A stretch of DNA of 64,000 bases from Rhodobiaceae bacterium. Its GTDB lineage: Bacteria > Pseudomonadota > Alphaproteobacteria > Parvibaculales > Parvibaculaceae. Made by a program: the position numbers and the translations under genes. A model generated the notes under the pieces. It ran no database searches, had not been told where the DNA came from, and saw only the letters and a list, made by a program, of their open reading frames with translations. Below are positions 1 through 64,000 of this stretch, piece by piece. Within the stretch, counting starts at the first letter, position 1. Each line of letters begins with the position of its first letter. The stretch lies in the NCBI GenBank assembly GCA_021404525.1, contig JAAWWE010000001.1, positions 124,001 through 188,000 of the forward strand. Direction: 5' to 3'.

Positions 1-20
1 GCAGGCTCAACACAGAACGG

Positions 21-686
21 TTAGCGGGTTGCCTTCGCCATCGCGTCGTAGCGATGAATTGTGCTTGGGCGATCCGAATGAAGAGCGGCAATCATCGCTT
101 CAGCGACGGTCTTGGCAGGGATGCCCCGGTACTTCCTCAATGGCCCCTGCAATCCGAGGTTCACCAGGGGTGTGAGGGCAATAGCCAATTGTTCCGCAGG
201 CCGAGATTCTGTGCGCTCCCCGAGTAAAACACCTGGTTGGAAAATATGGAGGGAGGCAAAACCGAGATCACGAATGGCTCTCTCCGTTTCCCCTTTCACA
301 CGAGAGTAGAAGATCGGAGACCTGGCATCCGCACCAACGGCTGAAACGAGAGCAAACTTATTGGCGCCGGCAGCGAGGGCAGCGCGCGCAAACGCTGTTT
401 CATAGTCAAAGTCCACTTTGCGGAACGCTTCTTTGCTCCCTGCTTTTTTGATGGTTGTACCCAGCGCGCAATAGGCTTCATCAGCGCGAATTCCCGAATT
501 GGCCACAGCGGCTTCCAATTGATCGAAGTTCGCGACGAGATTGCTGAGCTTCTCATGGTCACGCTCCAGTGGCCGCCTTGTGAGCGCGATCACTTTTTCA
601 TGGGCAGGAGAGCCGAGCAGAAAGTCAAGCAAGTGATTGCCGATAAGGCCGGTGGCGCCTGCGACGAGAGCAATTGTTTTGGTCAT
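21..686 (-). CDS. NAD(P)-binding Rossmann protein, atypical SDR (HTATIP2-like)
   Basis: A 221-residue single-domain protein with the glycine-rich dinucleotide motif GATGLIG at residues 10-16 and a Ser115 / Tyr127-x3-Lys131 arrangement typical of atypical short-chain dehydrogenases. The block around FYSRVKGETE resembles the NAD(P)H-binding oxidoreductase group that includes human HTATIP2/TIP30. The substrate cannot be read from the sequence. It is probably cytosolic, since no signal peptide is visible. It lies 33 bp downstream of the HTH-citrate synthase gene on the same strand and may be cotranscribed with it. No strong ribosome binding site precedes the ATG. The family call is firm; the physiological role is unknown. 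Confidence 0.85.
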   Translation of the reverse strand: MTKTIALVAGATGLIGNHLLDFLLGSPAHEKVIALTRRPLERDHEKLSNLVANFDQLEAAVANSGIRADEAYCALGTTIKKAGSKEAFRKVDFDYETAFARAALAAGANKFALVSAVGADARSPIFYSRVKGETERAIRDLGFASLHIFQPGVLLGERTESRPAEQLAIALTPLVNLGLQGPLRKYRGIPAKTVAEAMIAALHSDRPSTIHRYDAMAKATR

Positions 687-719
687 GGAAAAAAGCCTAC
701 AGGAATTTCGGGGTGTAAG

Positions 720-1946
720 TCACCGGGGTGTTGGCCCCGTATAGCGCGCACGCGGACGGATAAGCCCGGGTCGCATTTGTTGCTCAATCGCATGGGCGAT
801 CAGCCCGGCGGTGCGACCGAGCGCAAAGAGCGAAAGAGCGGACCCACGCGGCAGGTCATAGGTCACGCACAAAGCAGCCAAAGCGAGGTCAATATTGGGT
901 TTAATGCCGGCAGCACTCTTCATGGTTTCGATGACCTGGTTCATCTGCGCGAACGCACTGGTGTCCCCGCGATCTTCGGCCATCAAGCGCATCAAAACCT
1001 TCGCCCGTGGATCTCCATTGGGGTAGAGCCAGTGGGAGAATCCCGGCATGGGCTCCTGATCCCTCAAGCGTTGACGTACGCTTTCAGCTGGGTCGTCGCT
1101 TTCCGCAAGATCATGCAGCAAGTTCTCCGTGCGCCGAGAAATGCCACCATGCTTGGAGCCCTGAAGGGCGGCCATGCCTGCCATCACGGCCCCATAGAGT
1201 GTTGTCCCAGCGGCGGCAGTGGTGCGCGCTGTGAAAGCGGACGCATTGAGTTCATGATCTGCACACAGAACAAGAGCGGCGCGAATGGCCTCGCCGGTTG
1301 TCGCATCAGCGTTCCAGGCTCGTTGCAACTGCAGATGAACTGGGTCCGAAGAGGGGGCGTGGCCTGCAATGGTTGCGGCGACCAGTCGGATGATCTTGAC
1401 GCCGGTGGCAGCCAGGCCCTCCGGCGTAATGTTGAACAGAGTCGTGTCGAGCGTCCCGGCGATGGGGAGCGCTGTGAGGGCGCGATCTACGGGTGGAAGG
1501 TCCCCTGGAATTTTCGGCAGTTCAGGAGGCAGCACGTCGTCCTGAAAAGGATCGCTGGCGCAATCCCAGAGCAGGGTGGCAACACTCTCCAAAGAACTGT
1601 GCGCTGCAAGCTCCGTCACATCGGAACCGCGATAATAGAGACGCCCGTCCGCAATCAGCGTGATGGCTGAGTCGAGCAGGGGCTGCCCGGAATTCAATGT
1701 GTACCCCGCATCACCTGGGGGGACCCGCGCTTCATCGAGTTTGGAGCTTCGCCGATCCTTCAGGCCCCGCACATCTTCCGCCCGATAGCGCCGCGCCCGG
1801 GAGTTTGGCACGGGTTCTGATCGGATGAGGTCCCGGCTGACATAGGCATAGAGGGTCGGCAGGCTTACCCCCAATTCAGCCGCAGCTTCCTTGGCATTTA
1901 GGTAGAGAGCCTCATCATCGGAGGATGTATTCACCACTTTATTCAT
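720..1946 (-). CDS. Citrate-synthase-family protein with N-terminal MerR-like HTH
   Basis: A 408-residue protein with a MerR-like helix-turn-helix (about residues 15-58) fused to a citrate synthase fold. The three catalytic positions are present: His231 (ADHELNAS), His266 (GSKHGG) and Asp353 (KPNID). His305 and Arg314 of the GFSHW/DPRA segment are also kept. Such HTH-fused members sit beside a second citrate-synthase-like gene in many alphaproteobacteria. The sequence suggests condensation of acetyl-CoA with oxaloacetate or another 2-oxoacid, possibly combined with DNA binding. It is divergent from the partner gene at 2073, with a palindrome four bases upstream of its start codon. Whether it is an enzyme, a regulator or both is inference. 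Confidence 0.85.
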   Translation of the reverse strand: MNKVVNTSSDDEALYLNAKEAAAELGVSLPTLYAYVSRDLIRSEPVPNSRARRYRAEDVRGLKDRRSSKLDEARVPPGDAGYTLNSGQPLLDSAITLIADGRLYYRGSDVTELAAHSSLESVATLLWDCASDPFQDDVLPPELPKIPGDLPPVDRALTALPIAGTLDTTLFNITPEGLAATGVKIIRLVAATIAGHAPSSDPVHLQLQRAWNADATTGEAIRAALVLCADHELNASAFTARTTAAAGTTLYGAVMAGMAALQGSKHGGISRRTENLLHDLAESDDPAESVRQRLRDQEPMPGFSHWLYPNGDPRAKVLMRLMAEDRGDTSAFAQMNQVIETMKSAAGIKPNIDLALAALCVTYDLPRGSALSLFALGRTAGLIAHAIEQQMRPGLIRPRARYTGPTPR

Positions 1947-1949
1947 ATG

Positions 1950-1966
1950 TTGATTAGCTTAATCAA
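1950..1966. promoter_or_regulatory. Palindromic operator between the two citrate-synthase-like genes
   Basis: The sequence TTGATTA-GCT-TAATCAA is a perfect inverted repeat with 7-bp arms and a 3-bp centre. It lies directly upstream of the start codon of the HTH-citrate synthase gene and about 107 bp before the start of the divergent gene. A weak rightward -35 (TTGACC, 1969-1974) follows it. The obvious candidate ligand is the MerR-like head of the adjacent protein, which would give autoregulation; this is inferred from position only. Confidence 0.55.
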
Positions 1967-2072
1967 GATTGACCGTATAGGCAAGCCAGATCATGTTGCA
2001 CTGCAGAAAGAAGAGGAGGCCGAGTCGATTTTCCGCAATGGACGCCCCTCAAGCAGGAAGAAGGAGAAGCAC

Positions 2073-3191
2073 ATGAGCAAAACAGATGAGACCAAAGCGC
2101 CGAAAAGCTCGGCGGGTGGCCTTGAAGGGGTTGTTGCTGCCGAAACGGCTCTTAGCCGCGTTGACGGCGCAGCGGGCCGTTTGATCATTGCCGGTCGCGA
2201 TTTGCCGGACCTCGCGGAGACGCTCCATTTCGAAGGAGTCACTGCTGCACTCTGGTCAACTACGGGCAAGCCCTGGTCTGCCGATGAGGCTCGGACAGCG
2301 CTGGGGAAGGCCCGTGTCGCAGCGTTCGAAAATGTGCCTACACTGCTTGAGGCTGCGAAGGGCCTCACAATCACAGAAGCGCTGCGCGTCGGATTGGGCT
2401 TATTGCCAGATACCCACTCAACCGAGCCCCATGTGCGCTTGGTCGCCGCCATGCCCGTTTTTGTTGCCGCCCTTGCGCGGGCAGCGGATGGAAAGGCACC
2501 GGTTGCCCCGGATGCGGGGCGCTCTCACGCAGAAGACTATCTTCGCATGCTGCATGGCGAAGAACCGGCACCAGATGCCATTGATGCGATGGACAAGTAC
2601 CTTGTGACAGTCAGCGACCATGGCATGAACGCGTCCACATTCACCGCCCGCGTTGTCGCCTCAACCGCCGCCGAGCCGGTCTCATCAGTTTTGGCGGCGC
2701 TTTGTGCCCTGAAGGGTCCGCTCCATGGCGGTGCCCCGGGGCCAGTCCTGGACATGCTGGATGATATTGGGGGGACCGACAATATCGAGCCCTGGCTTCG
2801 CGAAGCGGTGATGGCAGGGGACAGACTGATGGGGTTCGGGCACCGGGTCTACCGGGTCCGCGACCCACGAGCTGATGTGCTCGGCGCGGCGATTAAAAGT
2901 CTCAAAGGTGTGGAGGAACGCACAGGCTTTGCGAGGCAGGTCGAAGCAACGGCAAAAGCAGTGCTGAAAGAACTAAAGCCCCACCGGCCCCTCGACACCA
3001 ATGTTGAGTTCTACACAGCTCTGTTGCTGGAAGCCTTGGCGATCCCGCGCGAAGCGTTCACGCCGACCTTTGCCGTCGGGCGAGTGGCTGGCTGGACGGC
3101 TCATATTATGGAACAGGAATCCACTGGGCGCCTGATCCGGCCATCGGCTCGATATGTGGGCGCACTGCCCGACGACCTGGAAGTCGCATAA
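2073..3191 (+). CDS. Citrate synthase / 2-methylcitrate synthase family protein
   Basis: A 372-residue citrate synthase homologue with His183 (SDHGMNAS), His218 (GPLHGG), and the His257/Arg266 pair (GFGHRVY, DPRAD). The position that is Asp in most citrate synthases reads Glu312 (NVEFY). The likely reaction is condensation of an acyl-CoA with a 2-oxoacid; which one is not decidable here. I chose the ATG at 2073 because it is preceded by AAGGAG at ideal spacing; the frame stays open upstream to 1947 but that extension overlaps the divergent promoter and looks non-coding. Being paired with the HTH-fused homologue, it may be the main catalytic partner. Confidence 0.85.
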   Translation: MSKTDETKAPKSSAGGLEGVVAAETALSRVDGAAGRLIIAGRDLPDLAETLHFEGVTAALWSTTGKPWSADEARTALGKARVAAFENVPTLLEAAKGLTITEALRVGLGLLPDTHSTEPHVRLVAAMPVFVAALARAADGKAPVAPDAGRSHAEDYLRMLHGEEPAPDAIDAMDKYLVTVSDHGMNASTFTARVVASTAAEPVSSVLAALCALKGPLHGGAPGPVLDMLDDIGGTDNIEPWLREAVMAGDRLMGFGHRVYRVRDPRADVLGAAIKSLKGVEERTGFARQVEATAKAVLKELKPHRPLDTNVEFYTALLLEALAIPREAFTPTFAVGRVAGWTAHIMEQESTGRLIRPSARYVGALPDDLEVA

Positions 3192-3216
3192 GGCCGAAGC
3201 GTTATCGTCGTTTCCC

Positions 3217-3675
3217 TTAGCAGGGATCGATGGAATCGAACGCTCTTTGGATGAGCCGAATGGCCGGCTCATCCAGCAATTCCGGATGCCATTCGCCGTA
3301 GCGCACAATTTGGCGCTCTAGCTGTTCATAGGTCGCAGCCCTCGGAACAAGGGCGCATTGAAAGCGATCTGCCTCATCGTTGGGGTGCACTTTGCGTGTT
3401 CCCTCATTCACCTGCATGGCATGCAAGCTCGCAAAGAACCCGCTGACATATTGACGGCAATAGCGAGCCTTCCCTGTAATGCGCTCGCCTGGGCGCTCCA
3501 GTTCCTGATCAATGGCTTGCTGGCAGAAGGTCTGCAGGTCGCGACCGGTTTCAACCCGCGTCCGTGCCTCTGCAGAATAAGAAAATGCTGTGACAAGTAT
3601 AGCTGTCACCACCCCAAACCAGATCCGAACGAACAGAGTGGGGGGGTGTCGGCTTACTCCTCGAAATCGGTCCAT
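3217..3675 (-). CDS. Secreted Cys-containing protein, Rap1a/Tai-immunity-like
   Basis: About 152 residues with an N-terminal hydrophobic signal segment ending near SAEA, then a compact helical domain with spaced cysteines (TFCQQ, YCRQY, QCAL, final Cys). The C-x-x-Y-x-x-G-F-F pattern resembles the Rap1a/Tai immunity fold, a periplasmic domain common in proteobacteria, but the match is weak. The start is taken at the Met preceding DRFRGV. The gene start overlaps the end of the upstream small gene (3654-3878), suggesting translational coupling. Function unknown. Confidence 0.6.
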   Translation of the reverse strand: MDRFRGVSRHPPTLFVRIWFGVVTAILVTAFSYSAEARTRVETGRDLQTFCQQAIDQELERPGERITGKARYCRQYVSGFFASLHAMQVNEGTRKVHPNDEADRFQCALVPRAATYEQLERQIVRYGEWHPELLDEPAIRLIQRAFDSIDPC

Positions 3676-3878
3676 CGCTCCCATAGGCCTTCCGCACACT
3701 CACGAGATGTCATTTGGCTTGTGACCAACCGCATGGGTCTTTCAGCAATGCTCCCCAACGTGTCTTCCGCCATCTCTTGAGCGAGCGCACGACATGGATC
3801 AAGCGTACTGTAGGTCCCATAGAAAACGCCACCAATAGCGATTGCGAGCAAAGCCACGGCGCTGATAAGTGTTCGCAT
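3654..3878 (-). CDS. Small membrane-anchored or secreted protein
   Basis: A 74-residue protein with an N-terminal hydrophobic segment (residues 3-22), probably a signal anchor, followed by a charged region with two cysteines (DPCRAL and RECAEG). It is the first gene of a two-gene unit with the overlapping secreted protein downstream. No family recognised. Confidence comes from the plausible export signal and the overlap with its partner. Confidence 0.5.
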   Translation of the reverse strand: MRTLISAVALLAIAIGGVFYGTYSTLDPCRALAQEMAEDTLGSIAERPMRLVTSQMTSRECAEGLWERWTDFEE

Positions 3879-3960
3879 GTTCTTCCCCCCAACAGAGACC
3901 TGCTTTTTGAAAGGCGCCTGTGTCTGACACAGACGCCCGCAATCACAGTTCCCTCAAACT

Positions 3961-4287
3961 CTAATAGTCGATGCCCGACGATTCATTGCCTTCATTCAGG
4001 ATTGAGCGATCATCAAACCGCGACCGACCACCACCGCATGATCCGTACCCGTCTCCCCAGCCGGTACGGTAAGCGCCTTCAGTCTCATAAAGGGCTTTGT
4101 TGCGGTGCAGAGTTTCGTCAAAGCCCGATACCTGCGTGTGCGCAGATTGGCACCCATCCGCATGGCCAGCCTTATAGAGCGGGTCTTGCAGAAGCTGCGG
4201 GTCGCGCTCGAAGGCACACGCTGCCAATCCCAAAGCAGCACCCAATAACACAACTAAAGACAATGGTTTTACGCGACGCACGATCAT
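3961..4287 (-). CDS. Predicted lipoprotein
   Basis: A 108-residue protein with a signal peptide and a lipobox (LAAC, Cys24), so it is probably anchored in the outer membrane. The mature part repeats a G-x2-DG-C theme: GHADGCQ and GWGDGYGSC, each preceded by an aromatic-rich turn. This twin pattern is seen in small alphaproteobacterial lipoproteins of unknown role. It stands alone, 81 bp upstream of the small membrane gene on the same strand. Confidence 0.6.
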   Translation of the reverse strand: MIVRRVKPLSLVVLLGAALGLAACAFERDPQLLQDPLYKAGHADGCQSAHTQVSGFDETLHRNKALYETEGAYRTGWGDGYGSCGGGRSRFDDRSILNEGNESSGIDY

Positions 4288-4488
4288 AACAGGTCTCTTT
4301 CACTATGGTTGGCGCCAAAATGCCAACCGGCTCGCGAATGCTCCGCGAAACCGAGAGGTTATCGGACTTTGCGGATCGACGCCAATCTGCAGATACCGAG
4401 CAATGTAAGGGGTCATATTCACACCATTTTAAGCCTCAAATGGTTGCATGAAGGTCTAGTTTAGCCGCCAATTTGAGGATCTGAGGTC

Positions 4489-5586
4489 GTGTCTGCAACG
4501 CCGGAAACAAGTGATGCCATTGGCGCGGCCGCTGCGTCGCTGATGGCCACAGAGCGCCAAGGTCATGACCAGCTGATCCGGCGTCTTGCGGATTTTCTGC
4601 TTGCGGGGGGCACCCAACTCGCGCCAAACGAATTGGCTCTCGCTGAAACAGCCCTGGTTGATTTGCTGCCAATTGCTGACACGGCATTTAAACGGCGCCT
4701 AGCCGAGCGGGTGTCGCCTCTTGAAAGCGCACCCAGCGCCCTTCTTTCTGCTTTGTTGGCCGAACCGTTTGAGGTTTGCGAACCGATCCTGGCAGAAGGA
4801 CTGTGCCTGACCAATTGTGATCTTGTTCGCGTGGCTGATGAGGCCGATCAGCATCACAGGCTATGCATTGCCGGGCGGCTTGAACTCTCACGCGTGGTCT
4901 GCGACGCGTTGGTCACCCGCGGCGAACCAGATGTCCTCGCCAGTCTCATCGCAAATACAGGCGCGACGCTCTCAACCCATGCCCTTGAAGCCATGGTGCG
5001 GCGCTCCTCAGCAAAGCCCGAATTCATTCGGCCGCTTCTGCAGCGCCATGAACTCACGCCTTGGCTCGCCCATCTCATGTTCTTCTGGGCTGATGGCGAA
5101 GAGCGTGCCTTGATTTTGAAACGCTTCCCTGTTGATCGGCGCGCTATTTCTGAGGCTCTTGCTGACGCTGTAGAGATCGACAGTCTTCTGCAATCAGATG
5201 ATCCTGCATTGCACGATACCTATAGATTGCTGCGCCGTGCCGATCGTATGTCAGAAGGCGCTCAGCTTCGTCTCATGGCAGGTGTCGCAGACGAGTCAGC
5301 GCAGGGTGCACTCGCGACATCGGCTGGAATTTCCTCAACCTCTGCAGCCTGGATTATTGGGGACCCAGGAGGTGAGCCTTTGGCCGTCGCGGGCAAGGCG
5401 ATGGGACTGTCGCGAGAGGCTTTTCAGCAGGTAGCAATGGCGCTCAGCGCCGCGCGTCCCGCCGGTGCTTTAAGTGAAAATGAGATGGAACGTACCATTG
5501 GGCTGTTTGACAGCATGACGATGGATCGGGCCGATTCCATTCTGCATTTTTGGGACAGGATCATTGCCTCGGAGACATTTGCTTGA
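4489..5586 (+). CDS. DUF2336 domain protein
   Basis: A 365-residue, largely helical, HEAT-like protein of the DUF2336 family, typical of alphaproteobacteria. It starts at GTG with GAGG a few bases upstream. The C-terminal segment GLSREAFQQV is the family's recurring helical motif. No membrane segment or enzymatic motif is visible. A second DUF2336 protein is encoded at 24377-25471 in this window. Members are often suspected to act in regulation or cell organisation, but no activity can be assigned from sequence. It converges with the antitoxin gene, leaving 21 bp between stops. Confidence 0.75.
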   Translation: MSATPETSDAIGAAAASLMATERQGHDQLIRRLADFLLAGGTQLAPNELALAETALVDLLPIADTAFKRRLAERVSPLESAPSALLSALLAEPFEVCEPILAEGLCLTNCDLVRVADEADQHHRLCIAGRLELSRVVCDALVTRGEPDVLASLIANTGATLSTHALEAMVRRSSAKPEFIRPLLQRHELTPWLAHLMFFWADGEERALILKRFPVDRRAISEALADAVEIDSLLQSDDPALHDTYRLLRRADRMSEGAQLRLMAGVADESAQGALATSAGISSTSAAWIIGDPGGEPLAVAGKAMGLSREAFQQVAMALSAARPAGALSENEMERTIGLFDSMTMDRADSILHFWDRIIASETFA

Positions 5587-5607
5587 GGGCAATCCGCCCA
5601 AGGCCCC

Positions 5608-6354
5608 TTAAGACGTTGGGTTGATCGGCGCCCGAAAAGCACTGAGCGTCACAACTTTCTCCAGATCAGCCCGGGTTGACCGGGCAGTCTCGATAATATC
5701 GCCCTCAGCACGGTCGATCAGGTCGAGAATTTCCTCCACCCCTTCGAGTACTTGCGGAAGCCACTCCGATTGTTCGCCATTTTCAGAGAGCATCTGCTCA
5801 GCATCCGCCGCGAGCGTTGCCGCAGCCTGACGCACAGCGCCAGTACTGAAGTCACCAGGGCCAACAATCAGACCCTCAATGTAGCGTATCTGCGCGCGGA
5901 TATCGTTGATACGCGCGGCCTGTTCGCGACTTACCCGTTCATCGTCATCTGCAATGGGGGCAAGGTCATCAAGCGGCAGACCGAGACAATGACCAATCGC
6001 TGTCATGGTTCGAAAGGTGCCATCTTTCTTGCCGGTCTCAATTTCTGAAAGATAGGCGGGACTGATGCCCGCTGCCCTCGCAAGCTCAACGCCTTTCAGG
6101 CCGCGATGTTCCCGCCACACTCGCACCGGGTTCTCCCCGTCGGCGATCCGGTGGACAACCTCTGCTGGAATGAGGTCCGCACGGTCCCCCAGAAGCGCCT
6201 CATTGGCGGCTTTTATGTCGACAATATCTTCAGCCGCACGTTTCAGCTGCTCATATTCTGCGACGGGAACCAGGGCATAGAGGGCTTCGCCGCCTGGTCC
6301 GCGAACAAGTTGTGGATCGTTAGACCGGCTGTCCTGTTTCAAAGAGGAACTCAT
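5608..6354 (-). CDS. XRE-family antitoxin with extended C-terminus
   Basis: A 248-residue protein. Residues 1-70 resemble a small antitoxin-type head (a region with VPVAEYEQLK), followed by a clear XRE helix-turn-helix (about 76-132; ELARAAGISPAYLSEIETGK). A helical C-terminal extension of about 110 residues, rich in acidic and Ala residues, is not part of a usual XRE antitoxin. It is the second gene of a pair: its ATG overlaps the toxin stop by 4 bp. Expected to neutralise the upstream RelE-like toxin and to repress their shared promoter. Confidence 0.75.
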   Translation of the reverse strand: MSSSLKQDSRSNDPQLVRGPGGEALYALVPVAEYEQLKRAAEDIVDIKAANEALLGDRADLIPAEVVHRIADGENPVRVWREHRGLKGVELARAAGISPAYLSEIETGKKDGTFRTMTAIGHCLGLPLDDLAPIADDDERVSREQAARINDIRAQIRYIEGLIVGPGDFSTGAVRQAAATLAADAEQMLSENGEQSEWLPQVLEGVEEILDLIDRAEGDIIETARSTRADLEKVVTLSAFRAPINPTS

Positions 6355-6644
6355 GGGGGGGTGTCCTTTGCTTGGGGAGGAAAGCCGGCATCGGTAATGG
6401 CAAGTACAGTGAGTGCACTTCCATTGCGTTCAAACACAAACCGCAAGCCGTCATCCAGGCGCCGGGTTCGCCGCGACCCGGTCAGCATTTCGTCATTGCT
6501 GTCATCGCTCCGCATGGACATGAGGGCGTTTTTCAGCTGTGATCTGTGATGTTTGGTAAGGCGCGACATTTGACGGAAAGCGCTGCGGCTGTAGGCGATG
6601 CCGTGGGCATTCTCTACGCCGCCAAAATAGGCCACATTTTCCAT
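6351..6644 (-). CDS. RelE/ParE-family toxin (HigB-like order)
   Basis: A 97-residue basic protein with the RelE-fold pattern: an N-terminal strand, helices (QMSRLTKHHRSQLKNAL), then a run of strands (LDDGLRFVFER, ALTVLAITD). RelE-type toxins are usually ribosome-dependent mRNA endonucleases; the target here is unknown. The toxin gene precedes the antitoxin, the order seen in HigBA-type systems, and the two overlap as ATGA. Confidence 0.7.
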   Translation of the reverse strand: MENVAYFGGVENAHGIAYSRSAFRQMSRLTKHHRSQLKNALMSMRSDDSNDEMLTGSRRTRRLDDGLRFVFERNGSALTVLAITDAGFPPQAKDTPP

Positions 6645-6860
6645 TATCCAACATCCCTGAGCTCGCCCAGGTCACGTATTACGCACGCTCCCGGCAATCC
6701 TCACCACCTGCCCAACAAAATACGCCGATTCGCTCGCGCACGGCGAATTCTTAACCCAGAGTTCTTTTCGCTGGGCTCTCTTTCCGTCATCATGAGGCCA
6801 ACGAAAACGGGAGGCACCGGTGGTCCGCAAAAGCGACACCCGCCCAATAGGAGGAAAACA

Positions 6861-7778
6861 ATGTCTGCAGAACCAATCGATCAGGTTATTGAGCTGCTGA
6901 AACAGGCCGATATGGGCCGGGAAGGCTTATCGCTTGAGGACCGGCGAGCATCCATGGATGCGATGGCCGCTGCCTTTGGTGAGCCGCAGGGGGTGAGCAG
7001 AGACCACACAGAACTTGCGGGTCGTCCAGCACAGGTCTTCAAACCAGCAGGCAAAGAGCCTGAGCACACGCTGCTCTATTTCCACGGCGGTGGGTACGTC
7101 ATGGGCTCTCCCGATTCTCATGCGAATCTGACAGCGCGGTTTGCAACCGCAGCAGATGCCCGCGTGATCAGCTTTGACTACCGATTGGCGCCTGAAAATC
7201 CGTTTCCCGCCGCTGTTGAAGATGGGGTAGCGGCTTACAAAGCACTGCTTGATGAAGGCGTGTTGCCGGCCAAACTGGCTGTTGGTGGAGACTCCGCTGG
7301 TGGCGGACTGACATTTGCCACCTTGCTGAAAGCCCGAGACATGGGACTGCCCATGCCCGCGGCGGCAATTGGCTTGAGCCCTTGGACCGATCTTACGGGA
7401 CGGTCAGAAACCTACAAAACCCGCGCAGACGCAGACCCCATGATTGAGCCTGCGGGCATTACGCAGACAGGTCAGGAATATCTCGGCGGCGCATCGGCAG
7501 AAGATCCTCTCGCCTCACCTTTGCTGGCAGACCTTGCGGGCTTGCCCCCTCTCTTTTTGCAGGTGGGCGATGCGGAAGTTCTGCTCGACGATAGTCGGGA
7601 GTTTGAGAAGAAGGCGAGGGCCGCAGGCGTCGACTGTAAGCTGGAAGTCTGGGACCGTATGATCCATGTCTGGCACGCCTTTTTTCCGATGTTGCCCGAA
7701 GGCGAACAGGCCATAGACGGTCTGGCCGCGTTCCTCAAAGTCAGGTGGCGTCAGGAAGCAACGGCCCAGGCGATTTAG
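6861..7778 (+). CDS. Alpha/beta hydrolase, HSL (family IV) esterase
   Basis: A 305-residue enzyme with the hallmarks of hormone-sensitive-lipase-type esterases: HGGG oxyanion motif at 75-78, nucleophile Ser145 in GDSAGG, an acidic segment around 237-244 (GDAEVLLDD) and catalytic His269 (MIHVWH). It probably hydrolyses short to medium acyl esters in the cytosol. The start at 6861 is set by the strong site AGGAGG a few bases upstream; the frame is open for another 315 bp upstream but that stretch overlaps the toxin promoter. Confidence 0.85.
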   Translation: MSAEPIDQVIELLKQADMGREGLSLEDRRASMDAMAAAFGEPQGVSRDHTELAGRPAQVFKPAGKEPEHTLLYFHGGGYVMGSPDSHANLTARFATAADARVISFDYRLAPENPFPAAVEDGVAAYKALLDEGVLPAKLAVGGDSAGGGLTFATLLKARDMGLPMPAAAIGLSPWTDLTGRSETYKTRADADPMIEPAGITQTGQEYLGGASAEDPLASPLLADLAGLPPLFLQVGDAEVLLDDSREFEKKARAAGVDCKLEVWDRMIHVWHAFFPMLPEGEQAIDGLAAFLKVRWRQEATAQAI

Positions 7779-7988
7779 TTCTCAAGCAGCGAGGAAATCC
7801 GATACCTCGCCAACAGAAATCGGGATGCGGCAAAAAAGTTACACATTGTCGCAGCTCACAGGAAATTGATCCGGATCAAGGCCCCGACTCTCAATCCGAC
7901 AGATTGTCAGTTTGAAGAGAAGGGGTCCACGGGACGTGCCCCTCCTCACTGACCGCACCGAGTTCGTGTGCATTACGAGGAGAAGACG

Positions 7989-8633
7989 ATGAAAAAGTTA
8001 GGGGTGGTTACAAGTGCACTAGCCCTTGCATTGGGGCTCACAACAGGTGCCCTGGGTTTTTTTGGAAGTGCGGTAGAGGCACACGCAGCGGGCGGCGATA
8101 GCCCTTGGCTGATCCGTGTACGTGGCATTTACGTTTCGCCGGACGAAAGCGCTTCTGTCACCGGTCTGACGGGAACGGTTGATGCAGACGGTGCGCTGAC
8201 ACCAGAACTCGATATCACCTATTTCTTCACAGACAATATTGCGGCGGAGCTCATCTTGGCGACGTCAAACCATGACATGTCTGCGACGGCGGGTGTTGAT
8301 CTGGGTGATGTCTGGATTCTGCCGCCAACGCTCTTACTGCAATACCACTTCACTCCCAAAGATCAGTTCCGACCTTATGTAGGTGCCGGAATCAACTACA
8401 CGATCTTCTACGGTGAAGACTCAGGTGCAGTTGCCTCCATCGACTATGAAGATGGCTTTGGATATGCCCTGCAGGCGGGCATGGACTACGACCTTGGCGA
8501 CCAATGGGTCTTCAACATTGATGTGAAGAAGCTGTGGCTCAACACAGATGTCAGCATCAATGGCGGTGCCATCACTGCCGACGTTGACCTTGATCCTTGG
8601 ATCTTCGGCGCGGGTTTCGGATACCGCTTCTAA
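7989..8633 (+). CDS. ompW: OmpW-family outer membrane protein
   Basis: A 214-residue precursor with a Sec signal peptide (cleavage probably near VEAHA, residue ~34) and alternating strands of an 8-stranded beta-barrel ending in the terminal aromatic GYRF. Motifs such as the ITYFFTDNIAAEL and PYVGAGINY blocks are typical of OmpW, a small barrel proposed to pass hydrophobic molecules. The ATG at 7989 has GAGGAG upstream. An intrinsic terminator follows directly, so it is probably a single-gene transcript. Confidence 0.88.
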   Translation: MKKLGVVTSALALALGLTTGALGFFGSAVEAHAAGGDSPWLIRVRGIYVSPDESASVTGLTGTVDADGALTPELDITYFFTDNIAAELILATSNHDMSATAGVDLGDVWILPPTLLLQYHFTPKDQFRPYVGAGINYTIFYGEDSGAVASIDYEDGFGYALQAGMDYDLGDQWVFNIDVKKLWLNTDVSINGGAITADVDLDPWIFGAGFGYRF

Positions 8634-8657
8634 GACGATCGCTCTCGGCGAAAAGAA

Positions 8658-8685
8658 GCCCCGCAGGTTTCCCTGCGGGGCTTTT
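8658..8685 (+). terminator. Intrinsic terminator after ompW
   Basis: A 10-bp GC-rich stem (GCCCCGCAGG / CCTGCGGGGC) with a 4-base loop followed by TTTT, beginning 24 bp after the stop codon of ompW. It also separates that gene from the convergent Rieske oxygenase. Confidence 0.9.
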
Positions 8686-8711
8686 CTCGTGCCGAATTTG
8701 GGCTCTACATC

Positions 8712-9767
8712 TCAACTGCGCCAGCGCAGCGTGATGGGCTCAATCGGATTCACAAAGTCACTGCCATCTTCCACCGACTTTGCCCATTCTGTTTTGAGCC
8801 GATGATACCACTTTGCTTGGATATCTGAATCATTGATCAACATAAGGCGCGGTTCAAATTTGAGGCCCTTCTGCTGCAGGTTGACCATGTCCCGATCCTG
8901 CCCCAGGAACGCGCGCATGAACTGCCGGGCGATGGGTTTTGCAAAGGAGAGAAAAGGCATCGTCCAATAGAAAGTCTGGGTGATTTCTGTGCGTTTTTCA
9001 TCCAGTGGCGTGACTGTTGTCAGGCCACATACAGTGTGTTTGCCGATCTTGATATGCTCAATGCGGATCCCTGGCAGCTGGAACGAGATCTCAGTCACCG
9101 GCTTGCCACCCAGCACTTTGTACCCGGCTGAATTGGATGAAGGCGTATGCGCGACCATGGTGAAGCCACGTGGATTGGGCGCAAAATCTTTCGCTTTTTC
9201 ATGGATCGACTTTGACGACCGCCACCACCAGGCCTGATGCACAAACGGGCCATGAGCCGGGTCCATAAGGCCGATCACGGCATGATCTATATGGCAGTCA
9301 AAGACCATGGCCTCACGAATGTTCGGCACCTTATTGCCGAAGTCGGGAACCTCTGGCGGATCAATGGTTGGGGCAGCATCCGGATGCGCGTCATCAGCAA
9401 TATAGATCCAGATATTCCCTTGAACTTCGCGAACGGGATAGGACCGCACTTTGATGCGTTCAATATCCATCTCCTGATCAGGCACAAGCGAGGGGATTTC
9501 CGCGCAATGTCCGTCAGGGCGGAATTTCCATCCGTGATAGGGGCACTCAATGGCGCTGGTCCCGCACCCGCTGGTCTGGGGAGAGAAGAGGGCGCCAGAC
9601 GATAAAGGGACGCCCCGGTGCGGACAGATATCGCGCAGCGCGAACGGTGTGCCGTCAGCTTCGCGGCCGATGACGATCGGATCACCAAGCAGAACTTTGT
9701 GCACCATCGCTCCTGGCACCAGGCTTTCTCCTGGAACCGCGAAATACCAGATGTCGCGTAAAAACAT
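8712..9767 (-). CDS. Rieske non-heme iron oxygenase, alpha subunit type
   Basis: A 351-residue protein with an N-terminal Rieske [2Fe-2S] domain: Cys48-x-His50 (CPH) and Cys75-x2-His78 (CPYH). The C-terminal catalytic domain carries the mononuclear iron motif around residues 155-175 (HIDHAVIGLMDPAH, then FVH). Such enzymes hydroxylate or demethylate aromatic or polycyclic substrates with a separate reductase; no reductase gene is adjacent, so the electron donor must be encoded elsewhere. Substrate unknown. Confidence 0.85.
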   Translation of the reverse strand: MFLRDIWYFAVPGESLVPGAMVHKVLLGDPIVIGREADGTPFALRDICPHRGVPLSSGALFSPQTSGCGTSAIECPYHGWKFRPDGHCAEIPSLVPDQEMDIERIKVRSYPVREVQGNIWIYIADDAHPDAAPTIDPPEVPDFGNKVPNIREAMVFDCHIDHAVIGLMDPAHGPFVHQAWWWRSSKSIHEKAKDFAPNPRGFTMVAHTPSSNSAGYKVLGGKPVTEISFQLPGIRIEHIKIGKHTVCGLTTVTPLDEKRTEITQTFYWTMPFLSFAKPIARQFMRAFLGQDRDMVNLQQKGLKFEPRLMLINDSDIQAKWYHRLKTEWAKSVEDGSDFVNPIEPITLRWRS

Positions 9768-9952
9768 GTTTCTTCAGGCCCTAATCAACGCGCCGCCACC
9801 AAATTTTAAGATGCGAAAAAATACAGTTTTGTCAATGTTTTAGCCGTGTTTTAGACGATTTGTTGGTTTGAATTTCTGTTAACTTGCGGCTCCTTAGGGT
9901 GAGGCGTGCTGGTCATTGGTCACTGGCAAGTTTCGCTCGAAGGAGTGGTGTG

Positions 9953-10696
9953 ATGTCGACGGAAATGTTTGTTCTGGTCTTCGCAGCTCAAAAGGGAGGG
10001 GTCGGGAAGACCACCCTTGCAGGTCATGTGGCAACGGCCGCCCATTTAGCTGGTGCCGGCCCGGTCGCCCTGATTGATACCGACCCACAGGGCAGCCTGC
10101 AAAAATGGATGGAGGTCCGCTCTCTGGACGGCCCGACCCTGTTTCAGTCTGAATATGGTGGCGTCGGCCCCGCGTTGCGCGAAGCAGCGCAGGCCGGCAT
10201 GAAACTCGCGATTGTCGACACACCGCCAGCGGTCACCCGCGCGATCTCAGATGTTGTCTCCTATGCCGATTTGGTGGTCGTGCCCACACGTCCGAGCCCG
10301 CACGATCTCCGAGCAGTCGGACCAACAGTCGACATTGCTCAATGGCACGACAAGCCGCTGGTTTTTGTGGTGAATGCAGCCACCGCGCGCACCCGGATTA
10401 CCGCAGATGCCGCAGTCGCTTTGTCTCAGCATGGTACGGTGGCACCGGTCACACTTCATCACAGGGTCGATTTTGCAGCCAGCATGATCGATGGTCGCAC
10501 GGTGATGGAAACCAAGCCCAATGGAAAGAGCGCCGGCGAAGTCGAAGCGTTGTGGACCTATCTTGCTGACCGCATTGATCGGCTTCGTCCGGCGCAAAGC
10601 CAGGCACCGGCCGATGCGTTCGGGAGCCATGTCCCGAGCAACGTCAACGCTCTGGGCCGACAGGCGCCTGCATTCGGACGTCGGGCCGGGCACTGA
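9953..10696 (+). CDS. ParA-family ATPase
   Basis: A 247-residue P-loop ATPase with deviant Walker A (KGGVGKTT, residues 14-21), a DTDPQG switch near 46 and VDTPP near 85. The start at 9953 is preceded by AAGGAG; the open frame upstream to 9884 is not expected to be translated. The next gene encodes a protein with a ribbon-helix-helix-like tail, so the pair resembles a partition or positioning cassette rather than the chromosomal parAB, which normally sits near gidB. The cargo is unknown. Confidence 0.85.
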   Translation: MSTEMFVLVFAAQKGGVGKTTLAGHVATAAHLAGAGPVALIDTDPQGSLQKWMEVRSLDGPTLFQSEYGGVGPALREAAQAGMKLAIVDTPPAVTRAISDVVSYADLVVVPTRPSPHDLRAVGPTVDIAQWHDKPLVFVVNAATARTRITADAAVALSQHGTVAPVTLHHRVDFAASMIDGRTVMETKPNGKSAGEVEALWTYLADRIDRLRPAQSQAPADAFGSHVPSNVNALGRQAPAFGRRAGH

Positions 10697-10774
10697 CCCA
10701 GCACCAAAAGACTTCATCCAGGAGCAGAGGGGCGGATGTGTTGCGCGCCCGGCTCGCATTCAGGAGAAACGAGA

Positions 10775-11323
10775 ATGAGCGCCTCTAAGAGGACCACGCC
10801 TGCGCCCCGCGCCTCAGACGGGTTTGCAACCTTGACGGCTGACATGATGGAGCGCGGCGGGGCAACACCACCCCCTCTGGTCGGGACGGGGCCGGATGCG
10901 GAAAATCCGCCACAAACTGTCCAGTCGGCGGCGCGCCAAACCGCACCTGAGGCGAAAGCGCGTTTCGGCAAACGGGCCAAGCCCAAGCAGGTGCCAAAAA
11001 GAACCAAGCGGACCAGCCCCACTGCGCAGGCCGTGCTTGAGCCCCCGGTGTCGTCTGGTACCCATCCTTGTCAGATCACGGATCAATCTGACCAAAAGGT
11101 CTATTCAGGGCCGGAGCGCAGAAAAAGGGATGTCAGTCCCCTGGTAGAGCGGCGTCGGTCGGTGCCACCGCGTGTCAAAGTGTCGGTTCGCCTCGAGCAA
11201 CATCGTCACCAGCGGCTGAAGGGGGCCGGTGTGCTTCTTGGTCGGACTCACCAGGACCTCATCACCGTGGCAATCGACCGATATCTTGACGATCTGGGCA
11301 TTTTGAAGGGGCAGAGCCAATAG
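10775..11323 (+). CDS. Ribbon-helix-helix-like partner of ParA
   Basis: A 182-residue protein with a low-complexity, basic, Pro/Ala-rich N-terminal two thirds and a C-terminal segment (about 130-175) of the form V-x-V-R-L, two helices and a final ALDRYLDDL-like helix, which suits a ribbon-helix-helix DNA-binding fold. ATG at 10775 with AGGAGA upstream, 78 bp after the ParA stop, so an operon is likely. By analogy with ParA/RHH partition pairs, it could bind DNA sites and stimulate the ATPase. Inferred from context and a weak fold match. Confidence 0.6.
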   Translation: MSASKRTTPAPRASDGFATLTADMMERGGATPPPLVGTGPDAENPPQTVQSAARQTAPEAKARFGKRAKPKQVPKRTKRTSPTAQAVLEPPVSSGTHPCQITDQSDQKVYSGPERRKRDVSPLVERRRSVPPRVKVSVRLEQHRHQRLKGAGVLLGRTHQDLITVAIDRYLDDLGILKGQSQ

Positions 11324-11552
11324 TGGGACAAAACCTTTGATCTGCTATTTGTGTGCAATAAAAATTTCTGTCTGCAAGTGCAGAAGCAATTGACTGCAAA
11401 TGAACGTCAAATGTGCGTTAAATTCTCATGCTGCGTTGCTTGTGTTTCTTTCGATTGCTATAAGTCACCGGCATTATTTTTAGCTGCTGACGACAATCAA
11501 GAAGGCGCTTTAGCTAGATATTCCATAAGGAACAGTTGAGTGGAGTGGTTCC
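11324..11552. promoter_or_regulatory. AT-rich leader of mucR
   Basis: This 229-bp intergenic region is clearly more AT-rich than its surroundings and contains several T-rich/A-rich steps and repeated TGCA-containing words. MucR proteins are known to bind such degenerate AT-rich sequences and to repress their own genes. No discrete palindrome was found. Confidence 0.35.
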
Positions 11553-11969
11553 ATGCAAGATAAGGCGGATCTGGTAGAGATGACCGCCGAGATTGTGTCG
11601 GCATATGTTGGAAACAATGCCGTAAGCGTCTCAGACGTGCCTGCGCTCATTGAAACCGTGTTTGGGGCGCTAAGCGGCGTCGAGCAGGCGGGTATGAGCA
11701 CAGACGAGCCGGTCGTGGAACCGGCCGTGCCAGTGCGCGAGTCAATCACCCCTGACTATTTGATTTGTTTGGAGGACGGTAAGCGCTTTAAATCGCTGAA
11801 GCGCCATCTGCGTACCCACTACAACCTGTCGCCAGAAGAGTATCGCCGGAAATGGGGCCTGCCGCCGGATTACCCCATGGTCGCACCCAACTACGCCGCG
11901 GCGCGTTCCAAGCTCGCGAAGAAGATGGGCCTGGGCCAAAAAAGTGGTGGCACCCGCGGCAGCAAGTAA
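11553..11969 (+). CDS. mucR: MucR/Ros-family zinc-finger transcriptional regulator
   Basis: A 138-residue protein with the compact Ros/MucR zinc-binding domain: Cys72, Asp75, His85 and His89, followed by the invariant EYRRKWGLP and YAAARSKLAKKMGLG blocks. MucR proteins act as H-NS-like regulators of exopolysaccharide, motility and cell-cycle genes in alphaproteobacteria, and prefer AT-rich DNA. A 229-bp AT-rich stretch precedes the gene and is a plausible site of autoregulation. Confidence 0.93.
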   Translation: MQDKADLVEMTAEIVSAYVGNNAVSVSDVPALIETVFGALSGVEQAGMSTDEPVVEPAVPVRESITPDYLICLEDGKRFKSLKRHLRTHYNLSPEEYRRKWGLPPDYPMVAPNYAAARSKLAKKMGLGQKSGGTRGSK

Positions 11970-12097
11970 CGCTCACCCCGGATCAAATCTCTTTCAACAT
12001 GGCCGTAGGGGCTTGCCCCTCGAGGACCTGCGCGTCACTCTAGGCGGAATACAGAGGGTGCACCGCTAATTGCAGTTCTTTGAGAGGCCCAAAAGAG

Positions 12098-12556
12098 ATG
12101 AATATAGAGAAACTTACTGTCGGTGTTGCCGCCGCGGCCCTATCCGTGATCTTGCTGAGCTCTGCCGCATTCGCAAGCGTGCAGGCGACCATTGAAGGGG
12201 GCACGCAGACCATAGCGCTTGGGGAGCGGGCAAGCTTTCCAGTTGCTGCAAGTGGCGCAGGCTCGACAGAGTTCTCCGGCTGGTGCGAAGTCAAATCCAC
12301 CGGAGCTGCCAGTGTTGTGTTCGATGCACGGGACTATATTCCCCTCTCTGAACCCGCCGTCGGCGACGTGATCAACTTTCCGCGCCGCGGGAAACGACGG
12401 TTTGAGATGACCGGCACATTTCAGAAAAGCGCCGGCAATTCCTATATCGGGTTCTTCTTCTCCGGTGTGCCAGCTGCTTTCTGTTTTGGCAGCGGCGCTT
12501 GTTCCACAGTTGAAGAGGGAAGTGCATCTGTGACGGCAAGTTGTGGCCAATATTAA
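12098..12556 (+). CDS. Secreted hypothetical protein
   Basis: A 152-residue protein with a cleavable signal peptide (cleavage probably after AFA, residue ~25) and a beta-rich mature part with cysteines at GWCEVK, FCFGSGAC and SCGQY that could form disulfides. The start is the ATG at 12098; an upstream ATG in frame has no better site. It lies 48 bp upstream of the large membrane-anchored gene in the same direction, so the two probably form a unit. No family recognised. Confidence 0.55.
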   Translation: MNIEKLTVGVAAAALSVILLSSAAFASVQATIEGGTQTIALGERASFPVAASGAGSTEFSGWCEVKSTGAASVVFDARDYIPLSEPAVGDVINFPRRGKRRFEMTGTFQKSAGNSYIGFFFSGVPAAFCFGSGACSTVEEGSASVTASCGQY

Positions 12557-12604
12557 ACTGCCACATCTGGCACTCCCGAGGCTGTCTGTCCCGCAGACTA
12601 AAAG

Positions 12605-14551
12605 ATGAAAACACGCAACTCCCATAAGGGTTTGGTGCTGGTCGGTCTGGCTGCGCTTGTAATTGCCATCAGCTTTGCGGCCGGATGGTGGATATGGGCC
12701 GGTTCACAGGTGGCATCGGACACCGTTCGCGTGGTGCAACCGCTCGCTTCGCCAGCAACCTTGCGTCTTGATCGGGATATGGCGCGGTTGCTCGATCTAC
12801 TGACCGATGTCGAACAAGGGACGATTATCGACGGACAGCCGTGTGAACGGTGCACCTATCTGGCGCAAACCGTATCTGTTTATCGCGAACGCGCCGAGGC
12901 TGCGCTCTCAGGGATTCGCGAAAGCGAGGCGGCTTTAAGTCAGATTGATGGTCGTGCGCCACCGGGAACCAAAGCGACTTTGGATCGCGCGCTGACGGCC
13001 CAGCAGAAAGCCGCCGCCCGCGCCATTGCCGGTCTCAGAAGCTACATAAACGCGCTCGGCGATTGTGAAAAGGAACGCTTGTGTCAGCGGCATGACCTTG
13101 CGCGGGCAGAAGAAACTCAGCCACTCGATTGCAGTCGGGATGCCGGCCCGGTTCGCGCCGCCGCCGCACGTATTGAACAACTTTCCGAGCGGGTCATTGC
13201 CGAGGCACGACAGTGTCAAACCATGGTGTGTCCTATCATGGATTGCGCGCGGTCTTCATCATTTGCTGCCGACCTGGAGATTGCGGAAATGTCCCTCGCA
13301 GAGCTTGCGGGTGGTCGCACAGCGCTTCCGGGTATTGTTGAAGCAACAGCGCCCACTGGTCTCGCTGTTGTGCTTGGTGGTGTGGAACGTGCCTTGGTGC
13401 GCCTGGCGATCGAATCTGCCGAAGCTTCGCTTGAGGCAGATGCTTTATCGGCAAGAGCGGCGGATATGCGCAGTGGTCTTCAAGATTGGATGGAAGAAAC
13501 CGAGCTGCGCAAAGGGGTCCAGAAGCATGCCTGGCGCGTCGGCGCTCTCGTGGCCGAAATTGATGTCGCTGCAGAGTGGGCTCGCCGAGAGGACAGCCAA
13601 GAATACACACAGGCCTATTTCGAGGCCTTGTCGCGCGCAATGCTGAGCGCCGCGCGGCTTGATGCTGCACTGGCAATTGCAGAGGCAGCCGTGACACCCG
13701 GGCCAGACCAGTCCGCTGGGCCTGTCTGCGGAGCAAATGAGCTGGCCAACGCCTACCTCAAAGTTGGGCAGGCAAGAGCGGCCCTTGGCTTTTGTCGTGC
13801 GAAATCAGCCTGCCCGCAACCAACCCGGCCTTTGCAAGGGCGTCCCATCCGCTCTGCCAGTGATCGCTCAATTGGCGCCCTGGCCGCAGTGACAGGTGCC
13901 CTGCCGCTGACGCTTGAGCGTGCGGCCGATGCCGCCGTGCGTGGCTCCAGGCCTGTCGATCTCAATCTGGATCAGACGACCTATCGGACGGGCGAGGCAA
14001 TGACCGTCTCCGCGGATACCGCACCCTCTGCCTGTCTGATGTCAGATGGCGCGATCGGCCTGGCAAAAGCGGGAAGCGCGCCCGGGCGGGAGGAGCGCTA
14101 TGCCCTTGCCGGAAATGCTGTGTCCGAGCTTCTACTCGCAGCACCCGGTGCGCCTGGTCGCTACGTCGTGCGCGTTTTTGCGTCTCCTGAGCGCGGTGGA
14201 CATATTCTCAGCGAACATCCGCTGAGCGTGGAGGGGTTTGGTGCCAGATGTGAAGGCTTTACAGGGCTTTGGGACACAGAGTTTGGGCGCCTGCATCTCG
14301 TTGAGCGGGGCGGACGGGTAACAGGGAGCTATCGGCGCACAGAGTTTGCGCCGCGTCCTGGATTGCTGGTGGCATCTCGCGAGCAAAATGTGTTGAACGG
14401 AATATGGTTGTCCGAACTTGGCCGCGGCGGTGCGCGCCTGCGATTGGCGCAGGATGGCCAAAGCTTCAAAGGAACCTGGGGCGTGAAAGTGGATCAGACT
14501 TCTGGCGGTGGTCGCTGGACAGGCCGTTGTTTGCTAGGGGGCGAGAATTGA
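12605..14551 (+). CDS. Large membrane-anchored Cys-rich protein with C-terminal beta domain
   Basis: A 648-residue protein with one N-terminal transmembrane helix (about residues 9-31), then a long helical periplasmic region with paired cysteines (ERCTYLA, ALGDCEKERLC, CQTMVCPIMDC), and a second half of beta structure. The last ~110 residues have a repeating G-x-W / G-x-Y pattern (GLWDTEFG, VTGSYRR, NGIWLSE, FKGTWG) like small barrel domains found in secreted proteins. It is probably a periplasmic envelope protein. No enzymatic motif is seen. Confidence 0.6.
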   Translation: MKTRNSHKGLVLVGLAALVIAISFAAGWWIWAGSQVASDTVRVVQPLASPATLRLDRDMARLLDLLTDVEQGTIIDGQPCERCTYLAQTVSVYRERAEAALSGIRESEAALSQIDGRAPPGTKATLDRALTAQQKAAARAIAGLRSYINALGDCEKERLCQRHDLARAEETQPLDCSRDAGPVRAAAARIEQLSERVIAEARQCQTMVCPIMDCARSSSFAADLEIAEMSLAELAGGRTALPGIVEATAPTGLAVVLGGVERALVRLAIESAEASLEADALSARAADMRSGLQDWMEETELRKGVQKHAWRVGALVAEIDVAAEWARREDSQEYTQAYFEALSRAMLSAARLDAALAIAEAAVTPGPDQSAGPVCGANELANAYLKVGQARAALGFCRAKSACPQPTRPLQGRPIRSASDRSIGALAAVTGALPLTLERAADAAVRGSRPVDLNLDQTTYRTGEAMTVSADTAPSACLMSDGAIGLAKAGSAPGREERYALAGNAVSELLLAAPGAPGRYVVRVFASPERGGHILSEHPLSVEGFGARCEGFTGLWDTEFGRLHLVERGGRVTGSYRRTEFAPRPGLLVASREQNVLNGIWLSELGRGGARLRLAQDGQSFKGTWGVKVDQTSGGGRWTGRCLLGGEN

Positions 14552-14861
14552 GCGCCTAGGAGCGCAGCGAGCCGAGAGTGAAGTGCGGCACGATAAAGAG
14601 GACGAGCTGCCCAGGAGGCCGTTCGCTGCAACCTGATCTCAACTCTTAGCTGTTTTTTTACCTCAGCGATCTGGAGCGTTCGGTCATCGCTGTCCTGAGT
14701 GCGGACATCTGTTCCTGTTATGCTTGCCCGAATTAGCCGCCGATAGGCCAGTCGTCCTTGGCGAGTCAGACCGTCTGATGTCACATCTGCTTGATCCATA
14801 GACGCAGCATGTCAGCTGAATCTGTGGCGGGGATAATTTGCGGATTACGTAAACTTGCTCC
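14552..14861. other. 310-bp interval without a convincing gene
   Basis: A leftward open frame at 14494-14799 could encode about 100 basic residues, but its C-terminal third is antisense to the preceding gene and it shows no signal, domain or good ribosome site. A GCGC-CTAGGA-GCGC inverted repeat lies at 14560-14573. I see nothing else here; it may be the eroded remains of a gene. Confidence 0.4.
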
Positions 14862-15434
14862 TCAAAAATACATTACAGACATCACAATGGGCGCGCACCA
14901 GGTAAGCTGATTGACATATTTCGTTTCGATGCCCGCCTCAAGCGGAACCAGGCCGAAGCGTGCCCCATTTTTGGGGCTTTGTATGAGACGGCGCAGAAAA
15001 ATTTTTCCTCCCCGCATTCCCACAAGACAATCCCGGTCGAAAGCCTGATCAATTTCTTCCCCCGTCAGCCGGTTGGCGATGAGCAGCGTACCAGCACTAT
15101 ACCGGCCAATATCTTGTTTAACGCGAACAGCAACAGGAACAGTCGCGGGTACATTTATCAGAAATCCGCTTTGCAACGAGCTTTTGGATGCAGTGACGGC
15201 GCCGCCATCGGCCAAGTCTCCAAGCATTTCGATACGCTCTGGAGAGGGTTCATCAATCAGCTCCGTGAGTTGAACCTGAAAAATCTTTGCGAGCGGAGCC
15301 AACCAGTCGACGGAGATTTTGATGCCGTCAGTCTCCAGTCTGGAAACAGTGGCAGCTGTTGTGCCCAATTGCTTTGCCAGGTCAGTTTGCGTCAGGCCCA
15401 TCTGCCTGCGGTAATGTCGAATTCGGTTTTTCAC
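14862..15434 (-). CDS. XRE repressor with degenerate LexA/S24-like domain (RogA-type candidate)
   Basis: A 190-residue regulator with an N-terminal XRE helix-turn-helix (residues 4-60; GLTQTDLAKQLGTTAATVSRL) and a C-terminal beta domain resembling the LexA/phage-repressor S24 fold (SAGTLLIANRL, GKIFLRRL). The Ser and Lys of the self-cleavage dyad are not apparent: an Arg pair stands where the Lys is expected. The GTG at 15434 is chosen because GAGAAAG precedes it. It is divergent from gafY across a 169-bp region holding the TTGCAT-N3-ATGCAA palindrome. In Caulobacter an XRE protein, RogA, represses gafYZ; the equivalence is inferred from position and fold. Confidence 0.75.
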   Translation of the reverse strand: MKNRIRHYRRQMGLTQTDLAKQLGTTAATVSRLETDGIKISVDWLAPLAKIFQVQLTELIDEPSPERIEMLGDLADGGAVTASKSSLQSGFLINVPATVPVAVRVKQDIGRYSAGTLLIANRLTGEEIDQAFDRDCLVGMRGGKIFLRRLIQSPKNGARFGLVPLEAGIETKYVNQLTWCAPIVMSVMYF

Positions 15435-15490
15435 AGGCTTTCTCTCATCTGCATATCGCGTTGACAGCATACGGCCGACACTCAAAATTA

Positions 15491-15505
15491 TTGCATGAAA
15501 TGCAA
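15491..15505. promoter_or_regulatory. Operator-like palindrome TTGCAT-GAA-ATGCAA before gafY
   Basis: A perfect inverted repeat with 6-bp arms and a 3-bp centre, flanked by A/T runs, placed midway in the divergent region between the XRE repressor and gafY. The same arms with the centre AAT occur at 42187-42201 before the first GTA structural gene, and I found no other copy in the window. A second, weaker palindrome (GGCTT-TGC-AAGCC) follows at 15518-15530. Confidence 0.65.
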
Positions 15506-15603
15506 AATTTACCCCCGGGCTTTGCAAGCCGCCTTATATGTAAGGGCACGGTTTTTGAGACCGAACTGCAAACATCAGAGTTCCAGGTAGGAGGCGAGAA
15601 GCA

Positions 15604-16038
15604 ATGCAAGAAATGTCCCCAAATGTCTCACTGAATCACACGAAAGAACTATCACGCTACGGCATTTTGACCACGAAGGCTGCTGCGAAACGGGCCGCCA
15701 TCTGGGCGCATCAGGCTGCCGACGTCCGGCTGACCTGTGAAGTGGTCGCGAGAGTTTACAACATTTTGCCAGAAGCGCTCTGTGCAAGTACGCGCGGTGA
15801 GGCCCATGTGGCGCAAGCTCGGCAGATTGCCATGTATCTCGCACATATTACGTTTGGCCTGTCCCTGGGGGCGGTGGGACGTCATTTCGGGCGGGATAGG
15901 ACAACAGCAGCCTATGCGTGTGAGCGGGTTGAAGACCGGCGGGATGATCTCCGTCTCGATATGATGCTTGATCGCCTGGAGAGAGCGCTCTCCATTTTGT
16001 CTGCCGCCCGTTCCGATATGACGTCGAGTATTCAGTAG
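15604..16038 (+). CDS. gafY: GafY: DnaA-domain-IV-like GTA activator
   Basis: A 144-residue protein whose centre (about 55-112) matches the DnaA domain IV DNA-binding fold, including the ARQIAMYLA helix and the RDRTTAAYAC recognition segment, without the DnaA ATPase. In Caulobacter GafY activates the GTA cluster promoter with IHF, and in Rhodobacter the equivalent is the N-terminal part of GafA. The gene has a strong GGAGG site and is followed after 11 bp by gafZ, making a two-gene operon. The complete GTA cluster at 42.4-57.9 kb supports this role. Confidence 0.85.
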   Translation: MQEMSPNVSLNHTKELSRYGILTTKAAAKRAAIWAHQAADVRLTCEVVARVYNILPEALCASTRGEAHVAQARQIAMYLAHITFGLSLGAVGRHFGRDRTTAAYACERVEDRRDDLRLDMMLDRLERALSILSAARSDMTSSIQ

Positions 16039-16049
16039 GAGGTAGCGAC

Positions 16050-16934
16050 ATGGAAACTGCGGCAGGTGTGGTGCGTCGCGAGGGTTTACGGGTGTTTCGG
16101 CGGCTACGAGAGCCCGCGCATTTCCTTCAGAGTTTGGCAAAAGACCCAAGCATGGTTGGCCTCTTCAGTCCCCGCAATCAATGGCAAAAGCCGGTAATGA
16201 AGCTGAAGATCGATGTCGTGCGGGCTTTGCATCGTGCAGATTTGCTTCAATCGAACGCGGGCGAGGAGCAACAGCGTGCCCCTGGGGGGCAGGGGCCCAC
16301 CTATACGCTCTCCGAAGCGGGACATGGGTGGTGGCGCCGGCAGATGGGGGACGCGGACCCATTTCAGGCACAACACCGGCTCATGGGCGAGGCGTCGATC
16401 GACGAGCCCGGTCGCGGCATGGTGCGGCGGGATCTCAATCTGGGTGAATCGCCGCTGGGATGGTTGCGCCGACGCCAGGGCAAGAATGGAGTGGCCTATC
16501 TCACAGAAGCCGAGGCGGAAGCCGGCGAACAGCTCCGCCGCGATTATACGCTCGCTCAAATCGATGCGCGGACGACCCTCAATTGGGACGGCATGCTCGC
16601 CCATGTCGATAGCTCATCGGCAGGCTCTGCGGGACAGGGAGACCGCTCGGTGCAGGCGTTGGATGCGCAGAAGAGGGTTGAGCGGGCGCTGGCGGAAGTC
16701 GGTCCCGGCCTTGCAGACATTGTGGTCGAGACTTGCTGCCACCTGAACGGATTGGAGCAATCTGAACGGACACTTGGTTGGCCGCAGCGCTCGGCAAAAC
16801 TCGTTCTCAAAATCGCTTTAACGAGACTCGCCCATCACTACCGGCTGACGGGTGGGACGAAGGCGCGTCGGGGATCCTATGTTTGGCACGCAAACAACAA
16901 AACGGGTGCCCCTGCCAGGGATCAGTCTGTATGA
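16050..16934 (+). CDS. gafZ: GafZ: DUF6456 protein, GTA transcription antiterminator
   Basis: A 294-residue protein of the DUF6456 family. The conserved C-terminal block runs from about residue 185 to 275 (DWxGML-like start NWDGMLAHVD, then ETCCHLNGLEQSER, and a helical end KLVLKIALTRLAHHY). The N-terminal half carries a short conserved stretch with ESPLGWLRRR. In Caulobacter GafZ joins an antitermination complex with RNA polymerase and Nus factors so that transcription passes terminators inside the GTA cluster. AGGAGG precedes the start. Its end overlaps the convergent sufE by 13 bp. Confidence 0.85.
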   Translation: METAAGVVRREGLRVFRRLREPAHFLQSLAKDPSMVGLFSPRNQWQKPVMKLKIDVVRALHRADLLQSNAGEEQQRAPGGQGPTYTLSEAGHGWWRRQMGDADPFQAQHRLMGEASIDEPGRGMVRRDLNLGESPLGWLRRRQGKNGVAYLTEAEAEAGEQLRRDYTLAQIDARTTLNWDGMLAHVDSSSAGSAGQGDRSVQALDAQKRVERALAEVGPGLADIVVETCCHLNGLEQSERTLGWPQRSAKLVLKIALTRLAHHYRLTGGTKARRGSYVWHANNKTGAPARDQSV

Positions 16935-17347
16935 GCGTCCGCAAGTTGCCGTGCTGCGTCTTCTCGTACCCGCGAGACCATGGCATGCAGGCCGTTTGAG
17001 CGCTGTGGGCTCAAATGTTCATCCAGACCCAATCGTTCAAAGATGGACTTTGCATCTACCGCCAGAATATCAGACGGGGTTTGGCCGGAATACATGGCCA
17101 GCAAGATCGCGATCAGGCCTTTGACAATGAGCGCATCGCTATCACCCCGGAAGGATAGGTGCGCGCCTGCATCATCACTTTCACAGACAAGCCAGACCTG
17201 GCTCACGCATCCCTGCACCTTTGTCTCGGCGCTATGCTCCGCGTCAGACAAGGGGGCGAGCCCTTTTCCGAGTTCGATCACGTATTTGTAGCGATCTTCC
17301 CAGTCATCGAGATAACTGAAATCGTCGATCAGATCCTGAATGGCCAT
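16922..17347 (-). CDS. sufE: SufE, cysteine desulfuration protein
   Basis: A 141-residue SufE homologue. Cys47 in VQGCVSQVWL is the conserved sulfur acceptor that takes persulfide sulfur from SufS and passes it to the SufBCD scaffold for Fe-S assembly. The start at 17347 has AAGGA upstream in the minus strand; the frame stays open for 14 more codons that are probably untranslated. It stands apart from any suf operon here and converges on gafZ, sharing 13 bp. Confidence 0.92.
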   Translation of the reverse strand: MAIQDLIDDFSYLDDWEDRYKYVIELGKGLAPLSDAEHSAETKVQGCVSQVWLVCESDDAGAHLSFRGDSDALIVKGLIAILLAMYSGQTPSDILAVDAKSIFERLGLDEHLSPQRSNGLHAMVSRVREDAARQLADAHTD

Positions 17348-17441
17348 GCCTGTCCTTCGTGAGCCTGCTGAATAATGAGGCGAGCTCATGAGATAGCCCT
17401 CGGAAGGGCTGCCTGCAAGGCGTGATGTGAATAACTGAAGT

Positions 17442-17504
17442 CAAAAAAAGGGGGCGCACAGAAGACCGGTTAAAGGGCACGGGAAACCGGAATTCTGTGC
17501 GCCC
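17442..17504 (-). terminator. Long intrinsic terminator after the DUF5330 gene
   Basis: On the minus strand a 12-bp perfect stem (arms 17452-17463 and 17493-17504) plus an inner 5-bp stem (17466-17470 / 17486-17490) closes a 15-base loop and is followed by seven T residues. It should end the leftward DUF5330 transcript before sufE. Confidence 0.88.
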
Positions 17505-17567
17505 GATGGACGGGGGCTACCGTCCGAGGGGAGAGAGCTGAGGCAGGGGAACCTCAGCGCTCGAGGC

Positions 17568-17963
17568 TCAGGCCCCGCGCACGACCTCGACGCTGGGTGA
17601 AGGCGTCTCAGTTGGTCGTGCGCGTGGCTGGTGAGCCGGGGTGTTCGAACTTTGCTGGTTCACGGCCCAATCAAGAGCCAGTGCGCCATAATGTTTGACT
17701 TGAGCTTGGACATGGACAGCAATTGTCCAGGCGGTGTCGCATGTTTGAGGGTTGCGCTCGCAAAAACTCAGCACATCGTCGGCAGATGCCATGGCAGCGC
17801 CGGCAACATCATTGAGATTGAGCTGCTCCTCGGCCGTCTCTTCGCTGAAAGAGGCGGTCATCGGCGCTCCGGTGACCCCACTGGTGGGGGCTGTGGAGTC
17901 CGGGCTTGGCAGCAACAGGGCCACAACGGTGACCCAGAAGGCTATTCTTACCAGAAACATCAT
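17568..17963 (-). CDS. DUF5330 membrane/periplasmic protein
   Basis: A 131-residue protein starting with a hydrophobic anchor (MFLVRIAFWVTVVALLLP) typical of the DUF5330 family of Hyphomicrobiales. The middle contains a FCERNPQTC segment in which two cysteines flank an Asn-Pro pair, and the C-terminus is Pro/Thr-rich. Probably inner-membrane anchored with the body in the periplasm. Function unknown. It is followed by its own strong terminator. Confidence 0.75.
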   Translation of the reverse strand: MMFLVRIAFWVTVVALLLPSPDSTAPTSGVTGAPMTASFSEETAEEQLNLNDVAGAAMASADDVLSFCERNPQTCDTAWTIAVHVQAQVKHYGALALDWAVNQQSSNTPAHQPRARPTETPSPSVEVVRGA

Positions 17964-18240
17964 ATCGGCCCTTTACTTGGCCGGGCAGGGAACCTCTAAA
18001 CGTGAGAGAACCTGTATGTCCGGCCTTAACTTGCACGAACCATAGCCCCCCAAACACTGAATAGAATTTAAATACATAAGTAAAATTGAATATATGTCGC
18101 TGAAATATCGTTCTGTTGAAGTATATAGTTTTCCAGTGTTTTAAATATTCGGGGGGAATTTATAAATACTGTATTCTATATTTATTCGAACTGATCGAAA
18201 ATTTACCTCAAATTGTTCCCTTCCGCTATGGCCGAAAGAT
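17964..18240. other. AT-rich intergenic region
   Basis: Roughly 180 bp from 18058 to 18240 are strikingly AT-rich compared with the flanks and contain no plausible gene. The first 90 bp probably hold the promoter of the DUF5330 gene. The AT-rich part could be a binding site for a MucR/H-NS-like protein or residual acquired DNA; neither is shown. Confidence 0.4.
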
Positions 18241-18246
18241 AGGCAC

Positions 18247-18277
18247 AAAAAAACCGGCAGGTTTCTGCCGGTTTTTT
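18247..18277. terminator. Symmetric intrinsic terminator (A7-stem-loop-T6)
   Basis: A 7-bp stem CCGGCAG / CTGCCGG with a GTTT loop, flanked by seven A on the left and six T on the right, so it can terminate transcripts from both sides. It lies 17 bp beyond the stop of the leftward 326-residue gene. Confidence 0.88.
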
Positions 18278-18294
18278 AGGAAGGTGGTGATCGA

Positions 18295-19275
18295 TTACCG
18301 ATCAGCAGCCGGGAGGACTTTCTCCCAGCAGGCGCGAACATCTTCCACCGCGTGAGTACCAGTGCACCAGGCTTCCTCAGAAGGGAAGTGGGCAGCGGCA
18401 ACACACTGATTGAGGTTGAGCTTCGCCCAGTTCAGGCAGCTGGTGGTCCGGCGGTCAGCCGGTGCCATTTCTGCTGTGGAAACGTCTGTCTCAAGCGAGG
18501 TGGCGATGACGTGGAGCGCGCCATAGGCAAGAACCCGCTCCATCAGTGGCGAGGCATAGGCATGTGCCGGGCTGATCGGTGAGAAGTTTTGCAAGGTGTC
18601 GGAGATCTGGTTTGTGAGGCTGTCGCCGGTGCTGGCGTCTGCAAAATCAACAGATGCAGGTGTTTCAGGGCGCTCGATCATGCCCCAGCGTTTGGTCTGA
18701 AACTCTTGGGCGGTCGTCAGGAAGCGCGCTTTCAACACAGTCATGCGGTAATTGTCATTGGCCACACGTTCCAGCACGGCTGATACAGCAGAATCGGCGC
18801 CACGAAGATTGCGGGCAAAGCTGCCACGGCCCGATAGTTGCTGCATCACCGAAATGGCGCCATCTCGCGCGACCGCCAGGCGCACACCTTCCTGGAACTC
18901 AGGATTTTCCGCCGCAATCAGGCCGCGATGGGCAAGCCATGACTGGGCCACCATCTGCGGCTCGCTGAACCGGAGCCCATCGAGCAAACGACGCACTTCG
19001 CGCGGCGTTGCCAGCTGGCTCTTAAAGGCTTCGTCAACGGCTGTGTTAAACGCCACATAAGGCTGCGCCACGGCGTGGACACCTGTGAGCGGAACTTCGC
19101 CCGGTTGGATAGGTCGTACCTGGGGAAGGTAAAACGCGGGTGAGGCGTCCGCCTCGCTCAACGCCGCGACCGCTGTCTCCTCAGCATGCGCGGTGGCAAA
19201 GCCAGCCATCACAATGGCAACGCCGCCAGCGAGAGCCTTCGCCCGTTTTGAAAATCCCAATCCCATTCTACTCAT
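18295..19275 (-). CDS. Secreted hypothetical protein, ~326 residues
   Basis: The protein begins with MSRMGLGFSKRAKALAGG and a hydrophobic core ending at HAEE, a good signal peptide. The mature part is mostly helical, with four cysteines near the C-terminus (TSCLNWAKLNLNQC, AWCTG, ACWEK) suggesting disulfides in the periplasm. The start at 19275 has GAGGAG upstream. I do not recognise the family with certainty. It is monocistronic, with the symmetric terminator downstream. Confidence 0.6.
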   Translation of the reverse strand: MSRMGLGFSKRAKALAGGVAIVMAGFATAHAEETAVAALSEADASPAFYLPQVRPIQPGEVPLTGVHAVAQPYVAFNTAVDEAFKSQLATPREVRRLLDGLRFSEPQMVAQSWLAHRGLIAAENPEFQEGVRLAVARDGAISVMQQLSGRGSFARNLRGADSAVSAVLERVANDNYRMTVLKARFLTTAQEFQTKRWGMIERPETPASVDFADASTGDSLTNQISDTLQNFSPISPAHAYASPLMERVLAYGALHVIATSLETDVSTAEMAPADRRTTSCLNWAKLNLNQCVAAAHFPSEEAWCTGTHAVEDVRACWEKVLPAADR

Positions 19276-19638
19276 ACCAAACCGCTCCTCGCCCGGTGAC
19301 GCGCTCGCGTCCATGGATCTTGTTAATCAGGGCCTTCGTTGACAGGTTGGATGACCACCCGCCCAACACTGTCTCGAATATCTTGCTGAAGATTTGGAGT
19401 GTAGGAGTCTGCGCGTGTCTGTGCAATCGCTTCAGACGCGAAAAACCCGTGAGTTTTGAGCGACTTGAGCGATTCCTTTGTCTAAAATTAGATGACGTTG
19501 AGGGGCATGCCTCCAGGATTGGCAGCTTCCCGCCATTTTGGCATGGGGCGGCGTCGGGTTAAGCATTGCGACGGGTAATTGGGCTCAATCGAGCCTCAAT
19601 CAAATTAGGCTTAACCAGCAAGCGATGAAGAGGGATGG
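19276..19638. other. 363-bp intergenic region between divergent genes
   Basis: No gene is supported here. Near 19577-19600 an imperfect stem (ATTG-GGCTC ... GAGCC-CAAT) precedes the DUF1491 gene. The remainder presumably carries the two divergent promoters; no clear repeat or operator was seen. Confidence 0.4.
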
Positions 19639-19986
19639 ATGAACCTCAAAGCGGACATTTGGGTAAAGGCATTGATCCGTCGTGCGGGCGTCGCAAATGT
19701 CCCGGCGATGGTCGTACGGCGCGGCAATGGTGAAGCGGGTACCATCTATGTGAAAGTGGCCCGTCTGGATGGGACTGCAGATATCTACGGGCCCACCTGG
19801 GGGGAGGATGGCAATCGGATTTGGATGCATTCTGTCGGGCAGGGACCTGTGCCTGAGGCCGAGGCAGATGCCTATCTGGCCCGTCAGGAAAAGTTTGATC
19901 CAGACTTCTGGGTTGTCGAGATCGAAGATCGGCAGGGCCGCCACTTTCTCACCGAACCGGTGAAGGGCGACCCGCCCCAATCATAA
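19639..19986 (+). CDS. DUF1491 family protein
   Basis: A 115-residue protein matching the DUF1491 family of alphaproteobacteria almost end to end: the N-terminal DIWVKALIRR, the AMVVRRGNGEAGTIYVKV strand pair and the C-terminal FDPDFWVVEIEDRQGRHFL. It is small and soluble and its function is unknown. The ATG at 19639 follows a GAGG-containing site. Confidence 0.85.
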   Translation: MNLKADIWVKALIRRAGVANVPAMVVRRGNGEAGTIYVKVARLDGTADIYGPTWGEDGNRIWMHSVGQGPVPEAEADAYLARQEKFDPDFWVVEIEDRQGRHFLTEPVKGDPPQS

Positions 19987-20027
19987 GGAATGGATGTGAA
20001 GACAGGCCGTGGGGCCGTGCGACAGCG

Positions 20028-20246
20028 TCAGGGCCGCATGAACATATAGTCTTCGTCCTGGCTGAGATTTTCAGAGGTTGAGACGAGTTCCGCCGCAATA
20101 TCTTCTTCAGAGCGCGTTTCTTTGTAAACGTGCACCACCTTCTCCAGCATCACCCGAGCCACGGATTCGCCGGGCACGTTGGCTGCTTTTGCTTCAGCCA
20201 AAGCCGCTTCCATATGTTTGGTTGCGATATCTCTCGCAGTTGTCAT
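20028..20246 (-). CDS. Small conserved hypothetical protein
   Basis: A 72-residue acidic helical protein starting MTTARDIATKHM, with GGAGTT just upstream of the ATG at 20246. No membrane segment or cysteine is present. The helix-turn-helix-like spacing AKAANVPGESVARVMLEKVV is suggestive but not diagnostic. Function unknown. Confidence 0.6.
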   Translation of the reverse strand: MTTARDIATKHMEAALAEAKAANVPGESVARVMLEKVVHVYKETRSEEDIAAELVSTSENLSQDEDYMFMRP

Positions 20247-20490
20247 GTTGAACTCCTTTGGGCCTGATTTTTGAGGATCAATGCCCGGTATAGTTGAATG
20301 TTGATGGGCAGAAATTCGCTGAAACTGCCGAGCCATGCAATGATGCAAATCAACAAGTGACCTTGCGTATTTGTGGGGGAAAGGTCCGCTCTGGCATGAT
20401 CTCGCACCGGGCGCGCGAATATGCGACCATGCGAGTCACGAGATGAAGATCGGCGTGCGGCCCGGTCTTTGATGAGGGGGTGAGCGGACA

Positions 20491-20868
20491 ATGACACTAT
20501 TTTTGTATCGCGACAGATTGGTCAATCTTGATGCCCTGCCTGGGCCGACGGAGCAGGACGGCTTTCCCCTAAATGCGGAGCAATATGCGCAGCTCACCAT
20601 AGATGACCTGATGCAATTGCTCACCGAGGGCCTGTCGGACAATCCCGCGCTGGCGGAGGAAGAGCCGAAATTTGTCTTAGCGATATGTCATATGCTGAAC
20701 GACAAAGCGCAGATTAATGCGGTGCGGGTCGTGGATGATGGCGGTGGCCCGATCCTGTCCTGCGCGCGCATTCCCTACCAGTCTCTCGACATTCTCGACG
20801 AACTGCGCATGCGGGGAAAGCTGACCCAGCACGCGGTCGACGAAGCGGTCTGGAACCCGCTTGCCTGA
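20491..20868 (+). CDS. Hypothetical protein, 125 residues
   Basis: A soluble acidic protein starting MTLFLYRDRLVNLD with no signal sequence. Two halves can be distinguished, an N-terminal helical part and a C-terminal part containing the strand-like INAVRVVDDGGGP. The ATG at 20491 has GGGGG(T)GAG upstream. It lies 68 bp upstream of prfC in the same direction. Family not recognised. Confidence 0.55.
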   Translation: MTLFLYRDRLVNLDALPGPTEQDGFPLNAEQYAQLTIDDLMQLLTEGLSDNPALAEEEPKFVLAICHMLNDKAQINAVRVVDDGGGPILSCARIPYQSLDILDELRMRGKLTQHAVDEAVWNPLA

Positions 20869-20936
20869 TTGGCAAATCCGGCTCACCTGATATAGGGTCC
20901 GGCCAAATTTGACCCTGACTTCAGGAAATTTGAGCC

Positions 20937-22553
20937 GTGAGCAGTTCTGGTGACATGACGACTATTTCTGAGCCGACAACCGAAGAGGTTCGCCGTCGCC
21001 GAACCTTTGCGATCATCTCGCACCCGGATGCCGGTAAGACGACCCTCACCGAAAACCTGCTCTTGCGCGGCGGGGCCATTCACCTCGCCGGGCAGGTGAA
21101 GGCACGCGGCGACCGCAGGCGTGCCCGCTCGGACTGGATGAAGATCGAGCAGGAGCGCGGCATCTCAGTGACGTCTGCCGTGATGACGTTTGAATATAAA
21201 GGTGTCATCTGCAATCTGCTCGACACACCGGGCCATGAAGACTTTTCTGAAGATACGTATCGAACGCTCACCGCTGCCGACAGCGCCATCATGGTCATCG
21301 ATGCGGCGAAAGGCATTGAGGCCCAGACGCTGAAGCTCTTTGAAGTCTGCCGCCTCCGGGACGTGCCGATTATCACCTTCATCAACAAGATTGACCGGGA
21401 AGGCCAGGACCCTTTCGATCTGATGCAGGAAGTGTCTGACAAACTTGCGCTGGATACTGTCCCCATGACCTGGCCAGTGGGACAGGGTAATCGCCTGAAA
21501 GGCATTTATGACCTCACCCAAAATGAGTTCATCACTTACAAGCAGGGCGAGACGCCAGAAAACACGGGCCTCAGCGTCGACAGCAATGAGATCACCCGCC
21601 ATCTGAATGAGGAAGAGCTGACGACGCTGAAGGAAGAGGCCGAGCTTGCACAAGGGGCCTGCTCTCCGTTTGATCTGGACCTCTATCGCGCAGGTGCGCT
21701 GACACCGGTCTTCTTTGGCACAGCGCTCCGCGAGCTGGGCGTTGATGAACTGTTGGACGCCGTAGCCTCTTTTGCGCCGCCGCCGCGCCCGCAGCCCTCA
21801 TCTGCGCGCGACATCAGCCCGGATGAAAAGAAAGTCTCCGGCTTTGTGTTCAAAGTGCAGGCAAACATGGATCAGAACCACCGGGACCGCATTGCCTTCA
21901 TGCGCCTGTGTTCCGGCAAGTTCAAACGCGGTATGAAATTGAAACTCTCCAGTTCCGGTAAAGCGATCGGCGTGCACAACCCGATCCTCTTTTTTGCGCA
22001 GGACAGGGAGTTGGTGGACGAAGCCTGGCCCGGCGACATTATCGGCATCCCCAATCACGGAACGATCCGGGTAGGCGACACGCTCACGGAAAATGAAGAC
22101 CTGATCTTCACTGGTATTCCAAACTTCGCCCCGGAAATTCTGCAGCGGGTGCGGCTCGATGATCCGATGAAAGCAAAGCACCTGCGGCGCGCGCTGGAGA
22201 GTCTTGCTGAAGAAGGGGTGACCCAGGTGTTTAAGCCGCAGCTTGGCGCCAATTGGGTGATCGGTGTGGTCGGGCGTCTGCAGCTGGAAGTTTTGGCACA
22301 ACGGATCGAGGCGGAATATGACATCAAGGTGGCGTTCGAGCAGGCGCCTTATGAGACCGCACGCTGGGTGGATAGCGAGGATGAGGCAGAACTGAAGCGC
22401 TTTTTGGACAGCAATGTCGCGAGCATGGCAGAGGACCGTGACGGTGCCCCCGTCTTCATGGCCAAGAGCGCCTGGGAAGTTGGCTATACAGAAGAGAAAT
22501 GGCCAAAGATCCGCTTCTCCGCCATCAGAGAGCGGGCACCCGCCGCCGCGTGA
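20937..22553 (+). CDS. prfC: Peptide chain release factor 3
   Basis: A 538-residue translational GTPase. G1 is SHPDAGKTT (about residues 28-36), G3 is DTPGHEDF and G4 is NKID, followed by domain 2 and the C-terminal RF3 domain. RF3 removes RF1/RF2 from the ribosome after peptide release. The start is taken at GTG 20937, with AGGA 13 bases upstream; ATG at 20955 is an alternative that would remove six residues. Confidence 0.95.
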   Translation: MSSSGDMTTISEPTTEEVRRRRTFAIISHPDAGKTTLTENLLLRGGAIHLAGQVKARGDRRRARSDWMKIEQERGISVTSAVMTFEYKGVICNLLDTPGHEDFSEDTYRTLTAADSAIMVIDAAKGIEAQTLKLFEVCRLRDVPIITFINKIDREGQDPFDLMQEVSDKLALDTVPMTWPVGQGNRLKGIYDLTQNEFITYKQGETPENTGLSVDSNEITRHLNEEELTTLKEEAELAQGACSPFDLDLYRAGALTPVFFGTALRELGVDELLDAVASFAPPPRPQPSSARDISPDEKKVSGFVFKVQANMDQNHRDRIAFMRLCSGKFKRGMKLKLSSSGKAIGVHNPILFFAQDRELVDEAWPGDIIGIPNHGTIRVGDTLTENEDLIFTGIPNFAPEILQRVRLDDPMKAKHLRRALESLAEEGVTQVFKPQLGANWVIGVVGRLQLEVLAQRIEAEYDIKVAFEQAPYETARWVDSEDEAELKRFLDSNVASMAEDRDGAPVFMAKSAWEVGYTEEKWPKIRFSAIRERAPAAA

Positions 22554-22620
22554 GGCCTTGTTTCCACGCGGGCTGGCCGACAAACTAGCGCCACAAGAAT
22601 CGAAGACAGGGTGAAGCATC

Positions 22621-23760
22621 ATGGAAGAGATGAACGGACAGTTGAGCGAGCTGTGGGGGCTGGTTGTTGAAGTCTGGCAGAGTGGCGTCCTGGGCTATGA
22701 CGTGGGGCATTTTCTGACCGCTGTCGGCATCTTCCTCGTTTTCTATTTGCTGCGTGGTCTCTTCACGCGTTTTGTATTCTCTTTTGTGGACCGGTGGGTC
22801 GCAGACACAGAGACAAAGGTCGATGATTACCTGCATGACGCGCTGGCAGATCCACTCAAAGCCACCTTCATCATTGTTGGTGTTTTCTTTGCGCTCGATT
22901 ACCTGAACCTGGAAGGCACGGCGGCAGAGCTTGCGCGCAACGCCGTGCAGTCTCTCATCGCTTTCACGATTTTCTGGGCACTGCATAATGCTGTGACGCC
23001 GCTAAGCCTTTTGTTGCGGGAGCTTGAGCGGGTGCTGACCCATGAGATGGTCGACTGGCTTGTGACCAGCGTGCGCTGGGGCGTGATCATTATCGGGGCT
23101 GCCACGATCCTGCAGATCTGGGGCATACAGGTGGCGCCTATCATTGCCGGCCTTGGTCTCTTTGGTGTCGCCGTTGCACTCGGCGCGCAGGACCTTTTCA
23201 AGAACCTGATCGGCGGTCTCTCCATTCTGATTGAAAAGCGTTACCGCAAAGGCGACTGGATCAAGGCGGATGGTGTGGTTGAAGGTACGGTAGAAAATAT
23301 TGGCTTTCGGTCAACAACGGTGCGCCGGTTCGACAAGGCGCCGGTCTACGTGCCGAACCAGAAACTCTCTGATGCCGCCGTCACCAATTTCACGAAAATG
23401 ACCCACCGCCGCATCTACTGGAAGATCGGTCTGGAATATCGCTCGACGCTCGACCAGTTGAAACAGGTGCGCGACGGGATTGAGGCTTATATCCGCGCGT
23501 CAGATGAATTTGCGCAGCCGCCGGAGACAGCGCTCTTTGTTCGTGTAGATGCGTTCAATGATAGTTCCATCGACATCATGATCTATTGCTTCACCAAGAC
23601 GACGAATTGGGGCGCGTGGCTCGAGATCAAAGAGCGCTTCGCCTACGAGATCAAACAGATCGTTGAAGATGCGGGCACGGGCTTTGCCTTCCCAAGTCAG
23701 TCTGTCTATGTGGAGATGTTGCCCGACACCGCGCCCACCGAGGGGCCGCAGGGAGGGTAA
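22621..23760 (+). CDS. MscS-family mechanosensitive ion channel
   Basis: A 379-residue inner-membrane protein with about five hydrophobic segments in the first 200 residues; the last forms the pore-lining helix with the Gly/Ala pattern GLGLFGVAVALGAQDLFKN. The MscS beta domain (GDWIKADGVVEGTVENIGFR) and a cytosolic cage domain follow. It opens under membrane tension to release solutes. Its stop codon overlaps the start of the methyltransferase gene by one base (TAATG). Confidence 0.92.
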   Translation: MEEMNGQLSELWGLVVEVWQSGVLGYDVGHFLTAVGIFLVFYLLRGLFTRFVFSFVDRWVADTETKVDDYLHDALADPLKATFIIVGVFFALDYLNLEGTAAELARNAVQSLIAFTIFWALHNAVTPLSLLLRELERVLTHEMVDWLVTSVRWGVIIIGAATILQIWGIQVAPIIAGLGLFGVAVALGAQDLFKNLIGGLSILIEKRYRKGDWIKADGVVEGTVENIGFRSTTVRRFDKAPVYVPNQKLSDAAVTNFTKMTHRRIYWKIGLEYRSTLDQLKQVRDGIEAYIRASDEFAQPPETALFVRVDAFNDSSIDIMIYCFTKTTNWGAWLEIKERFAYEIKQIVEDAGTGFAFPSQSVYVEMLPDTAPTEGPQGG

Positions 23761-24380
23761 TGATGGCTTCTTCAGACGATCTGATTGCGCGCGGGTTTCT
23801 GCCTTACAATGATGAGGCACCGAAGCTGAGAACCCGCTACGCAGAGCTCCATTTTGCTGAACGGCATAAATCCTTCCGCTTCTTCTTCCCTGAAGCGCCC
23901 GCCAATGTGCTCGACATCGGCGCGGGCGTTGGTGTGGATGCGCGAGGCTTTGCAGAGCTGGGCCATAAGGTCGTTGCTGCGGAACCAGCAGACGCGATGC
24001 GCGCCGTTGCGATCGAGGACCGAGACCATGAAAACATCACATGGGTGGACGATTGCCTGCCGAACATGGACAAGGTGAAGGCGATGGGGCTCCGCTTCGA
24101 TTTTGCGCTCGCTAGTGCGTCTTTCATGCACTTGCCTGAGGACCGTCAGGCGGAAGGTTTCCTGAGCATCGCCTCACTGATGAAGCCGGAAGGCCACGTC
24201 GCCATGAGCCTGCGCCATGGGCCCGTGCCGGACGGCCGCACCATGTATGAATTGTCGCCAGACGACGCAGCAAAGCGTGCGGCGGCTGCGGGGCTCGTTC
24301 TAGTCCGCCATGAAGAAAAGCCAGACCGGACCGGACGCCCCGGGGTCAGCTGGTCGATGATGGTGTTTGAGAAGCCTTAG
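23760..24380 (+). CDS. Class I SAM-dependent methyltransferase
   Basis: A 206-residue Rossmann-fold methyltransferase with motif I VLDIGAGVGVDARGF (residues ~46-60), the acidic end of strand 2 (VVAAEPADAM) and motif II/post I (WVDDCLPNM). Translationally coupled to the MscS gene; either of two adjacent ATGs may start it. Substrate unknown. Its end overlaps the convergent DUF2336 gene by 4 bp. Confidence 0.85.
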   Translation: MMASSDDLIARGFLPYNDEAPKLRTRYAELHFAERHKSFRFFFPEAPANVLDIGAGVGVDARGFAELGHKVVAAEPADAMRAVAIEDRDHENITWVDDCLPNMDKVKAMGLRFDFALASASFMHLPEDRQAEGFLSIASLMKPEGHVAMSLRHGPVPDGRTMYELSPDDAAKRAAAAGLVLVRHEEKPDRTGRPGVSWSMMVFEKP

Positions 24381-25471
24381 GCTGCGGCGCTTTCTGTTTC
24401 CCGACGGACACGCCAGAAGCGCATCGCCCGCTGTGCCATATCCTGCGGAATCTGATCATATATATCGAAAAGGTCACGGGTTTCTTTGACTGAGCGGCGT
24501 TTGCTCTGCACGCCGATGACAGCAAGCGTCGAGAAGGTGGAACGGTCCAGCCGGGTCGCCTTGCAGGCGATGGCCAGTCCTTCGCCTGACGGGTCCTTGA
24601 TGATGCGCTCGGCGGTCTCGTCGTCAATCTTGGCAAGCCGGGCAAAGCCACAAATCAACTCTTCCAGCCGGTTCGCCCGAACCAGGTTGACCAGCAGAGT
24701 CTCAGACAGCTCCCGCAGCTCTACCTTGCGGTCGATAAACTGTTGGGCACGCGAGCGTTCCTCGGTTCTGCGATTGGCGTCTTTCATAATCTTGCGTTCT
24801 GTCTGAGCGAGCACGCGGTCGACAATCTCCGGATCAAGTTCGGCAGATCGTTCGAGGATGCGCGAGCGCAATTTGGTTGAGACAACCCAGAACATGTCAT
24901 GCAAGATGTCGGGCGGCAGATCCTGGCGGTCGACCAGGGACCCTTGAAGGGTTTCGTTTGAAGCAGCGCGGTCTACCACCTTCTGAATTGTTGTGTGGCC
25001 AATCTGTGCGTCACCATTCTGGATCAACACATTGACCACATCATCATCGCCATGATCGACAAGCGCTTCTGAAATCGTCTCATTGACGTCCGACCGTCCA
25101 GCAACCGCAGAACGATGAGCGTTGCTGCAGTCTCTGATGATCTCAAGCAGATCTTCTTCCGACAGCGCGAGACTGTTTTCCAATATTGGTGCCGCGACGT
25201 CTATTTCGTCATTAGCAAGCTGCGCGACCAGGTCGCGGGGAGCTTCAGCCACGGTGGCAAGGCGCCGTGAGAGGTCTGCGCGCACATTGGCTTCGAGCGA
25301 TCGCGCCACTGTCCCCATAATGTTGGAGAAGTGTTCCGTCTCAGGATCGGTATAAATTTCTGGGTCTTCCAGGAAGAGGTCGGTGACATTGCGCAGCAGC
25401 TCGCGCCGTCGGTCACTTGACGGTTCTTTTGCCAGGTCGATCAGATCCCGCAAATGCCTCAAATCGCTCAT
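24377..25471 (-). CDS. DUF2336 domain protein (second copy)
   Basis: A 364-residue all-helical protein of the DUF2336 family, in the same family as the protein at 4489-5586, but with more acidic residues and a clearer HEAT-like repeat arrangement. The segment TRLDRSTFSTLAV matches the conserved C-terminal helix. The start at 25471 (MSDLRHLRDLI) fits the family N-terminus better than the upstream in-frame ATG at 25537. Role unknown. Confidence 0.8.
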   Translation of the reverse strand: MSDLRHLRDLIDLAKEPSSDRRRELLRNVTDLFLEDPEIYTDPETEHFSNIMGTVARSLEANVRADLSRRLATVAEAPRDLVAQLANDEIDVAAPILENSLALSEEDLLEIIRDCSNAHRSAVAGRSDVNETISEALVDHGDDDVVNVLIQNGDAQIGHTTIQKVVDRAASNETLQGSLVDRQDLPPDILHDMFWVVSTKLRSRILERSAELDPEIVDRVLAQTERKIMKDANRRTEERSRAQQFIDRKVELRELSETLLVNLVRANRLEELICGFARLAKIDDETAERIIKDPSGEGLAIACKATRLDRSTFSTLAVIGVQSKRRSVKETRDLFDIYDQIPQDMAQRAMRFWRVRRETESAAA

Positions 25472-25733
25472 GGAAACCAGCCTGCCCCAGCCCAACGTCC
25501 TTTTCTCACTCACAATTTGAGCCAAAATTCTTAACAAGCAGTGCGGGGCAGGAGGGTCAAATTTGTGAAAAACTGAAGGTTTATCGTGCGTTCAGCTGTT
25601 CAAAATGGCGGTTTCTTTGGGCTCCCGCGCATGGGCGTTAACACTTTATTCACGATAAAAGGCGGAGACTTTGGAAGAAGGTTCCCGCAACCATGTCGGA
25701 TTAAGCCGGGAGCACAAACCCACGGAGACGACG
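25472..25733. other. Divergent intergenic region
   Basis: A 262-bp stretch between the leftward DUF2336 gene and the small rightward gene. It contains short AT-rich segments (for example around 25555-25580 and 25625-25665) that could be promoters for both sides, but no repeat or palindrome is convincing. Confidence 0.3.
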
Positions 25734-25919
25734 ATGCCCAATGTCATCGAGTTCAGGCCGAGGGAGTCCAACGGGAAACGCCGCACCTATAACAAGGCGG
25801 CCGATGTTATCCCGATGCCGGTCCGAGAAATCAAGTCGAGTACCAAAGCGAAGAAAACAACAGAAGTGCCAACGCTGACAGATCTGATGGATCTGACCTG
25901 GCCCAGAGCTACGGACTAA
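25734..25919 (+). CDS. Small basic protein
   Basis: A 61-residue Lys/Arg-rich protein (start MPNVIEFRPRES) with no hydrophobic segment. The ATG at 25734 has ACGGAGA upstream; the frame extends 21 codons further but lacks a ribosome site there. The N-terminal VIEFRPRE motif recurs in small alphaproteobacterial proteins of unknown function. Confidence 0.5.
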   Translation: MPNVIEFRPRESNGKRRTYNKAADVIPMPVREIKSSTKAKKTTEVPTLTDLMDLTWPRATD

Positions 25920-26028
25920 AAAGGGCCACAGGGTAGCCGCGCTGACAGTTGTGCCTGCATGGTGGGAGAGCACCGTGCGGCAGACGGAGGCTAAGGGGGG
26001 TGCGCCCTCAGCTCCTGCCCGCCGATTG

Positions 26029-26493
26029 CTAGCTTGCGTCTGTCAGGGTCGCATCCAGCATATCCAGGAATTCGTTCCAGCCATTCTGCTGATCGTTTCG
26101 ATCCGCTTCATTCCCGATCAACGCTTGGGTAAAGGTGAGCCGGGTGCTGTCGGCAACGTCTTCAAACGTAACTGTAATAAGTGTCGCAGGACCTCGTTGC
26201 CCGTCTTCGAACCAATGGTGGGAGAAGACAATCAGCTCATTCTCAATGATCTCTTTGTAAGTACCCTCCATCCGGTAGCGGTTGCCACTCGGCGCCTCCA
26301 TGATTGACATCCAATCACCGCCTGGGCGGAAGTTCTCTGCCGAGTCCACGAGGGTGAACGTCTTCGGCCGCCACCACTGACTCTTATGTTCGCTGTCAGC
26401 CCACATCTGAAACACCAGGTGCCGGGGAGCTTTGAACACGCGGGTGAGCGTAAGATCAAACGTGTCTGTAGCGGCTTTGGTCTGGGTGGTCAT
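26029..26493 (-). CDS. SRPBCC / AHSA1-family protein
   Basis: A 154-residue START-like fold protein with the AHSA1 pattern: RVFKAPRHLVFQMW at the N-terminus, the PKTFTLVDSAENFRPGG strands and the C-terminal helix QNGWNEFLDMLD. Members bind small hydrophobic ligands; the specific one is unknown. Its ATG overlaps the stop of the ArsR gene (ATGA, 26490-26493), giving the common ArsR-SRPBCC two-gene cassette. Confidence 0.9.
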   Translation of the reverse strand: MTTQTKAATDTFDLTLTRVFKAPRHLVFQMWADSEHKSQWWRPKTFTLVDSAENFRPGGDWMSIMEAPSGNRYRMEGTYKEIIENELIVFSHHWFEDGQRGPATLITVTFEDVADSTRLTFTQALIGNEADRNDQQNGWNEFLDMLDATLTDAS

Positions 26494-26825
26494 GTGTCGT
26501 TTCCTTTTTGAATGTCCTGCAAATAAGTATCGAGGCGATCGAGGCTGCCCTCCCAATGAAGCCGGTATTGCTCGACCCAGTCAGAAATCTCGCGAAGCGG
26601 CCCGGCCTCAAGAGCGCACGGGCGCCATTGCGCTTTGCGGCCGCGGGAAATCAGGCCCGCACTCTCTAAAACCTTGAGATGTTTGGTGATCGCAGGCGGC
26701 GAAATGTCGAACGGTTCCGACAATTCTTTGACCGATGCTTCGCCAAGCGACAGCCGGGCGAGAATGGCTCGACGGGTCGGGTCGGCGAGGGCAGAAAAGG
26801 TGGCGCTGAGAGGGTCGGGTTTCAT
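26490..26825 (-). CDS. ArsR-family transcriptional regulator
   Basis: A 111-residue winged-helix repressor (ADPTRRAILARL, then SEPFDISPPAITKHLKVLESAGLI split by the turn, then the wing). It lacks the CxC metal motif of ArsR proper, so it belongs to the metal-independent group that accompanies AHSA1 proteins. A 36-bp concentric palindrome begins directly upstream of the start codon and is the likely autoregulatory site. Confidence 0.9.
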   Translation of the reverse strand: MKPDPLSATFSALADPTRRAILARLSLGEASVKELSEPFDISPPAITKHLKVLESAGLISRGRKAQWRPCALEAGPLREISDWVEQYRLHWEGSLDRLDTYLQDIQKGNDT

Positions 26826-26861
26826 AATACACCAAGCAGTTAATTAACTGAATGGTGTATT
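26826..26861. promoter_or_regulatory. Concentric palindromic operator before the ArsR gene
   Basis: The outer arms AATACACC / GGTGTATT (26826-26833 and 26854-26861) and the inner 14-bp palindrome CAGTTAATTAACTG (26837-26850) share the same centre. This symmetry over 36 bp, directly adjacent to the start codon, strongly suggests a dimeric repressor site for the ArsR-family protein. Confidence 0.75.
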
Positions 26862-26988
26862 TAGGTGGATCTGGCCTTTCTGTCAAGACCTGACGCGAGG
26901 TTTGCGTCGAACAGCAGGGCGGGACAGGCTAGGCTTCTACGCACGGACTGCACCTGGGTCCCAAACATTCGCACACTGGAAGGCAGAA

Positions 26989-28380
26989 ATGGCGTCATCG
27001 GAAGAGAGCCCGCTAAGCGATAATGGCAGCTTCTGGTTTGACACGTTGGACACCCCGTCCGCGATTTCTGAAGCAGACACACTTCCAGCAAGTGTAGATG
27101 TCGCCATTATCGGCGCGGGCTATACGGGCCTGTGGACCGCTTATTACCTGAAAGAGAAAGACCCATCGCTCGACATCGCGGTGTTCGAAGCCAACACGAT
27201 CGGCTTTGGGGCCAGTGGCCGCAATGGCGGCTGGTGCATGGGGTTGGCCTGGGGCATTGATGGCATGCTGATGGATGCCAAAAGGCGAGACGCCGGTGTC
27301 CGCCTGCTGCGCGCCATGCATGACACGGTGGACGAGGTAGGGCGCATCTCCCAGCGCGAAGGCATTGAGTGTCATTTTGCCAAAGGCGGTACATTGGAAG
27401 TGGCCATCGCCCCCTTTCACGTAAAAGATATGCAGGACCATATGGCCCACCTTCAGGGGTTGGGCTTTAGCGAAGAGGACTATCGCTGGCTTCCCGCAGA
27501 CGAAGCGCAAATGCGCGTTGGGATGACACCCAATCACGGCGCGACTTATACGCCGCACTGCGCGGTCATTCATCCTGCCCGGTTGGTCAAAGGCTTAGGG
27601 AGGGTTGTGCGCGCCAAGGGTGTCAAAATTTACGAAGGTACACCGGTGACCGAAATGGCGTGCGGCTATGTGGACACGGACAAAGGCCGCGTAAGCGCAA
27701 CTAAGATCATTCGCGCGACGGAAGGCTATACGGAATCCATCAAAGGCCAGGAGCGTCAGATGCTGCCACTCTATTCTATGATGGTGGCGACCGAGCCTTT
27801 GCCCGATCACGTCTGGGACGAAATTGGTCTGGCGAGCCGCGAGACCTTTGGCGACAGCCGCCGGGTCACCATCTATGGCCAGAAGACCGACGACGGGCGC
27901 CTCGCCTTTGGCGGTCGGGCTGGATATTACTTTGGGTCCAAGCGGCGGGGCGTCATTCCGCCGGACGACCCCATGGTGCAGAACGTGGAAGCCACACTGC
28001 GCAGGATCTTTCCAGTTCTGCAGGATCACAGCGTCACCCATGGTTGGGGCGGTCTGATGGGTGTGCCCCGTCACTGGCGACCGTCCGTGGCGTTCGATCA
28101 TCAGACAGGCCTGGGTCACGCAGGCGGCTACACGGGAGAAGGCGTTGCCGCATCCAACCTTGCGGGCCGCATTCTCTCTGATCTGGTTCTGGAGCGTGAA
28201 AGCGATCTGACAGATCTCGCCTGGGTGAACGACACCCCGGCAAAATGGGAGCCCGAACCCTTGCGTTGGCTGGGTGTCAAAGCCATCCAGTATTTTGGGG
28301 ACAAGGCGGACCGGATCGAGATGGAGACCGGCAAACCCTCTAAATTCTGGGGCACGCTTTTCGGAACCGCGCTGAGCTAA
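26989..28380 (+). CDS. FAD-dependent amine/amino-acid oxidoreductase (DAO family)
   Basis: A 463-residue flavoprotein with the dinucleotide motif GAGYTG (42-47) and the downstream FGASGRNGGW block of the glycine/D-amino-acid oxidase family, in which related members oxidise gamma-glutamylputrescine, sarcosine or similar secondary amines. The ATG at 26989 has a GGAAGG site; 29 in-frame codons upstream look non-coding. It precedes dadA by about 200 bp in the same orientation, but without evidence of cotranscription. The substrate is not predictable. Confidence 0.85.
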   Translation: MASSEESPLSDNGSFWFDTLDTPSAISEADTLPASVDVAIIGAGYTGLWTAYYLKEKDPSLDIAVFEANTIGFGASGRNGGWCMGLAWGIDGMLMDAKRRDAGVRLLRAMHDTVDEVGRISQREGIECHFAKGGTLEVAIAPFHVKDMQDHMAHLQGLGFSEEDYRWLPADEAQMRVGMTPNHGATYTPHCAVIHPARLVKGLGRVVRAKGVKIYEGTPVTEMACGYVDTDKGRVSATKIIRATEGYTESIKGQERQMLPLYSMMVATEPLPDHVWDEIGLASRETFGDSRRVTIYGQKTDDGRLAFGGRAGYYFGSKRRGVIPPDDPMVQNVEATLRRIFPVLQDHSVTHGWGGLMGVPRHWRPSVAFDHQTGLGHAGGYTGEGVAASNLAGRILSDLVLERESDLTDLAWVNDTPAKWEPEPLRWLGVKAIQYFGDKADRIEMETGKPSKFWGTLFGTALS

Positions 28381-28582
28381 CGTCCATCGCCGCGCTCGAC
28401 CGGTTCAATCGGACCGTCGCCGCTTATCTGGAACAATAGGAATGCCACTCTGCGTCAACGAACCAAACCACTTGGTGCACCCTCTGAGTTATGCCTGAAC
28501 CGCTAGTGGCTTTTGTTTTGCGGTGAGGAGGGCAGTTTGCTAGGAAGACCGCACATTCCCCCGGTAGTGAGTTCTGACCACC

Positions 28583-29887
28583 ATGTCTTCTCCCACGTCT
28601 CAAGCAAACAATGGCGCCAAAAAGATCGTGGTCGTCGGCGCGGGCGTGATCGGGGTGGCGACCGCCTATCGTCTGCGGCGCGACGGACATGACGTGACGC
28701 TCATCGACAAAGAATCCGGCCCCGCATTAGAGACAAGCTTTGCCAATGGCGGGCAGATGAGCGCTGGCGAGGTTGCCCCATGGGCGGGTCCTGGTGTTCC
28801 TACGCAAGCGTTGAAATGGCTCGGGCGCGCTGACGCACCATTACGGCTCCGGCTCAAAGCAGATCCGGCTCAATGGAAATGGCTCTGGCGGTTCTGGCGG
28901 CGCTGTTCGCTGAAAGCCCAGCGAGATGGGGCTGAACGCAATGTGGGACTGGCGCTGCTCAGCAGAACGGTCCTTCAGGAAACACTGGATGACCTTGCCG
29001 CCAAAGGCATGGCGCCAGACTTCGACCGCAAAGAAAAAGGCATTCTGCGCGTCTTCGCAACGCAAGAAGAAGTTTACCACGCAGCTGAGGAAGCAGACCG
29101 GCTCGAACCATTCGGACTGCATCAGGAAAGATTAAACGCGCAGGAATGTGTGGACCTTGAGCCCGCCCTGGCGTCGGCCCATCAGCGCGGCGAGCTTGCA
29201 GGCGGCGTCTATTCCAGAAGCGATCAGAGTGGGGACGCTTACAAATTCACTGATGCCCTGGCACGCGCGGTGGAGGAGATGGGGGTCACCTGTCTCTATG
29301 AAGAGAAAGTCGCGAAATTGGAACGTCAGGGTGAGCGCATCACCCATGTCCGCACAAACCTGCGACGTCTGGAAGCCGATGCCGTTGTGTTGGCGGCGGG
29401 CGTCATGAGCCCTCATCTGCTCGACGGCATTGCCCTGCCGGTCTACCCCGTCAAAGGCTATTCCGTGACACTTGAGGTGCCCGATGATGGCTCAGCCCCA
29501 AATGTGAGTGTAACCGATGAGGTGCGCCGCATTGTGGTGAGCCGTTTAGGAAACCGCTTGCGCGCAGCGGGTCAGGCAGAAGTCGCAGGATATGACCGCA
29601 CCGTAGAAGCAGATCGGGCCCAATCCGTGCTCGATGCGGTGCGGGCCCTGTTTCCGGCATTGGGAGAGGATCTCGAGCCTGAGTTTTGGTGCGGTCTGCG
29701 CCCCATGACGCCGGATGGGGTGCCGGTGTTAGGAAAGGCACCGGGGCGGGACAATCTTTATCTCAATACGGGCCATGGCACGTTGGGCTGGACACTCGCC
29801 ATGGGCTCTGCCGCTCTCATTGCAGAACTAATCGGTGGACGTGATCCATCCGTTGACCCGGCTCATTTTTCGGCCACCCGTTTCTGA
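28583..29887 (+). CDS. dadA: D-amino acid dehydrogenase
   Basis: A 434-residue flavoprotein close to the length of E. coli DadA. It has GAGVIG at 19-24, the ETSFANGGQMS block after the FAD site and the C-terminal NTGHGTLGWTLAMGSA signature. It should oxidatively deaminate D-amino acids to 2-oxoacids, feeding electrons to the respiratory chain at the inner membrane. No alanine racemase gene is adjacent. No strong ribosome site precedes the ATG. Confidence 0.88.
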   Translation: MSSPTSQANNGAKKIVVVGAGVIGVATAYRLRRDGHDVTLIDKESGPALETSFANGGQMSAGEVAPWAGPGVPTQALKWLGRADAPLRLRLKADPAQWKWLWRFWRRCSLKAQRDGAERNVGLALLSRTVLQETLDDLAAKGMAPDFDRKEKGILRVFATQEEVYHAAEEADRLEPFGLHQERLNAQECVDLEPALASAHQRGELAGGVYSRSDQSGDAYKFTDALARAVEEMGVTCLYEEKVAKLERQGERITHVRTNLRRLEADAVVLAAGVMSPHLLDGIALPVYPVKGYSVTLEVPDDGSAPNVSVTDEVRRIVVSRLGNRLRAAGQAEVAGYDRTVEADRAQSVLDAVRALFPALGEDLEPEFWCGLRPMTPDGVPVLGKAPGRDNLYLNTGHGTLGWTLAMGSAALIAELIGGRDPSVDPAHFSATRF

Positions 29888-29889
29888 TC

Positions 29890-30393
29890 TTACTGCGCAG
29901 TCAAACGTCGACGGACCTGCGAGACAGCAAAGGCGGAAAGCAGAACGCCCCCCGCAAAGAGGGCTACGCCACCATGCACATCGGCTGTGGTCAGAAGCTG
30001 TCCGTTTAAAACCAGCACGATCAGCGCAAAAACGAACACGTCGGTCATCGACCAGCGCGAAAGCCAGACGAGAAGGCCGAGCAGGGCACCGGTTCCGTTC
30101 GATTGCCGGCGGCCCCTGGCAATGAGCAACAACCCCAAGAGGATTTTGCTGACCGGAAAAACAACGGAGACGCCAAGCACCAGAAGACCAAGCGCTGTTT
30201 GTCCTTCGTCAAAGAAGGACCGAATGCCATCCAGGATTGAGAGGTCATTTTCATAAAACCAGAAGCTGCTGACAGTGACTGCCGGGACCTGGAGTCCGAC
30301 GATCACCATGGCAAGCGACGTTAGAAGCAAAACCATGAGCCATCGGCGGCCTTTGATGGGCGCCGGTCCGAAGGTTGGGAGTGTTTCGTTCAT
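29890..30393 (-). CDS. PqiA-domain integral membrane protein
   Basis: A 167-residue protein with four predicted transmembrane helices and the PqiA signature LSRWSMTDVFVFALIV. Full PqiA has two such modules; this is a single-module version. PqiA proteins belong to lipid transport and envelope stress systems. No MCE-domain partner is adjacent. It is tail to tail with dadA, with 2 bp between the ends. Confidence 0.85.
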   Translation of the reverse strand: MNETLPTFGPAPIKGRRWLMVLLLTSLAMVIVGLQVPAVTVSSFWFYENDLSILDGIRSFFDEGQTALGLLVLGVSVVFPVSKILLGLLLIARGRRQSNGTGALLGLLVWLSRWSMTDVFVFALIVLVLNGQLLTTADVHGGVALFAGGVLLSAFAVSQVRRRLTAQ

Positions 30394-30557
30394 TGTTCGA
30401 TAAAGCCCTCAATCCCGCCAATTTTTGCGCATGTTCGCCACGATCGGTCAAAGGTTGCGCCCGTCATTAACAGCCGTCTAACGATTACGCCCTAGGCTTG
30501 TGGCGAAACTATGCCGCTAGGGCTTTGCTCTTCGCGGCAGCAGAAAGTGGATAGGAC

Positions 30558-31322
30558 ATGGCCCGTCGCCACACACAGATTTTGGGAACCGGATTGCTGA
30601 CGCTGAGCCTTGGGGCCTGCGCCGGGCAGGCGGATCTGGGCCGAACAAAACCCAACGAATTCTCCTTTCTAAGTGATCTTGGGGAGCGTGTAGCGCGCTT
30701 GTCGGAACCGGCAAGTGCCGCCGCTGATCTGCCCCTGACGGCAGAAGAAGCGCAGCTTCGCACCATCGCTGAAACAATTGATGATCAGGCCGTTGCCCGC
30801 AAGCCGGACCTGGTTGACCGCATTCTCCACGGTGCGGAGGAAGCGGAAGACGACAAGGTCTATTATCACACGCTGCGGCGCGCTCATGTGGCAAGCGGGA
30901 CATCGCTCCTGCATGCCTTTGGCAATGACGTCTTGCGGGATGTGGCGATGATCGACCAGTTTGCAAATCTGAGTATTGCGGTCACGGCCGCAGACGCCCT
31001 GCGGTTGGCCCTCGTGCGCGAAGCGATGGAAGCAGATAGTGCAGCATTTTCTGATGCTGTAGACGTTGTGCTGCGTGTCGAAGAAAATGGGGAAGTGATC
31101 GACAATATGGCCGATCGCATGGCCGCGCGTTATGTGGAGTATCGTGTTGCGCTAGAGCAATCCGCTTTTGATATCCCGGAGCGGGATCTCATCGCCACGA
31201 TTGATGAAGCCCTTGTCATGCTTGAAAAGAGCATTGAGGGGATCAAGGGAGACGCCGCGCGCCATCGCGCTGTGCGCGGTGAGCTGTTTGGCCGTCGCTC
31301 CGCGTCGGATCTGCCTGTTTGA
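30558..31322 (+). CDS. Predicted lipoprotein, helical
   Basis: A 254-residue protein with a lipoprotein signal and lipobox (LGAC, Cys21). The mature body is predominantly helical and charged, rich in Ala/Glu/Asp. A CtrA-like near-match (TTAA-N7-CTAA, 30467-30481) lies upstream, one base off consensus, which is weak evidence. No recognised domain. Confidence 0.6.
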   Translation: MARRHTQILGTGLLTLSLGACAGQADLGRTKPNEFSFLSDLGERVARLSEPASAAADLPLTAEEAQLRTIAETIDDQAVARKPDLVDRILHGAEEAEDDKVYYHTLRRAHVASGTSLLHAFGNDVLRDVAMIDQFANLSIAVTAADALRLALVREAMEADSAAFSDAVDVVLRVEENGEVIDNMADRMAARYVEYRVALEQSAFDIPERDLIATIDEALVMLEKSIEGIKGDAARHRAVRGELFGRRSASDLPV

Positions 31323-31416
31323 ATTTGAATTCCGAACAGATACCTCAAAATTCACCACACCCCTAGGTCACCACCCAGCTTGTCCGGGTAATCCAGGGTA
31401 TGTGTTGAACCGCTGA

Positions 31417-31782
31417 TCAATACCCGCGTGTGCGGCCAGGTGTACTGGACCCGACAGTCACACCGCTGATGCAGCAAGGCGTTGCCTGAGCATGGGGCAC
31501 GTCGAGTTTCAGATGGCATTGCGCCTCAGGACCTTCATTGCCGGCACGGACATATGTCCAGGCGCGGCACTGCGTGTCAGCAAAACAGGCCGAGGCACAA
31601 TATTGCGCGCCCTCCCGACCCGCAGAGAGCACTTTGTAATCGGCGCCCGGGCGGTTGGTCCCATGTTCCATAAAGACTGAGGGGCTCGCAGCAAACACAG
31701 GTGCAGCAATCACAGCGACAAACAAATAGGAAACGGCCGCGATGACGAAATGCCAGCGATTGGGCGACAGAGATTGGCTCAT
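31417..31782 (-). CDS. Secreted PAN/Apple-domain protein
   Basis: A 121-residue precursor with a signal peptide ending at VFAAS and a single PAN_4-like domain: YCASACFADTQCRAWTYV and CHLKLDVPHA with the cysteine spacing expected for the Apple fold. PAN domains bind proteins or carbohydrates. The start is the ATG at 31782, because AGGAG lies eight bases before it inside the longer open frame that begins at 31797. Confidence 0.82.
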   Translation of the reverse strand: MSQSLSPNRWHFVIAAVSYLFVAVIAAPVFAASPSVFMEHGTNRPGADYKVLSAGREGAQYCASACFADTQCRAWTYVRAGNEGPEAQCHLKLDVPHAQATPCCISGVTVGSSTPGRTRGY

Positions 31783-31889
31783 CAGAAAACTCCTCATGGA
31801 TCGGGAGTGTTCTAACCCGCGCCCTATGGAGAAACGCTGAAGGGAGCCGCGAAGATTTTAAACATTTCGCTTTTAGGGTTTATGGACTC

Positions 31890-32978
31890 TTAACGACGGG
31901 CCGGTTGCGACGCGGCATAAGCAAGCAGCGCATCCGCCTGCTCCCCCCGCAGCTGCCAGGACATGCACCTGACACCACCGCCCATTTTGCAGACCTGCTG
32001 CGAAGAAACAGGGACAACCTCGCGGCTGGTCGCTGCCCGCATCTGGGTGAGCGCGAGCGCGTCTTCCGGAATACCGAACTGCGGAAGGTAAATCCGATCG
32101 GGCGTAACCAAAGCATTGGTGTAGAGCCCACAGGCGGATCCGAACCGTTCATCGTAGATTTCCGAACCATCATAAGGCGTGACGATCTCGTGGATGGTGA
32201 CGCCGGGAAGACCGCGTTCCAGATCCTTGTAAAGCTGATTCCGATAGGCAGGGTCTTCTGCGTAGGAATTGATGACAAGCGTGTTGGTGTCAACAAAACT
32301 CACAACCCCGTCCGCATGTTCCAACCCGCCTTGCTCATCTGCCTCAATGAACGCCACATGCTTGATGCCGGTGACCTGCTGCAGTGCGGCACGGGCTTCG
32401 TCTTCTGTGAGGTCATTGTCTGTGAGGAACTTGGTGCTGACGACCGCATTCCCAGCATAGTCGTCCACGAAATTGCCGCCATCATTGAGCAGATGGGTGG
32501 CGCGGATGCTCATGTCGGCAGCGTCGGTAAGTTCTGCGAGCGCTATCTGGACCGCATCCGCATCATCCTGTCCGGAATAGCCGCCACCTTGACCTTCGGC
32601 GGTATAGCGGAAATAGACCGGGTCAGCCGCGTTTGAAGGCGCGAAGTCCCGCGCCCAAATATCTGCCATGGGCGCGACAAGAACCTTTTCAGGGCCGAGC
32701 ACCGCAGCGTAGCGGTCATAAGCGCCTTCATCTGTCAGGATCAGAACCTGATCGGGCGCTTTGACCGCCTTGGCATAGGCTATATGGAAATCAAAAATCT
32801 CACGGGCCACTTCCCGGTAGTAGGAGTCACCAGTGATAGGGGCGGCCAGGACAATGAGCTCAGCCCGCGCCGGGAGTGTCATGAGACTGCTCATAAAGAG
32901 GAACGCCGCAGCTAGCAAGCCGTTCAACGGGAACGTTTTACCCGCCGTGGCGTAGCTGCCAGACGGTTTTCTTGCCAT
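31890..32978 (-). CDS. Exported agmatine-deiminase / peptidylarginine-deiminase-family protein
   Basis: A guanidino-modifying enzyme of about 362 residues. The family blocks are present: MADIWARDFAP, HLLNDGGNFVDD, the His of GLEHADG and a C-terminal Cys in GGGVRCMSW that would be the nucleophile. It hydrolyses a guanidine group, as agmatine deiminase or bacterial peptidylarginine deiminase do. A signal-like hydrophobic stretch precedes the catalytic domain, implying a periplasmic location, unlike cytosolic AguA. The start at 32978 overlaps the DUF934 gene by 41 bp; no agu operon neighbours are present. Confidence 0.8.
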   Translation of the reverse strand: MARKPSGSYATAGKTFPLNGLLAAAFLFMSSLMTLPARAELIVLAAPITGDSYYREVAREIFDFHIAYAKAVKAPDQVLILTDEGAYDRYAAVLGPEKVLVAPMADIWARDFAPSNAADPVYFRYTAEGQGGGYSGQDDADAVQIALAELTDAADMSIRATHLLNDGGNFVDDYAGNAVVSTKFLTDNDLTEDEARAALQQVTGIKHVAFIEADEQGGLEHADGVVSFVDTNTLVINSYAEDPAYRNQLYKDLERGLPGVTIHEIVTPYDGSEIYDERFGSACGLYTNALVTPDRIYLPQFGIPEDALALTQMRAATSREVVPVSSQQVCKMGGGVRCMSWQLRGEQADALLAYAASQPARR

Positions 32979-33429
32979 CACCGGTTGCCTGGTAGACATG
33001 GCTGAATTCTCCCAGAGCCTCTTTAAAGGCGTCGATTTTGGTGCCGTCCGCAACGTCGAACGCATCAAAGCCGCAGCGTACCATGAGGGACCATTGGTCG
33101 CGAAGCACTTCTCCGACAGCGCGTACCTCGCCCTCAAATCCATAACGATCGCGCAGAAGCGTGGCATAGGAGAAACCCCGGCCATCTTTGAAGGCAGGGA
33201 AGTTGACCGCAACAAGCTGGAACCGGTCGAGATCATCTGCGATGAGCTCCGGTGCTTCACCGGCTTCGAGCTTCACCCCAAGAGGGGCATTGCGTCCGAT
33301 GAGCGCGTCGCGTTCTGCCTGCCAGCGGGAGGCTGACACGATCACCGGCGCGTCTGTCGGCAGCTCATCGTCGTCGCCCACCAGCACCCAACTATCGTCT
33401 GCGAATTCGCCGTTCTTAATGAGTGGCAT
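32938..33429 (-). CDS. DUF934 protein of the sulfite reduction operon
   Basis: A 163-residue protein of the DUF934 family, with the conserved FKDGRGFSYATLLRDRYGF-type segment and a C-terminal CGFDAF block. It is linked to sulfite/nitrite reductases across alphaproteobacteria and often proposed as an accessory to sulfite reduction; its biochemical role is unproven. The start at 33429 overlaps the end of cysI by 14 bp. The frame remains open far upstream, but that is the antisense shadow of cysI. Confidence 0.85.
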   Translation of the reverse strand: MPLIKNGEFADDSWVLVGDDDELPTDAPVIVSASRWQAERDALIGRNAPLGVKLEAGEAPELIADDLDRFQLVAVNFPAFKDGRGFSYATLLRDRYGFEGEVRAVGEVLRDQWSLMVRCGFDAFDVADGTKIDAFKEALGEFSHVYQATGDGKKTVWQLRHGG

Positions 33430-35074
33430 AGAGAGTCTCCTTGAACGGCTCTTTCCCAACGCGGCGATAGGTGTCGATGAACCGTTCGCCCTCTTGTCGG
33501 ATCTTGATATAGGTTTCGACGATGGTTTCAATCGCATCCGCGATTTCATCTTCAGTGAACGCAGGCCCCAGAATATCGCCAACAGACGCTTTTTCATCGG
33601 CCGAGCCGCCGAGTGAAATCTGGTAGAACTCTGTGCCCTTCTTGTCGACGCCCAGAATGCCGATATGGCCCACATGGTGGTGTCCGCAGGCATTGATGCA
33701 GCCAGAGATTTTCACCTTCAGCTCACCAATATTGTGCTGGCGATCAAGATCGTTGAAGCGTTCGGCAATTTCCTGAGAGATGGGAATGGAGCGCGCATTG
33801 GCGAGCGCACAATAGTCCAGGCCGGGGCAAACAATATGGTCGGTGATAAGAGCAAGGTTCGGCGTGCCAAGCGCAGCCTTCTCAAGACCTTGCCACAGGG
33901 CAAAAAGATCGTCCTTTTTCACATGGGCCAGAACAATGTTCTGTTCATGTGTCACCCGCAGCTCATCAAAGCTGTATCGGGTTGCGAGATCGGCCATCAC
34001 ATGCATTTGGTCGTCGCTTGCATCGCCCGCAACGCCACCTACAGGTTTGAGCGAAATATTTGCGATCGCATAGCCATCAACCTTGTGCTCAGCCACATTG
34101 GTTTTGACCCAGTCGGCAAACTTCTTGTTGTCTGCCATTGCTTCATTCAGCGCAGACGACTCATCCGGCAGCGTTTCGTATGCAGGCGGCGCGAAGTAAG
34201 CACGGATACGCGCAATTTCTTCTTCCGGCAGATTGACCACGCCTTTTGCTTTGACGTGGACGAACTCCTCTTCCACCTGGCGCTTCATCTCTTCAGCACC
34301 GAGCGCATGAACAAGGATCTTGATGCGGGCTTTGTAGAGATTGTCCCGGCGCCCGTTCATGTTGTAGACGCGCATGATGGATTCGAGATAGGCGATCAGA
34401 TCCACCGCTGGCACCGCTTCGCCAATCAGGTGGCCGATCATCGGTGTGCGGCCCTGGCCGCCACCCACATAAATGTCGAAGGCCGGTGCGCCATCGGCAC
34501 CTTTTACAACTTCAATACCAATGTCATGAAAGCGGATCGCTGCGCGGTCTTCATTCATGCCGCAGACAGCAAACTTGAACTTGCGTGGCAGGAAGGTGAA
34601 TTCCGGGTGGAAGGTGGACCATTGGCGAATGATCTCACTCCAGATGCGTGGATCATCCACTTCGCCGGCGGCTGCCCCGGCATACTGGTCAGACGTCACA
34701 TTCCGAATGCAATTGCCCGATGTCTGGATCGCATGCATTTCAACAGATGCGAGATCGTCTAGGATCGCCGGAATGTCAGACAGAGCAGGCCAGTTATACT
34801 GAATGTTCTGCCGCGTCGTGAAGTGGCCATAGCCTTTGTCATACTTGGTCGCGATGTCGGCGAGCATATGCATCTGCTTGCCTGAGAGAGTGCCATAGGG
34901 CACGGCAACGCGCAGCATGTAGGCATGAAGCTGAAGGTAGACACCGTTCATCAACCGAAGCGGTTTGAACTGATCTTCTGTGATTTCGCCAGCAAGGCGG
35001 CGCTCAACCTGTCCGCGGAATTGGGTCACCCGTTCCTTGACAAGCGTGTGGTCGAATTCGTCGTAGCGATACAT
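33416..35074 (-). CDS. cysI: Sulfite (or nitrite) reductase, siroheme [4Fe-4S] subunit
   Basis: A 552-residue siroheme reductase with duplicated ferredoxin-like and nitrite/sulfite reductase domains. The first contains TSGNCIRNVTSD, and the cluster-binding Cys residues appear as VCPGLDYC and SGCINACGHHH near the C-terminus. It catalyses six-electron reduction of sulfite to sulfide for cysteine synthesis. Neighbouring DUF2849 and DUF934 genes favour sulfite over nitrite as substrate. The partner genes cysH and cysG are not adjacent in this window. Confidence 0.92.
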   Translation of the reverse strand: MYRYDEFDHTLVKERVTQFRGQVERRLAGEITEDQFKPLRLMNGVYLQLHAYMLRVAVPYGTLSGKQMHMLADIATKYDKGYGHFTTRQNIQYNWPALSDIPAILDDLASVEMHAIQTSGNCIRNVTSDQYAGAAAGEVDDPRIWSEIIRQWSTFHPEFTFLPRKFKFAVCGMNEDRAAIRFHDIGIEVVKGADGAPAFDIYVGGGQGRTPMIGHLIGEAVPAVDLIAYLESIMRVYNMNGRRDNLYKARIKILVHALGAEEMKRQVEEEFVHVKAKGVVNLPEEEIARIRAYFAPPAYETLPDESSALNEAMADNKKFADWVKTNVAEHKVDGYAIANISLKPVGGVAGDASDDQMHVMADLATRYSFDELRVTHEQNIVLAHVKKDDLFALWQGLEKAALGTPNLALITDHIVCPGLDYCALANARSIPISQEIAERFNDLDRQHNIGELKVKISGCINACGHHHVGHIGILGVDKKGTEFYQISLGGSADEKASVGDILGPAFTEDEIADAIETIVETYIKIRQEGERFIDTYRRVGKEPFKETLYATH

Positions 35075-35096
35075 CTAAGGTGCTTTCAAATAAGGG

Positions 35097-35420
35097 TCAG
35101 GCTGATGCGGCTTGCTTGCCGAGATCAAGGCGGATCGTCGGGCCCGCCATGCGGATTTTTTCACGCACGCTGGCTGGAACAATCGCACCCTCTTCAAGGG
35201 CAACTTCGAAGAGGTAGGGCTCAACAACCTGTTGCGCCGCCACAGACGGTTCCGCTTTCGCGAGCAGGGCCGCGCAGGCCTCTTTACCGTCGGCCACATC
35301 TGCATCTTTCAGCCAGTCGGACCAGGTTCCATCAGCAGTGAAATAGACAACCTCGCCATCAAGCAGGCGATTGGCGGTGACGGCCTGGGTGGTCGCGCGT
35401 TTATTGGTGTGCTGGGCCAA
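35097..35420 (-). CDS. DUF2849 protein, first gene of the sulfite reductase operon
   Basis: A 107-residue protein of the DUF2849 family, found next to cysI in alphaproteobacteria: TANRLLDGEVVYFTADGTWSDWL-like N-terminus, with EPYLFEVALEEG and a C-terminal REKIRMAGPTIR. It begins with a TTG codon, supported by AAGGAG upstream. It lies 22 bp upstream of cysI. Function unknown; proposed electron or siroheme-related helper. Confidence 0.85.
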   Translation of the reverse strand: MAQHTNKRATTQAVTANRLLDGEVVYFTADGTWSDWLKDADVADGKEACAALLAKAEPSVAAQQVVEPYLFEVALEEGAIVPASVREKIRMAGPTIRLDLGKQAASA

Positions 35421-35624
35421 AGCCTAGTCTCCTTACCAAGTCTCTCTACCCGGTCGCCCGGGCTCGCAGGTGTGATTTGATCGCCAGCGGTCGCAGCCAC
35501 TGGAAATAGTCATTTATTGGCCGCAAACATGGTTGTTTTTGCATTCAGGGTCAAGTGGGGTGTGAAATAGAATGAATTACAAAGTTGTGATGTGAAAATA
35601 TACTTTGAAGTGAGGAATTTGGGC

Positions 35625-36413
35625 TCAAGAACTGCGGTTTACGGCACTTTCATGCCAGCGGCGCAGCGCCAGATGCTCCAGCAGGGTAAGCGCAAAGAAG
35701 ATCGCAATCCCCAGAAGCGAGAGCAGGAGCAGGGCCGCGAACATGGTGGGCACTTGAAGCCGGTTGCCTGCTTCGATGATCCGCCAGGCAAGTCCGGTGC
35801 CGGACCCCGATCCGGCGACGAACTCAGCAACCACCGCCCCGATAAGAGCCAAGCCGCCAGAGATCTTCATACCACCCAGAATGTAGGGGAGCGCGGCGGG
35901 GAGCTGCAGCGACCAAAGCCGCTGCCACCGTGTCGCCCCGTAAAGCGTGAAAAGGTCCATGAGATTGTGATCGACGGAGCGCAAACCGAGCGTTGTGTTC
36001 GACAGGATGGGGAAGAAGGCCACAATCCAGGCAAGGATGAGGAGGGCAAGATTGACATTGTCAAAGCCGACCCAGATGAGAATGAGCGGCGCAATGGCCA
36101 CAACAGGGGTGACCTGCAGGATGATGGCATAAGGAAAGAGCGCCATCTCCACGAGTCTGCTTTGGGAAAAGAGAATGGCGAGCAGGATGCCGCCCACAAC
36201 AGCAAGGGCAAAGGCAAGCAAAGTTATGCGCAGCGTCACCCACAGTGCGGACATGAGGCTCGCGAAATTCTCCAGCAAGGCAGCACCGATCACACTCGGT
36301 GCAGGTAAGACAAATTTGGGCACGTCGCCAAGGGTGACGGCGGCTTCCCAAACACCAAGCGCAGCAATGCCCACGAGTATAGGAACGAAGATGCGGAAGA
36401 AGGGCGTGCTCAT
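35625..36413 (-). CDS. ABC transporter permease (NMT1/SsuC type)
   Basis: A 262-residue inner-membrane permease with about six transmembrane segments and the BPD-type cytosolic loop VAEFVAGSGSGTGLAW. It belongs to the class that partners with SsuA/TauA/NMT1 binding proteins. It overlaps the ATPase gene by ATGA. Together with the ATPase and binding protein it forms a complete importer of an unknown small anionic or aromatic compound. Confidence 0.88.
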   Translation of the reverse strand: MSTPFFRIFVPILVGIAALGVWEAAVTLGDVPKFVLPAPSVIGAALLENFASLMSALWVTLRITLLAFALAVVGGILLAILFSQSRLVEMALFPYAIILQVTPVVAIAPLILIWVGFDNVNLALLILAWIVAFFPILSNTTLGLRSVDHNLMDLFTLYGATRWQRLWSLQLPAALPYILGGMKISGGLALIGAVVAEFVAGSGSGTGLAWRIIEAGNRLQVPTMFAALLLLSLLGIAIFFALTLLEHLALRRWHESAVNRSS

Positions 36414-37198
36414 GTGTCTCCATCCCGCAGGGCCGCAGACACTGCCTTGCAATGATCGAAATAGAAGGACGACTGCCGAAAGGCGAGGCCGCGCGGGTAG
36501 GGTGCATCTATGGGAATGTCCTCCGCGATCCGGCCTGGACCCCCAGAACCATTTGAGCCGCTGCTCATCACCAGAATGCGCTCTGACAGATAGACGCTTT
36601 CATACACAGAGTGGGTGACAAAGATCACGGTCCAGCCAAGCTCCCGCCAAAGCGTGAGCAAATCATCGTCGAGCTTCTCCCGTGTGAATTCGTCCAAAGC
36701 AGCAAACGGTTCATCCATCAGCAGGACCGGCGGCTCTGTGACAAGGGCGCGGGCAATCGACACCCGCATGCGCATCCCGCCTGACAGCTCGCGTGGCAGC
36801 CGGTCGGACACGTCTCCCAACCCAACGCGGGCAAGAGCGTCGTGAACTTTGTCCGCTGCCGCGTCTCTGGGCTGGCCTTTGAGCTTCAATGGTAGATAGA
36901 CATTGTCAAAAGCACTCGCCCACGGGAGCAGCGTGGCATCCTGAAACACAAACCCCAGATCGTGGGGCCGCTCGCCACCGTCCCAGCTGAGCGTGCCGTG
37001 AGTGGGCTCAAGCAGCCCGGCAATAAGGCGAAGGAGCGTGCTCTTGCCACAGCCCGACGGCCCCACAAGGGAAACAAACGATCCTTGCTTGATGGAGAGA
37101 CTGACGTCGGCGACAGCTGGCGCAGTTCCACTATAGGTTTTGCCAACACTTGAAAGTGTCAGCAGGTTTCGATCGACGGCGGGAGAGGGCGTGCTCAT
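36410..37198 (-). CDS. ABC transporter ATP-binding protein (NMT1/SsuB type)
   Basis: A 262-residue ATPase with Walker A GPSGCGKST (46-54), signature LSGGMR, Walker B LLMDEPF and the H-loop. It energises the adjacent permease. Both ends overlap neighbours by 4 bp (ATGA at 37195-37198 and 36410-36413), so all three genes are translationally coupled. Confidence 0.92.
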   Translation of the reverse strand: MSTPSPAVDRNLLTLSSVGKTYSGTAPAVADVSLSIKQGSFVSLVGPSGCGKSTLLRLIAGLLEPTHGTLSWDGGERPHDLGFVFQDATLLPWASAFDNVYLPLKLKGQPRDAAADKVHDALARVGLGDVSDRLPRELSGGMRMRVSIARALVTEPPVLLMDEPFAALDEFTREKLDDDLLTLWRELGWTVIFVTHSVYESVYLSERILVMSSGSNGSGGPGRIAEDIPIDAPYPRGLAFRQSSFYFDHCKAVSAALRDGDT

Positions 37199-38256
37199 TC
37201 AGCAGTCAGCTGCTCTTTAAGCTCAAGACCCACGCCCTTGTTCACGAACGCAAGCGTGTAGGCTTGTCGCCAGTCGAGTGCCGGGTCATAAACCCCGTTT
37301 TCGGCCATGACCGTGAAGAAGGTGAACCAGCGCTCTTCACTCATGGCTCCAATGCCTAGGGTGAGCGCATCGCCGGAATCCGCAATGCCATATTCTTTGA
37401 GCTTCTCGATAGCCTGCGCCACCACGTCCTCGCTCATGTCGGGATTGTCCGCCAGAATGAGTGCGGTTGCAGGCGAGGCATCCCCATAAAGGAACGACAC
37501 CCAGCCCTTGATGGTGGCATCCACAAAGGCTTGAACCAGCTCCGGCTCCTGGTCGATCATGGAATTGTTCGCGAGAATAAACGTGGCATATCCCGGATAG
37601 CCATGATCAGACAGAAGGAAGACCTGGGGCGTGAAACCAGCCTCTTTTTCAATCGAGTAGGGTTCGGATGACAGATAGCCCTGTTGGATTGCGTTTTCAT
37701 CCACCAAGAAGGGAGCGAGGTTGAACGTATATTTTCGGATCTGATCATCGGTGAAGCCGAAGCGCGACCGCAGCCACACCCAGAAAGCGCTGATCGTCGC
37801 GTCCGACACCATGATCGGCATGCCGCGCATGTCTTCCAGTGACTTCACATCATCCCGGGGGTGGGTGATGAGCACTTGCGGGTCTTTCTGGAAGGAGGCC
37901 ATCACGGCTTTTGCGCCGGCATCGGCGGCCACAATGTTCAAAGGTATAAAGCTGTTGGACCCCATGCCGAAATCCACACTGCCGGATGCAAGAAGCTGCG
38001 GCACATTAATGCCGGGGCCGCCTGGGCGAATGGTGACGTCGAGCCCCGCGTCCGCGTAATAGCCATTGGCGAGTGCCTGGTAGAAGCCGCCATGTTCGGC
38101 TTGCGCTTTCCAGTCGGTCACAAAGCTAATGGGGCGGAGGTCTGGCGTGTTGGCACCATCATCCGATGGTGCGCTGCCCGGCACATAGAGAGAAAAGACC
38201 AGCAGTGCTAAGACGACAATGACGGCACCTGCGCCGACCAGGACATTACGATCCAT
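37195..38256 (-). CDS. NMT1/THI5-type periplasmic substrate-binding protein
   Basis: A 353-residue protein with an N-terminal hydrophobic segment (likely a membrane anchor or signal) and the NMT1/THI5 fold: FVTDWKAQAEHGGFYQAL, GPGINVPQLLASGSVDFGM. Relatives bind thiamine pyrimidine precursors, riboflavin or sulfonates. The WKAQAEHGGFYQA block is typical of the pyrimidine/riboflavin-precursor group. The lack of a linked biosynthetic or catabolic gene leaves the ligand unknown. First gene of the transporter operon. Confidence 0.85.
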   Translation of the reverse strand: MDRNVLVGAGAVIVVLALLVFSLYVPGSAPSDDGANTPDLRPISFVTDWKAQAEHGGFYQALANGYYADAGLDVTIRPGGPGINVPQLLASGSVDFGMGSNSFIPLNIVAADAGAKAVMASFQKDPQVLITHPRDDVKSLEDMRGMPIMVSDATISAFWVWLRSRFGFTDDQIRKYTFNLAPFLVDENAIQQGYLSSEPYSIEKEAGFTPQVFLLSDHGYPGYATFILANNSMIDQEPELVQAFVDATIKGWVSFLYGDASPATALILADNPDMSEDVVAQAIEKLKEYGIADSGDALTLGIGAMSEERWFTFFTVMAENGVYDPALDWRQAYTLAFVNKGVGLELKEQLTAE

Positions 38257-38315
38257 AAAACCCCCAATTGAACAAGTGACGGGAGTTTAGCAGGCAGTAT
38301 GGGCTTTCACACCCC

Positions 38316-38840
38316 CTACATCAACTTGCAGGTGGCCTCGAGCCGTGTGGCATTGAGCTCCTCAAACCGCTCTTCTGATTGAATAAGCGTGCGGAACAGA
38401 ACCACGCCGCGGGTCGACGGGGCAACAACGATGGGTGCGCCACCCAGGCCCTCGACCTGATCCTCATTTTTCACCAGGATCACTTCCACCGTCTCTTTTG
38501 GCAGCTGACGATCATTCACCACAAAGAAATTGTCTGTATTGTCCGCGAACATGGAGAGCGAGAAATAGGTGTCCTTGGGCACAGGCGCGGAGATGTGCAA
38601 AGGCTTCTCTGAAACATCAAACGCGCAAATCGTATAGATGAGGTCAGGGCTTGGACGCACCACCGTGCGGCTCTCTGATGTTGCGCGCGGTGCATGAGCG
38701 ACAACTCCCAAGCCAACATTTTCTTGAACCCCGGAAATCAGCCGGTCCATGACAAAGCTGGGGAAGGCAAGGATCGTGACAATGTGGATGATGCCGCCCA
38801 GGATCAGGGTGGCGGCGAGAAGATAGGGCCAGGACTTCAT
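38316..38840 (-). CDS. DUF1254-domain protein
   Basis: A 174-residue protein anchored by an N-terminal hydrophobic segment (residues 5-28) with the DUF1254-type region: VVRPSPDLIYTICAFDVSE and YFSLSMFADNTDNFFVVN. In larger proteins DUF1254 precedes DUF1214 in one chain; here the two domains are encoded by separate, coupled genes. Role unknown. Confidence 0.8.
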   Translation of the reverse strand: MKSWPYLLAATLILGGIIHIVTILAFPSFVMDRLISGVQENVGLGVVAHAPRATSESRTVVRPSPDLIYTICAFDVSEKPLHISAPVPKDTYFSLSMFADNTDNFFVVNDRQLPKETVEVILVKNEDQVEGLGGAPIVVAPSTRGVVLFRTLIQSEERFEELNATRLEATCKLM

Positions 38841-39427
38841 GAGCAGCTCTCCTTCACAATGGTCGGGAGGCGCAAGCCCTCAAGATTGGAATAGGTCTCT
38901 TCATCCGGATTGTAGAGGCGGAGCGTCAGGCTGAATGCTTCTCCCTCGCCGGTGCCATCAAAGCCGGTCGGAATACCGTTCGTTCCCTTCCCGTCTGGGT
39001 TTATCGACACTGTGAAGCCGTTTTCTGCGTTGCGCGTCACCGTGTTCATCGCCTGGCTGTATCGGTTGGCGGGATTGGGAATGAGATAATGGTCGGCCCC
39101 ATAGGCCGTGATGCTCCACCAGCGTGTGGCAAGAGGCGTGCCTTCAAGCCGGTAGCTGCATTTCGTGGAAAGAGCCTCACCAGCATCATCGCTGACAGCT
39201 GTGAAATAGACCGTCTCGCTTTTATTGAGTGCCAACAGGCCCGCGCGTGCCACGGCGGCACGGGCATAGGGGCTCGCGGTTTGGCTGCCAATGGCGGGGT
39301 CAGTCGTCCAGGCGCCATTTTGAAGCGCCGTCCCAAGACCTGCATTGATCGAAAGCCAGGTGATCCCCAACCCGATAATGAGAGCGCCAACTAAAACGCC
39401 CAGAGCTTTTAGAAGTACTGAAACCAT
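38837..39427 (-). CDS. DUF1214-domain protein
   Basis: A 196-residue protein with an N-terminal transmembrane helix and the DUF1214 pattern: GAWTTDPAIGSQTASPYARA, GLLALNKSETVYFTA and RWWSITAYGADHYL. The start at 39427 is used because the preceding 16 codons lack a site. It ends in a 4-bp overlap with the DUF1254 gene. Confidence 0.82.
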   Translation of the reverse strand: MVSVLLKALGVLVGALIIGLGITWLSINAGLGTALQNGAWTTDPAIGSQTASPYARAAVARAGLLALNKSETVYFTAVSDDAGEALSTKCSYRLEGTPLATRWWSITAYGADHYLIPNPANRYSQAMNTVTRNAENGFTVSINPDGKGTNGIPTGFDGTGEGEAFSLTLRLYNPDEETYSNLEGLRLPTIVKESCS

Positions 39428-39512
39428 GGGTTCCCAGCTTCCCCAAACATTGTCCCCGAAGGGAGGTTGTAGCACAGAGGTTAGAAAGCGCCAGATAGAG
39501 CCCGCGTCGCGG

Positions 39513-41534
39513 TTAACGTGATAGCGTTTCGCCGCCGCGTCTAAATCCTGGTCCTGGATTTACCTGTTTCCGATGGGCTTCGCGAAAGAGATTCGACAAA
39601 GACACATAGAAACGATGAAGCTCCGGTTGTGGCGGGGCAGCGATCGTGGGTTCCGTGTCATTCGTTCGCGGCCGCGCGCGCCGAACGGGCGCGGGTTTGC
39701 CGCCTGCAAGGTCCGCAATTGGCATGCCTTCATGTACCGACTTCATGAAGGCCGCCCAGGTGGTGGCGCTGAGGCCCCCGCCTTCAGCATTGATCATGGG
39801 CGACGCATCATCATGGCCAAACCAGACACCCGCGACCTGGTCCGCCGTATAGCCCACAAACCAGATGTCGCGCCCGTCCTGACTCGTGCCGGTTTTGCCT
39901 GCGGCAGGACGTCCGCCAATCGCCGCATTTGACCCGGTACCCGAGAGGATGACCTGATAAAGCAGATAGTTCATGGAACGCGCCGCCCCCGGTGCAACGA
40001 CGCGCGTAGCGAGGGACTGCTGTTCAAATAAGATGTCCCCGTCAGGATTCAGAATACGTCTGATGCCATAGGGTTTGGCTCTAAACCCTCCATTTGCAAA
40101 CACCGCATAGGACGAGGTGAGGTCAAGAAGCGTCACTTCTTCTGTCCCAAGCGCAATAGACGGATGGGCAGCAAGCGGCGATGTGATGCCGAGCCGCTCG
40201 GCGACGTCGATCACCTCAAGCCGGCCGACCTGCTCAGACAGGCGGACAGCGACTGTGTTGATCGAATATTTCATCGACGTAAGAAGGCTGACATTGCCCC
40301 GGAACCGACCATTGTTCTGAGGCCGCCACCCGTTCACATTGATAGGTCGATCGCTCACTCGGGATTCAGGTGTCAGCCCGGTCTCCAACGCTGCAAGATA
40401 GACGAAGGGCTTGAACGCAGAACCTGGCTGCCGCTCTGCCTGGAATGTGCGGTTGAACTGGCTCTCGAGATAATCGCGGCCGCCTACCATAGCGCGCAGC
40501 GCTCCATCTGGGTCCATGGACACAAGCGCGCCTTGCGCCGGGGGCTCATCCACATCTTCCGGCAGATTGGCGGCACGCTCGGCAATCGCATCGGCAATAG
40601 CAAGCTCGCCTGCGGCCTGTTGCACCGGGTCAAGCGTTGTTTCAATGATAAGTTGGCCTTTAATGCCGGGCAAAATCTCAGCAACCTCGGCGGCGATCCA
40701 GTCCACAAAATATTGCGAGCCCTGGCGCGGCACACGTTTAATGATGGTCGCAGGCGTCACACGGGCTGCGAAGGTTTCGCCTTCCGTCAGGACTCCGTTT
40801 TCCACCAGGGTACTCAGCACGATCTCTGCGCGGCGTTGGGCGCGCGAAAGATCATTGGTCGGTGCAAAACGTGATGGTGCCTTAATGAGGCCTGCAAGCA
40901 AGGCGGCTTCTGCAAGATTGACCTCTCGAACCGACTTGTCGAAATAGTGTTGGGACGCCGCCTCAAATCCATAAGCACCAGCGCCCATGTAGATCCGGTT
41001 GAGATAGAGGGTGAGGATTTCCTCTTTGCTGTGAGTCTGTTCAAGCCAGGTCGTGATGACCGCTTCCTGCGCTTTTCGCCAGAAGGTGCGTTCCGAACCG
41101 AGATAAAGGTTTTTGGCGAGCTGCTGGGTGATGGTTGAACCACCTTGCACAACCCCGCCTGCACTCAAGTTGGCAACAATGGCCCGGCCGATGCCGAAAA
41201 CGTCAAACCCGAAGTGCTCATAAAAACGACGGTCTTCGGTGCTGAGCACTGCGAGTACCAAATAGTCCGGCATCTCATCAAGCGGCACGATGGGCGCATA
41301 ACGTCCCCCGCGATTGGCGATTTCATCACCGTCCCGGTCAAGAACCGTGAGCGCCAGCGCATCCGGTCCCAGGGGGCCGAGCAATTGCCGCTGCATTTTG
41401 GGCAGGGTATCCAGCACCAGCGTGCCAAGCAGAACACTGCCAGCAAAGACAAGCACACCCAAGGCCCGCCAGAGGAAGGAACGCGATCGGGTGCCTTTTT
41501 GGGGCAGCTCTTGATTTTCTTCGTCGTCTCGCAC
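39513..41534 (-). CDS. Penicillin-binding protein 1A-type bifunctional peptidoglycan synthase
   Basis: A 673-residue class A PBP: short cytosolic tail, one transmembrane helix (about 23-43), GT51 glycosyltransferase with EDRRFYEH (catalytic Glu100) and GGSTITQQLAKNL, then a transpeptidase with SxxK (SAFK), SxN-like YSIN and KTGTS motifs. It polymerises and crosslinks murein in the periplasm. Translation starts at GTG with GAGAGA upstream. Shorter than many PBP1A proteins, without a visible OB insertion. Confidence 0.92.
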   Translation of the reverse strand: MRDDEENQELPQKGTRSRSFLWRALGVLVFAGSVLLGTLVLDTLPKMQRQLLGPLGPDALALTVLDRDGDEIANRGGRYAPIVPLDEMPDYLVLAVLSTEDRRFYEHFGFDVFGIGRAIVANLSAGGVVQGGSTITQQLAKNLYLGSERTFWRKAQEAVITTWLEQTHSKEEILTLYLNRIYMGAGAYGFEAASQHYFDKSVREVNLAEAALLAGLIKAPSRFAPTNDLSRAQRRAEIVLSTLVENGVLTEGETFAARVTPATIIKRVPRQGSQYFVDWIAAEVAEILPGIKGQLIIETTLDPVQQAAGELAIADAIAERAANLPEDVDEPPAQGALVSMDPDGALRAMVGGRDYLESQFNRTFQAERQPGSAFKPFVYLAALETGLTPESRVSDRPINVNGWRPQNNGRFRGNVSLLTSMKYSINTVAVRLSEQVGRLEVIDVAERLGITSPLAAHPSIALGTEEVTLLDLTSSYAVFANGGFRAKPYGIRRILNPDGDILFEQQSLATRVVAPGAARSMNYLLYQVILSGTGSNAAIGGRPAAGKTGTSQDGRDIWFVGYTADQVAGVWFGHDDASPMINAEGGGLSATTWAAFMKSVHEGMPIADLAGGKPAPVRRARPRTNDTEPTIAAPPQPELHRFYVSLSNLFREAHRKQVNPGPGFRRGGETLSR

Positions 41535-41708
41535 GGGTTTGGTCTCTCAATAGGACGCACCTGTGCCGGAATGACACAGCGGGCGCCCCGCAAAATTGTC
41601 TAAGACCAAACATCGCAAAGCCCGTGCCGCGGCCAACCCCGGTCTTCCTTCTGCACAGGTACCCCAAATCAGCGTAAACTGGGCACAGACTCGCCCCCCT
41701 GACGCCAC

Positions 41709-42173
41709 ATGGATGAGAAATTGACTGAGCAACCTTTCTGGCAAGCCAAGAAAATGACCGAGATGAGCCGCGAAGAGTGGGAATCTCTGTGTGACGGGTG
41801 CGCGAAATGTTGCCTGATTAAACTGGAAGACGAAGACACCGGTGAGCTGGAATACACCGATATCTCGTGCAGCCTTTTGGATTGTGAAACCTGTCAGTGC
41901 GGTGACTACCCCAATCGTTCAGTCAAAGTGCCCGACTGTGTGACGCTGACGCCGGAGAATGTGCAGCAGTTGAATTGGATGCCGTCCACCTGCGCCTATC
42001 GCCTGTTGGCCAATGGTGAAGACTTGCCCTGGTGGCACCCGCTGGTGAGTGGAGAGCAGGAATCGGTTCATCTCGCTGGCATGTCTGTTCGCGGACGAAC
42101 GGTGAGTGAGGATGATGTCGACCCGACAGACCTGGAAGACCGGATTGTGACCTGGCCGGAGCAGGGTGTCTGA
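41709..42173 (+). CDS. ycgN: YcgN-family cysteine cluster protein (UPF0260)
   Basis: A 154-residue protein with the family cysteine clusters CDGCAKCC (28-35) and [14 protein letters not shown], expected to bind a metal, plus [15 protein letters not shown] and SVRGRTVSE conserved blocks. Cytosolic; function unknown. It is separated from the GTA cluster by a 199-bp control region but shares its direction. Confidence 0.92.
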
Positions 42174-42186
42174 GGGATCACAAAAG

Positions 42187-42201
42187 TTGCATAATATGCA
42201 A
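42187..42201. promoter_or_regulatory. Operator-like palindrome TTGCAT-AAT-ATGCAA before the GTA cluster
   Basis: A perfect 6-3-6 inverted repeat with exactly the same arms as the palindrome at 15491-15505 between the XRE repressor and gafY. It lies about 170 bp before the first GTA gene. The most economical reading is a site for the XRE repressor, giving direct repression of the structural cluster as well as of gafYZ. Confidence 0.65.
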
Positions 42202-42242
42202 ATTCATACTTGAACATGAAACGCTCGCATCCCATCTAAAGA

Positions 42243-42254
42243 CCATCTCCAGAA
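42243..42254 (+). repeat. Direct repeat CCATCTCCAGAA, copy 1
   Basis: A 12-bp sequence that recurs exactly at 42352-42363, 109 bp downstream, both within the region leading to the first GTA gene. A partial copy, CCATCT, lies ten bases before this one at 42232-42237. The repeat could be an activator (GafY) site or part of the RNA leader recognised for antitermination. Confidence 0.5.
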
Positions 42255-42351
42255 CTGCATCGAAACGACTGACCTCACTCAGAGAGAAAGAGTGACACGA
42301 AATATTTGATGGTAGGGCTTGATAACGTGACGATCCTTCTTATCTCTAAAC

Positions 42352-42363
42352 CCATCTCCAGAA
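42352..42363 (+). repeat. Direct repeat CCATCTCCAGAA, copy 2
   Basis: The exact second copy of the 12-bp repeat, ending nine bases before the start codon of the small terminase gene. A weak promoter-like pair (TTGATA at 42319, TTATCT at 42340, spacing 15) lies just upstream. If transcription starts near here, the second copy would be in the transcribed leader. Confidence 0.5.
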
Positions 42364-42372
42364 ATATGCGCA

Positions 42373-42891
42373 ATGTCTGATGATCCGCTGCCTGAGGCGG
42401 ATGTGCTTAAGCCTGTTGACTGGGATCATATTGCGCAGGTCTATCAGACAGACCAAAAACTTGCGATTATCGCAAAAAACTATGGGCTGACGGTTCAAAA
42501 GATTGTGGCGCATGCCCAGCGTGAAGGCTGGCCGCTGCGCTATGAAAAACAGCAAGCCGACAAGCTGACGCGATTACCTGGGAGCACGGACCCGGCAACC
42601 TTGCGCAAACGTTTGACAGCACTCGTCGAGCGACAGATCTCAGAAATTGAGGGGCGTTTGGCGGATGTGAGCGAGAGCAGGGATCACGAGAGAGACGCCA
42701 GAACACTTTCGAACCTGACCCGAACTCTCGACAAGCTGATCGAACTGAAAAGAGCCGCCGCCGCAGAACGCGCGGCAGCTAAGCGGATAAGAGACGAAGC
42801 AACCAGCGATGACAGCGCAAAGACAGACGACGCACTCAGGCAAGATCTGGCGCGCCGCCTCTCTCGCATCGCTGCCACAGCCTCAGATTGA
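42373..42891 (+). CDS. orfg1: GTA g1: small terminase-like protein
   Basis: A 172-residue protein with a homeodomain-like helix-turn-helix near the N-terminus (IAQVYQTDQKLAIIAKNYGL) and a long helical, coiled-coil-like C-terminal region (SNLTRTLDKLIELKR). This matches the GTA small terminase, which with TerL packages host DNA into heads. It is the first gene of the cluster and overlaps g2 by about 83 bp. No clear ribosome binding site is seen. Confidence 0.8.
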   Translation: MSDDPLPEADVLKPVDWDHIAQVYQTDQKLAIIAKNYGLTVQKIVAHAQREGWPLRYEKQQADKLTRLPGSTDPATLRKRLTALVERQISEIEGRLADVSESRDHERDARTLSNLTRTLDKLIELKRAAAAERAAAKRIRDEATSDDSAKTDDALRQDLARRLSRIAATASD

Positions 42892-44128
42892 CGCCTTCCT
42901 TGGCGACCTGAGCCCTCAGGAGCTCCGCTTTCTGCTCCATGACTGGCGCTTCTGGGCAAGGGAGAGCCAATGGCCACCAGGCGGAAATTGGACGACCTGG
43001 CTGATTCTCGGCGGACGGGGCGCTGGAAAAACGCGGGCAGGTGCAGAGTGGATCGCCGAAGAGGTGAGAACTGGACGGGCAGGACGGATCGCCCTGGTGG
43101 GCGAGAGTTACGCGGATGCACGCGAAGTCATGGTGGAAGGCACATCAGGCCTGCGCGCGCTGGGGCCAGACAACTCAAAGCCGCGTTATGAAGCAACGCG
43201 CCGTCGGTTGGTTTGGACAAACGGCGCCGTGGCGAGCTTACATTCCGCAAGCGATCCAGAGGGGTTGCGCGGTCCGCAATTTGACGCGGCCTGGAGCGAT
43301 GAAGCGGCGAAATGGCCGGACGCGGAAGCGGCCTGGTCCATGCTGCAATTTGGGTTGAGGTTGGGGCAAAACCCACGTCAGGTCGTGACATCGACGCCCC
43401 GAGCCGTACCACTGATTAGAAGTCTGTTGGATGACAGCGACGTTGCCGTGACACGGGCCACAACCTATGACAATCGAGCAAACCTGGCGGACGCGTTTTT
43501 CTCGACAGTGATTAAGACCTATGAGGGAACCCGGCTTGGGCGTCAGGAGCTTAACGGGGAATTGCTGGAAGATGACCCGGACGCTTTGTGGACCCGTGGC
43601 CTTATTGAGGGCTGCCGGAAAACCAGCGCGCCGGACTTTGAACGGGTGGTGGTGGGCGTCGACCCGCCAGCAAGCTCTGGTGATGGCGCAGATGAATGCG
43701 GCATCGTGGTTGCGGCACTCGGGACTGATGACCGTTTCTATGTGATCGCCGATCGCTCCCGTGCCCGGGCGAAACCAACCGCCTGGGCAAAGGCGGTGGC
43801 AGAGGCTTATGAGAATTTTGACGCAGATCGCGTCGTCGCTGAAGTGAACCAGGGCGGGGAGATGGTGGGGAGCGTCCTGCACCAGGTAGCGCCATCACTG
43901 CCGGTGCGTCAGGTCCGTGCGACGCGAGGCAAGAAGGTCCGCGCTGAACCCGTGGCTGCCCTCTATGAGCAGGGCAGGGTATCCCACCTTGTGGCCCTGC
44001 CAGAGCTTGAAGACCAGATGTGCAATTTTGCGGGCCGCGGCAAAAGCCCGGACCGTTTGGACGCCCTTGTCTGGGCGATAACAGATCTCATGCGAACCGC
44101 GGGCGACCCCGCCATCCGACGCTTGTAA
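42809..44128 (+). CDS. orfg2: GTA g2: large terminase (TerL)
   Basis: A 439-residue packaging motor. ATPase motifs are Walker A GGRGAGKT (68-75) and Walker B ending in Asp164-Glu165 (AAWSDEAA). The nuclease half starts with VVVGVDPPASS and ends with the DRLDALVWAI motif. GTA terminases package random host DNA by a headful process rather than recognising a phage cos or pac site. A later internal start within the overlap with g1 is possible. Confidence 0.93.
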   Translation: MTAQRQTTHSGKIWRAASLASLPQPQIDAFLGDLSPQELRFLLHDWRFWARESQWPPGGNWTTWLILGGRGAGKTRAGAEWIAEEVRTGRAGRIALVGESYADAREVMVEGTSGLRALGPDNSKPRYEATRRRLVWTNGAVASLHSASDPEGLRGPQFDAAWSDEAAKWPDAEAAWSMLQFGLRLGQNPRQVVTSTPRAVPLIRSLLDDSDVAVTRATTYDNRANLADAFFSTVIKTYEGTRLGRQELNGELLEDDPDALWTRGLIEGCRKTSAPDFERVVVGVDPPASSGDGADECGIVVAALGTDDRFYVIADRSRARAKPTAWAKAVAEAYENFDADRVVAEVNQGGEMVGSVLHQVAPSLPVRQVRATRGKKVRAEPVAALYEQGRVSHLVALPELEDQMCNFAGRGKSPDRLDALVWAITDLMRTAGDPAIRRL

Positions 44129-44138
44129 GGAAACATAG

Positions 44139-45341
44139 ATGAACGCAGTGACGCAGCAAAAGCCGTCGGGCCTTTGGTCTCGGTTCTTCACCCGGCCATT
44201 CTTGGCACGCCCGTCGGCCACCAAAGCGAGTGCGACCGGCGCGCTCATCGCGCTGAGTTCGTTAGGTCGGCCGGTTTGGACGCCTCGTGACTATGATCGA
44301 TTGGCACGAGAAGGATATGAACAAAACGCCGTCGCCTTTAGATGTGTGCGCATGATTGCCGAAGCCGCTGCGAGCGTGCCCTGGGTCCTCCGCGAGGGAG
44401 ACAAGGTCTTGAGTGACCATCCGTTGCTCTCTCTCTTAGCGCGCCCGAATCCAGCTGAGAGTGGGGCTGATCTTCTGGAAGCCTGGTACGGGCATCTGCA
44501 AGTGGCGGGCAATGCTTATCTGGAAGCGGTGAGTGTGGGTGAGGAAGTACGTGAGCTGTACGCGCTGCGGCCAGATCGCATGAAAGTGGTGCCGGGCACG
44601 CGCGGATGGCCAGAAGGTTACGAGTATGAGGTGAATGGACGAACAGTGATGTTTCGAGATGAGCCATCCAAGCCGATCCTCCATGTAAAGGCCTTCCACC
44701 CGACGGACGATCACTATGGTCTTTCGCCCTTGGAAGCTGCTGCAAAGGCCGTCGATATTCACAATGCAGCCGGAGCCTGGAACAAATCCCTGTTGGACAA
44801 TGCCGCGCGCCCCTCAGGTGCCCTTGTCTACAAAGGCGTAGGCGGGGATACCGCCCTCACAGATGATCAATTTGAACGGTTGAAGCGAGAGCTGGAAGAG
44901 AATTATGCAGGCTCGGCAAATGCCGGGCGTCCACTTTTACTCGAAGGCGGCCTCGACTGGCAGCAAATGGGATTGGGGCCCCGTGACCTTGATTTCAACG
45001 AAGCGAAGAATGCCGCCGCGCGCGAAATCGCATTGGCCTTTGGTGTGCCGCCCATGTTGCTCGGCATTCCGGGCGACAACACGTTCGCAAACTACAAAGA
45101 GGCAAATCTTGTCTTCTGGCGACAGACCATTGTGCCGCTGGTGAGGAAGGCCTCCACAGCGCTCACCCATTGGTTGGGCCCGCGCTTCGGACAGGGCCTT
45201 CGCCTAGAACTAGACCTTGATCTTGTTCCAGCACTTGCCGCAGAGCGAGAGACCGTTTGGGCCCGTGTGAAAGACGCAGATTTCCTGAGCGCCGGCGAAA
45301 AACGCCAGGCTGTGGGATTGAGCCCAAGGGAGAGCGATTGA
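44139..45341 (+). CDS. orfg3: GTA g3: HK97-type portal protein
   Basis: A 400-residue portal of the HK97 family with the usual core LLARPNPAESG, YGHLQVAGNAYLE and the FHPTDDHYGLSPL-AA block. Twelve copies form the ring through which DNA enters the head. It ends in a one-base overlap (TGATG) with g3.5. Confidence 0.92.
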   Translation: MNAVTQQKPSGLWSRFFTRPFLARPSATKASATGALIALSSLGRPVWTPRDYDRLAREGYEQNAVAFRCVRMIAEAAASVPWVLREGDKVLSDHPLLSLLARPNPAESGADLLEAWYGHLQVAGNAYLEAVSVGEEVRELYALRPDRMKVVPGTRGWPEGYEYEVNGRTVMFRDEPSKPILHVKAFHPTDDHYGLSPLEAAAKAVDIHNAAGAWNKSLLDNAARPSGALVYKGVGGDTALTDDQFERLKRELEENYAGSANAGRPLLLEGGLDWQQMGLGPRDLDFNEAKNAAAREIALAFGVPPMLLGIPGDNTFANYKEANLVFWRQTIVPLVRKASTALTHWLGPRFGQGLRLELDLDLVPALAAERETVWARVKDADFLSAGEKRQAVGLSPRESD

Positions 45342-45604
45342 TGGCTGACGACAAAACACCCGGACGCTGGCATCTGGACAAGCGGGTACCAATCGCCCTC
45401 ATCGTGGCCATTCTTATTCAAACTGCCGGGGCGCTCACCTGGGCTGGGGCTGCCTCCGAACGCATCAATCATTTGGAACGTCAGGTGATCAATGATGACG
45501 ATATGGGCGAACGCACAGCGCGTCTGGAGGCGCAGGCCGCTTATATGCGTGCCACGCTCACGCGTATTGAAGACAAGCTCGACCGAGTGATCGCCAAAGA
45601 ATGA
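45341..45604 (+). CDS. orfg3.5: GTA g3.5: small membrane-anchored coiled-coil protein
   Basis: An 87-residue protein with one transmembrane helix (about residues 16-37) followed by a charged coiled-coil region (RLEAQAAYMRATLTRIEDKL). The matching position in RcGTA holds g3.5. Its role is unknown. The start is fixed by the overlap with the portal stop codon; the open frame begins further upstream inside g3. An intrinsic terminator follows within 30 bp. Confidence 0.8.
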   Translation: MADDKTPGRWHLDKRVPIALIVAILIQTAGALTWAGAASERINHLERQVINDDDMGERTARLEAQAAYMRATLTRIEDKLDRVIAKE

Positions 45605-45632
45605 TCTGACTGGTCTGTGACCGTTTTTAGCC

Positions 45633-45663
45633 AGCGCCCTTCCGATTTGTGGGGCGCTTTTTT
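45633..45663 (+). terminator. Intrinsic terminator inside the GTA operon (g3.5/g4)
   Basis: A 7-bp stem AGCGCCC / GGGCGCT (45633-45639 and 45652-45658), 12-base loop, followed by a run of T (45658-45663). It would end transcription before protease and capsid are made unless overridden, as GafZ-mediated antitermination is known to do for terminators in the Caulobacter GTA cluster. Confidence 0.78.
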
Positions 45664-45677
45664 GTGCCGGGAGAAAT

Positions 45678-46370
45678 ATGAGCAAACCAACGCGACAGGA
45701 AAAACAAAGAAGCCCGACCTGCGAAACCAAACGAGCGGCTTTTCAGGTCGAGGAAGTGGATGATGCTGGGGCTTTTGAAGGCTATGCAAGCCTCTTTGGG
45801 GCCGAGGACCTGGGTCACGATCTGGTTCAGCGCGGCGCGTTTCGCGCAAGCCTTGCAAAACGGGGGGCGGCGCAGGTCCGCATGCTTTTCCAACACGACC
45901 CGGCAGACCCGATCGGGTCGTGGGAGGACATTCGCGAGGACAGCCGCGGTCTTTATGTGCGCGGCCGCCTCACATTGGATGTCGCGCGCGCAAGAGATGT
46001 CCATGCGCTCATGAAATCAGGCGCGCTGGATGGCCTCTCCATTGGTTTTCACACGGTGAAGGCGGTACGGGATGCCAAAACCGGTCTACGCCATCTGCTG
46101 GAACTGGACCTATGGGAAATCTCGATCGTGACTTTTCCCATGCAGCCGGGTGCGCGCGTCAGTGCAGTCAAGTCTGCGCGACTGCCCACAGAACGAGAAC
46201 TGGAACGCTGGCTTGCGCGGGATGCGGGGCTTAGCAGAACGGACGCCCGCGCCTTGATCGCGGGTGGTTACAAAGCGGTGCGGGCGCGGCGGGATGCTGG
46301 CTTCACCTCAACGGACTTGGGTGCTCTCGCACGGACGTTCCGGGCGGCCAGCACCCATTTCATTCACTAA
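45678..46370 (+). CDS. orfg4: GTA g4: HK97-type prohead protease
   Basis: A 230-residue S78-type protease with His (LFQHDP) and Ser (LDGLSIGFH) catalytic positions, and the following LDLWEISIVTFPM strand. It cleaves the capsid protein N-terminus during head maturation. GGGAGAA lies before the ATG. The longer C-terminal tail of about 60 residues may act as a scaffold-like part. Confidence 0.9.
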   Translation: MSKPTRQEKQRSPTCETKRAAFQVEEVDDAGAFEGYASLFGAEDLGHDLVQRGAFRASLAKRGAAQVRMLFQHDPADPIGSWEDIREDSRGLYVRGRLTLDVARARDVHALMKSGALDGLSIGFHTVKAVRDAKTGLRHLLELDLWEISIVTFPMQPGARVSAVKSARLPTERELERWLARDAGLSRTDARALIAGGYKAVRARRDAGFTSTDLGALARTFRAASTHFIH

Positions 46371-46389
46371 CCCATCTGAGGAGAAAACT

Positions 46390-47706
46390 ATGCCTCTCTC
46401 AAGAGAGACCGGTGTGAGCCGTATTGGCCACACGCTAAATGGTCCTGCGCCAACCGCCGCGCCGGAAAAGAAAAGTACGGATATGGGCTCACCGGCGATG
46501 CATGAAGTGCGCGACGCCATGGATGAATTCATGACGCGCTTTGATGCGTTCAAACAGGCGAATGACGATCGCCTGTCCCAGGTTGAGCGGAAACTCACGG
46601 CAGATGTTGTGACCACAGAAAAGGTCGATCGCCTGAATGCCGCGTTGGATATTCAGCAAAAGACTGTTGATGGATTGGCGCTCTCGCTGACCCGACCTGA
46701 AATTGGTTCTGGGGCGGCACTTAATCCAGTGGCACGTGAACATAAAGCCGCCTTTGAAACCTATGTGCGTCAAGGCGGCGTTGGTCCCTTGCGCAGTCTG
46801 GAAGAAAAAGCGCTGTCGGTTCAGTCCGATCCGGACGGTGGGTATCTGGTGCCAAGTGAAACGGAACAAATGATCGATCGGATCGTTTCCGAAGCCTCGC
46901 CCATTCGCGCCATTGCAGGGGTGCGCCAGATCGGGGCGGCCTCGTATAAGAAACCGTTTGCAACAAGCGGGGCAGCAACCGGCTGGGTCGGCGAGACAGA
47001 ACCGCGTGCAGAAACCGGCACACCGAAAATCTCGGAGCTCGAATTCCCGGTAATGGAGCTCTACGCCATGCCAGCGGCCACATCCACGCTTCTGGATGAC
47101 AGCGCAGTGAACATCGATCAGTGGATCGCGGAAGAGGTCCAAACCGCCTTCGCCGAGCAGGAAGGCGCGGCCTTTGTATCGGGCGACGGTGTGAGGAAAC
47201 CACGCGGCTTCCTGTCCTATGACACCGTCGACAATGACAGCTGGGCGTGGGGCAAAGTGGGCTATGTTGCCACCGGTGCGTCAGGCAGCTTCCCCGTGTC
47301 GAGCCCGTCGGATGTTTTGCTCGATCTTGTCTATTCAGTGAAGTCCGGCTACCGCGCCAATGCCCATTTTGTCATGAATCGGCAGACTCAGGCGCAGATC
47401 CGTAAGTTCAAGGACGCTGACGGCAATTATCTCTGGCAGCCAAGTCTCACGGCAGGCGACGCACCACGACTGATGAATGTGCCGATTGCCGAAGCTGAAG
47501 ACATGCCGGATGTGGACGCGGACAGCTTCGCGCTCGCCTATGGCGACTTCAGACGCGGTTATCTCATTGTGGATCGCTTGGGCATTCGCGTTTTGCGCGA
47601 CCCCTATACCGCAAAACCCTATGTCCTCTTCTACACAACCAAACGTGTAGGCGGCGGCATTCAGAATTTCGAAGCCATCAAGCTTCTGAAATTCGGCACA
47701 GCGTAA
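46390..47706 (+). CDS. orfg5: GTA g5: HK97-type major capsid protein
   Basis: A 438-residue HK97-fold capsid protein. Residues ~40-110 form the helical delta domain (DERLSQ-like, KVDRLNAALDIQQK) removed by the protease; the coat proper starts near LSVQSDPDGGYLVPSE. The start at 46390 has GAGGAGAA upstream; the open frame begins earlier inside g4. RcGTA heads use this fold with a small T number. Confidence 0.93.
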   Translation: MPLSRETGVSRIGHTLNGPAPTAAPEKKSTDMGSPAMHEVRDAMDEFMTRFDAFKQANDDRLSQVERKLTADVVTTEKVDRLNAALDIQQKTVDGLALSLTRPEIGSGAALNPVAREHKAAFETYVRQGGVGPLRSLEEKALSVQSDPDGGYLVPSETEQMIDRIVSEASPIRAIAGVRQIGAASYKKPFATSGAATGWVGETEPRAETGTPKISELEFPVMELYAMPAATSTLLDDSAVNIDQWIAEEVQTAFAEQEGAAFVSGDGVRKPRGFLSYDTVDNDSWAWGKVGYVATGASGSFPVSSPSDVLLDLVYSVKSGYRANAHFVMNRQTQAQIRKFKDADGNYLWQPSLTAGDAPRLMNVPIAEAEDMPDVDADSFALAYGDFRRGYLIVDRLGIRVLRDPYTAKPYVLFYTTKRVGGGIQNFEAIKLLKFGTA

Positions 47707-47718
47707 GGAGGCCTGCAC

Positions 47719-48150
47719 ATGCGCGATCTACATTCAAATCTCGGCATTGTTCAAAGCCTCGACCCAGCGGTGACCACATCCACGCGGGTGGGCGCACCCA
47801 TTGACCGTCAGGGATATGAAAGCGTGGAACATATCGTGTCCCTCGGCATGAGCGGCGATACATTGTCTCCGTCCGTCGCTTTGTCGCTGAAGCTTGAAGA
47901 GAGCGATGACGGCACCAACTGGACCGCTGTTGTGAACGACAGTGAGGTTCTGGGCGCGGCGGTTGATGGGACAGGTGCGTTTGCCCTGGTCGATGATCCG
48001 TCGGAAGACGGGCGGGCCATCGCCATTGGCTATGTGGGCGATGCCCGCTATTGCCGGGTACAGGTTGAACTCACGGGCACCCACACCAATGGCACGCCTG
48101 TCGCTGCTCTGGCCTTGCTGGGCCATGGCAACGTGAGACCCGTATCCTAA
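47719..48150 (+). CDS. Capsid-linked accessory protein (head decoration candidate)
   Basis: A 143-residue beta-rich protein without signal peptide, placed between the capsid and connector genes and 12 bp after the capsid stop (AGGAGG before the start). The segment LSLKLEESDDGTNWTAV is typical of phage head-associated beta-sandwich proteins. RcGTA has no gene at this exact place. I infer a decoration or head fibre role from position only. Confidence 0.65.
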   Translation: MRDLHSNLGIVQSLDPAVTTSTRVGAPIDRQGYESVEHIVSLGMSGDTLSPSVALSLKLEESDDGTNWTAVVNDSEVLGAAVDGTGAFALVDDPSEDGRAIAIGYVGDARYCRVQVELTGTHTNGTPVAALALLGHGNVRPVS

Positions 48151-48161
48151 GCGTCTGACAC

Positions 48162-48199
48162 TTCGAGACGGGTTCCTCACCAGGAGGGCCCGTCTCGAA
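48162..48199 (+). other. Strong stem-loop without U-tract before g6
   Basis: An 11-bp perfect stem TTCGAGACGGG / CCCGTCTCGAA encloses a 16-base loop that contains a smaller CCTC/GAGG pairing. It sits in the 78-bp gap before the connector gene and is followed by ACAATAACC rather than T residues, so it is unlikely to be an ordinary terminator. It may protect or delimit an mRNA segment, or be a Nus/antitermination element. Confidence 0.7.
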
Positions 48200-48228
48200 A
48201 CAATAACCACAAGCAACAGAGCAACAAT

Positions 48229-48780
48229 ATGCCTCACACATTGGTGACCGGACCGGTCAGCGAGCCCGTTGATCTGGCCGACGCAAAGCTGCATCTCCGC
48301 GTTGACAGCATCGACGAAGATGTTTTGATCGACGGCTATATCACCGCAGCGCGCTTGAGCATTGAGGCCTACGCAGGTCTGGCGCTTCTCGACCAGACCT
48401 GGGATGTCGTGCTCGACACCTGGCCCGGCCCGGTCATTGATTTCAACATGGGCCCGGTTACCTCCATCCTGAGCGTTGCGGTCGATGGCAAAGTCTTGAG
48501 CCCCGACACTTACAATCTAGCACCAGGCCTGAACGCGCGACTTGTACGCACAGACGGGGCCAGCTGGCCTCGGCCAAAGTCCCTTGCGGCCGGCATCGTG
48601 GTGCGTTTTTCTTGCGGCTTTGGTGCAACTGGGTCCGATGTGCCGCGGGATGTTCGCCATGCGCTCCTCATGACTGTGGCGCATTGGTATGAGAACCGGG
48701 AGCTGGTGCCGGGCACGGGCGATCAGCTGACACCACCGGTGCGTCGATTGCTCGCGCCCTATCGAAAGCTGCGCCTATGA
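48229..48780 (+). CDS. orfg6: GTA g6: head-tail connector (gp6-like)
   Basis: A 183-residue protein with the connector family pattern: EPVDLADAKLHLRVD, a YITAARLSIEAYAG helix and the C-terminal AVRHALLM-like helix followed by LLAPYRKLRL. It forms the ring below the portal. It overlaps g7 by 4 bp (ATGA). Confidence 0.88.
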   Translation: MPHTLVTGPVSEPVDLADAKLHLRVDSIDEDVLIDGYITAARLSIEAYAGLALLDQTWDVVLDTWPGPVIDFNMGPVTSILSVAVDGKVLSPDTYNLAPGLNARLVRTDGASWPRPKSLAAGIVVRFSCGFGATGSDVPRDVRHALLMTVAHWYENRELVPGTGDQLTPPVRRLLAPYRKLRL

Positions 48781-49097
48781 TCGCGGACTTTCGACATCGC
48801 GTAGCCTTAGAAGAACGCGTGTCTGTCGCTGATGGCGGTGGCGGTGCCACCGAAAGCTGGAACGAAGTGGCGACACTTTGGGCCGCTATAAACCAGAAGA
48901 GCGGACAGGAGCGGGAAAGGGCGGACCGTTCGAGCGTCTTTACGAGGACTGAGATCACCATACGCTATCGAGATGGTGTCTCCACTGACATGCGCTTCCG
49001 ACAAGGATCGAAAACCTTCAACATTCGTACGGTTCTCGATCTGGATGGGCGCCGTCGCTGGCTCAAGTGCACTTGCGAGGAAGGAGGCCCCTCATGA
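48777..49097 (+). CDS. orfg7: GTA g7: head closure / adaptor protein
   Basis: A 106-residue protein of the SPP1 gp16-like head-tail adaptor group: ALEERVSVADGGGGATESW, the WAAINQKSGQERERADR strand-turn and ITIRYRDGV. It seals the portal vertex after packaging. Stop and start codons overlap with g8 (ATGA). Confidence 0.85.
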   Translation: MIADFRHRVALEERVSVADGGGGATESWNEVATLWAAINQKSGQERERADRSSVFTRTEITIRYRDGVSTDMRFRQGSKTFNIRTVLDLDGRRRWLKCTCEEGGPS

Positions 49098-49504
49098 CGC
49101 TTTCAGCGAGTTGGGAACTTCAAAAAGCAATCCATGCAAGCCTTGTTGCTGATGCCGTTCTCTCTGCGTTCGTAGGCGGACGCATCTTTGACCGGCCACC
49201 CCAGGACGCCGCGTTTCCGTTTGTGACGCTCGGCGACACAGAAGTTGAGCCCGAAGGGGCAGGGAGTGACGGTGCCGCCATTCATCGCTTGGCTTTCTCG
49301 GTTTGGTCGCGCACCCGTGGACGGCGCGAAACAAAAGAGATTATGAGCGCCATTGATGAGGTGCTGCAGGATGCGACCCTGGCGCTGACGGGCCATCTGC
49401 TGGTGAGCCTGCAATTGGAACGCGCGAGCGTTTCTTATGCGAGCGAGGCCGAGGCTCTTCGAGGCCGTCTCGTATTTCGTGCCTACACAGAACAGACAAG
49501 CTGA
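49094..49504 (+). CDS. orfg8: GTA g8: tail terminator (DUF3168)
   Basis: A 136-residue DUF3168 protein with ELQKAIHASLVADAVLSAFVGGRIF and the AFPFVTLGDTE motif. It caps the tail tube and joins it to the head. The start at 49094 follows the g7 overlap. Confidence 0.88.
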   Translation: MTLSASWELQKAIHASLVADAVLSAFVGGRIFDRPPQDAAFPFVTLGDTEVEPEGAGSDGAAIHRLAFSVWSRTRGRRETKEIMSAIDEVLQDATLALTGHLLVSLQLERASVSYASEAEALRGRLVFRAYTEQTS

Positions 49505-49537
49505 ACCAACAACACAGACCAAGAAGGAGACGTGAGC

Positions 49538-49951
49538 ATGACCGCTCAGCGTGGCAAAGACCTGCTGCTCAAAATTGACAGCGACGGTCTGGGGACTTTC
49601 ACGACCATGGCCGGCCTTCGGGCTCGAACATTGTCGTTCAATACCCGAACGGTAGATGTAACCCATGCGGAATCAGCTGGTGCCTGGAGAGAATTGCTCG
49701 CGGGCGCTGGGGTGAAAACCGCGAGCCTGAGTGGAAGCGGCATCTTTAAGGATGAGGCGTCCGACGCTCTGGTTCGAGGCTATTTCTTTGACGGCACCAT
49801 CCGCGATTGGCAGGTCCTTATTCCCGATTTCGGAACGGTCGAGGGTCCCTTCCAAATCACCTCACTAGAGTATGCGGGCTCCCATGAAGATGAACTCCGC
49901 TTTGACCTCGCACTGGAGTCAGCCGGACAACTTCTATTCACGGGTGCATAG
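49538..49951 (+). CDS. orfg9: GTA g9: major tail tube protein (TP901-1 family)
   Basis: A 137-residue tail tube protein of the TP901-1 type: AQRGKDLLLKI, the TRTVDVTHAESAGAWRELL block and the C-terminal beta hairpin. It polymerises into the non-contractile tail tube. The ATG at 49538 is eight bases after AAGGAG; an upstream GTG at 49532 is too close to that site. Confidence 0.9.
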   Translation: MTAQRGKDLLLKIDSDGLGTFTTMAGLRARTLSFNTRTVDVTHAESAGAWRELLAGAGVKTASLSGSGIFKDEASDALVRGYFFDGTIRDWQVLIPDFGTVEGPFQITSLEYAGSHEDELRFDLALESAGQLLFTGA

Positions 49952-49952
49952 A

Positions 49953-50354
49953 ATGGTGAACCGTCATCGCGGCGAAGTAGAGCTTAGGGCAGGCGACAAG
50001 GTCTACACGCTCTGTCTCACGCTTGGGGCTCTTGCTCACCTGGAATCGGTCTATGGCGGAGAAGATATCTTGTCCCTCGCAGATCGGTTCTCTCGCGGAC
50101 ACCTGACAAGTGCGGATGCGCTCAACTTGTTAGAGGCTGGTCTCAAAGGGGGTGGCCACGAATATGTCGACCTCGACCTTGAAAGTATGAGCTTTGAAGG
50201 CGGTGTGGCCAGTCTCATTCGCACGCTGGCGGATCTGCTGCGTGTGACATTTGGCGGGAGCGACGCAGCGGGTATTGAAGCAGCGGAAGCCAATATCAAC
50301 AGACCAGAGGAGGGCGGGGAAGATTTGCCCCCTTTCCCTGGAAGCCCCTCCTGA
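49953..50354 (+). CDS. orfg10: GTA g10: tail assembly chaperone, first domain
   Basis: A 133-residue member of the gene-transfer-agent family protein group, beginning VNRHRGEVELRAGDKVYTL after the Met. It carries the LGALAHLESVYG helix. It corresponds to the upstream chaperone G of lambda-like tails, which coats the tape measure. Codons near its end form the heptamer C CCT TTC (50330-50336), and the -1 frame beyond is homologous to the second chaperone domain, so a fused form is probable. Confidence 0.85.
   Translation: MVNRHRGEVELRAGDKVYTLCLTLGALAHLESVYGGEDILSLADRFSRGHLTSADALNLLEAGLKGGGHEYVDLDLESMSFEGGVASLIRTLADLLRVTFGGSDAAGIEAAEANINRPEEGGEDLPPFPGSPS
50330..50336 (+). other. Candidate programmed -1 frameshift site CCCTTTC
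   Basis: In the g10 frame the heptamer reads C-CCT-TTC, so both tRNAs can re-pair in the -1 frame as CCC-TTT. The -1 frame runs from here to the stop at 50537-50539 and encodes a recognisable tail chaperone segment that has no ATG, GTG or TTG start before its conserved core. This matches the conserved frameshift known from tail chaperone genes of many siphophages. Confidence 0.6.
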
Positions 50355-50539
50355 GCTTCGCCTGCGGTGGCTTGCGCTGGACGCCAGGCGACTTCTGGGG
50401 GGCGAGCTTATGCGAGCTGGAAGGCGCGGTATCGGCATGCGTTCCCGCCGCGGACGCCACAATGTCAAAGGGCGGCTTCAGCGGACTGATGGCGCGCTTC
50501 CCCGATAAACAGACAGGAACACAACCGAATGGAATTTGA
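50337..50539 (+). CDS. orfg10.1: GTA g10.1: tail assembly chaperone extension in the -1 frame
   Basis: About 67 residues encoded in the -1 frame of g10, starting PWKPLLSFACGGLRW and continuing TPGDFWGASLCELEGA, which matches the short GTA tail chaperone (PLPW...GxLRxxPxxFWxxxxxEL). No initiation codon lies between the previous in-frame stop (about 45 bp before the slip site) and the conserved core, so translation probably depends on ribosomal slippage. The expected fusion with g10 is about 195 residues. Its stop overlaps the start of the tape measure gene by 11 bp. Confidence 0.75.
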
Positions 50540-51200
50540 GAGTTTCGATGTGGCTGGCCTGTCGTCAGGCCTTCGGGGGATTCGCGCGGAATTCGACGCG
50601 GCGACAAATGCCAGCGGACGGTTGGGGAAAGAAGCAAAAAATGCATTTTCTGGCATCTCACGGGAAGGACAACGCGCATCCAGAACCGGCCAGGATTTGC
50701 ACCGGGCTCTGGGGACCGCCTTTGACGACCTGGTGGTCGGCGGGCGGTCCTTACAAGATGTCCTGAAGTCTCTCGCGGTTGATCTTGCAAAGCTGGCAGC
50801 GCAGGACATTTTTGGGACTGGGATTGGCGGCACGCAGCCAGGAACTGGTGGCTCCGTATTGGGGGATTTGTTCGGATCCATCCTGACACCGAACGCCAAA
50901 GGCAATGCGTTCGCCCAAGGGCATATACAGGCCTTTGCAAAGGGGGGTGTTCTGTCCAATCCGGCACTGTTTCCTTTGAGCAATGGTGTGGGGCTTGCCG
51001 GTGAAGCGGGGCCCGAGGCAATACTGCCTCTTGCGCGCGGGGCAGATGGAAAGCTCGGCGTGGCTTCACAGGACAAGACCCAAGCTCTCACCATCACCTT
51101 CAATGTGACAGCTACTGACGCGGCGAGTTTCAAGCGCAGCGAAAGCCAGATCGCCGCCATGCTCCAGCGCACAGTCAGTCGCGGCAACCGAAACCTTTAA
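50529..51200 (+). CDS. orfg11: GTA g11: short tail tape measure protein
   Basis: A 223-residue protein with a tape-measure core (LGTAFDDLVVGGRSLQDVLK, then AFAKGGVLSNPALFPL and GEAGPEAILPLAR). The C-terminal region after residue 150 matches the conserved GTA/phage end. It is far shorter than typical tape measures, consistent with the short tail of GTA particles. Confidence 0.9.
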   Translation: MEFESFDVAGLSSGLRGIRAEFDAATNASGRLGKEAKNAFSGISREGQRASRTGQDLHRALGTAFDDLVVGGRSLQDVLKSLAVDLAKLAAQDIFGTGIGGTQPGTGGSVLGDLFGSILTPNAKGNAFAQGHIQAFAKGGVLSNPALFPLSNGVGLAGEAGPEAILPLARGADGKLGVASQDKTQALTITFNVTATDAASFKRSESQIAAMLQRTVSRGNRNL

Positions 51201-51214
51201 GAAGAGAAACAGCC

Positions 51215-51853
51215 ATGGCGTTTCATGAAGTTCGATTTCCAGTAGAGGTCGGTTTTGGATCCTCTGGCGGCCCGGAACGGCGCACGGAAATTGTGACACT
51301 CGGTTCCGGTCACGAGGAGCGGAATTCTCCCTGGGCAGATAGCCGCAGACGCTATGACGCGGGCTATGGCATAAGGTCCCTGGAAGACCTCAACGCGGTG
51401 ATCACCTTTTTTGAAGCCCGCCATGGGCAGTTGCACGGCTTTCGCTGGAAGGACCGGGTCGATCATACCTCCGGAACTTATGGGGTGCCGATAAGCCCGA
51501 CTGACGAATTTCTGGGTACCGGCGATGGCAGCGCAGCGATCTTCAAGCTGGTCAAACACTACGCCTCTGGCGGCGCGACCTATACGCGAAGCGTAACAAA
51601 ACCGGTCGAAGGCAAAGTGCAGGTCGCAGTCGATGGTGTGGAACAGACATTGGCGTCTGACTTTGCCCTCGACGCAACCACCGGGCTCATCACTTTTCTC
51701 ACAGGACACGAGCCGGCACCGGGTGCCGATGTCACCGCTGGGTTTGAATTTGATGTGCCGGTTCGGTTCGACACCGACTTTTTGGATATCTCGCTCACCA
51801 GCTTTGATGCAGGAGACATCCCGACCATCCCGCTGGTTGAGATTCGCATCTAG
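51215..51853 (+). CDS. orfg12: GTA g12: distal tail protein (DUF2460)
   Basis: A 212-residue DUF2460 protein. Conserved blocks are FHEVRFPVEVGFGSSGGPER, AGYGIRSLEDLNAVITFFEA and a C-terminal VPVRFDTDFLDIS. It forms the ring at the tail tip that attaches the hub. RBS-like AAGAAGAGAAA precedes the ATG. Confidence 0.9.
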   Translation: MAFHEVRFPVEVGFGSSGGPERRTEIVTLGSGHEERNSPWADSRRRYDAGYGIRSLEDLNAVITFFEARHGQLHGFRWKDRVDHTSGTYGVPISPTDEFLGTGDGSAAIFKLVKHYASGGATYTRSVTKPVEGKVQVAVDGVEQTLASDFALDATTGLITFLTGHEPAPGADVTAGFEFDVPVRFDTDFLDISLTSFDAGDIPTIPLVEIRI

Positions 51854-51871
51854 GAACTCAGGAAAGATCAG

Positions 51872-52759
51872 ATGAAATCACTTTCACCTGCATTCCAGAC
51901 GCACCTGGAGTGCGGAACAACGACGCTCTGTCACTGCTGGAAGCTCACCCGCCGCGATGGTGCAACAATGGGCTTCACGGATCACGACAGGACGTTGAGC
52001 TTTGACGGGATCTTGTTTGAGGCCGCTGCCGGCTTCACGGCAAGTGCCATCTCAAGTTCCAGCGGGTTGGCGGTGGACAATTTGGACATATTGGGCGCGC
52101 TCACGTCTGACCACCTGGACGATGGCGATCTTGCTGCTGGCCTCTTTGATGATGCGGAAATTGAAATCTGGCGCGTGAACTGGCAGGTGCCGGATCAGCG
52201 GGTGTTGATGCGCAAGGGTAATCTCGGCGAAATAAGCCGAGGACCTACGGGCTTCACGGCGGAAGTGCGCGGCCTTTCACATCGTCTGAACCAACCAACA
52301 GGACGGCTCTATCAATATGCTTGTGACGCGGATCTTGGTGATGCCCGCTGCGGCGTTTCCTTGGGAGGGAGTGCGTTTACCGGCTCTGCAATTGTTGAAA
52401 CTGTCTCAGACAATAGAGAGATGCGTGTCTCAGGTCTCGACGCATATGCGGACGCCTGGTTCACAAAAGGACTGCTGACTTTCACCTCTGGCGTCAATCT
52501 GAATGAAGTCTTGGAGGTAAAACGCCATACCAACCGAGCAGGATCGGTTGTCCTGGAAGTCTGGCATGCACCCGCCCAATTGATTGAGGAGGCGACCACC
52601 TTGAGCGTGACGGCTGGGTGCGACAAGCAGTTTGATACCTGCCGCATGAAATTTTCCAACGCGGCACAATTTCGCGGCTTCCCTCACATTCCCGGAAATG
52701 ACTTCGCTCTTTCTTATCCGAGGCGCGGAAACAGCAATGATGGCGGCAGCCAGATATGA
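51872..52759 (+). CDS. orfg13: GTA g13: baseplate hub protein (DUF2163)
   Basis: A 295-residue DUF2163 protein: GFTDHDRTLSFDG near the N-terminus and a Cys-containing C-terminal part (YACDADLGDARCG and CDKQFDTC). In RcGTA the hub is reported to carry a metal cluster held by similar cysteines. Overlaps g14 by 4 bp (ATGA). Confidence 0.9.
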   Translation: MKSLSPAFQTHLECGTTTLCHCWKLTRRDGATMGFTDHDRTLSFDGILFEAAAGFTASAISSSSGLAVDNLDILGALTSDHLDDGDLAAGLFDDAEIEIWRVNWQVPDQRVLMRKGNLGEISRGPTGFTAEVRGLSHRLNQPTGRLYQYACDADLGDARCGVSLGGSAFTGSAIVETVSDNREMRVSGLDAYADAWFTKGLLTFTSGVNLNEVLEVKRHTNRAGSVVLEVWHAPAQLIEEATTLSVTAGCDKQFDTCRMKFSNAAQFRGFPHIPGNDFALSYPRRGNSNDGGSQI

Positions 52760-53214
52760 CACGCAAAATCACACCAAACGAGATCGTTGCCTGTGCGCGT
52801 CTCTGGATCGGAACGCCCTACCACCATCAGGCGAGCAGGAGTGGCGTGGGGACCGACTGTCTTGGACTTATTCGCGGTGTCTACCGAGATCTCTATGCAG
52901 ATGAGCCTGAAATGCCGCCGCCCTATAGCCCTGATTGGGCGGAGGTGCCGGATCCAGACGGACACAGGGTTGAGACGATGGCGGATGCTGCGCGCAGACA
53001 CCTAAGAGAGATTGACAAAGCAGAGGCAGGGCCCGGCGATGTGCTTCTGTTTCGCATGGTACCGGGGGCCGTGGCAAAGCATGCAGCAATCAAAAGTTTC
53101 GAGGGGCGGATGATCCATGCCTGTTCCGGGCGTGCTGTCGCGGAGGTGCATATGGGGTCATGGTGGCCGCGCCATCTCGCTTTTGTCTTTCGGTTTCCAG
53201 GAGAGTTTAACTAG
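52756..53214 (+). CDS. orfg14: GTA g14: NlpC/P60-type tail peptidase
   Basis: A 152-residue NlpC/P60 papain-like peptidase: catalytic Cys in GVGTDCLGLIRGVY, His in KHAAIKSFEG and a third residue nearby. It probably cuts peptidoglycan of the recipient when the particle ejects DNA. It ends by one base inside the start codon of g15. Confidence 0.9.
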   Translation: MTRKITPNEIVACARLWIGTPYHHQASRSGVGTDCLGLIRGVYRDLYADEPEMPPPYSPDWAEVPDPDGHRVETMADAARRHLREIDKAEAGPGDVLLFRMVPGAVAKHAAIKSFEGRMIHACSGRAVAEVHMGSWWPRHLAFVFRFPGEFN

Positions 53215-56200
53215 TGGCTTCTGTCCTTTTGAATGCCGCGGGCTCTGTTGCTGGTTCGGCGGCGCTACCGGCTGGAATGAATTTACTGGGTGCCAATGTT
53301 TCCGGTGCAGCTCTTGGCAAGGCAGTCGGCTCCATCGCAGGCTCCCTGATCGATGACCAGCTGTTTGGTACATCGGTTACCCGGGATGGACCGCGTCTAT
53401 CGGATCTCGACGTGCAGGCGTCGACTGAAGGAGCGGCGATACCACGGGTGTATGGACGCGTGCGTCTCTCTGGCCAGGTGATCTGGGCAACCAAGTTTAA
53501 AGAGACGGCGACCACAAGTTCAAGCGGTGGCGGCAAGGGCAGCGCGGGCGGTGGTCAGACCGTGGACACAACCAGCTACACCTACTCTGTCTCTTTCGCG
53601 GTCGCCCTTTGCGAAGGGCCCATCAGCCGTATCGGGGGTATCTGGGCGGATGGCAATCTGCTGGACCTGTCGGGCCTTTCCTACCGGACCTATCTTGGGA
53701 CAGAGACGCAGCCGCCCGACAGCACGATGGAGGCAGTTGAAGGCGCAGGCAATGTGCCTGCCTATCGGGGGCTCGCCTATATTGTGTTTGAAGATTTGCA
53801 GCTTGCTGATTTTGGCAATCGGCTTCCACAGCTCTCCATTGAAGTGTTTCGCGCGCTGAGCGACATTGAGCAGGACATCAAAGCGGTCACCATCATTCCG
53901 GGCGCGACCGAATTCGGCTACGACACCACAGCCTTCCGTCGGATTTTCGCGGATGGTGTGAGCGACTCAGAAAACAGGAACAACCGCATCGGCGGAACCG
54001 ATTGGCAGGTTTCCCTGGATGATCTGCAGGCGACCTGCCCGAACGTCAGCGCGGCGGGATTGGTGGTGAGTTGGTATGGCGATGATCTGCGCTGTGGCAT
54101 GTGTTCCCTGCAGCCAAAAGTGGATCGTCAGGACAAGATGACCGTTCCGGAAAACTGGGCAGTGGCGGGGCTGGGGCGAAACACCGCACAGGAAGTCAGC
54201 CATGTTGACGGGCGCCCCGCATTCGGTGGCACACCCTCTGATGCGTCTGTTAAGCGGGCCATTGAGGATCTGAAAAACCGCGGCCTGTCGGTCTCTTTCT
54301 ATCCGTTCATCCTGATGGATGTGCCTTCAGGCAACGGACTGCCCGACCCTTATGGCGCAGCTGAACAGGCCGCCTATCCCTGGCGCGGACGCATATCGAT
54401 TGATCCAGCGCCGGGCTTTGTGGGCTCGGCAGATAAGACCGCAATGGTAGCGGCAAATGTCGCGGCCTTTTTCGGAACTGCATCAGCCAGTGACTTCTCT
54501 GTCTCCGTTGCGGGGATCACCTATTCGGGCCCAGATGAATGGTCCTACCGCCGCATGATCCTTCACAACGCAGCTCTGTGTCGCTGGGCGGGCGGTGTTG
54601 AGTCCTTTCTCATTGGATCTGAGATGCGTGGGCTCACGCAGCTTCGTGACAGCGCGACAACCTATCCTGCTGTTGGCGAGCTGATTGCATTGGCAGGTGA
54701 AGTGCGCGCGCTGCTTGGACCCTCAACCAAGATTTCCTACGCCGCAGACTGGTCCGAATATTTCGGTCACCAGCCGGCAGATGGCAGTGACGACGTTTTC
54801 TTTCATCTCGATCCGCTATGGACTGATGCGAATATCGACTTTGTCGGTATCGACAATTACATGCCGCTGGCGGACTGGCGGGACGGTACGGCGCATCTTG
54901 ACGCGCAGGCTGGTGCTTCAAGCATTTATGACCTCACCTATCTGCGGGGCAATGTGAGCGGCGGCGAGGGGTTTGATTGGTACTATGCCAGCGCTAGCGA
55001 TCGCGAAAATCAGATACGCACCCCGATCACGGACGGGGCACATGGGAAGCCGTGGGTCTTTCGTTACAAGGATCTGAATAGCTGGTGGAGCAACACCCAT
55101 ACCAATCGACCAGGCGGGGTTGAAAGCGGTGGCACGACCGATTGGGTGCCCATGGGAAAACCAATACGTTTCACAGAGCTGGGATGCCCTGCCATCGACA
55201 AGGGGGCGAACCAGCCCAATGTCTTTGTGGACCCCAAGTCGTCAGAGAGCAATGTGCCGCATTTCTCAAACGGTGTCAGAGACGATTATGGGCAACGCCG
55301 ATTCCTGGAAGCTCATCTAACTCATTGGCAGGATCCAAGCGCGAACCCCGTTTCGCCTGTCTATGGCGGGGCCATGGTCGACACAGATCATCTCTACATC
55401 TGGACATGGGACGCGCGCCCTTATCCCTCATTCCCCTCGCTGACGTCGGTTTGGTCTGATGGAGACAATTGGAAGCTCGGACATTGGGTCACCGGGCGCC
55501 TTGGCGCGGTTCCTCTTGCTTTGCTTGTGCCTGATCTCGCCAAAGCAGGCGGTGATGTGCCGCTGGATGCGGGAAGTCTCACGGGCACAGTCGATGGCTT
55601 TGTGCTGGATCGCATTCTGTCTCCCCGCCAGGCCATCGAGCCGCTTATGCTCGCGCATTTTTTTGATGCGGTGGAAAGCGAGGGGCTCATCCGGTTTCAA
55701 CATATGGGGAAGGCACCTGCTCTATCTGTGACACCTCAAGATCTGGCGGTGGAAGAAGGATCCGCACGAGCAGGCTTTGCGCTCACCCGCGGACAGGAAA
55801 CTGAGTTGCCCTTTGCGGTTAAGCTCACTTACCTGGATGCACAGGCTGATTACCGACAGGCAGCCGTAGAGGCCCGCCGTGCAACGGTCTCCTCTCAGCG
55901 TGTGTCGACGGCCGCTCTGCCGATGGTTTTGTCTCAGGCTCAAGCGCAGCGCATTGCAGAAATCTGGTTGCAGAACACGTGGGTGAAGCGGGAGCGTGCA
56001 TCACTGGCACTGCCACCAAGCTATCTGCGCGTCGATCCGGGCGACGTGGTGACCCTCGACCTGCCCGAAAGAGAGGTGGACTATCATCTAACCGGTCTTT
56101 CGAACGAGAGGTCGATTGAAGCAGAGGCGGTGAAAACCGAGGCAAGCGTCTTCGGCATTCTCACAGCACCCGACCGAACGCGACCCGCGGACCCGGTTCC

Positions 56201-57149
56201 GAGTTTCGGCATACCCGATGTTGCTTTCCTTGACCTGCCAATGCTCGATAGCGCGCAGACACCGCATGCGCCTTTCGTTGCCGCCACCGCTGTGCCCTGG
56301 CCTGGCAGCATAGCGCTTTATCGAAGCGCTACTGGAGCGGGTTTCACGCTCGACCGTGTGATTGATGTGCCCGCGACAATGGGAAGAACGCTGACCCAAC
56401 TTGCTGCCGGACCGGTGAGCAGATGGGACCGGGCGAATTCGGTTCAGGTGCACCTTACGAGCGGTGCATTGCAGTCCGTGTCAGACCAAGCCGTCCTGAA
56501 CGGTGCCAATCTGGCTGCCTTGGAAACCCACCCTGGTATCTGGGAAGTGATCCAATTCCAGCAAGCAGATCTTGTCGATGTGAACACCTACCTCCTGTCT
56601 GGTCTGCTGCGCGGTCAGGGAGGTACGGAATTGGCAATGGCAGAAATGCTGGGCGAGGGGGCGCGCTTCGTGCTGTTAGACGAAGCGGTGCAGCAGATAG
56701 GCCTGTCCTCGGCAGAGCGCGGTCTCGACATACATTGGCGATATGGACCTGGCCGCTATGGCTTTGACCACGAGACCTATGCAACGGAAGTGCGCGCCTT
56801 TGACGGCGTGGGTCTGCGGCCTTTGTCGCCTGTGCATATAAAGGGACACCGCAATGACGTGGGAGACATCGACCTTTCCTGGACAAGACGGACGCGTCTG
56901 GAAGCCGATAGCTGGCTTGGCCTTGATGTGCCCCTGGGCGAGGAAATGGAAACCTATGAGCTTGATATTCTTGATGGCGGAGCAGTGAAGCGAACACTCA
57001 CGGCTTCAACGAACTCAGTTGTTTATCCAAGCGCGCTTCAGATCGCGGACTTTGGCAGCAACAGCTTTTCCACTGTCGATCTTCGTATTAGTCAACTAAG
57101 CCAGGCCTTTGGGCGCGGCAGCACGAGAGAGGTCACCATCCATGTCTGA
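53214..57149 (+). CDS. orfg15: GTA g15: megatron tail-tip protein
   Basis: A 1311-residue protein starting at GTG that overlaps the g14 stop by one base. It holds an N-terminal membrane-active Gly-rich segment, a GTA TIM-barrel domain (about 420-730; DFVGIDNYMPLADWRDG near 540), a phage tail domain (about 800-1000) and a beta-rich receptor-binding C-terminus. It forms the tip that contacts the recipient cell envelope and may act on surface glycans. Confidence 0.92.
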   Translation: MASVLLNAAGSVAGSAALPAGMNLLGANVSGAALGKAVGSIAGSLIDDQLFGTSVTRDGPRLSDLDVQASTEGAAIPRVYGRVRLSGQVIWATKFKETATTSSSGGGKGSAGGGQTVDTTSYTYSVSFAVALCEGPISRIGGIWADGNLLDLSGLSYRTYLGTETQPPDSTMEAVEGAGNVPAYRGLAYIVFEDLQLADFGNRLPQLSIEVFRALSDIEQDIKAVTIIPGATEFGYDTTAFRRIFADGVSDSENRNNRIGGTDWQVSLDDLQATCPNVSAAGLVVSWYGDDLRCGMCSLQPKVDRQDKMTVPENWAVAGLGRNTAQEVSHVDGRPAFGGTPSDASVKRAIEDLKNRGLSVSFYPFILMDVPSGNGLPDPYGAAEQAAYPWRGRISIDPAPGFVGSADKTAMVAANVAAFFGTASASDFSVSVAGITYSGPDEWSYRRMILHNAALCRWAGGVESFLIGSEMRGLTQLRDSATTYPAVGELIALAGEVRALLGPSTKISYAADWSEYFGHQPADGSDDVFFHLDPLWTDANIDFVGIDNYMPLADWRDGTAHLDAQAGASSIYDLTYLRGNVSGGEGFDWYYASASDRENQIRTPITDGAHGKPWVFRYKDLNSWWSNTHTNRPGGVESGGTTDWVPMGKPIRFTELGCPAIDKGANQPNVFVDPKSSESNVPHFSNGVRDDYGQRRFLEAHLTHWQDPSANPVSPVYGGAMVDTDHLYIWTWDARPYPSFPSLTSVWSDGDNWKLGHWVTGRLGAVPLALLVPDLAKAGGDVPLDAGSLTGTVDGFVLDRILSPRQAIEPLMLAHFFDAVESEGLIRFQHMGKAPALSVTPQDLAVEEGSARAGFALTRGQETELPFAVKLTYLDAQADYRQAAVEARRATVSSQRVSTAALPMVLSQAQAQRIAEIWLQNTWVKRERASLALPPSYLRVDPGDVVTLDLPEREVDYHLTGLSNERSIEAEAVKTEASVFGILTAPDRTRPADPVPSFGIPDVAFLDLPMLDSAQTPHAPFVAATAVPWPGSIALYRSATGAGFTLDRVIDVPATMGRTLTQLAAGPVSRWDRANSVQVHLTSGALQSVSDQAVLNGANLAALETHPGIWEVIQFQQADLVDVNTYLLSGLLRGQGGTELAMAEMLGEGARFVLLDEAVQQIGLSSAERGLDIHWRYGPGRYGFDHETYATEVRAFDGVGLRPLSPVHIKGHRNDVGDIDLSWTRRTRLEADSWLGLDVPLGEEMETYELDILDGGAVKRTLTASTNSVVYPSALQIADFGSNSFSTVDLRISQLSQAFGRGSTREVTIHV

Positions 57150-57861
57150 CAGCACGCATCTCGCCTTGCCTTTTGTAGAAGCGGCGCAGGCGCAAAAGCA
57201 TGTGACCGTCAATGAAACGTTCACTCGGTTGGATGCGTTGGTTCACCTGGGCGTGGAAAACGCCGCCGAAATCACGCCGCCTGTCTCGCCTGTTGAGGGA
57301 GCGCGATGGATTGTCGGGCAGGGAGCCTCCGGTGCATGGGCGGGAGAAGATGGGAACGTTGCCGCCTGGATAGACGGCGCCTGGGTGTTTCTTGCACCCA
57401 AGGCCGGATGGCAGGCATGGGATGTAGAAGCCCGAAAACTGTTGATTCATGACGGCTCTAATTGGACCGCCGGACCATCTGGCACTGTCGCGGCTCTGAC
57501 GCCGAACGCGGCTGCAACCCGCATTGAAACGATCGAGATTGACCACACGATTGTCGCGGGCATGTTCAACGACACGGCGCTCTCCATTCCCGACAGAGCC
57601 ATCGTCTTTGGCGTGACGGGGCGGGTGCTTGCGGATGTTACCGGTCCATCATCCTGGACACTGGGCGTCGCCGCGGATTCCGGGCGCTATGGCAATTCTA
57701 TTGGCCTGACTGCAGGCAGTACGGTCAATGGCGTGAGTGGAACACCCACCGCCTATTATGGCGCGACGCTGGTCCGCGTGACCGCCACCGGTAGTGATTT
57801 CACCGGCGGCACCCTCCGTCTCGCCGTGCATTACCTGATCCTCGATATTCCCGCCGCTTGA
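57142..57861 (+). CDS. DUF2793 protein, probable GTA tail fibre / spike
   Basis: A 239-residue DUF2793 protein (LPFVEAAQAQKHVTVNET start, GARWIVGQGASGAW, a GxW repeat and a C-terminal beta region). The Rhodobacter homologue of this family is a GTA tail fibre encoded away from the main cluster. Here it overlaps the end of g15 by 8 bp, so it is very probably part of the same operon. It probably binds recipient capsule or surface glycan. Confidence 0.85.
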   Translation: MSDSTHLALPFVEAAQAQKHVTVNETFTRLDALVHLGVENAAEITPPVSPVEGARWIVGQGASGAWAGEDGNVAAWIDGAWVFLAPKAGWQAWDVEARKLLIHDGSNWTAGPSGTVAALTPNAAATRIETIEIDHTIVAGMFNDTALSIPDRAIVFGVTGRVLADVTGPSSWTLGVAADSGRYGNSIGLTAGSTVNGVSGTPTAYYGATLVRVTATGSDFTGGTLRLAVHYLILDIPAA

Positions 57862-57884
57862 TCGGGCACAATCGCTCAAAACAC

Positions 57885-57922
57885 ATATAGGAATTTAAAC
57901 CTAATGATATACGTGACGTACC
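57885..57922 (+). repeat. 38-bp repeat A (left), possible inverted terminal repeat
   Basis: This 38-bp sequence begins ATATAGG and ends TATACGTGACGTACC. On the minus strand the same pattern occurs at 60567-60604, with 28 of 38 positions identical and the ends best conserved. It contains the near-palindrome TAGGAATTTAAACCTA. The pair brackets about 2.7 kb with the HEPN-like gene, a small gene and the transposase. Confidence 0.6.
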
Positions 57923-57962
57923 GAAAATGAGCGATTTAGAGAAAAGCTCTGATACATCTTGC

Positions 57963-58745
57963 TTAGAGGAAGGTTTTCTCGAAAAGGTTGACGACTTCAG
58001 TTGTGGCCTGAGTGAGATTAACGAGCGTTTCGAGGATAGGCTCTCCGGTAAAGTGATCAGGTTCGCTGAAGATTACCGTAGTGGTCGCCTCGGGTTTGTC
58101 CTGTATCTGCACAGGAGGGGTCAGTCCGATTGTAAGTGGGTGGCCTTGTGTCTGGATTGCCGAGCCAGCGCTTTGAGTGAATCTGCCGTGGTCAGAGCCA
58201 ACAAGAACAAGGTCCTTGTCAAAGGAGATAGTATAGGCAGCAAGAAGCAACATTCGGTGCTTGTTGATGTTGTCGAGTTTGTTGAGACGCCAGATGGACT
58301 CGCCATTCCCTCCAAGGCAAGGTTGTACGCTGTCGAGAATGAAGAGATTGGCGTCTGGGAAGGCCTTATGTATCACGGCGTCAGTGCCTCTGGATTTGAT
58401 GGCCGCCGCCTCAAGATTCTGCCGCGTTTCGTGTCGTGGAAAGGTTACCTTCGAGGTTTTGTCGGGAGCGCTGGCTCGGGCCAAGCCGGACCAAAGGAAG
58501 TCCATAACGCTGTTGAGGTTGTGAATGGCGTCACCAAGGTGCATGAGGAGCGAGGCGGGCATGACTTGGTTTGGGCCGATTGTGACTATCGCGGGCTGCG
58601 CGTCATTGTTGACAGTGATAACGTCAACATTGTCACGAGCGACTTGTTCGACGAGGTTTTTGACGCCGTCGAAGTGTACTTTGGACCATTCGATCTTGAA
58701 TTTTGAATGCTCAAGCGCTGTATGAAGGATCTCGCTATCAGCCAT
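57963..58745 (-). CDS. Conserved hypothetical protein (MHLGDAIHNLNSVMDFLW type)
   Basis: A 260-residue soluble protein. Its motif HLGDAIHNLNSVMDFLWSGL, followed by the segment with PRHETRQNLEA and the LNKLDNINKHRMLLLA block, is widespread in bacterial hypothetical proteins, often in accessory regions; the HEPN-like two-helix appearance is my reading. The start is taken at MADSEILHT (58745). An open frame on the opposite strand (57927-58706) is rejected as its shadow. Function unknown; it lies between the GTA cluster and a mobile element. Confidence 0.7.
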   Translation of the reverse strand: MADSEILHTALEHSKFKIEWSKVHFDGVKNLVEQVARDNVDVITVNNDAQPAIVTIGPNQVMPASLLMHLGDAIHNLNSVMDFLWSGLARASAPDKTSKVTFPRHETRQNLEAAAIKSRGTDAVIHKAFPDANLFILDSVQPCLGGNGESIWRLNKLDNINKHRMLLLAAYTISFDKDLVLVGSDHGRFTQSAGSAIQTQGHPLTIGLTPPVQIQDKPEATTTVIFSEPDHFTGEPILETLVNLTQATTEVVNLFEKTFL

Positions 58746-58902
58746 GTCAGGCACCGATAAAAAAACAGATGAAGAAGAAGGCGACGAGATACTCCGCCGC
58801 ATGTTGAAGACTCCGCCTCAACCGAAAGGAGGCGAAGGCGACACCGAAGCGCCGCCCTCATTGTCAGACAAAGAGCGAAAGGATGGCCGCAAAGCCGAAT
58901 AA
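58744..58902 (+). CDS. Small charged protein with ILRRMLxTPPxP motif
   Basis: A 52-residue protein, too short for routine ORF lists: it starts MSGTDKKTDEEEGDEILRRM and has the motif DEILRRMLKTPPQPKGG, then a basic C-terminus. Such short Glu/Lys-rich proteins with LRRML-TPP occur next to the conserved hypothetical family above in many genomes. AAGGATC lies 13 bases upstream. The start overlaps that of the divergent gene. Confidence 0.6.
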   Translation: MSGTDKKTDEEEGDEILRRMLKTPPQPKGGEGDTEAPPSLSDKERKDGRKAE

Positions 58903-59269
58903 GCACGCGGCAACATTCACTTTTATCTCAAGCCGTACCGAAATTTTCATAGTGAAAACCTCGGACCTTGGCGCGCCTCAGTCCTTAAAAAGGTTTGAGG
59001 TTTCGCGTCCCATCCAACGGTTTAGCCGCCGTTGGGGGTAATCGGCCCATCATTGGCACTGTACACATGCCGCAGATAGTACCCGTTGATTTAGCACCTC
59101 TGACACCCGCCTTCGGCGGGCCGTATTGTGCATCGGGGTTACGCGGGTTGACCGTCACTTGGCGGGGGAATCACCCCCGCTGATTCGGGGCCGCGCATAT
59201 CTAATGATGGGCTGATTTTACTATGGGAGTCGAGTCTTTCGCCATAGACGGAAAGCCCTCGCTTTTTGC
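58903..59269. other. Hairpin-rich intergenic region
   Basis: No gene is supported. It contains three perfect stem-loops in 170 bp: CCAACGG-N8-CCGTTGG (59014-59035), CCCGCC-TTC-GGCGGG (59106-59120) and GCGGGGG-AATCA-CCCCCGC (59162-59180). None has a T-run. It could be a structured RNA, a cluster of repetitive extragenic palindromes, or part of the mobile element. Confidence 0.55.
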
Positions 59270-59280
59270 TTAAGCGAGCG
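59253..59280 (-). terminator. Stem-loop overlapping the transposase stop
   Basis: On the minus strand CTCGCTT and AAGCGAG (7-bp arms, 7-base loop) span the stop codon of the transposase gene (TAA at 59270-59272). It is followed by GGGCTTTCC rather than by a long T tract, so termination is only possible. It may mark the element's end. Confidence 0.45.
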
Positions 59281-60238
59281 TGGTTTCACTAGTCCGCCGA
59301 TAGGTCAGGCGCTTGCCACGGGCACCTGCCAAAAGGGCGTTAGCGCGTTCATTATCGGAGATTTTCAGTGCTGAACGGTGGTTATAACGGAAGTCAAATT
59401 CAGCAAGGTAGCGGTGCAAGTGAGCCTCGCCACAATGCTGATAGATGCCGCGCATACCGCGTTTGAAGACAGAAAAGACGTTCTCAATGGTGTTGGTGTG
59501 AACCTTGCCGCGAGCGTATTCCTTCTGGGAATGATTGACCGTTTCGTGGGCGTTGTATTCCTTGCCCGTCACTGTGTAGAGCCGGGACTCGTCGGTATAG
59601 AGGTTTGACTTGCGGTCAGCATGACGGACCAGGATGTCGCGCACGTTCTCTTTGTTGGCGTGGTCAATATGGAAAGAGCGGACTTTGCCGCCACGTTCCA
59701 CGAGGGCCACAACGGTGCGCTTTTGAATGCCGCCTTTGCGGTTCTTGAGGTAAGGACGGCCCTTACGCTGGGGAGAGACATAAGGGCGGTCACGTTTGCC
59801 GATATAGGTTTCGTCGGCTTCTACGGTCTTACCTTCGCCACCAAGGGGGCCAGAGGCTTCGGTGTTTTCTTTCATGGCCTCACGAATACGGTGAGACATG
59901 AACCACGCGGTTTTATAGGTCACGCCCAACATGCGGTGCAGTTGGTGGGCAGACATGCCTTTTTTAGATGCGGCCATGAGGTGAGTAGCCAGCACCCACT
60001 TATTGAGGGGCACCTTTGAGCGCTCAAATACGGTGCCTACGGTCACGGTGAAGGGCTTGCGGCACTCTTTGCACTTGTGGACACCGGGACGGGTTGATTT
60101 GCCAGAGAGCTTGGTAATTCGGGCTTGGTCGCAATTGCCGCAATGAGGGCAGAGAGGACCATCGGGCCAATGGATAGCCTCTAAGTGCTCACGGGCCTTG
60201 TTTTTGTCTTGATAAATTTCGTTTGTGAGGTCGAACAT
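59270..60238 (-). mobile_element. IS1595-family (ISXO2-like) transposase
   Basis: A 322-residue transposase: zinc-ribbon (PLCPHCGNCDQ, CKECRKPF) at the N-terminus, a middle helical domain (AHQLHRMLGVTYKTAWFM) and a DDE-like catalytic domain containing VEADETYIG, SNLYTDESRLY and the His-rich NTIENVFSVFKRGM. Start at 60238 (MFDLTNEIYQ); the frame is open further upstream, but that region encodes a separate small protein on the same strand. It is intact, so the element may be active. No convincing target duplication was found. Confidence 0.88.
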
Positions 60239-60284
60239 GGTTAGTCCAAGTGTTTTGAATGACGCGGCACGGATATTTATGGGT

Positions 60285-60524
60285 TTACTGGCTGATCGCC
60301 CGGATTTGGTCGAGGATCTCAAGTGCACGAGTGGTGTGGCTCGCCGAGCCTTGCCCGGACATTGCAACGTTCTCGACGGAGAGGTCAGCGAAAGCAAACG
60401 CCTGGCTGACGGCTTCCTTGCCTCCGCTGAGGTTTTGCAGGCTGAGAAAAAGGCCGGAAACAAGGGCTTGTAGGGCCAGCGTTTCGGCTGCGAGTGAGTC
60501 AATCTCTGATTTTAGGTTGGGCAT
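60285..60524 (-). CDS. Small protein upstream of the transposase
   Basis: A 79-residue Ser/Ala/Leu-rich helical protein (MPNLKSEIDSLAAETLALQ) without cysteine or membrane segment. AAGGAG stands eight bases before the ATG at 60524; a -35/-10 pair TTGACG-17-CATATG (60576 to 60548) precedes it and overlaps repeat B. It lies 46 bp before the transposase start and probably shares its transcript. Function unknown; possibly a regulator of transposition. Confidence 0.6.
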   Translation of the reverse strand: MPNLKSEIDSLAAETLALQALVSGLFLSLQNLSGGKEAVSQAFAFADLSVENVAMSGQGSASHTTRALEILDQIRAISQ

Positions 60525-60566
60525 TGGCATATCTCCTTGGCCCAACTCATATGGGTACGGATGGTT

Positions 60567-60604
60567 GGTACGTCAAGTATATAATTCTGAATTTAAACCT
60601 ATAT
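60567..60604 (-). repeat. 38-bp repeat B (right), possible inverted terminal repeat and promoter
   Basis: The minus-strand partner of repeat A. It contains TAGGTTTAAATTC followed by TATACTTGACGTACC; its TTGACG is the -35 of the small gene at 60524. So the sequence may be an element end, a promoter/operator, or both. Confidence 0.6.
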
Positions 60605-60620
60605 CGCCTATACTCGCTTT

Positions 60621-61103
60621 ATGACCCAAGCCATGCAGCCATCACCGTCGAACAGGGAGATCTCTAACCCTATGATTCCTAAGGAAAACCATGATGTGCG
60701 GTCAAACCATCCGGTGATCTGTGGAATGGACCTGATGGTTCTCGGTGCTGCTGTCGCCCATTATGGGCGGGGTCTTGATGAAGATGTGCTCGCCGCCCTG
60801 AGTTGGGCATTCCTCAACCGGCGCGCCACGGGCGACGGGGAGGAATTTGGGCCCGCGGCGACCAGTTCTCCTGATTGGGCGGCGGCGTTGATGGGAGATC
60901 CTTTGAAGCAAGAGACCGCCCGCGCGCTGGCGGTTTTTACCCGTGTTGTTGCCGGTTGTGTGAGCGATCCGACAGAGGGCGCCACCCGCTTTCACTGCCA
61001 TGACGAAACTCCTTCCTGGGCGGAGGATATGGACATCCGCGCCATTGTCGGTCCCTACCTCTTTTATGCCCCTACATCCAAAGATGTGGAAAAACACCGC
61101 TAA
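60621..61103 (+). CDS. SleB/Hydrolase_2-like protein lacking an obvious catalytic Glu
   Basis: A 160-residue protein. Residues ~40-70 (ALSWAFLNRRATG) and 118-150 (DPTEGATRFHCHDETPSWA, then IVGPYLFYAP) follow the pattern of cell wall hydrolases of the SleB/Hydrolase_2 fold, but the Glu expected near the start of the domain is not found (AHYGRGLDED instead). No signal peptide is present. It lies just past the mobile element, near the GTA cluster. Start may be 60621 or the ATG at 60672, which has a better site. Confidence 0.5.
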   Translation: MTQAMQPSPSNREISNPMIPKENHDVRSNHPVICGMDLMVLGAAVAHYGRGLDEDVLAALSWAFLNRRATGDGEEFGPAATSSPDWAAALMGDPLKQETARALAVFTRVVAGCVSDPTEGATRFHCHDETPSWAEDMDIRAIVGPYLFYAPTSKDVEKHR

Positions 61104-61115
61104 TTTATCAGCAAG

Positions 61116-61136
61116 TTGAAACCGCGCGGTTTTCAA
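61116..61136. other. Palindrome between 60.6-kb gene and small membrane gene
   Basis: TTG-AAACCGC-GCGGTTT-T-CAA forms a 10-bp near-perfect inverted repeat with no loop bases to spare. As RNA it would make a weak hairpin; as DNA it could be an operator for the gene at 61174. No T tract of note follows. Confidence 0.4.
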
Positions 61137-61173
61137 ATGATTAGGCTTTCATCCGTATTCTGATCGTTCGACG

Positions 61174-61380
61174 ATGATGTCGAGCATGAGGAACGGTGCG
61201 ATGGCGCAGCGGATGATTTTTTTACGAGAGAGACGGCGGGCCTCCATGCGCCGCATGTCTCTGGTGCTCTTGTTGATGACCGTCACAATGATGATCTTCC
61301 TGGCAGGTGTCCGCGTCGGCGTGCAATACGCTGAGCATAGCAACGAACGCACGCCTGTCTTCGCGTCACTCGAGAAATAG
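61174..61380 (+). CDS. Small membrane protein
   Basis: A 68-residue protein: a basic Arg-rich head (RERRRASMRRM) followed by one strongly hydrophobic helix (about 29-48) and a short polar tail. A single-pass inner-membrane protein with N-in topology is likely. Several in-frame ATGs near the start leave the exact start open. Function unknown. Confidence 0.5.
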   Translation: MMSSMRNGAMAQRMIFLRERRRASMRRMSLVLLLMTVTMMIFLAGVRVGVQYAEHSNERTPVFASLEK

Positions 61381-61452
61381 CGCACAGCGCACTCAAATTC
61401 CCCCCTCCGAACTTTCCTGCTATGACTGCCCCAAACAAACGGGGGAAATGTC

Positions 61453-62253
61453 ATGGACCTTCATCTCAGCGGCAAACGTGTCCTTGTGACGGGCTCTTAT
61501 CGGGGCACGGGACAGGCCATTGCCAAACTCTTCGCCGACGAAGGCGCTCATGTGCTGGTACACGGTCTCGACGCGGGCACGGCTGAGCCCGTTGCTAAGG
61601 AAATCTGTGCTGCAGGCGGCAAAGCCGATCCGGTCACCGGGGATATTCGCAGCGATGACGGCGCGGCGCAGCTCGCGTCAGAAGTGGTTGCGCTGGGGCC
61701 CGTTGACATTCTCATCAACAATTACGGCACGGCGGATCGCGCCAGCTGGACGTCTGCCGACAGCGACGCGTGGCATGAAGCCTATGATGTAAACGTGCTC
61801 TCTGCCGTGCGTATGGTCCGTCACTTTATGGAGCCTATGAAAAAAGCAGGATGGGGGCGCATCATCCAACTCGGCACCATCGGATCGACCACGCCCGCTG
61901 CCCGCATGCCGCACTATTATGCCTCCAAAGGGGCCCTCCACACCCTGACGGTGAGCCTAGCGAAAGAACTGGCGGGGACAGGTGTTACCTCGAACATTGT
62001 GTCACCCGGTTTGATCAAGACCAAAGAAGTGGAGGCCTGGTTCATGACCCTCGCGAAAAAGAACGACTGGGGCGAGAGTTGGGATGAGATTGAAGCCAAG
62101 GCCATGGAAGAAGTGACCGGCGGCCTCACTGGGCGCATCGCGCGGACCGAAGAAGTAGCCGCCCTTGTTGCCTTTGTGGCGAGCCCCCTTGCCGATTCGA
62201 TTACCAGCACCAACTTCCGTATTGATGGGGGCTCAACGGCGATTGTGTCCTGA
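61453..62253 (+). CDS. Short-chain dehydrogenase/reductase
   Basis: A 266-residue classical SDR with TGSYRGTGQAI (cofactor loop, residues ~13-23), NNYG in place of NNAG, and the Tyr-x3-Lys pair (YYASKG). The acidic/basic pattern after strand 2 does not settle NAD versus NADP. It is followed by two acyl-CoA dehydrogenase genes, so it probably acts on a hydroxyacyl or related lipid-like substrate. Confidence 0.88.
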   Translation: MDLHLSGKRVLVTGSYRGTGQAIAKLFADEGAHVLVHGLDAGTAEPVAKEICAAGGKADPVTGDIRSDDGAAQLASEVVALGPVDILINNYGTADRASWTSADSDAWHEAYDVNVLSAVRMVRHFMEPMKKAGWGRIIQLGTIGSTTPAARMPHYYASKGALHTLTVSLAKELAGTGVTSNIVSPGLIKTKEVEAWFMTLAKKNDWGESWDEIEAKAMEEVTGGLTGRIARTEEVAALVAFVASPLADSITSTNFRIDGGSTAIVS

Positions 62254-62414
62254 CAGGTCGCGGCGTCGGGCGCAGGTGAAGCGCCGCTGAAAGACCTCAC
62301 GCAACGTCGACAAAGGTTTTTTGCGCGCGAAAAACCTCTCGCTTGCTCCCTTCAGGCCGATGGCCCAAGGTGCCGCCTCGACGAAAAGATATTCAGTGGG
62401 AGACGCCAAACCTC

Positions 62415-63563
62415 ATGCAGACGTTCCGATTTGATCCCTGCCGGTTACCGCCGGAAGCAGAAGCTCTTCGAGGTGAGGTCCGCGCGTTCCTGAGCGATGC
62501 TCTGACAGACATTCCTCCGGTAGTCCGAGCGCAGACCTGGAGCGGCTACGATCCGGAATTCTCCAAAAAGCTCGGCGCCAAAGGCTGGATTGGCATGACC
62601 TGGCCCAAAAAATATGGCGGCCATGAGCGCAGCGCGTTGGAACGCTACGTAATGCTGGAAGAGATGCTGGCAGCCGGTGCCCCGGTTGGCGCGCATTGGA
62701 TCGGGGATCGACAAAGCGGGCAGCTCTTGCTCCGATTCGGTACCGAAGAGCAGCGCCAGATGATCCTGCCCAAGGCGGCCAAAGGCGAACTCCTTTTTTG
62801 CATTGGCATGAGCGAGCCCGATAGCGGCTCCGATCTGGCAGCGACCCGCACCAAGGCGGAGAAGACCGACGGCGGCTGGATTGTGAATGGCACAAAGCTC
62901 TGGACCTCGAACGCCCATAATGCGCATTACATGATCGCGCTGTTCCGCACGAATTTTGATCCCGACAATAAGCATGCCGGTCTGACCCAGTTCCTCGTGG
63001 ATCTAAAGACGCCGGGCATCACCATTCGGCCCATCAAAGATCTCACCGGCAATGCGCACTTCAACGAAGTCGTATTTGAAGACGTCTTTGTGCCTGACAA
63101 TATGATGGTCGGGGAAGAGGGCAATGGCTGGATGCAGGTCACTGCAGAGCTCGCCTATGAGCGCAGCGGCCCTGAGCGCTATCTCTCCAGTTTCCTGCTC
63201 CTGACCGAATTGATCCGTGAGCTTGCGCGCACAGGTGACACAAGTGCGGACGCGGAAATCGGGCGCCTTGTGGCCCATCTCGTGACGCTCCGACAAATGT
63301 CAGTCTCCATTGCCGGTCTCCTGGAGGCCGGGGAGAACCCGATCCAGGAAGCCTCTGTCGTGAAAGACTTGGGCGCTCTCTATGAGCAGGAGCTGCCGGT
63401 GAAGGCCCATGAACTGGCGGGTGTTGAACCCATGCTTGGCACCGGGTCCGACTATGCACAGGTGCTCGGTTTCCTGACCCAAGCAAGCGTGTCTTTTTCT
63501 TTGCGCGGTGGCACCCGCGAAATCCTGCGCGGCATTATCGCCCGCGGTCTCGGGCTTCGGTGA
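62415..63563 (+). CDS. Acyl-CoA dehydrogenase
   Basis: A 382-residue flavoenzyme of the acyl-CoA dehydrogenase superfamily, with GMSEPDSGSDLAATRTKA (FAD/substrate loop), TGNAHFNEVVFEDVFVP and a C-terminal GGTREILRGIIARGLG block. It dehydrogenates an acyl-CoA at C2-C3. The start at 62415 is preferred to the earlier in-frame start at 62343. It is 10 bp upstream of a second, related gene; such pairs often form heterodimeric enzymes for steroid side-chain or unusual acyl-CoA substrates. Confidence 0.9.
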   Translation: MQTFRFDPCRLPPEAEALRGEVRAFLSDALTDIPPVVRAQTWSGYDPEFSKKLGAKGWIGMTWPKKYGGHERSALERYVMLEEMLAAGAPVGAHWIGDRQSGQLLLRFGTEEQRQMILPKAAKGELLFCIGMSEPDSGSDLAATRTKAEKTDGGWIVNGTKLWTSNAHNAHYMIALFRTNFDPDNKHAGLTQFLVDLKTPGITIRPIKDLTGNAHFNEVVFEDVFVPDNMMVGEEGNGWMQVTAELAYERSGPERYLSSFLLLTELIRELARTGDTSADAEIGRLVAHLVTLRQMSVSIAGLLEAGENPIQEASVVKDLGALYEQELPVKAHELAGVEPMLGTGSDYAQVLGFLTQASVSFSLRGGTREILRGIIARGLGLR

Positions 63564-63573
63564 GGAGAATATT

Positions 63574-64000
63574 ATGAGCGAATTTAGAAACCTCCTCGGC
63601 GAAACCATTGAACGCCTTCTCGCCGATCACGCGACGAAAGAGACTGTGCAGGGCGCAGAGGAAGGCACTTGGCCGGAAGGACTCTGGTCTGCCCTGGAAG
63701 AAAATGGGCTTACCCGTCTGATGGCTAGTGAAGCGCAAGGGGGCGCAGGCGGAAGTTGGGGGGATGCCCTTGTCTTGCTCCGCGCGCAGGGGCGGTACGC
63801 CGCGCCAGTCCCTTTGGCGGAAACCATCGTCGCGGCCTGGCTCTTGTCGGAAGCAGGTCTCGACGTGCCCGATGGACCTCTCACGCTGTTGACCGGCGTC
63901 ACGCTCAACGATGATGGCACGCTAAGTGGCATCGCCCCCCACGTACCCTGGGGACGCAAGGCCACCCTTGGCGTGGCTGTGGTCGAAGGTAGCGACGGGA
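63574..64000 (+). CDS. Acyl-CoA dehydrogenase, N-terminal part (cut by window end)
   Basis: The ATG at 63574 has GAGGAGA upstream. The 142 codons visible encode an N-terminal helical domain of the acyl-CoA dehydrogenase type (SEAQGGAGGSWGDALVLL, APVPLAETIVAAWLL). The rest lies beyond the window. Pairing with the preceding gene suggests a heteromeric dehydrogenase. Confidence 0.85.
   Translation, partial: MSEFRNLLGETIERLLADHATKETVQGAEEGTWPEGLWSALEENGLTRLMASEAQGGAGGSWGDALVLLRAQGRYAAPVPLAETIVAAWLLSEAGLDVPDGPLTLLTGVTLNDDGTLSGIAPHVPWGRKATLGVAVVEGSDG

Follow-up and report, generated by a model that had tools for sequence, protein, structure and literature searches.

Sequence evidence for a probable programmed -1 ribosomal frameshift joining the two tail-assembly chaperone frames of an alphaproteobacterial GTA

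In the GTA cluster of a Rhodobiaceae bacterium, the second of two tail-assembly chaperone frames, g10.1, has no start codon of its own, raising the question of how it could be translated. The analyzed stretch spans 64,000 nucleotides (hereafter, the window), and profile matches place a complete RcGTA-type head-tail cluster at approximately 42.4 to 57.1 kb, comprising terminase, portal, prohead protease, HK97-type capsid, connector and completion proteins, g9, g10, g10.1, g11, DUF2460, hub protein, NlpC/P60, and GTA_TIM megatron. The genes that mark an RcGTA-type GTA (GTA_TIM/Rcc01698, an RcGTA-type tape measure, DUF2460, NlpC/P60, an HK97-type capsid, portal, and terminase) are all present. 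As in lambda-type tails, two overlapping chaperone frames in a -1 relation lie between the tail tube gene g9 and the tape measure gene g11 (Table 1). Based on the frames, the heptamer in their overlap, the missing start, conservation of the junction, selection on the -1 frame, enrichment of Shine-Dalgarno-like elements, and the gene order, we consider it very probable that a programmed -1 ribosomal frameshift joins the two frames into a pair resembling lambda G and G-T. Separately, the ATG of g11 sits within the last codons of g10.1 (window positions 50529 to 50539), so initiation of the tape measure may be coupled to g10.1 translation.

Table 1. Features of the chaperone junction and its neighbors, in window coordinates
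Feature	Position	Strand	Family or profile match
g9, major tail tube protein ("V" position)	49532..49951	+	PF06199 / TIGR02126
g10, zero-frame tail assembly chaperone, 133 aa ("G" product)	49953..50354	+	PF11836 (3e-23)
Internal Shine-Dalgarno-like GAGGAGGG, -11.5 kcal/mol duplex, 15 nt upstream of heptamer	50307..50314	+	
Slippery heptamer C_CCT_TTC	50330..50336	+	
g10.1, -1-frame chaperone domain ("T" part), 67 codons plus stop, without start codon	50336..50539	+	PF09550 / rcc01693 family
Zero-frame stop TGA of g10, 15 nt past heptamer	50352..50354	+	
g11, RcGTA-type tape measure protein ("H" position)	50529..51200	+	NF058675 (score under its curated cut-off)

An earlier note on this DNA had placed a slippery heptamer, C_CCT_TTC, in the g10 frame, and codon-by-codon reading of the end of g10 (GAT TTG CCC CCT TTC CCT GGA AGC CCC TCC TGA) bears this out: the heptamer lies in the overlap and in g10's own X_XXY_YYZ phase, as in lambda. 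A second in-phase heptamer, T_TTC_CCT (50333 to 50339), overlaps it. TGA codons at 50276 to 50278 and 50537 to 50539 bound the open -1 frame (50279 to 50536), and the PF09550 match to this frame (8e-13) begins at residue 19, which is at the CCC TTT of the slip site, in line with the note's identification of the 67 codons as a second chaperone domain. The note had also stated that no start precedes the conserved core. Indeed, neither ATG, GTG, nor TTG occurs before the conserved PFPWKPLL in the -1 frame of the window, and no CTG or ATH was found when the same frame was read codon by codon. The computed slip product is 128 + 67 = 195 residues, matching the size of approximately 195 residues given in the note for the fusion.

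A g10.1 start conserved in relatives was the observation that the note had named as speaking against frameshifting. Instead, no g10.1 start was present in any of the seven genomes of the window's genus (counting its own), and all seven carry CCCTTTC, the heptamer whose conservation the note had proposed to check, unbroken at the same place, and the same is true of two other genomes of the family (G009 and G012). Most other genomes of the family (genus g5, a match to Parvibaculum sedimenti by sequence; L029 and L095) begin g10.1 with an ATG or GTG that overlaps the g10 stop or lies near it, and these carry no heptamer. In two loci of the window's genus (L002 and L003), just 3 codons separate the upstream opening of the -1 frame from the heptamer, and in L009, L105, L133, and L213 the distance is 1 to 2 codons; in these genomes, access to the second domain from g10 is confined to a few codons next to the heptamer. 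Taken with the reading of the window, this nearby closure of the -1 frame means that the second frame, as in lambda, has no independent start. It also bears on an alternative in which g10.1 is a separate protein, made from an internal start or through coupled re-initiation, with an unusual codon toward the end of g10 serving as the start. Other lineages do carry ATG, GTG, or TTG starts in the same -1 relation, and the AAACCCTTGA junction of several Rhizobiales also offers a TTG, but both the lack of any NTG or ATH codon before the conserved core in the window and the -1 stops only a few codons from the slip site in several relatives count against this alternative.

The same comparison addresses the concern that a frame-breaking mutation or a sequencing error separated the frames, leaving g10.1 decaying or misassembled. 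The C/T run at the site (CCCCCTTTCCC) is a plausible place for an indel, but this junction is shared by the seven genomes of the genus and recurs across many families. Purifying selection also acts on the -1 frame: dN/dS across the genus is approximately 0.31 for g10.1 read in the -1 frame and 0.13 for g10. This explanation is already contradicted, and we give it practically no weight. The form of g10 differs as well, since a median of 23 residues follow its domain in slip lineages versus 3 where g10.1 has a start (p = 1e-20); a 23-residue extension is the form expected of a fusion linker.

Going beyond the earlier note, which had mentioned neither the spread across the class, the other heptamer families, nor the upstream Shine-Dalgarno-like element, we surveyed the junction across the class in 222 loci (140 from unnamed GTDB genomes, 80 from named ones, and 2 from phage records), which yielded 199 distinct junctions, 182 of them with g10.1 in the -1 frame. 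Junctions were called start-less when no start was found within 45 nt of the core, and heptamers were counted as in-phase X_XXY_YYZ with X not equal to Y. An in-phase heptamer was present in 69 of the 75 start-less junctions versus 13 of the 89 with an ATG or GTG (Fisher p = 4e-25), and in many of these 13 the junction itself has a canonical heptamer, the GTG being incidental and farther downstream. Junction zones held 126 in-phase heptamers versus 12 off-phase (two phases pooled). With a background in g10 bodies of only 31 in-phase heptamers in 19,445 codons (0.0016 per codon), the occurrence of heptamers at start-less junctions is confirmed to be beyond chance. Six start-less junctions have no heptamer under the X-not-equal-Y rule, and one of these six has A_AAA_AAG, a type seen once in this first set.

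On a tree of g10 plus g10.1, a Pagel-type likelihood test favored the dependent over the independent model, with likelihood ratios of 53 and 62 under two start definitions (p = 7e-11 and 1e-12, respectively); the start state changes approximately 23 times on this tree, and a stricter independent-pairs test had only 6 to 8 pairs on supported branches. A held-out set of 60 new distinct junctions from another order, fetched after the rule was fixed, gave a heptamer in 26 of 29 start-less junctions versus 8 of 18 with a start (p = 0.0017). The 199 junctions, the tree, and the held-out set all support the note's proposal that a frameshift like that of lambda G/G-T would explain the missing start of g10.1.

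Several junctions depart from this pattern. The main class falling outside the heptamer-or-start rule consists of seven Rhizobiaceae loci (L115, L117, L121, L126, L129, L132, and L135) in which g10 ends in TCC or GAC followed by CCT TGA and the -1 frame has a TTG or a later GTG but no full heptamer; these may re-initiate at the TTG or slip in the P site only, at C_CCT ahead of the TGA. At L091, L152, and L240, C_CCT_TCC replaces C_CCT_TTC and no start is present, possibly representing eroded or P-site-only slip sites. In family f35 (L076, L078, L079, and L083), CCCTTTA or CCCTTTG lies at or near the g10 stop and overlaps an ATG or GTG in 3 of 4 loci, so that both routes could be available to a single genome.

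The recurrent heptamers are of three types: C_CCT_TTN in the window's family, Hyphomicrobiaceae, families f5 and f109, and others; A_AAC_CCY in many other Rhizobiales-type families; and the lambda-type G_GGA_AAG, with G_GGA_AAR/C found in several further families. One locus (L060, family f24) has three in-phase GGGAAAG heptamers ahead of the g10 stop. CCCTTTC is absent from the heptamers listed as most shift-prone in Escherichia coli, and its efficiency may therefore be low; G_GGA_AAG is listed there as highly shift-prone (PMC5009743). This diversity also bears on whether transcriptional rather than ribosomal slippage yields the fusion. Short homopolymers do occur at the site, but its runs are C5 and T3, bacterial slippage of that kind has been described on 9 A or T (PMC5009743), and the heptamers of relatives (GGGAAAG and AAACCCT) share only the tRNA re-pairing pattern and the phase; we regard a transcriptional origin as highly improbable. 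Where the PF.W motif overlaps g10, its proline codon is CCC in 44 of 44 cases versus 12 of 34 where the motif falls beyond the stop of g10 (p = 4e-11), which points to selection on the nucleotide sequence and not on the residues alone.

Upstream of the heptamer, the 8-mer pairing best with the 16S rRNA tail ends a median of 12 nt away (interquartile range, 9 to 15), and stimulation of -1 shifts by Shine-Dalgarno sequences has a spacing of 9 to 14 nt (PMC5009743). Pairing of -4.5 kcal/mol or stronger at 6 to 17 nt was found in 91% of CCCTTT, 91% of GGGAAA, and 80% of AAACCC junctions, versus 52% at the same threshold where g10.1 has its own start; relative to shuffles of the same bases, pairing was enriched in the slip class (p = 1e-7) and not in the start class (p = 0.59). 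In the window, GAGGAGGG ends just outside the 9-to-14-nt range, with purine-rich pairing continuing to approximately 6 nt. This upstream element would serve as the stimulatory element of a lambda-type site. A downstream stem-loop or pseudoknot was considered as the main stimulator and rejected: no significant structure was found 3' of the window's slip site (z of about 0), and across the class the signal was weakly negative (mean, -0.8), falling below -2 in 15 of 69 cases. Returning to a separately initiated g10.1, the Shine-Dalgarno-like element sits at frameshift spacing and not at start spacing, and the exact CCC codon is kept; we therefore consider separate initiation very unlikely and retain programmed -1 frameshifting as the preferred reading.

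How the site would work can be sketched from the sequence and from lambda (PMC5009743), the source of our assumptions on the occurrence of slippage, its rate, and its role in tail assembly. Most ribosomes would translate g10 to its stop and release the 133-residue "G" chaperone. At C_CCT_TTC, some would be strained by pairing of the 16S rRNA tail with the upstream element, and the peptidyl-tRNA-Pro on CCT and the tRNA-Phe on TTC would re-pair one base back on CCC and TTT, after which 67 further codons would be read to give the G-T fusion. If roles are as in lambda, the g11 tape measure would be coated by the G form, which is abundant, and the g9 tail tube protein would be recruited by the rare fusion.

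Frameshifting of tail chaperones is already known and is widely conserved, and "TAC" in the Pfam names of both families indicates that a chaperone role was already suspected. Our literature search found no report of a tail-chaperone frameshift for GTAs, although subscription papers may hold one, and the pattern seen across the class, a slip site or else a start codon, appears to be new. Parvibaculum and the presumed Rhodobacteraceae have their own starts and no such slip site, and the frameshift may have been missed for that reason. If correct, it would explain the start-less g10.1 of many GTA clusters and correct their annotation, which otherwise overlooks the second chaperone domain or assigns it a false start. 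It would also mean that a domesticated particle retains, under selection, phage-style production of two chaperone forms, and the start-state changes would provide natural replicates for asking where a G-T fusion is needed and where two separate proteins are enough. On balance, we lean toward a broader view in which frameshifted chaperones are the common state of alphaproteobacterial GTAs, using heptamers atypical for bacteria (C_CCU_UUN and A_AAC_CCU) driven mainly by upstream Shine-Dalgarno sequences, with repeated switches between fused and independent-start forms and with RcGTA being derived and unfused.

Among known systems, E. coli dnaX likewise combines a -1 heptamer with an upstream Shine-Dalgarno stimulator, but dnaX has a 3' stem-loop and shifts at about 50% (PMC5009743), whereas the window has no significant 3' structure. 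A phage collection gave three matches, and the two records examined (MW091529.1 and MW462191.1) have no annotated g10/g10.1 join. Both of these "Bacteriophage sp." records (L221 and L222, respectively) have GTA-like tail genes and AAACCCT TGA at the junction, with g10.1 annotated as a separate CDS with a downstream start. The +1 shift of Wolbachia WOStri was set aside as a precedent, as it concerns a hydrolase. RcGTA of Rhodobacter capsulatus shares the g10 and g10.1 families (PF11836 and PF09550 / rcc01693) and the gene order. RcGTA itself lies outside our loci, but family f19, whose FDW/LDW-type g10.1 sequences suggest that it is Rhodobacteraceae, has a g10.1 ATG or GTG in 30 of 30 junctions and a recurrent heptamer in 0 of 30 (one has a chance TTTGGGG); no frameshift is therefore expected in f19, and by extension RcGTA probably has an independent g10.1 start. 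The closest likeness is to lambda G and G-T (PMC5009743), which share with the window the two chaperone frames between tube and tape measure, the -1 relation, an X_XXY_YYZ heptamer late in the first frame, and a second frame without its own start; some GTA families even use lambda's G_GGA_AAG. Lambda's product ratio is 30:1, and the ratio in GTAs may differ from this figure because the RcGTA tail has only five tube hexamers and a tape measure trimer (PMC7296036). Unlike lambda, the particle here is a domesticated GTA; the heptamer of the window and its genus, C_CCT_TTC, lies outside the listed E. coli heptamers; and other GTA lineages replace the shift by an ATG or GTG start.

Follow-up and report, generated by a model that had tools for sequence, protein, structure and literature searches.

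An IS1595-type passenger transposon that probably targets operator-like palindromes at gene transfer agent promoters

Transposons of the IS1595 family have an N-terminal zinc-ribbon domain, except in the IS1016 group, and usually duplicate 8 bp of their target; the related Merlin elements reportedly end in GG. IS1595 members that carry passenger genes are already known, reportedly from the work of Siguier, Gagnevin and Chandler in 2009, and the novelty of the present element is its choice of target. Some other IS elements insert into REP palindromes or terminators. On the host side, RogA, which represses the gene transfer agent (GTA) of Caulobacter, combines HTH and S24 domains and binds the gafYZ promoter region, which has two GGAA-N4-TTCC inverted repeats, and GafY is DnaA domain IV-like (as given in an excerpt of PMC9632790).

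We have analysed a 64,000-bp stretch of Rhodobiaceae DNA (the window), in which an autonomous transposon of IS1595 type, whose passengers are exchangeable, lies just past the host GTA cluster (Table 1). Its one transposase ORF, which is accompanied by passengers, has an N-terminal zinc ribbon (Zn_ribbon_IS1595, PF12760; E 2e-9, 37.5 bits, cut-off 25.4) and a C-terminal DDE_Tnp_IS1595 (ISXO2-like) domain (PF12762, E 4e-35), and matches NCBIfam transpos_IS1595 (NF033547) with 205.6 bits (cut-off 75). The element shares with its family these two domains, terminal inverted repeats, a short target duplication and passengers. It differs from known members in its highly specific AGG-N8-CCT operator-like target, in ends reading (C)CTAATTA instead of GG.., in exchangeable HEPN/toxin-antitoxin-like passengers and in recurrent insertion at GTA control sites. 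No GG is found at the assigned ends of the main group, mostly CTAATTA, or of the window element (CTAATGA and AGAATTA); distant relatives end in GGC or GGG, and 8-bp duplications are seen in the distant relatives L170, L173, L177, L178 and L180.

Like Tn7-like transposons with defence cargo, the element combines a conserved chromosomal landing site with variable defence-like cargo, but it is 2–3 kb long, has a single IS1595 transposase with no separate target-selector protein found, and its target is not a gene end but an operator-like dyad. It shares insertion inside a palindrome with the REP- or terminator-targeting IS elements, whereas the palindrome chosen by its main group is an AT-rich GG-N8-CC dyad linked to GTA genes. 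This dyad resembles the Caulobacter RogA operator in its GGAA-N4-TTCC-like geometry, its presence at the gafYZ promoter and the presumed HTH-S24 repressor, as far as the excerpt of PMC9632790 goes; here, in contrast, it also occurs at the GTA cluster promoter and at a repressor-type gene, and is used as a transposon landing site as well. Our literature search found no work joining IS1595 passenger transposons with gene transfer agents, and none on the IS1595 family with transcription terminators.

Table 1. Features of the transposon and its host surroundings (window coordinates)
Feature	Position	Strand	Remarks
GafY-like gene (DnaA domain IV, PF08299) and following DUF6456 gene	15604–16934	+	host; DUF6456 gene GafZ-like by position
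GTA terminase	42809–44125		same host cluster as megatron
GTA baseplate protein 'megatron'	53214–57149	+	NF048004 GTA_megatron, 1839.7 bits, cut-off 800
DUF2793 gene	57142–57861	+	3′ end of GTA cluster; left neighbour of insertion
Operator-like dyad TAGG-AATTTAAA-CCTA	57888–57903		intact, rebuilt at left junction; from sequence
Left target-site duplication GAATTTAAAC	57891–57900		8-bp core AATTTAAA at 57892–57899
Complete passenger transposon, ~2.69 kb	57900–60589		empty sites in three same-genus genomes; fixed-geometry ends
Left terminal inverted repeat CTAATGATATACGTGACGTACC	57901–57922	+	
Passenger gene, 260 aa	57963–58745	-	modelled as a helical bundle interrupted by strands; structurally HEPN-like
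Small charged gene with GDEILRRMLKTPPQP motif	58744–58902	+	overlaps passenger start on opposite strand
Hairpin-rich stretch	58905–59240		window copy only, among element loci compared
IS1595-family transposase, 322 aa	59270–60238	-	97% identity to the G003 transposase
Small gene, 81 aa	60285–60530	-	between transposase and right end
Inward promoter candidate	60548–60576	-	TTGACG 60571–60576, 17-bp spacer, CATATG 60548–60553
Right terminal inverted repeat, inward AGAATTATATACTTGACGTACC	60567–60588	-	18/22 match to left one
Right target-site duplication GAATTTAAAC	60589–60598		8-bp core at 60590–60597
Right neighbour, host gene	60621–61103	+	ATG ~20 bp beyond dyad

A sequence-only reading of this DNA had proposed either a passenger transposon bracketed by a 38-bp inverted repeat or, alternatively, a shared operator/promoter, and the two are true together. 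The imperfect repeat (57885–57922 and 60567–60604) is complementary at 28 of 38 positions (74%), and it encloses, as claimed, a conserved gene on the minus strand and a small charged one on the plus strand, followed by a hairpin-rich stretch and by an IS1595 transposase with a small gene upstream of it. The empty sites of three genomes from the same genus, reading TAGGAAAATAAACCTA in G003 and TAGGAATAAAAACCTA in G001 and G002, place the ends of one single transposon at about 57900 and 60589, and its gene order is repeated in relatives. The transposon itself accounts for just the inner 22 bp of each repeat; the AT-rich palindrome outside them is host target in the empty sites, and repeat A in full is thereby ruled out as an element end. 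Further copies of the repeat core were sought in the genome, with three found in all, namely one at each end and an incomplete one next to tRNA-Lys on contig C67.

The host target duplicated on insertion is TAGG-AATTTAAA-CCTA. The duplication is a perfect 10-bp repeat containing 8 bp, and since a GG-N8-CC target and element ends starting in C make the two lengths indistinguishable, the element spans 57901–60588 with 10 bp or 57900–60589 with 8 bp. At the right junction (60586–60601) the sequence is TCTG-AATTTAAA-CCTA, leaving that dyad half broken. The operator alternative proved right in substance, in that the near-palindrome of repeat A is an operator-like host dyad also present at other GTA-linked genes. 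Repeat B does contain a −35 hexamer, and this promoter layout is kept at the transposase end in relatives.

Relatives were collected in one scan, from which the best 80 of 477 loci were kept; element pairs were first selected by a repeat of at least 7 bp, and 14 of the 80 loci, in which no pair could be resolved, were left out. One order is repeated among the relatives, running from end A through a variable passenger, the small charged gene and the transposase to end B, and within this best-80 set the transposase and ends are constant while the passengers change. HEPN-like candidate RNases are present in 40/66 of these best-80 elements and toxin-antitoxin or defence-like genes in others; a Pfam search of 83 passengers matched each family in single members only. 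The window and G003 elements have different passengers, and their transposases are 97% identical. The GDEILRRMLKTPPQP motif of the small charged gene was found in 37 of 67 elements from the best 80 of 477, with no match in flank windows of equal length. No counterpart to the body of the 81-aa gene was seen in the other element loci compared, and an Rfam search of 57500–61200 gave no match.

Judging from its structure model, the window passenger is most likely a HEPN-type toxin or RNase. It has no match in Pfam, PADLOC, NCBIfam or PHROG, and its relatives lie inside other elements of the same kind or beside one. The best VIA match of the model is the HEPN domain protein 4nqf_B (rmsd 3.0, 122 aligned; Z 10.0, below the 13 advised for helical bundles), with other HEPN toxins within the top 14 rows. 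The RN-xxx-H motif was not found in the 260-aa protein, and its family has an invariant H163 in a KHR motif. In the L107-type passenger of a sister element (model pLDDT 88.8), R101 and H106 form an R-x4-6-H motif, and no other column is invariant across the 24 sequences; HEPN chains are absent among the VIA matches listed for that model. Foldseek gave no significant match for either model. A plus-strand 259-aa ORF (57927–58706) was rejected as a gene, being antisense to the conserved passenger and having a frame that stops after the first codons in the C67 copy.

We consider it probable that this IS1595-type lineage inserts in the centre of AGG-N8-CCT operator-like palindromes at host GTA promoters. 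Perfect 10-bp duplications flank 54 of the 67 elements with both ends in the best 80 of 477, and 43 of these 54 are centred on GG-N8-CC, which occurs at 0.64% of 619,334 flank positions. The longer patterns AGG-N8-CCT and AGGA-N6-TCCT are present at 37 and 29 of the 54 targets (the latter at 5 of 619,334 flank positions), and both junctions rebuild GG-N8-CC in 37 of the 54. The operator-target label is clustered on the transposase tree (13 changes versus 19.9 when shuffled, 0/500 as low). The window target TAGGAATTTAAACCTA is a GG-N8-CC site, but has AACC where GGAA-N4-TTCC has TTCC, two inner bases differing.

It is possible, though doubtful, that the transposase reads palindromes or cruciform/hairpin DNA generally, including terminators, REP-like repeats and operators, with GTA operators being no more than common palindromes in these hosts. 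The mean 12-bp arm palindrome score is indeed 5.9 at targets versus 3.2 at control positions, the insertion sites of relatives in a sister group are GC-rich palindromes (L166 CCTCCCCGAGGGG, L152 CCCCGGCTTTATGCCGGGG, and L175), and some relatives' targets lack any dyad, such that what counts may be a palindrome as such and not a RogA operator. However, the GG-N8-CC and AGGA-N6-TCCT counts are far more specific than palindromy, the outer arms are weak at many targets, and insertions recur at three functionally linked genes.

These recurrences are seen at the GTA terminase (at most 0.7 kb from the element in 12 loci), at the GafY-like gene (at most 0.1 kb, 11 loci) and at a RogA-type (HTH-S24) gene (adjacent in 2 loci), all within the best 80 of 477 and scored with neighbour profiles built partly from the same loci; for 28 of 54 targets in that set, no GTA neighbour was recognised up to 1 kb away. 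Terminase-site insertions occur in both orientations (7 versus 5); four Henriciella loci represent one site in two orientations, and related insertions within one genus are not all independent. The operator of the RogA-type gene is intact in the window's genome and in G001, G002 and G006, and occupied in G003 and G005; the RogA-type gene of the window's genome is 97% identical to its G003 counterpart. In the window itself, no TAGG-N8-CCTA-type dyad with an AT-rich centre was found upstream of the GafY-like or terminase genes, and the right neighbour has weak similarity only (PHROG 938 endolysin, 0.0013; Hydrolase_2, 0.046, below cut-off). In viral contigs, from which the empty GTA sites were taken, 15 of 33 GTA promoters with a dyad operator carry a transposon end, in keeping with insertion at the dyad; single viral-contig loci contain up to 11 of the 13 window GTA-region ORFs. 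The class-wide search for the GTA operator-promoter pattern gave 0 of 385 genomes, pointing to a promoter form of restricted range; a terminase DNA search gave weak matches in 7 of 20 large genomes, and a search in the family of G080 gave 0 of 7.

A distinctly improbable explanation is that insertion is broad and untargeted, and that only copies disarming the GTA, or leaving it repressed, persist through selection. GTA release kills the producer cell (according to an excerpt of PMC13236601), and the occupancy of 15 of 33 operator-bearing GTA promoters in viral contigs would fit this reading too. Selection alone, however, would permit many positions in a promoter, whereas the insertions use one exact base position at the dyad centre, also at non-GTA genes. 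There is next to no chance that the mobile unit is the transposase part only (~59200–60600), with the passenger region and repeat A as unrelated host DNA: a single transposase gene is usual in IS1595 elements (excerpt of PMC8101967), but the empty-site comparison in the three congeners spans 57900–60589 with no end near 59200, and in relatives the two ends keep their places around differing passengers.

For the preferred explanation, insertion at the dyad centre, the ends, duplication, empty sites, recurrent targets and passenger exchange are observed; what we infer is control by RogA and an effect on the GTA. The transposase, or the bound state or shape of the operator, may select the dyad of a RogA-type (lambda cI-like) repressor; orthology of the RogA-type gene to Caulobacter RogA is suggested by domain order and position. 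The element ends would rebuild the dyad at each junction, so that the repressor site is copied rather than lost and insertion would be silent. The putative inward TTGAC-17-TATAAT promoter at the transposase end would start ~10 bp from a rebuilt operator and may thus share the same repressor; its −10 box scores at least 4 of 6 in 44/67 elements from the best 80 of 477, versus 3/134 control positions. Any activator sites upstream would also be cut off from the GTA core promoter by the insertion, which would thus tend to disarm the GTA. A fuller scheme, which we regard as unlikely, is that the GTA repressor operator acts as an attachment site: the lineage would land there, copy the operator to both ends and put its transposase under the GTA repressor, and so would move upon GTA production and DNA packaging, with exchangeable HEPN/toxin-antitoxin cargo spreading among alphaproteobacteria and the host GTA disarmed.

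Taken together, the finding links two fields, IS1595 passenger transposons and gene transfer agents. Since the insertion points mark putative operators, the GTA repressor regulon of many alphaproteobacteria could be traced through them, and for Rhizobiales-type hosts the GTA cluster promoter is itself predicted to have a repressor site. The element shows that HEPN and other toxin or defence-like genes can travel in a small vehicle, and with its single transposase it would be a compact system for recognising an operator as a place to land. Why GTA loci in many genomes decay or remain silent also becomes a testable question.

From the empty sites in three genomes of the window's genus (G001, G002 and G003), where the two host flanks adjoin each other and the segment is absent, the sequence-only proposal of an IS1595 transposon with passengers is supported and its ends can be placed (Table). 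The empty site is palindromic, for example GATATAGG-AAAATAAA-CCTATATC, and the palindrome centre, GAATTTAAAC, flanks the segment twice in the window, which delimits the transposon, with CTAATGATATACGTGACGTACC and AGAATTATATACTTGACGTACC as its terminal repeats. The inverted repeat described earlier is real, its core occurring three times in the 4.16-Mb genome (at both window ends and in a partial copy on contig C67), and the enclosed genes are those first described. The target duplication may be 8 bp, the rule in the IS1595 family according to PMC8101967, or 10 bp; the two are inseparable because the target is GG-N8-CC and element ends mostly begin with C. In the C67 copy, neither a transposase nor a second end was found; its passengers differ from that of the window and form a pair, one of which matches the PADLOC candidate PDC-M24B (E 1e-7).

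Table. Positions of the window element and of related features
Feature	Location	Positions	Remarks
Transposon	window	~57900-60589	
Target copy GAATTTAAAC	window	57891-57900	
Target copy GAATTTAAAC	window	60589-60598	
GafY-like and DUF6456 genes	window	14862-16934	positions include the divergent HTH repressor gene upstream
Partial copy	L004 (C67, own genome)	5740-7320	beside tRNA-Lys; one transposon end and small charged gene remain
Related IS1595 element	L055 (genome G032)	3170-5380	inserted in AGGAATAAATACCT; passengers are a DUF3800-like gene (by eye) and a small charged ORF
Long element	L112 (Methyloligella halotolerans)	5928-11603	two IS1595 transposases; gene pair resembling C67 passenger pair by eye
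Relative of window passenger	L157	9610-10374	just outside another family element, as though an adjacent copy had left it behind

Relatives came from a scan of contigs of bacterial and archaeal genomes, run with five transposases, of which the best 80 of 477 loci were kept. In 66 of these both ends could be placed: 64 have paired ends together with a repeat of at least 7 bp, whereas L130 and L135 were placed from their ends only. The other 14 were dropped, and the window's element brings the total to 67. Nearly all measure 2.0–3.0 kb, the longer ones being L141 (3.1 kb), L136 (3.2 kb) and L112 (5.7 kb), and 54 of the 67 elements carry perfect 10-bp repeats at fixed geometry. The duplicated core of these 54 reads G-N8-C in 50, GG-N8-CC in 43 (background 0.64% in flanks of the same loci) and AGG-N8-CCT in 37, and AGGA-N6-TCCT occurs in 29 targets versus 5 of 619,334 flank positions. 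Elements labelled as having an operator target group together on the transposase tree, with 13 changes against a shuffled mean of 19.9 (0 of 500 shuffles as low). Since a sister group inserts in GC-rich palindromes or other sites, target specificity has changed within the family; the sister-group members L166, L152 and L175 sit at the centre of GC-rich palindromes resembling terminators or REP-like repeats.

The unexpected part is the landing sites, dyads that look like control switches of gene transfer agents (GTAs). In Caulobacter, the HTH-S24 GTA repressor RogA binds the gafYZ promoter region, whose two GGAA-N4-TTCC inverted repeats, as reported in PMC9632790, have the same GG-N8-CC geometry as the transposon targets. 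GTA-type neighbours accompany 26 of the 67 elements, every one among the 54 with perfect repeats, and none of the 13 others: 12 have a GTA terminase at most 0.7 kb away, 11 a GafY-like gene at most 0.1 kb away, and 2 an HTH-S24 gene (Pfam-supported for L107). The window copy, which completes the 26, lies directly past the GTA megatron and DUF2793 genes. No recognised GTA neighbour was found within 1 kb of 28 of the 54, L108, L113 and L131 having one further off.

Four Henriciella genomes (L126, L127, L150 and L164) carry an insertion in one and the same operator ahead of a GafY-like gene, and two opposite orientations with different passengers indicate at least two insertions. Two Mesorhizobium insertions (L115 and L128) also lie in the dyad; an imuB-like gene, recognised by eye, is present in the L115 flank and would bring an SOS-type operon close to a site of this type. 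In the window, the member of the GafY-like profile has the DnaA domain IV HTH (Pfam PF08299). The AT-rich GG-N8-CC dyad was not found ahead of the window's GafY-like and DUF6456 genes, so that GTA control there may use another site.

Viral contigs were also searched with a pattern joining the operator to the −35 of the GTA promoter. Among the 34 found, 33 are GTA clusters (32 by the terminase, L210 by six other GTA genes), and a transposon end abuts the operator in 15 of the 33 and not in 18; one of the latter, L217, may hold a transposon remnant, and occupancy at L208 was judged on just 10 bp of upstream DNA. Within the window's genus, TAGGCTTGTATTCCTA or a close form precedes the start of the HTH-S24 gene by 29–50 bp (window's genome, G001, G002 and G006), and in G003 and G005 an element end lies inside this dyad. 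The G003 and window transposases are 97% identical, meaning that one recent lineage has inserted into a different dyad in each of two species.

The passenger blocks of these two elements are unrelated; their transposases and anchors are near-identical. Homologues of one HEPN-like family occur in 40 of 66 elements; across 24 aligned members, only the R and H of R-x4-H are invariant. The window passenger is a member of a separate family, with relatives at several loci of these elements. Its model (pLDDT 77) finds its best matches among HEPN structures (4nqf_B, Z 10.0, rmsd 3.0 over 122 residues), but high scores come easily to helical bundles, and Foldseek alone gave no significant match. In further elements, other domains occur once each (ImmA/IrrE-like, Panacea, PemK/MazF-like, Clp protease, NYN and DUF1828), and PADLOC gives single matches such as capP, RmrA and PDC-M24B. 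Of the 67 elements, 37 contain a small charged ORF bearing the GDEILRRMLKTPP motif, which none of the equal-length flank windows has.

GG-N8-CC is rebuilt at both junctions in 37 of the 54 elements, and at one junction only in the window. An inward promoter is kept at the transposase end (TTGAC, ~17 bp, TATAAT-like), the TATAAT-like box having at least 4 of 6 matches in 44 of 67 elements versus 3 of 134 control positions. The operator would be copied rather than lost on insertion, and the transposase may come under the same repressor. Since the GafY and IHF sites of Caulobacter lie upstream of the core promoter, as described in PMC11150451, a GTA promoter separated from the sequence upstream of it would be difficult to induce.
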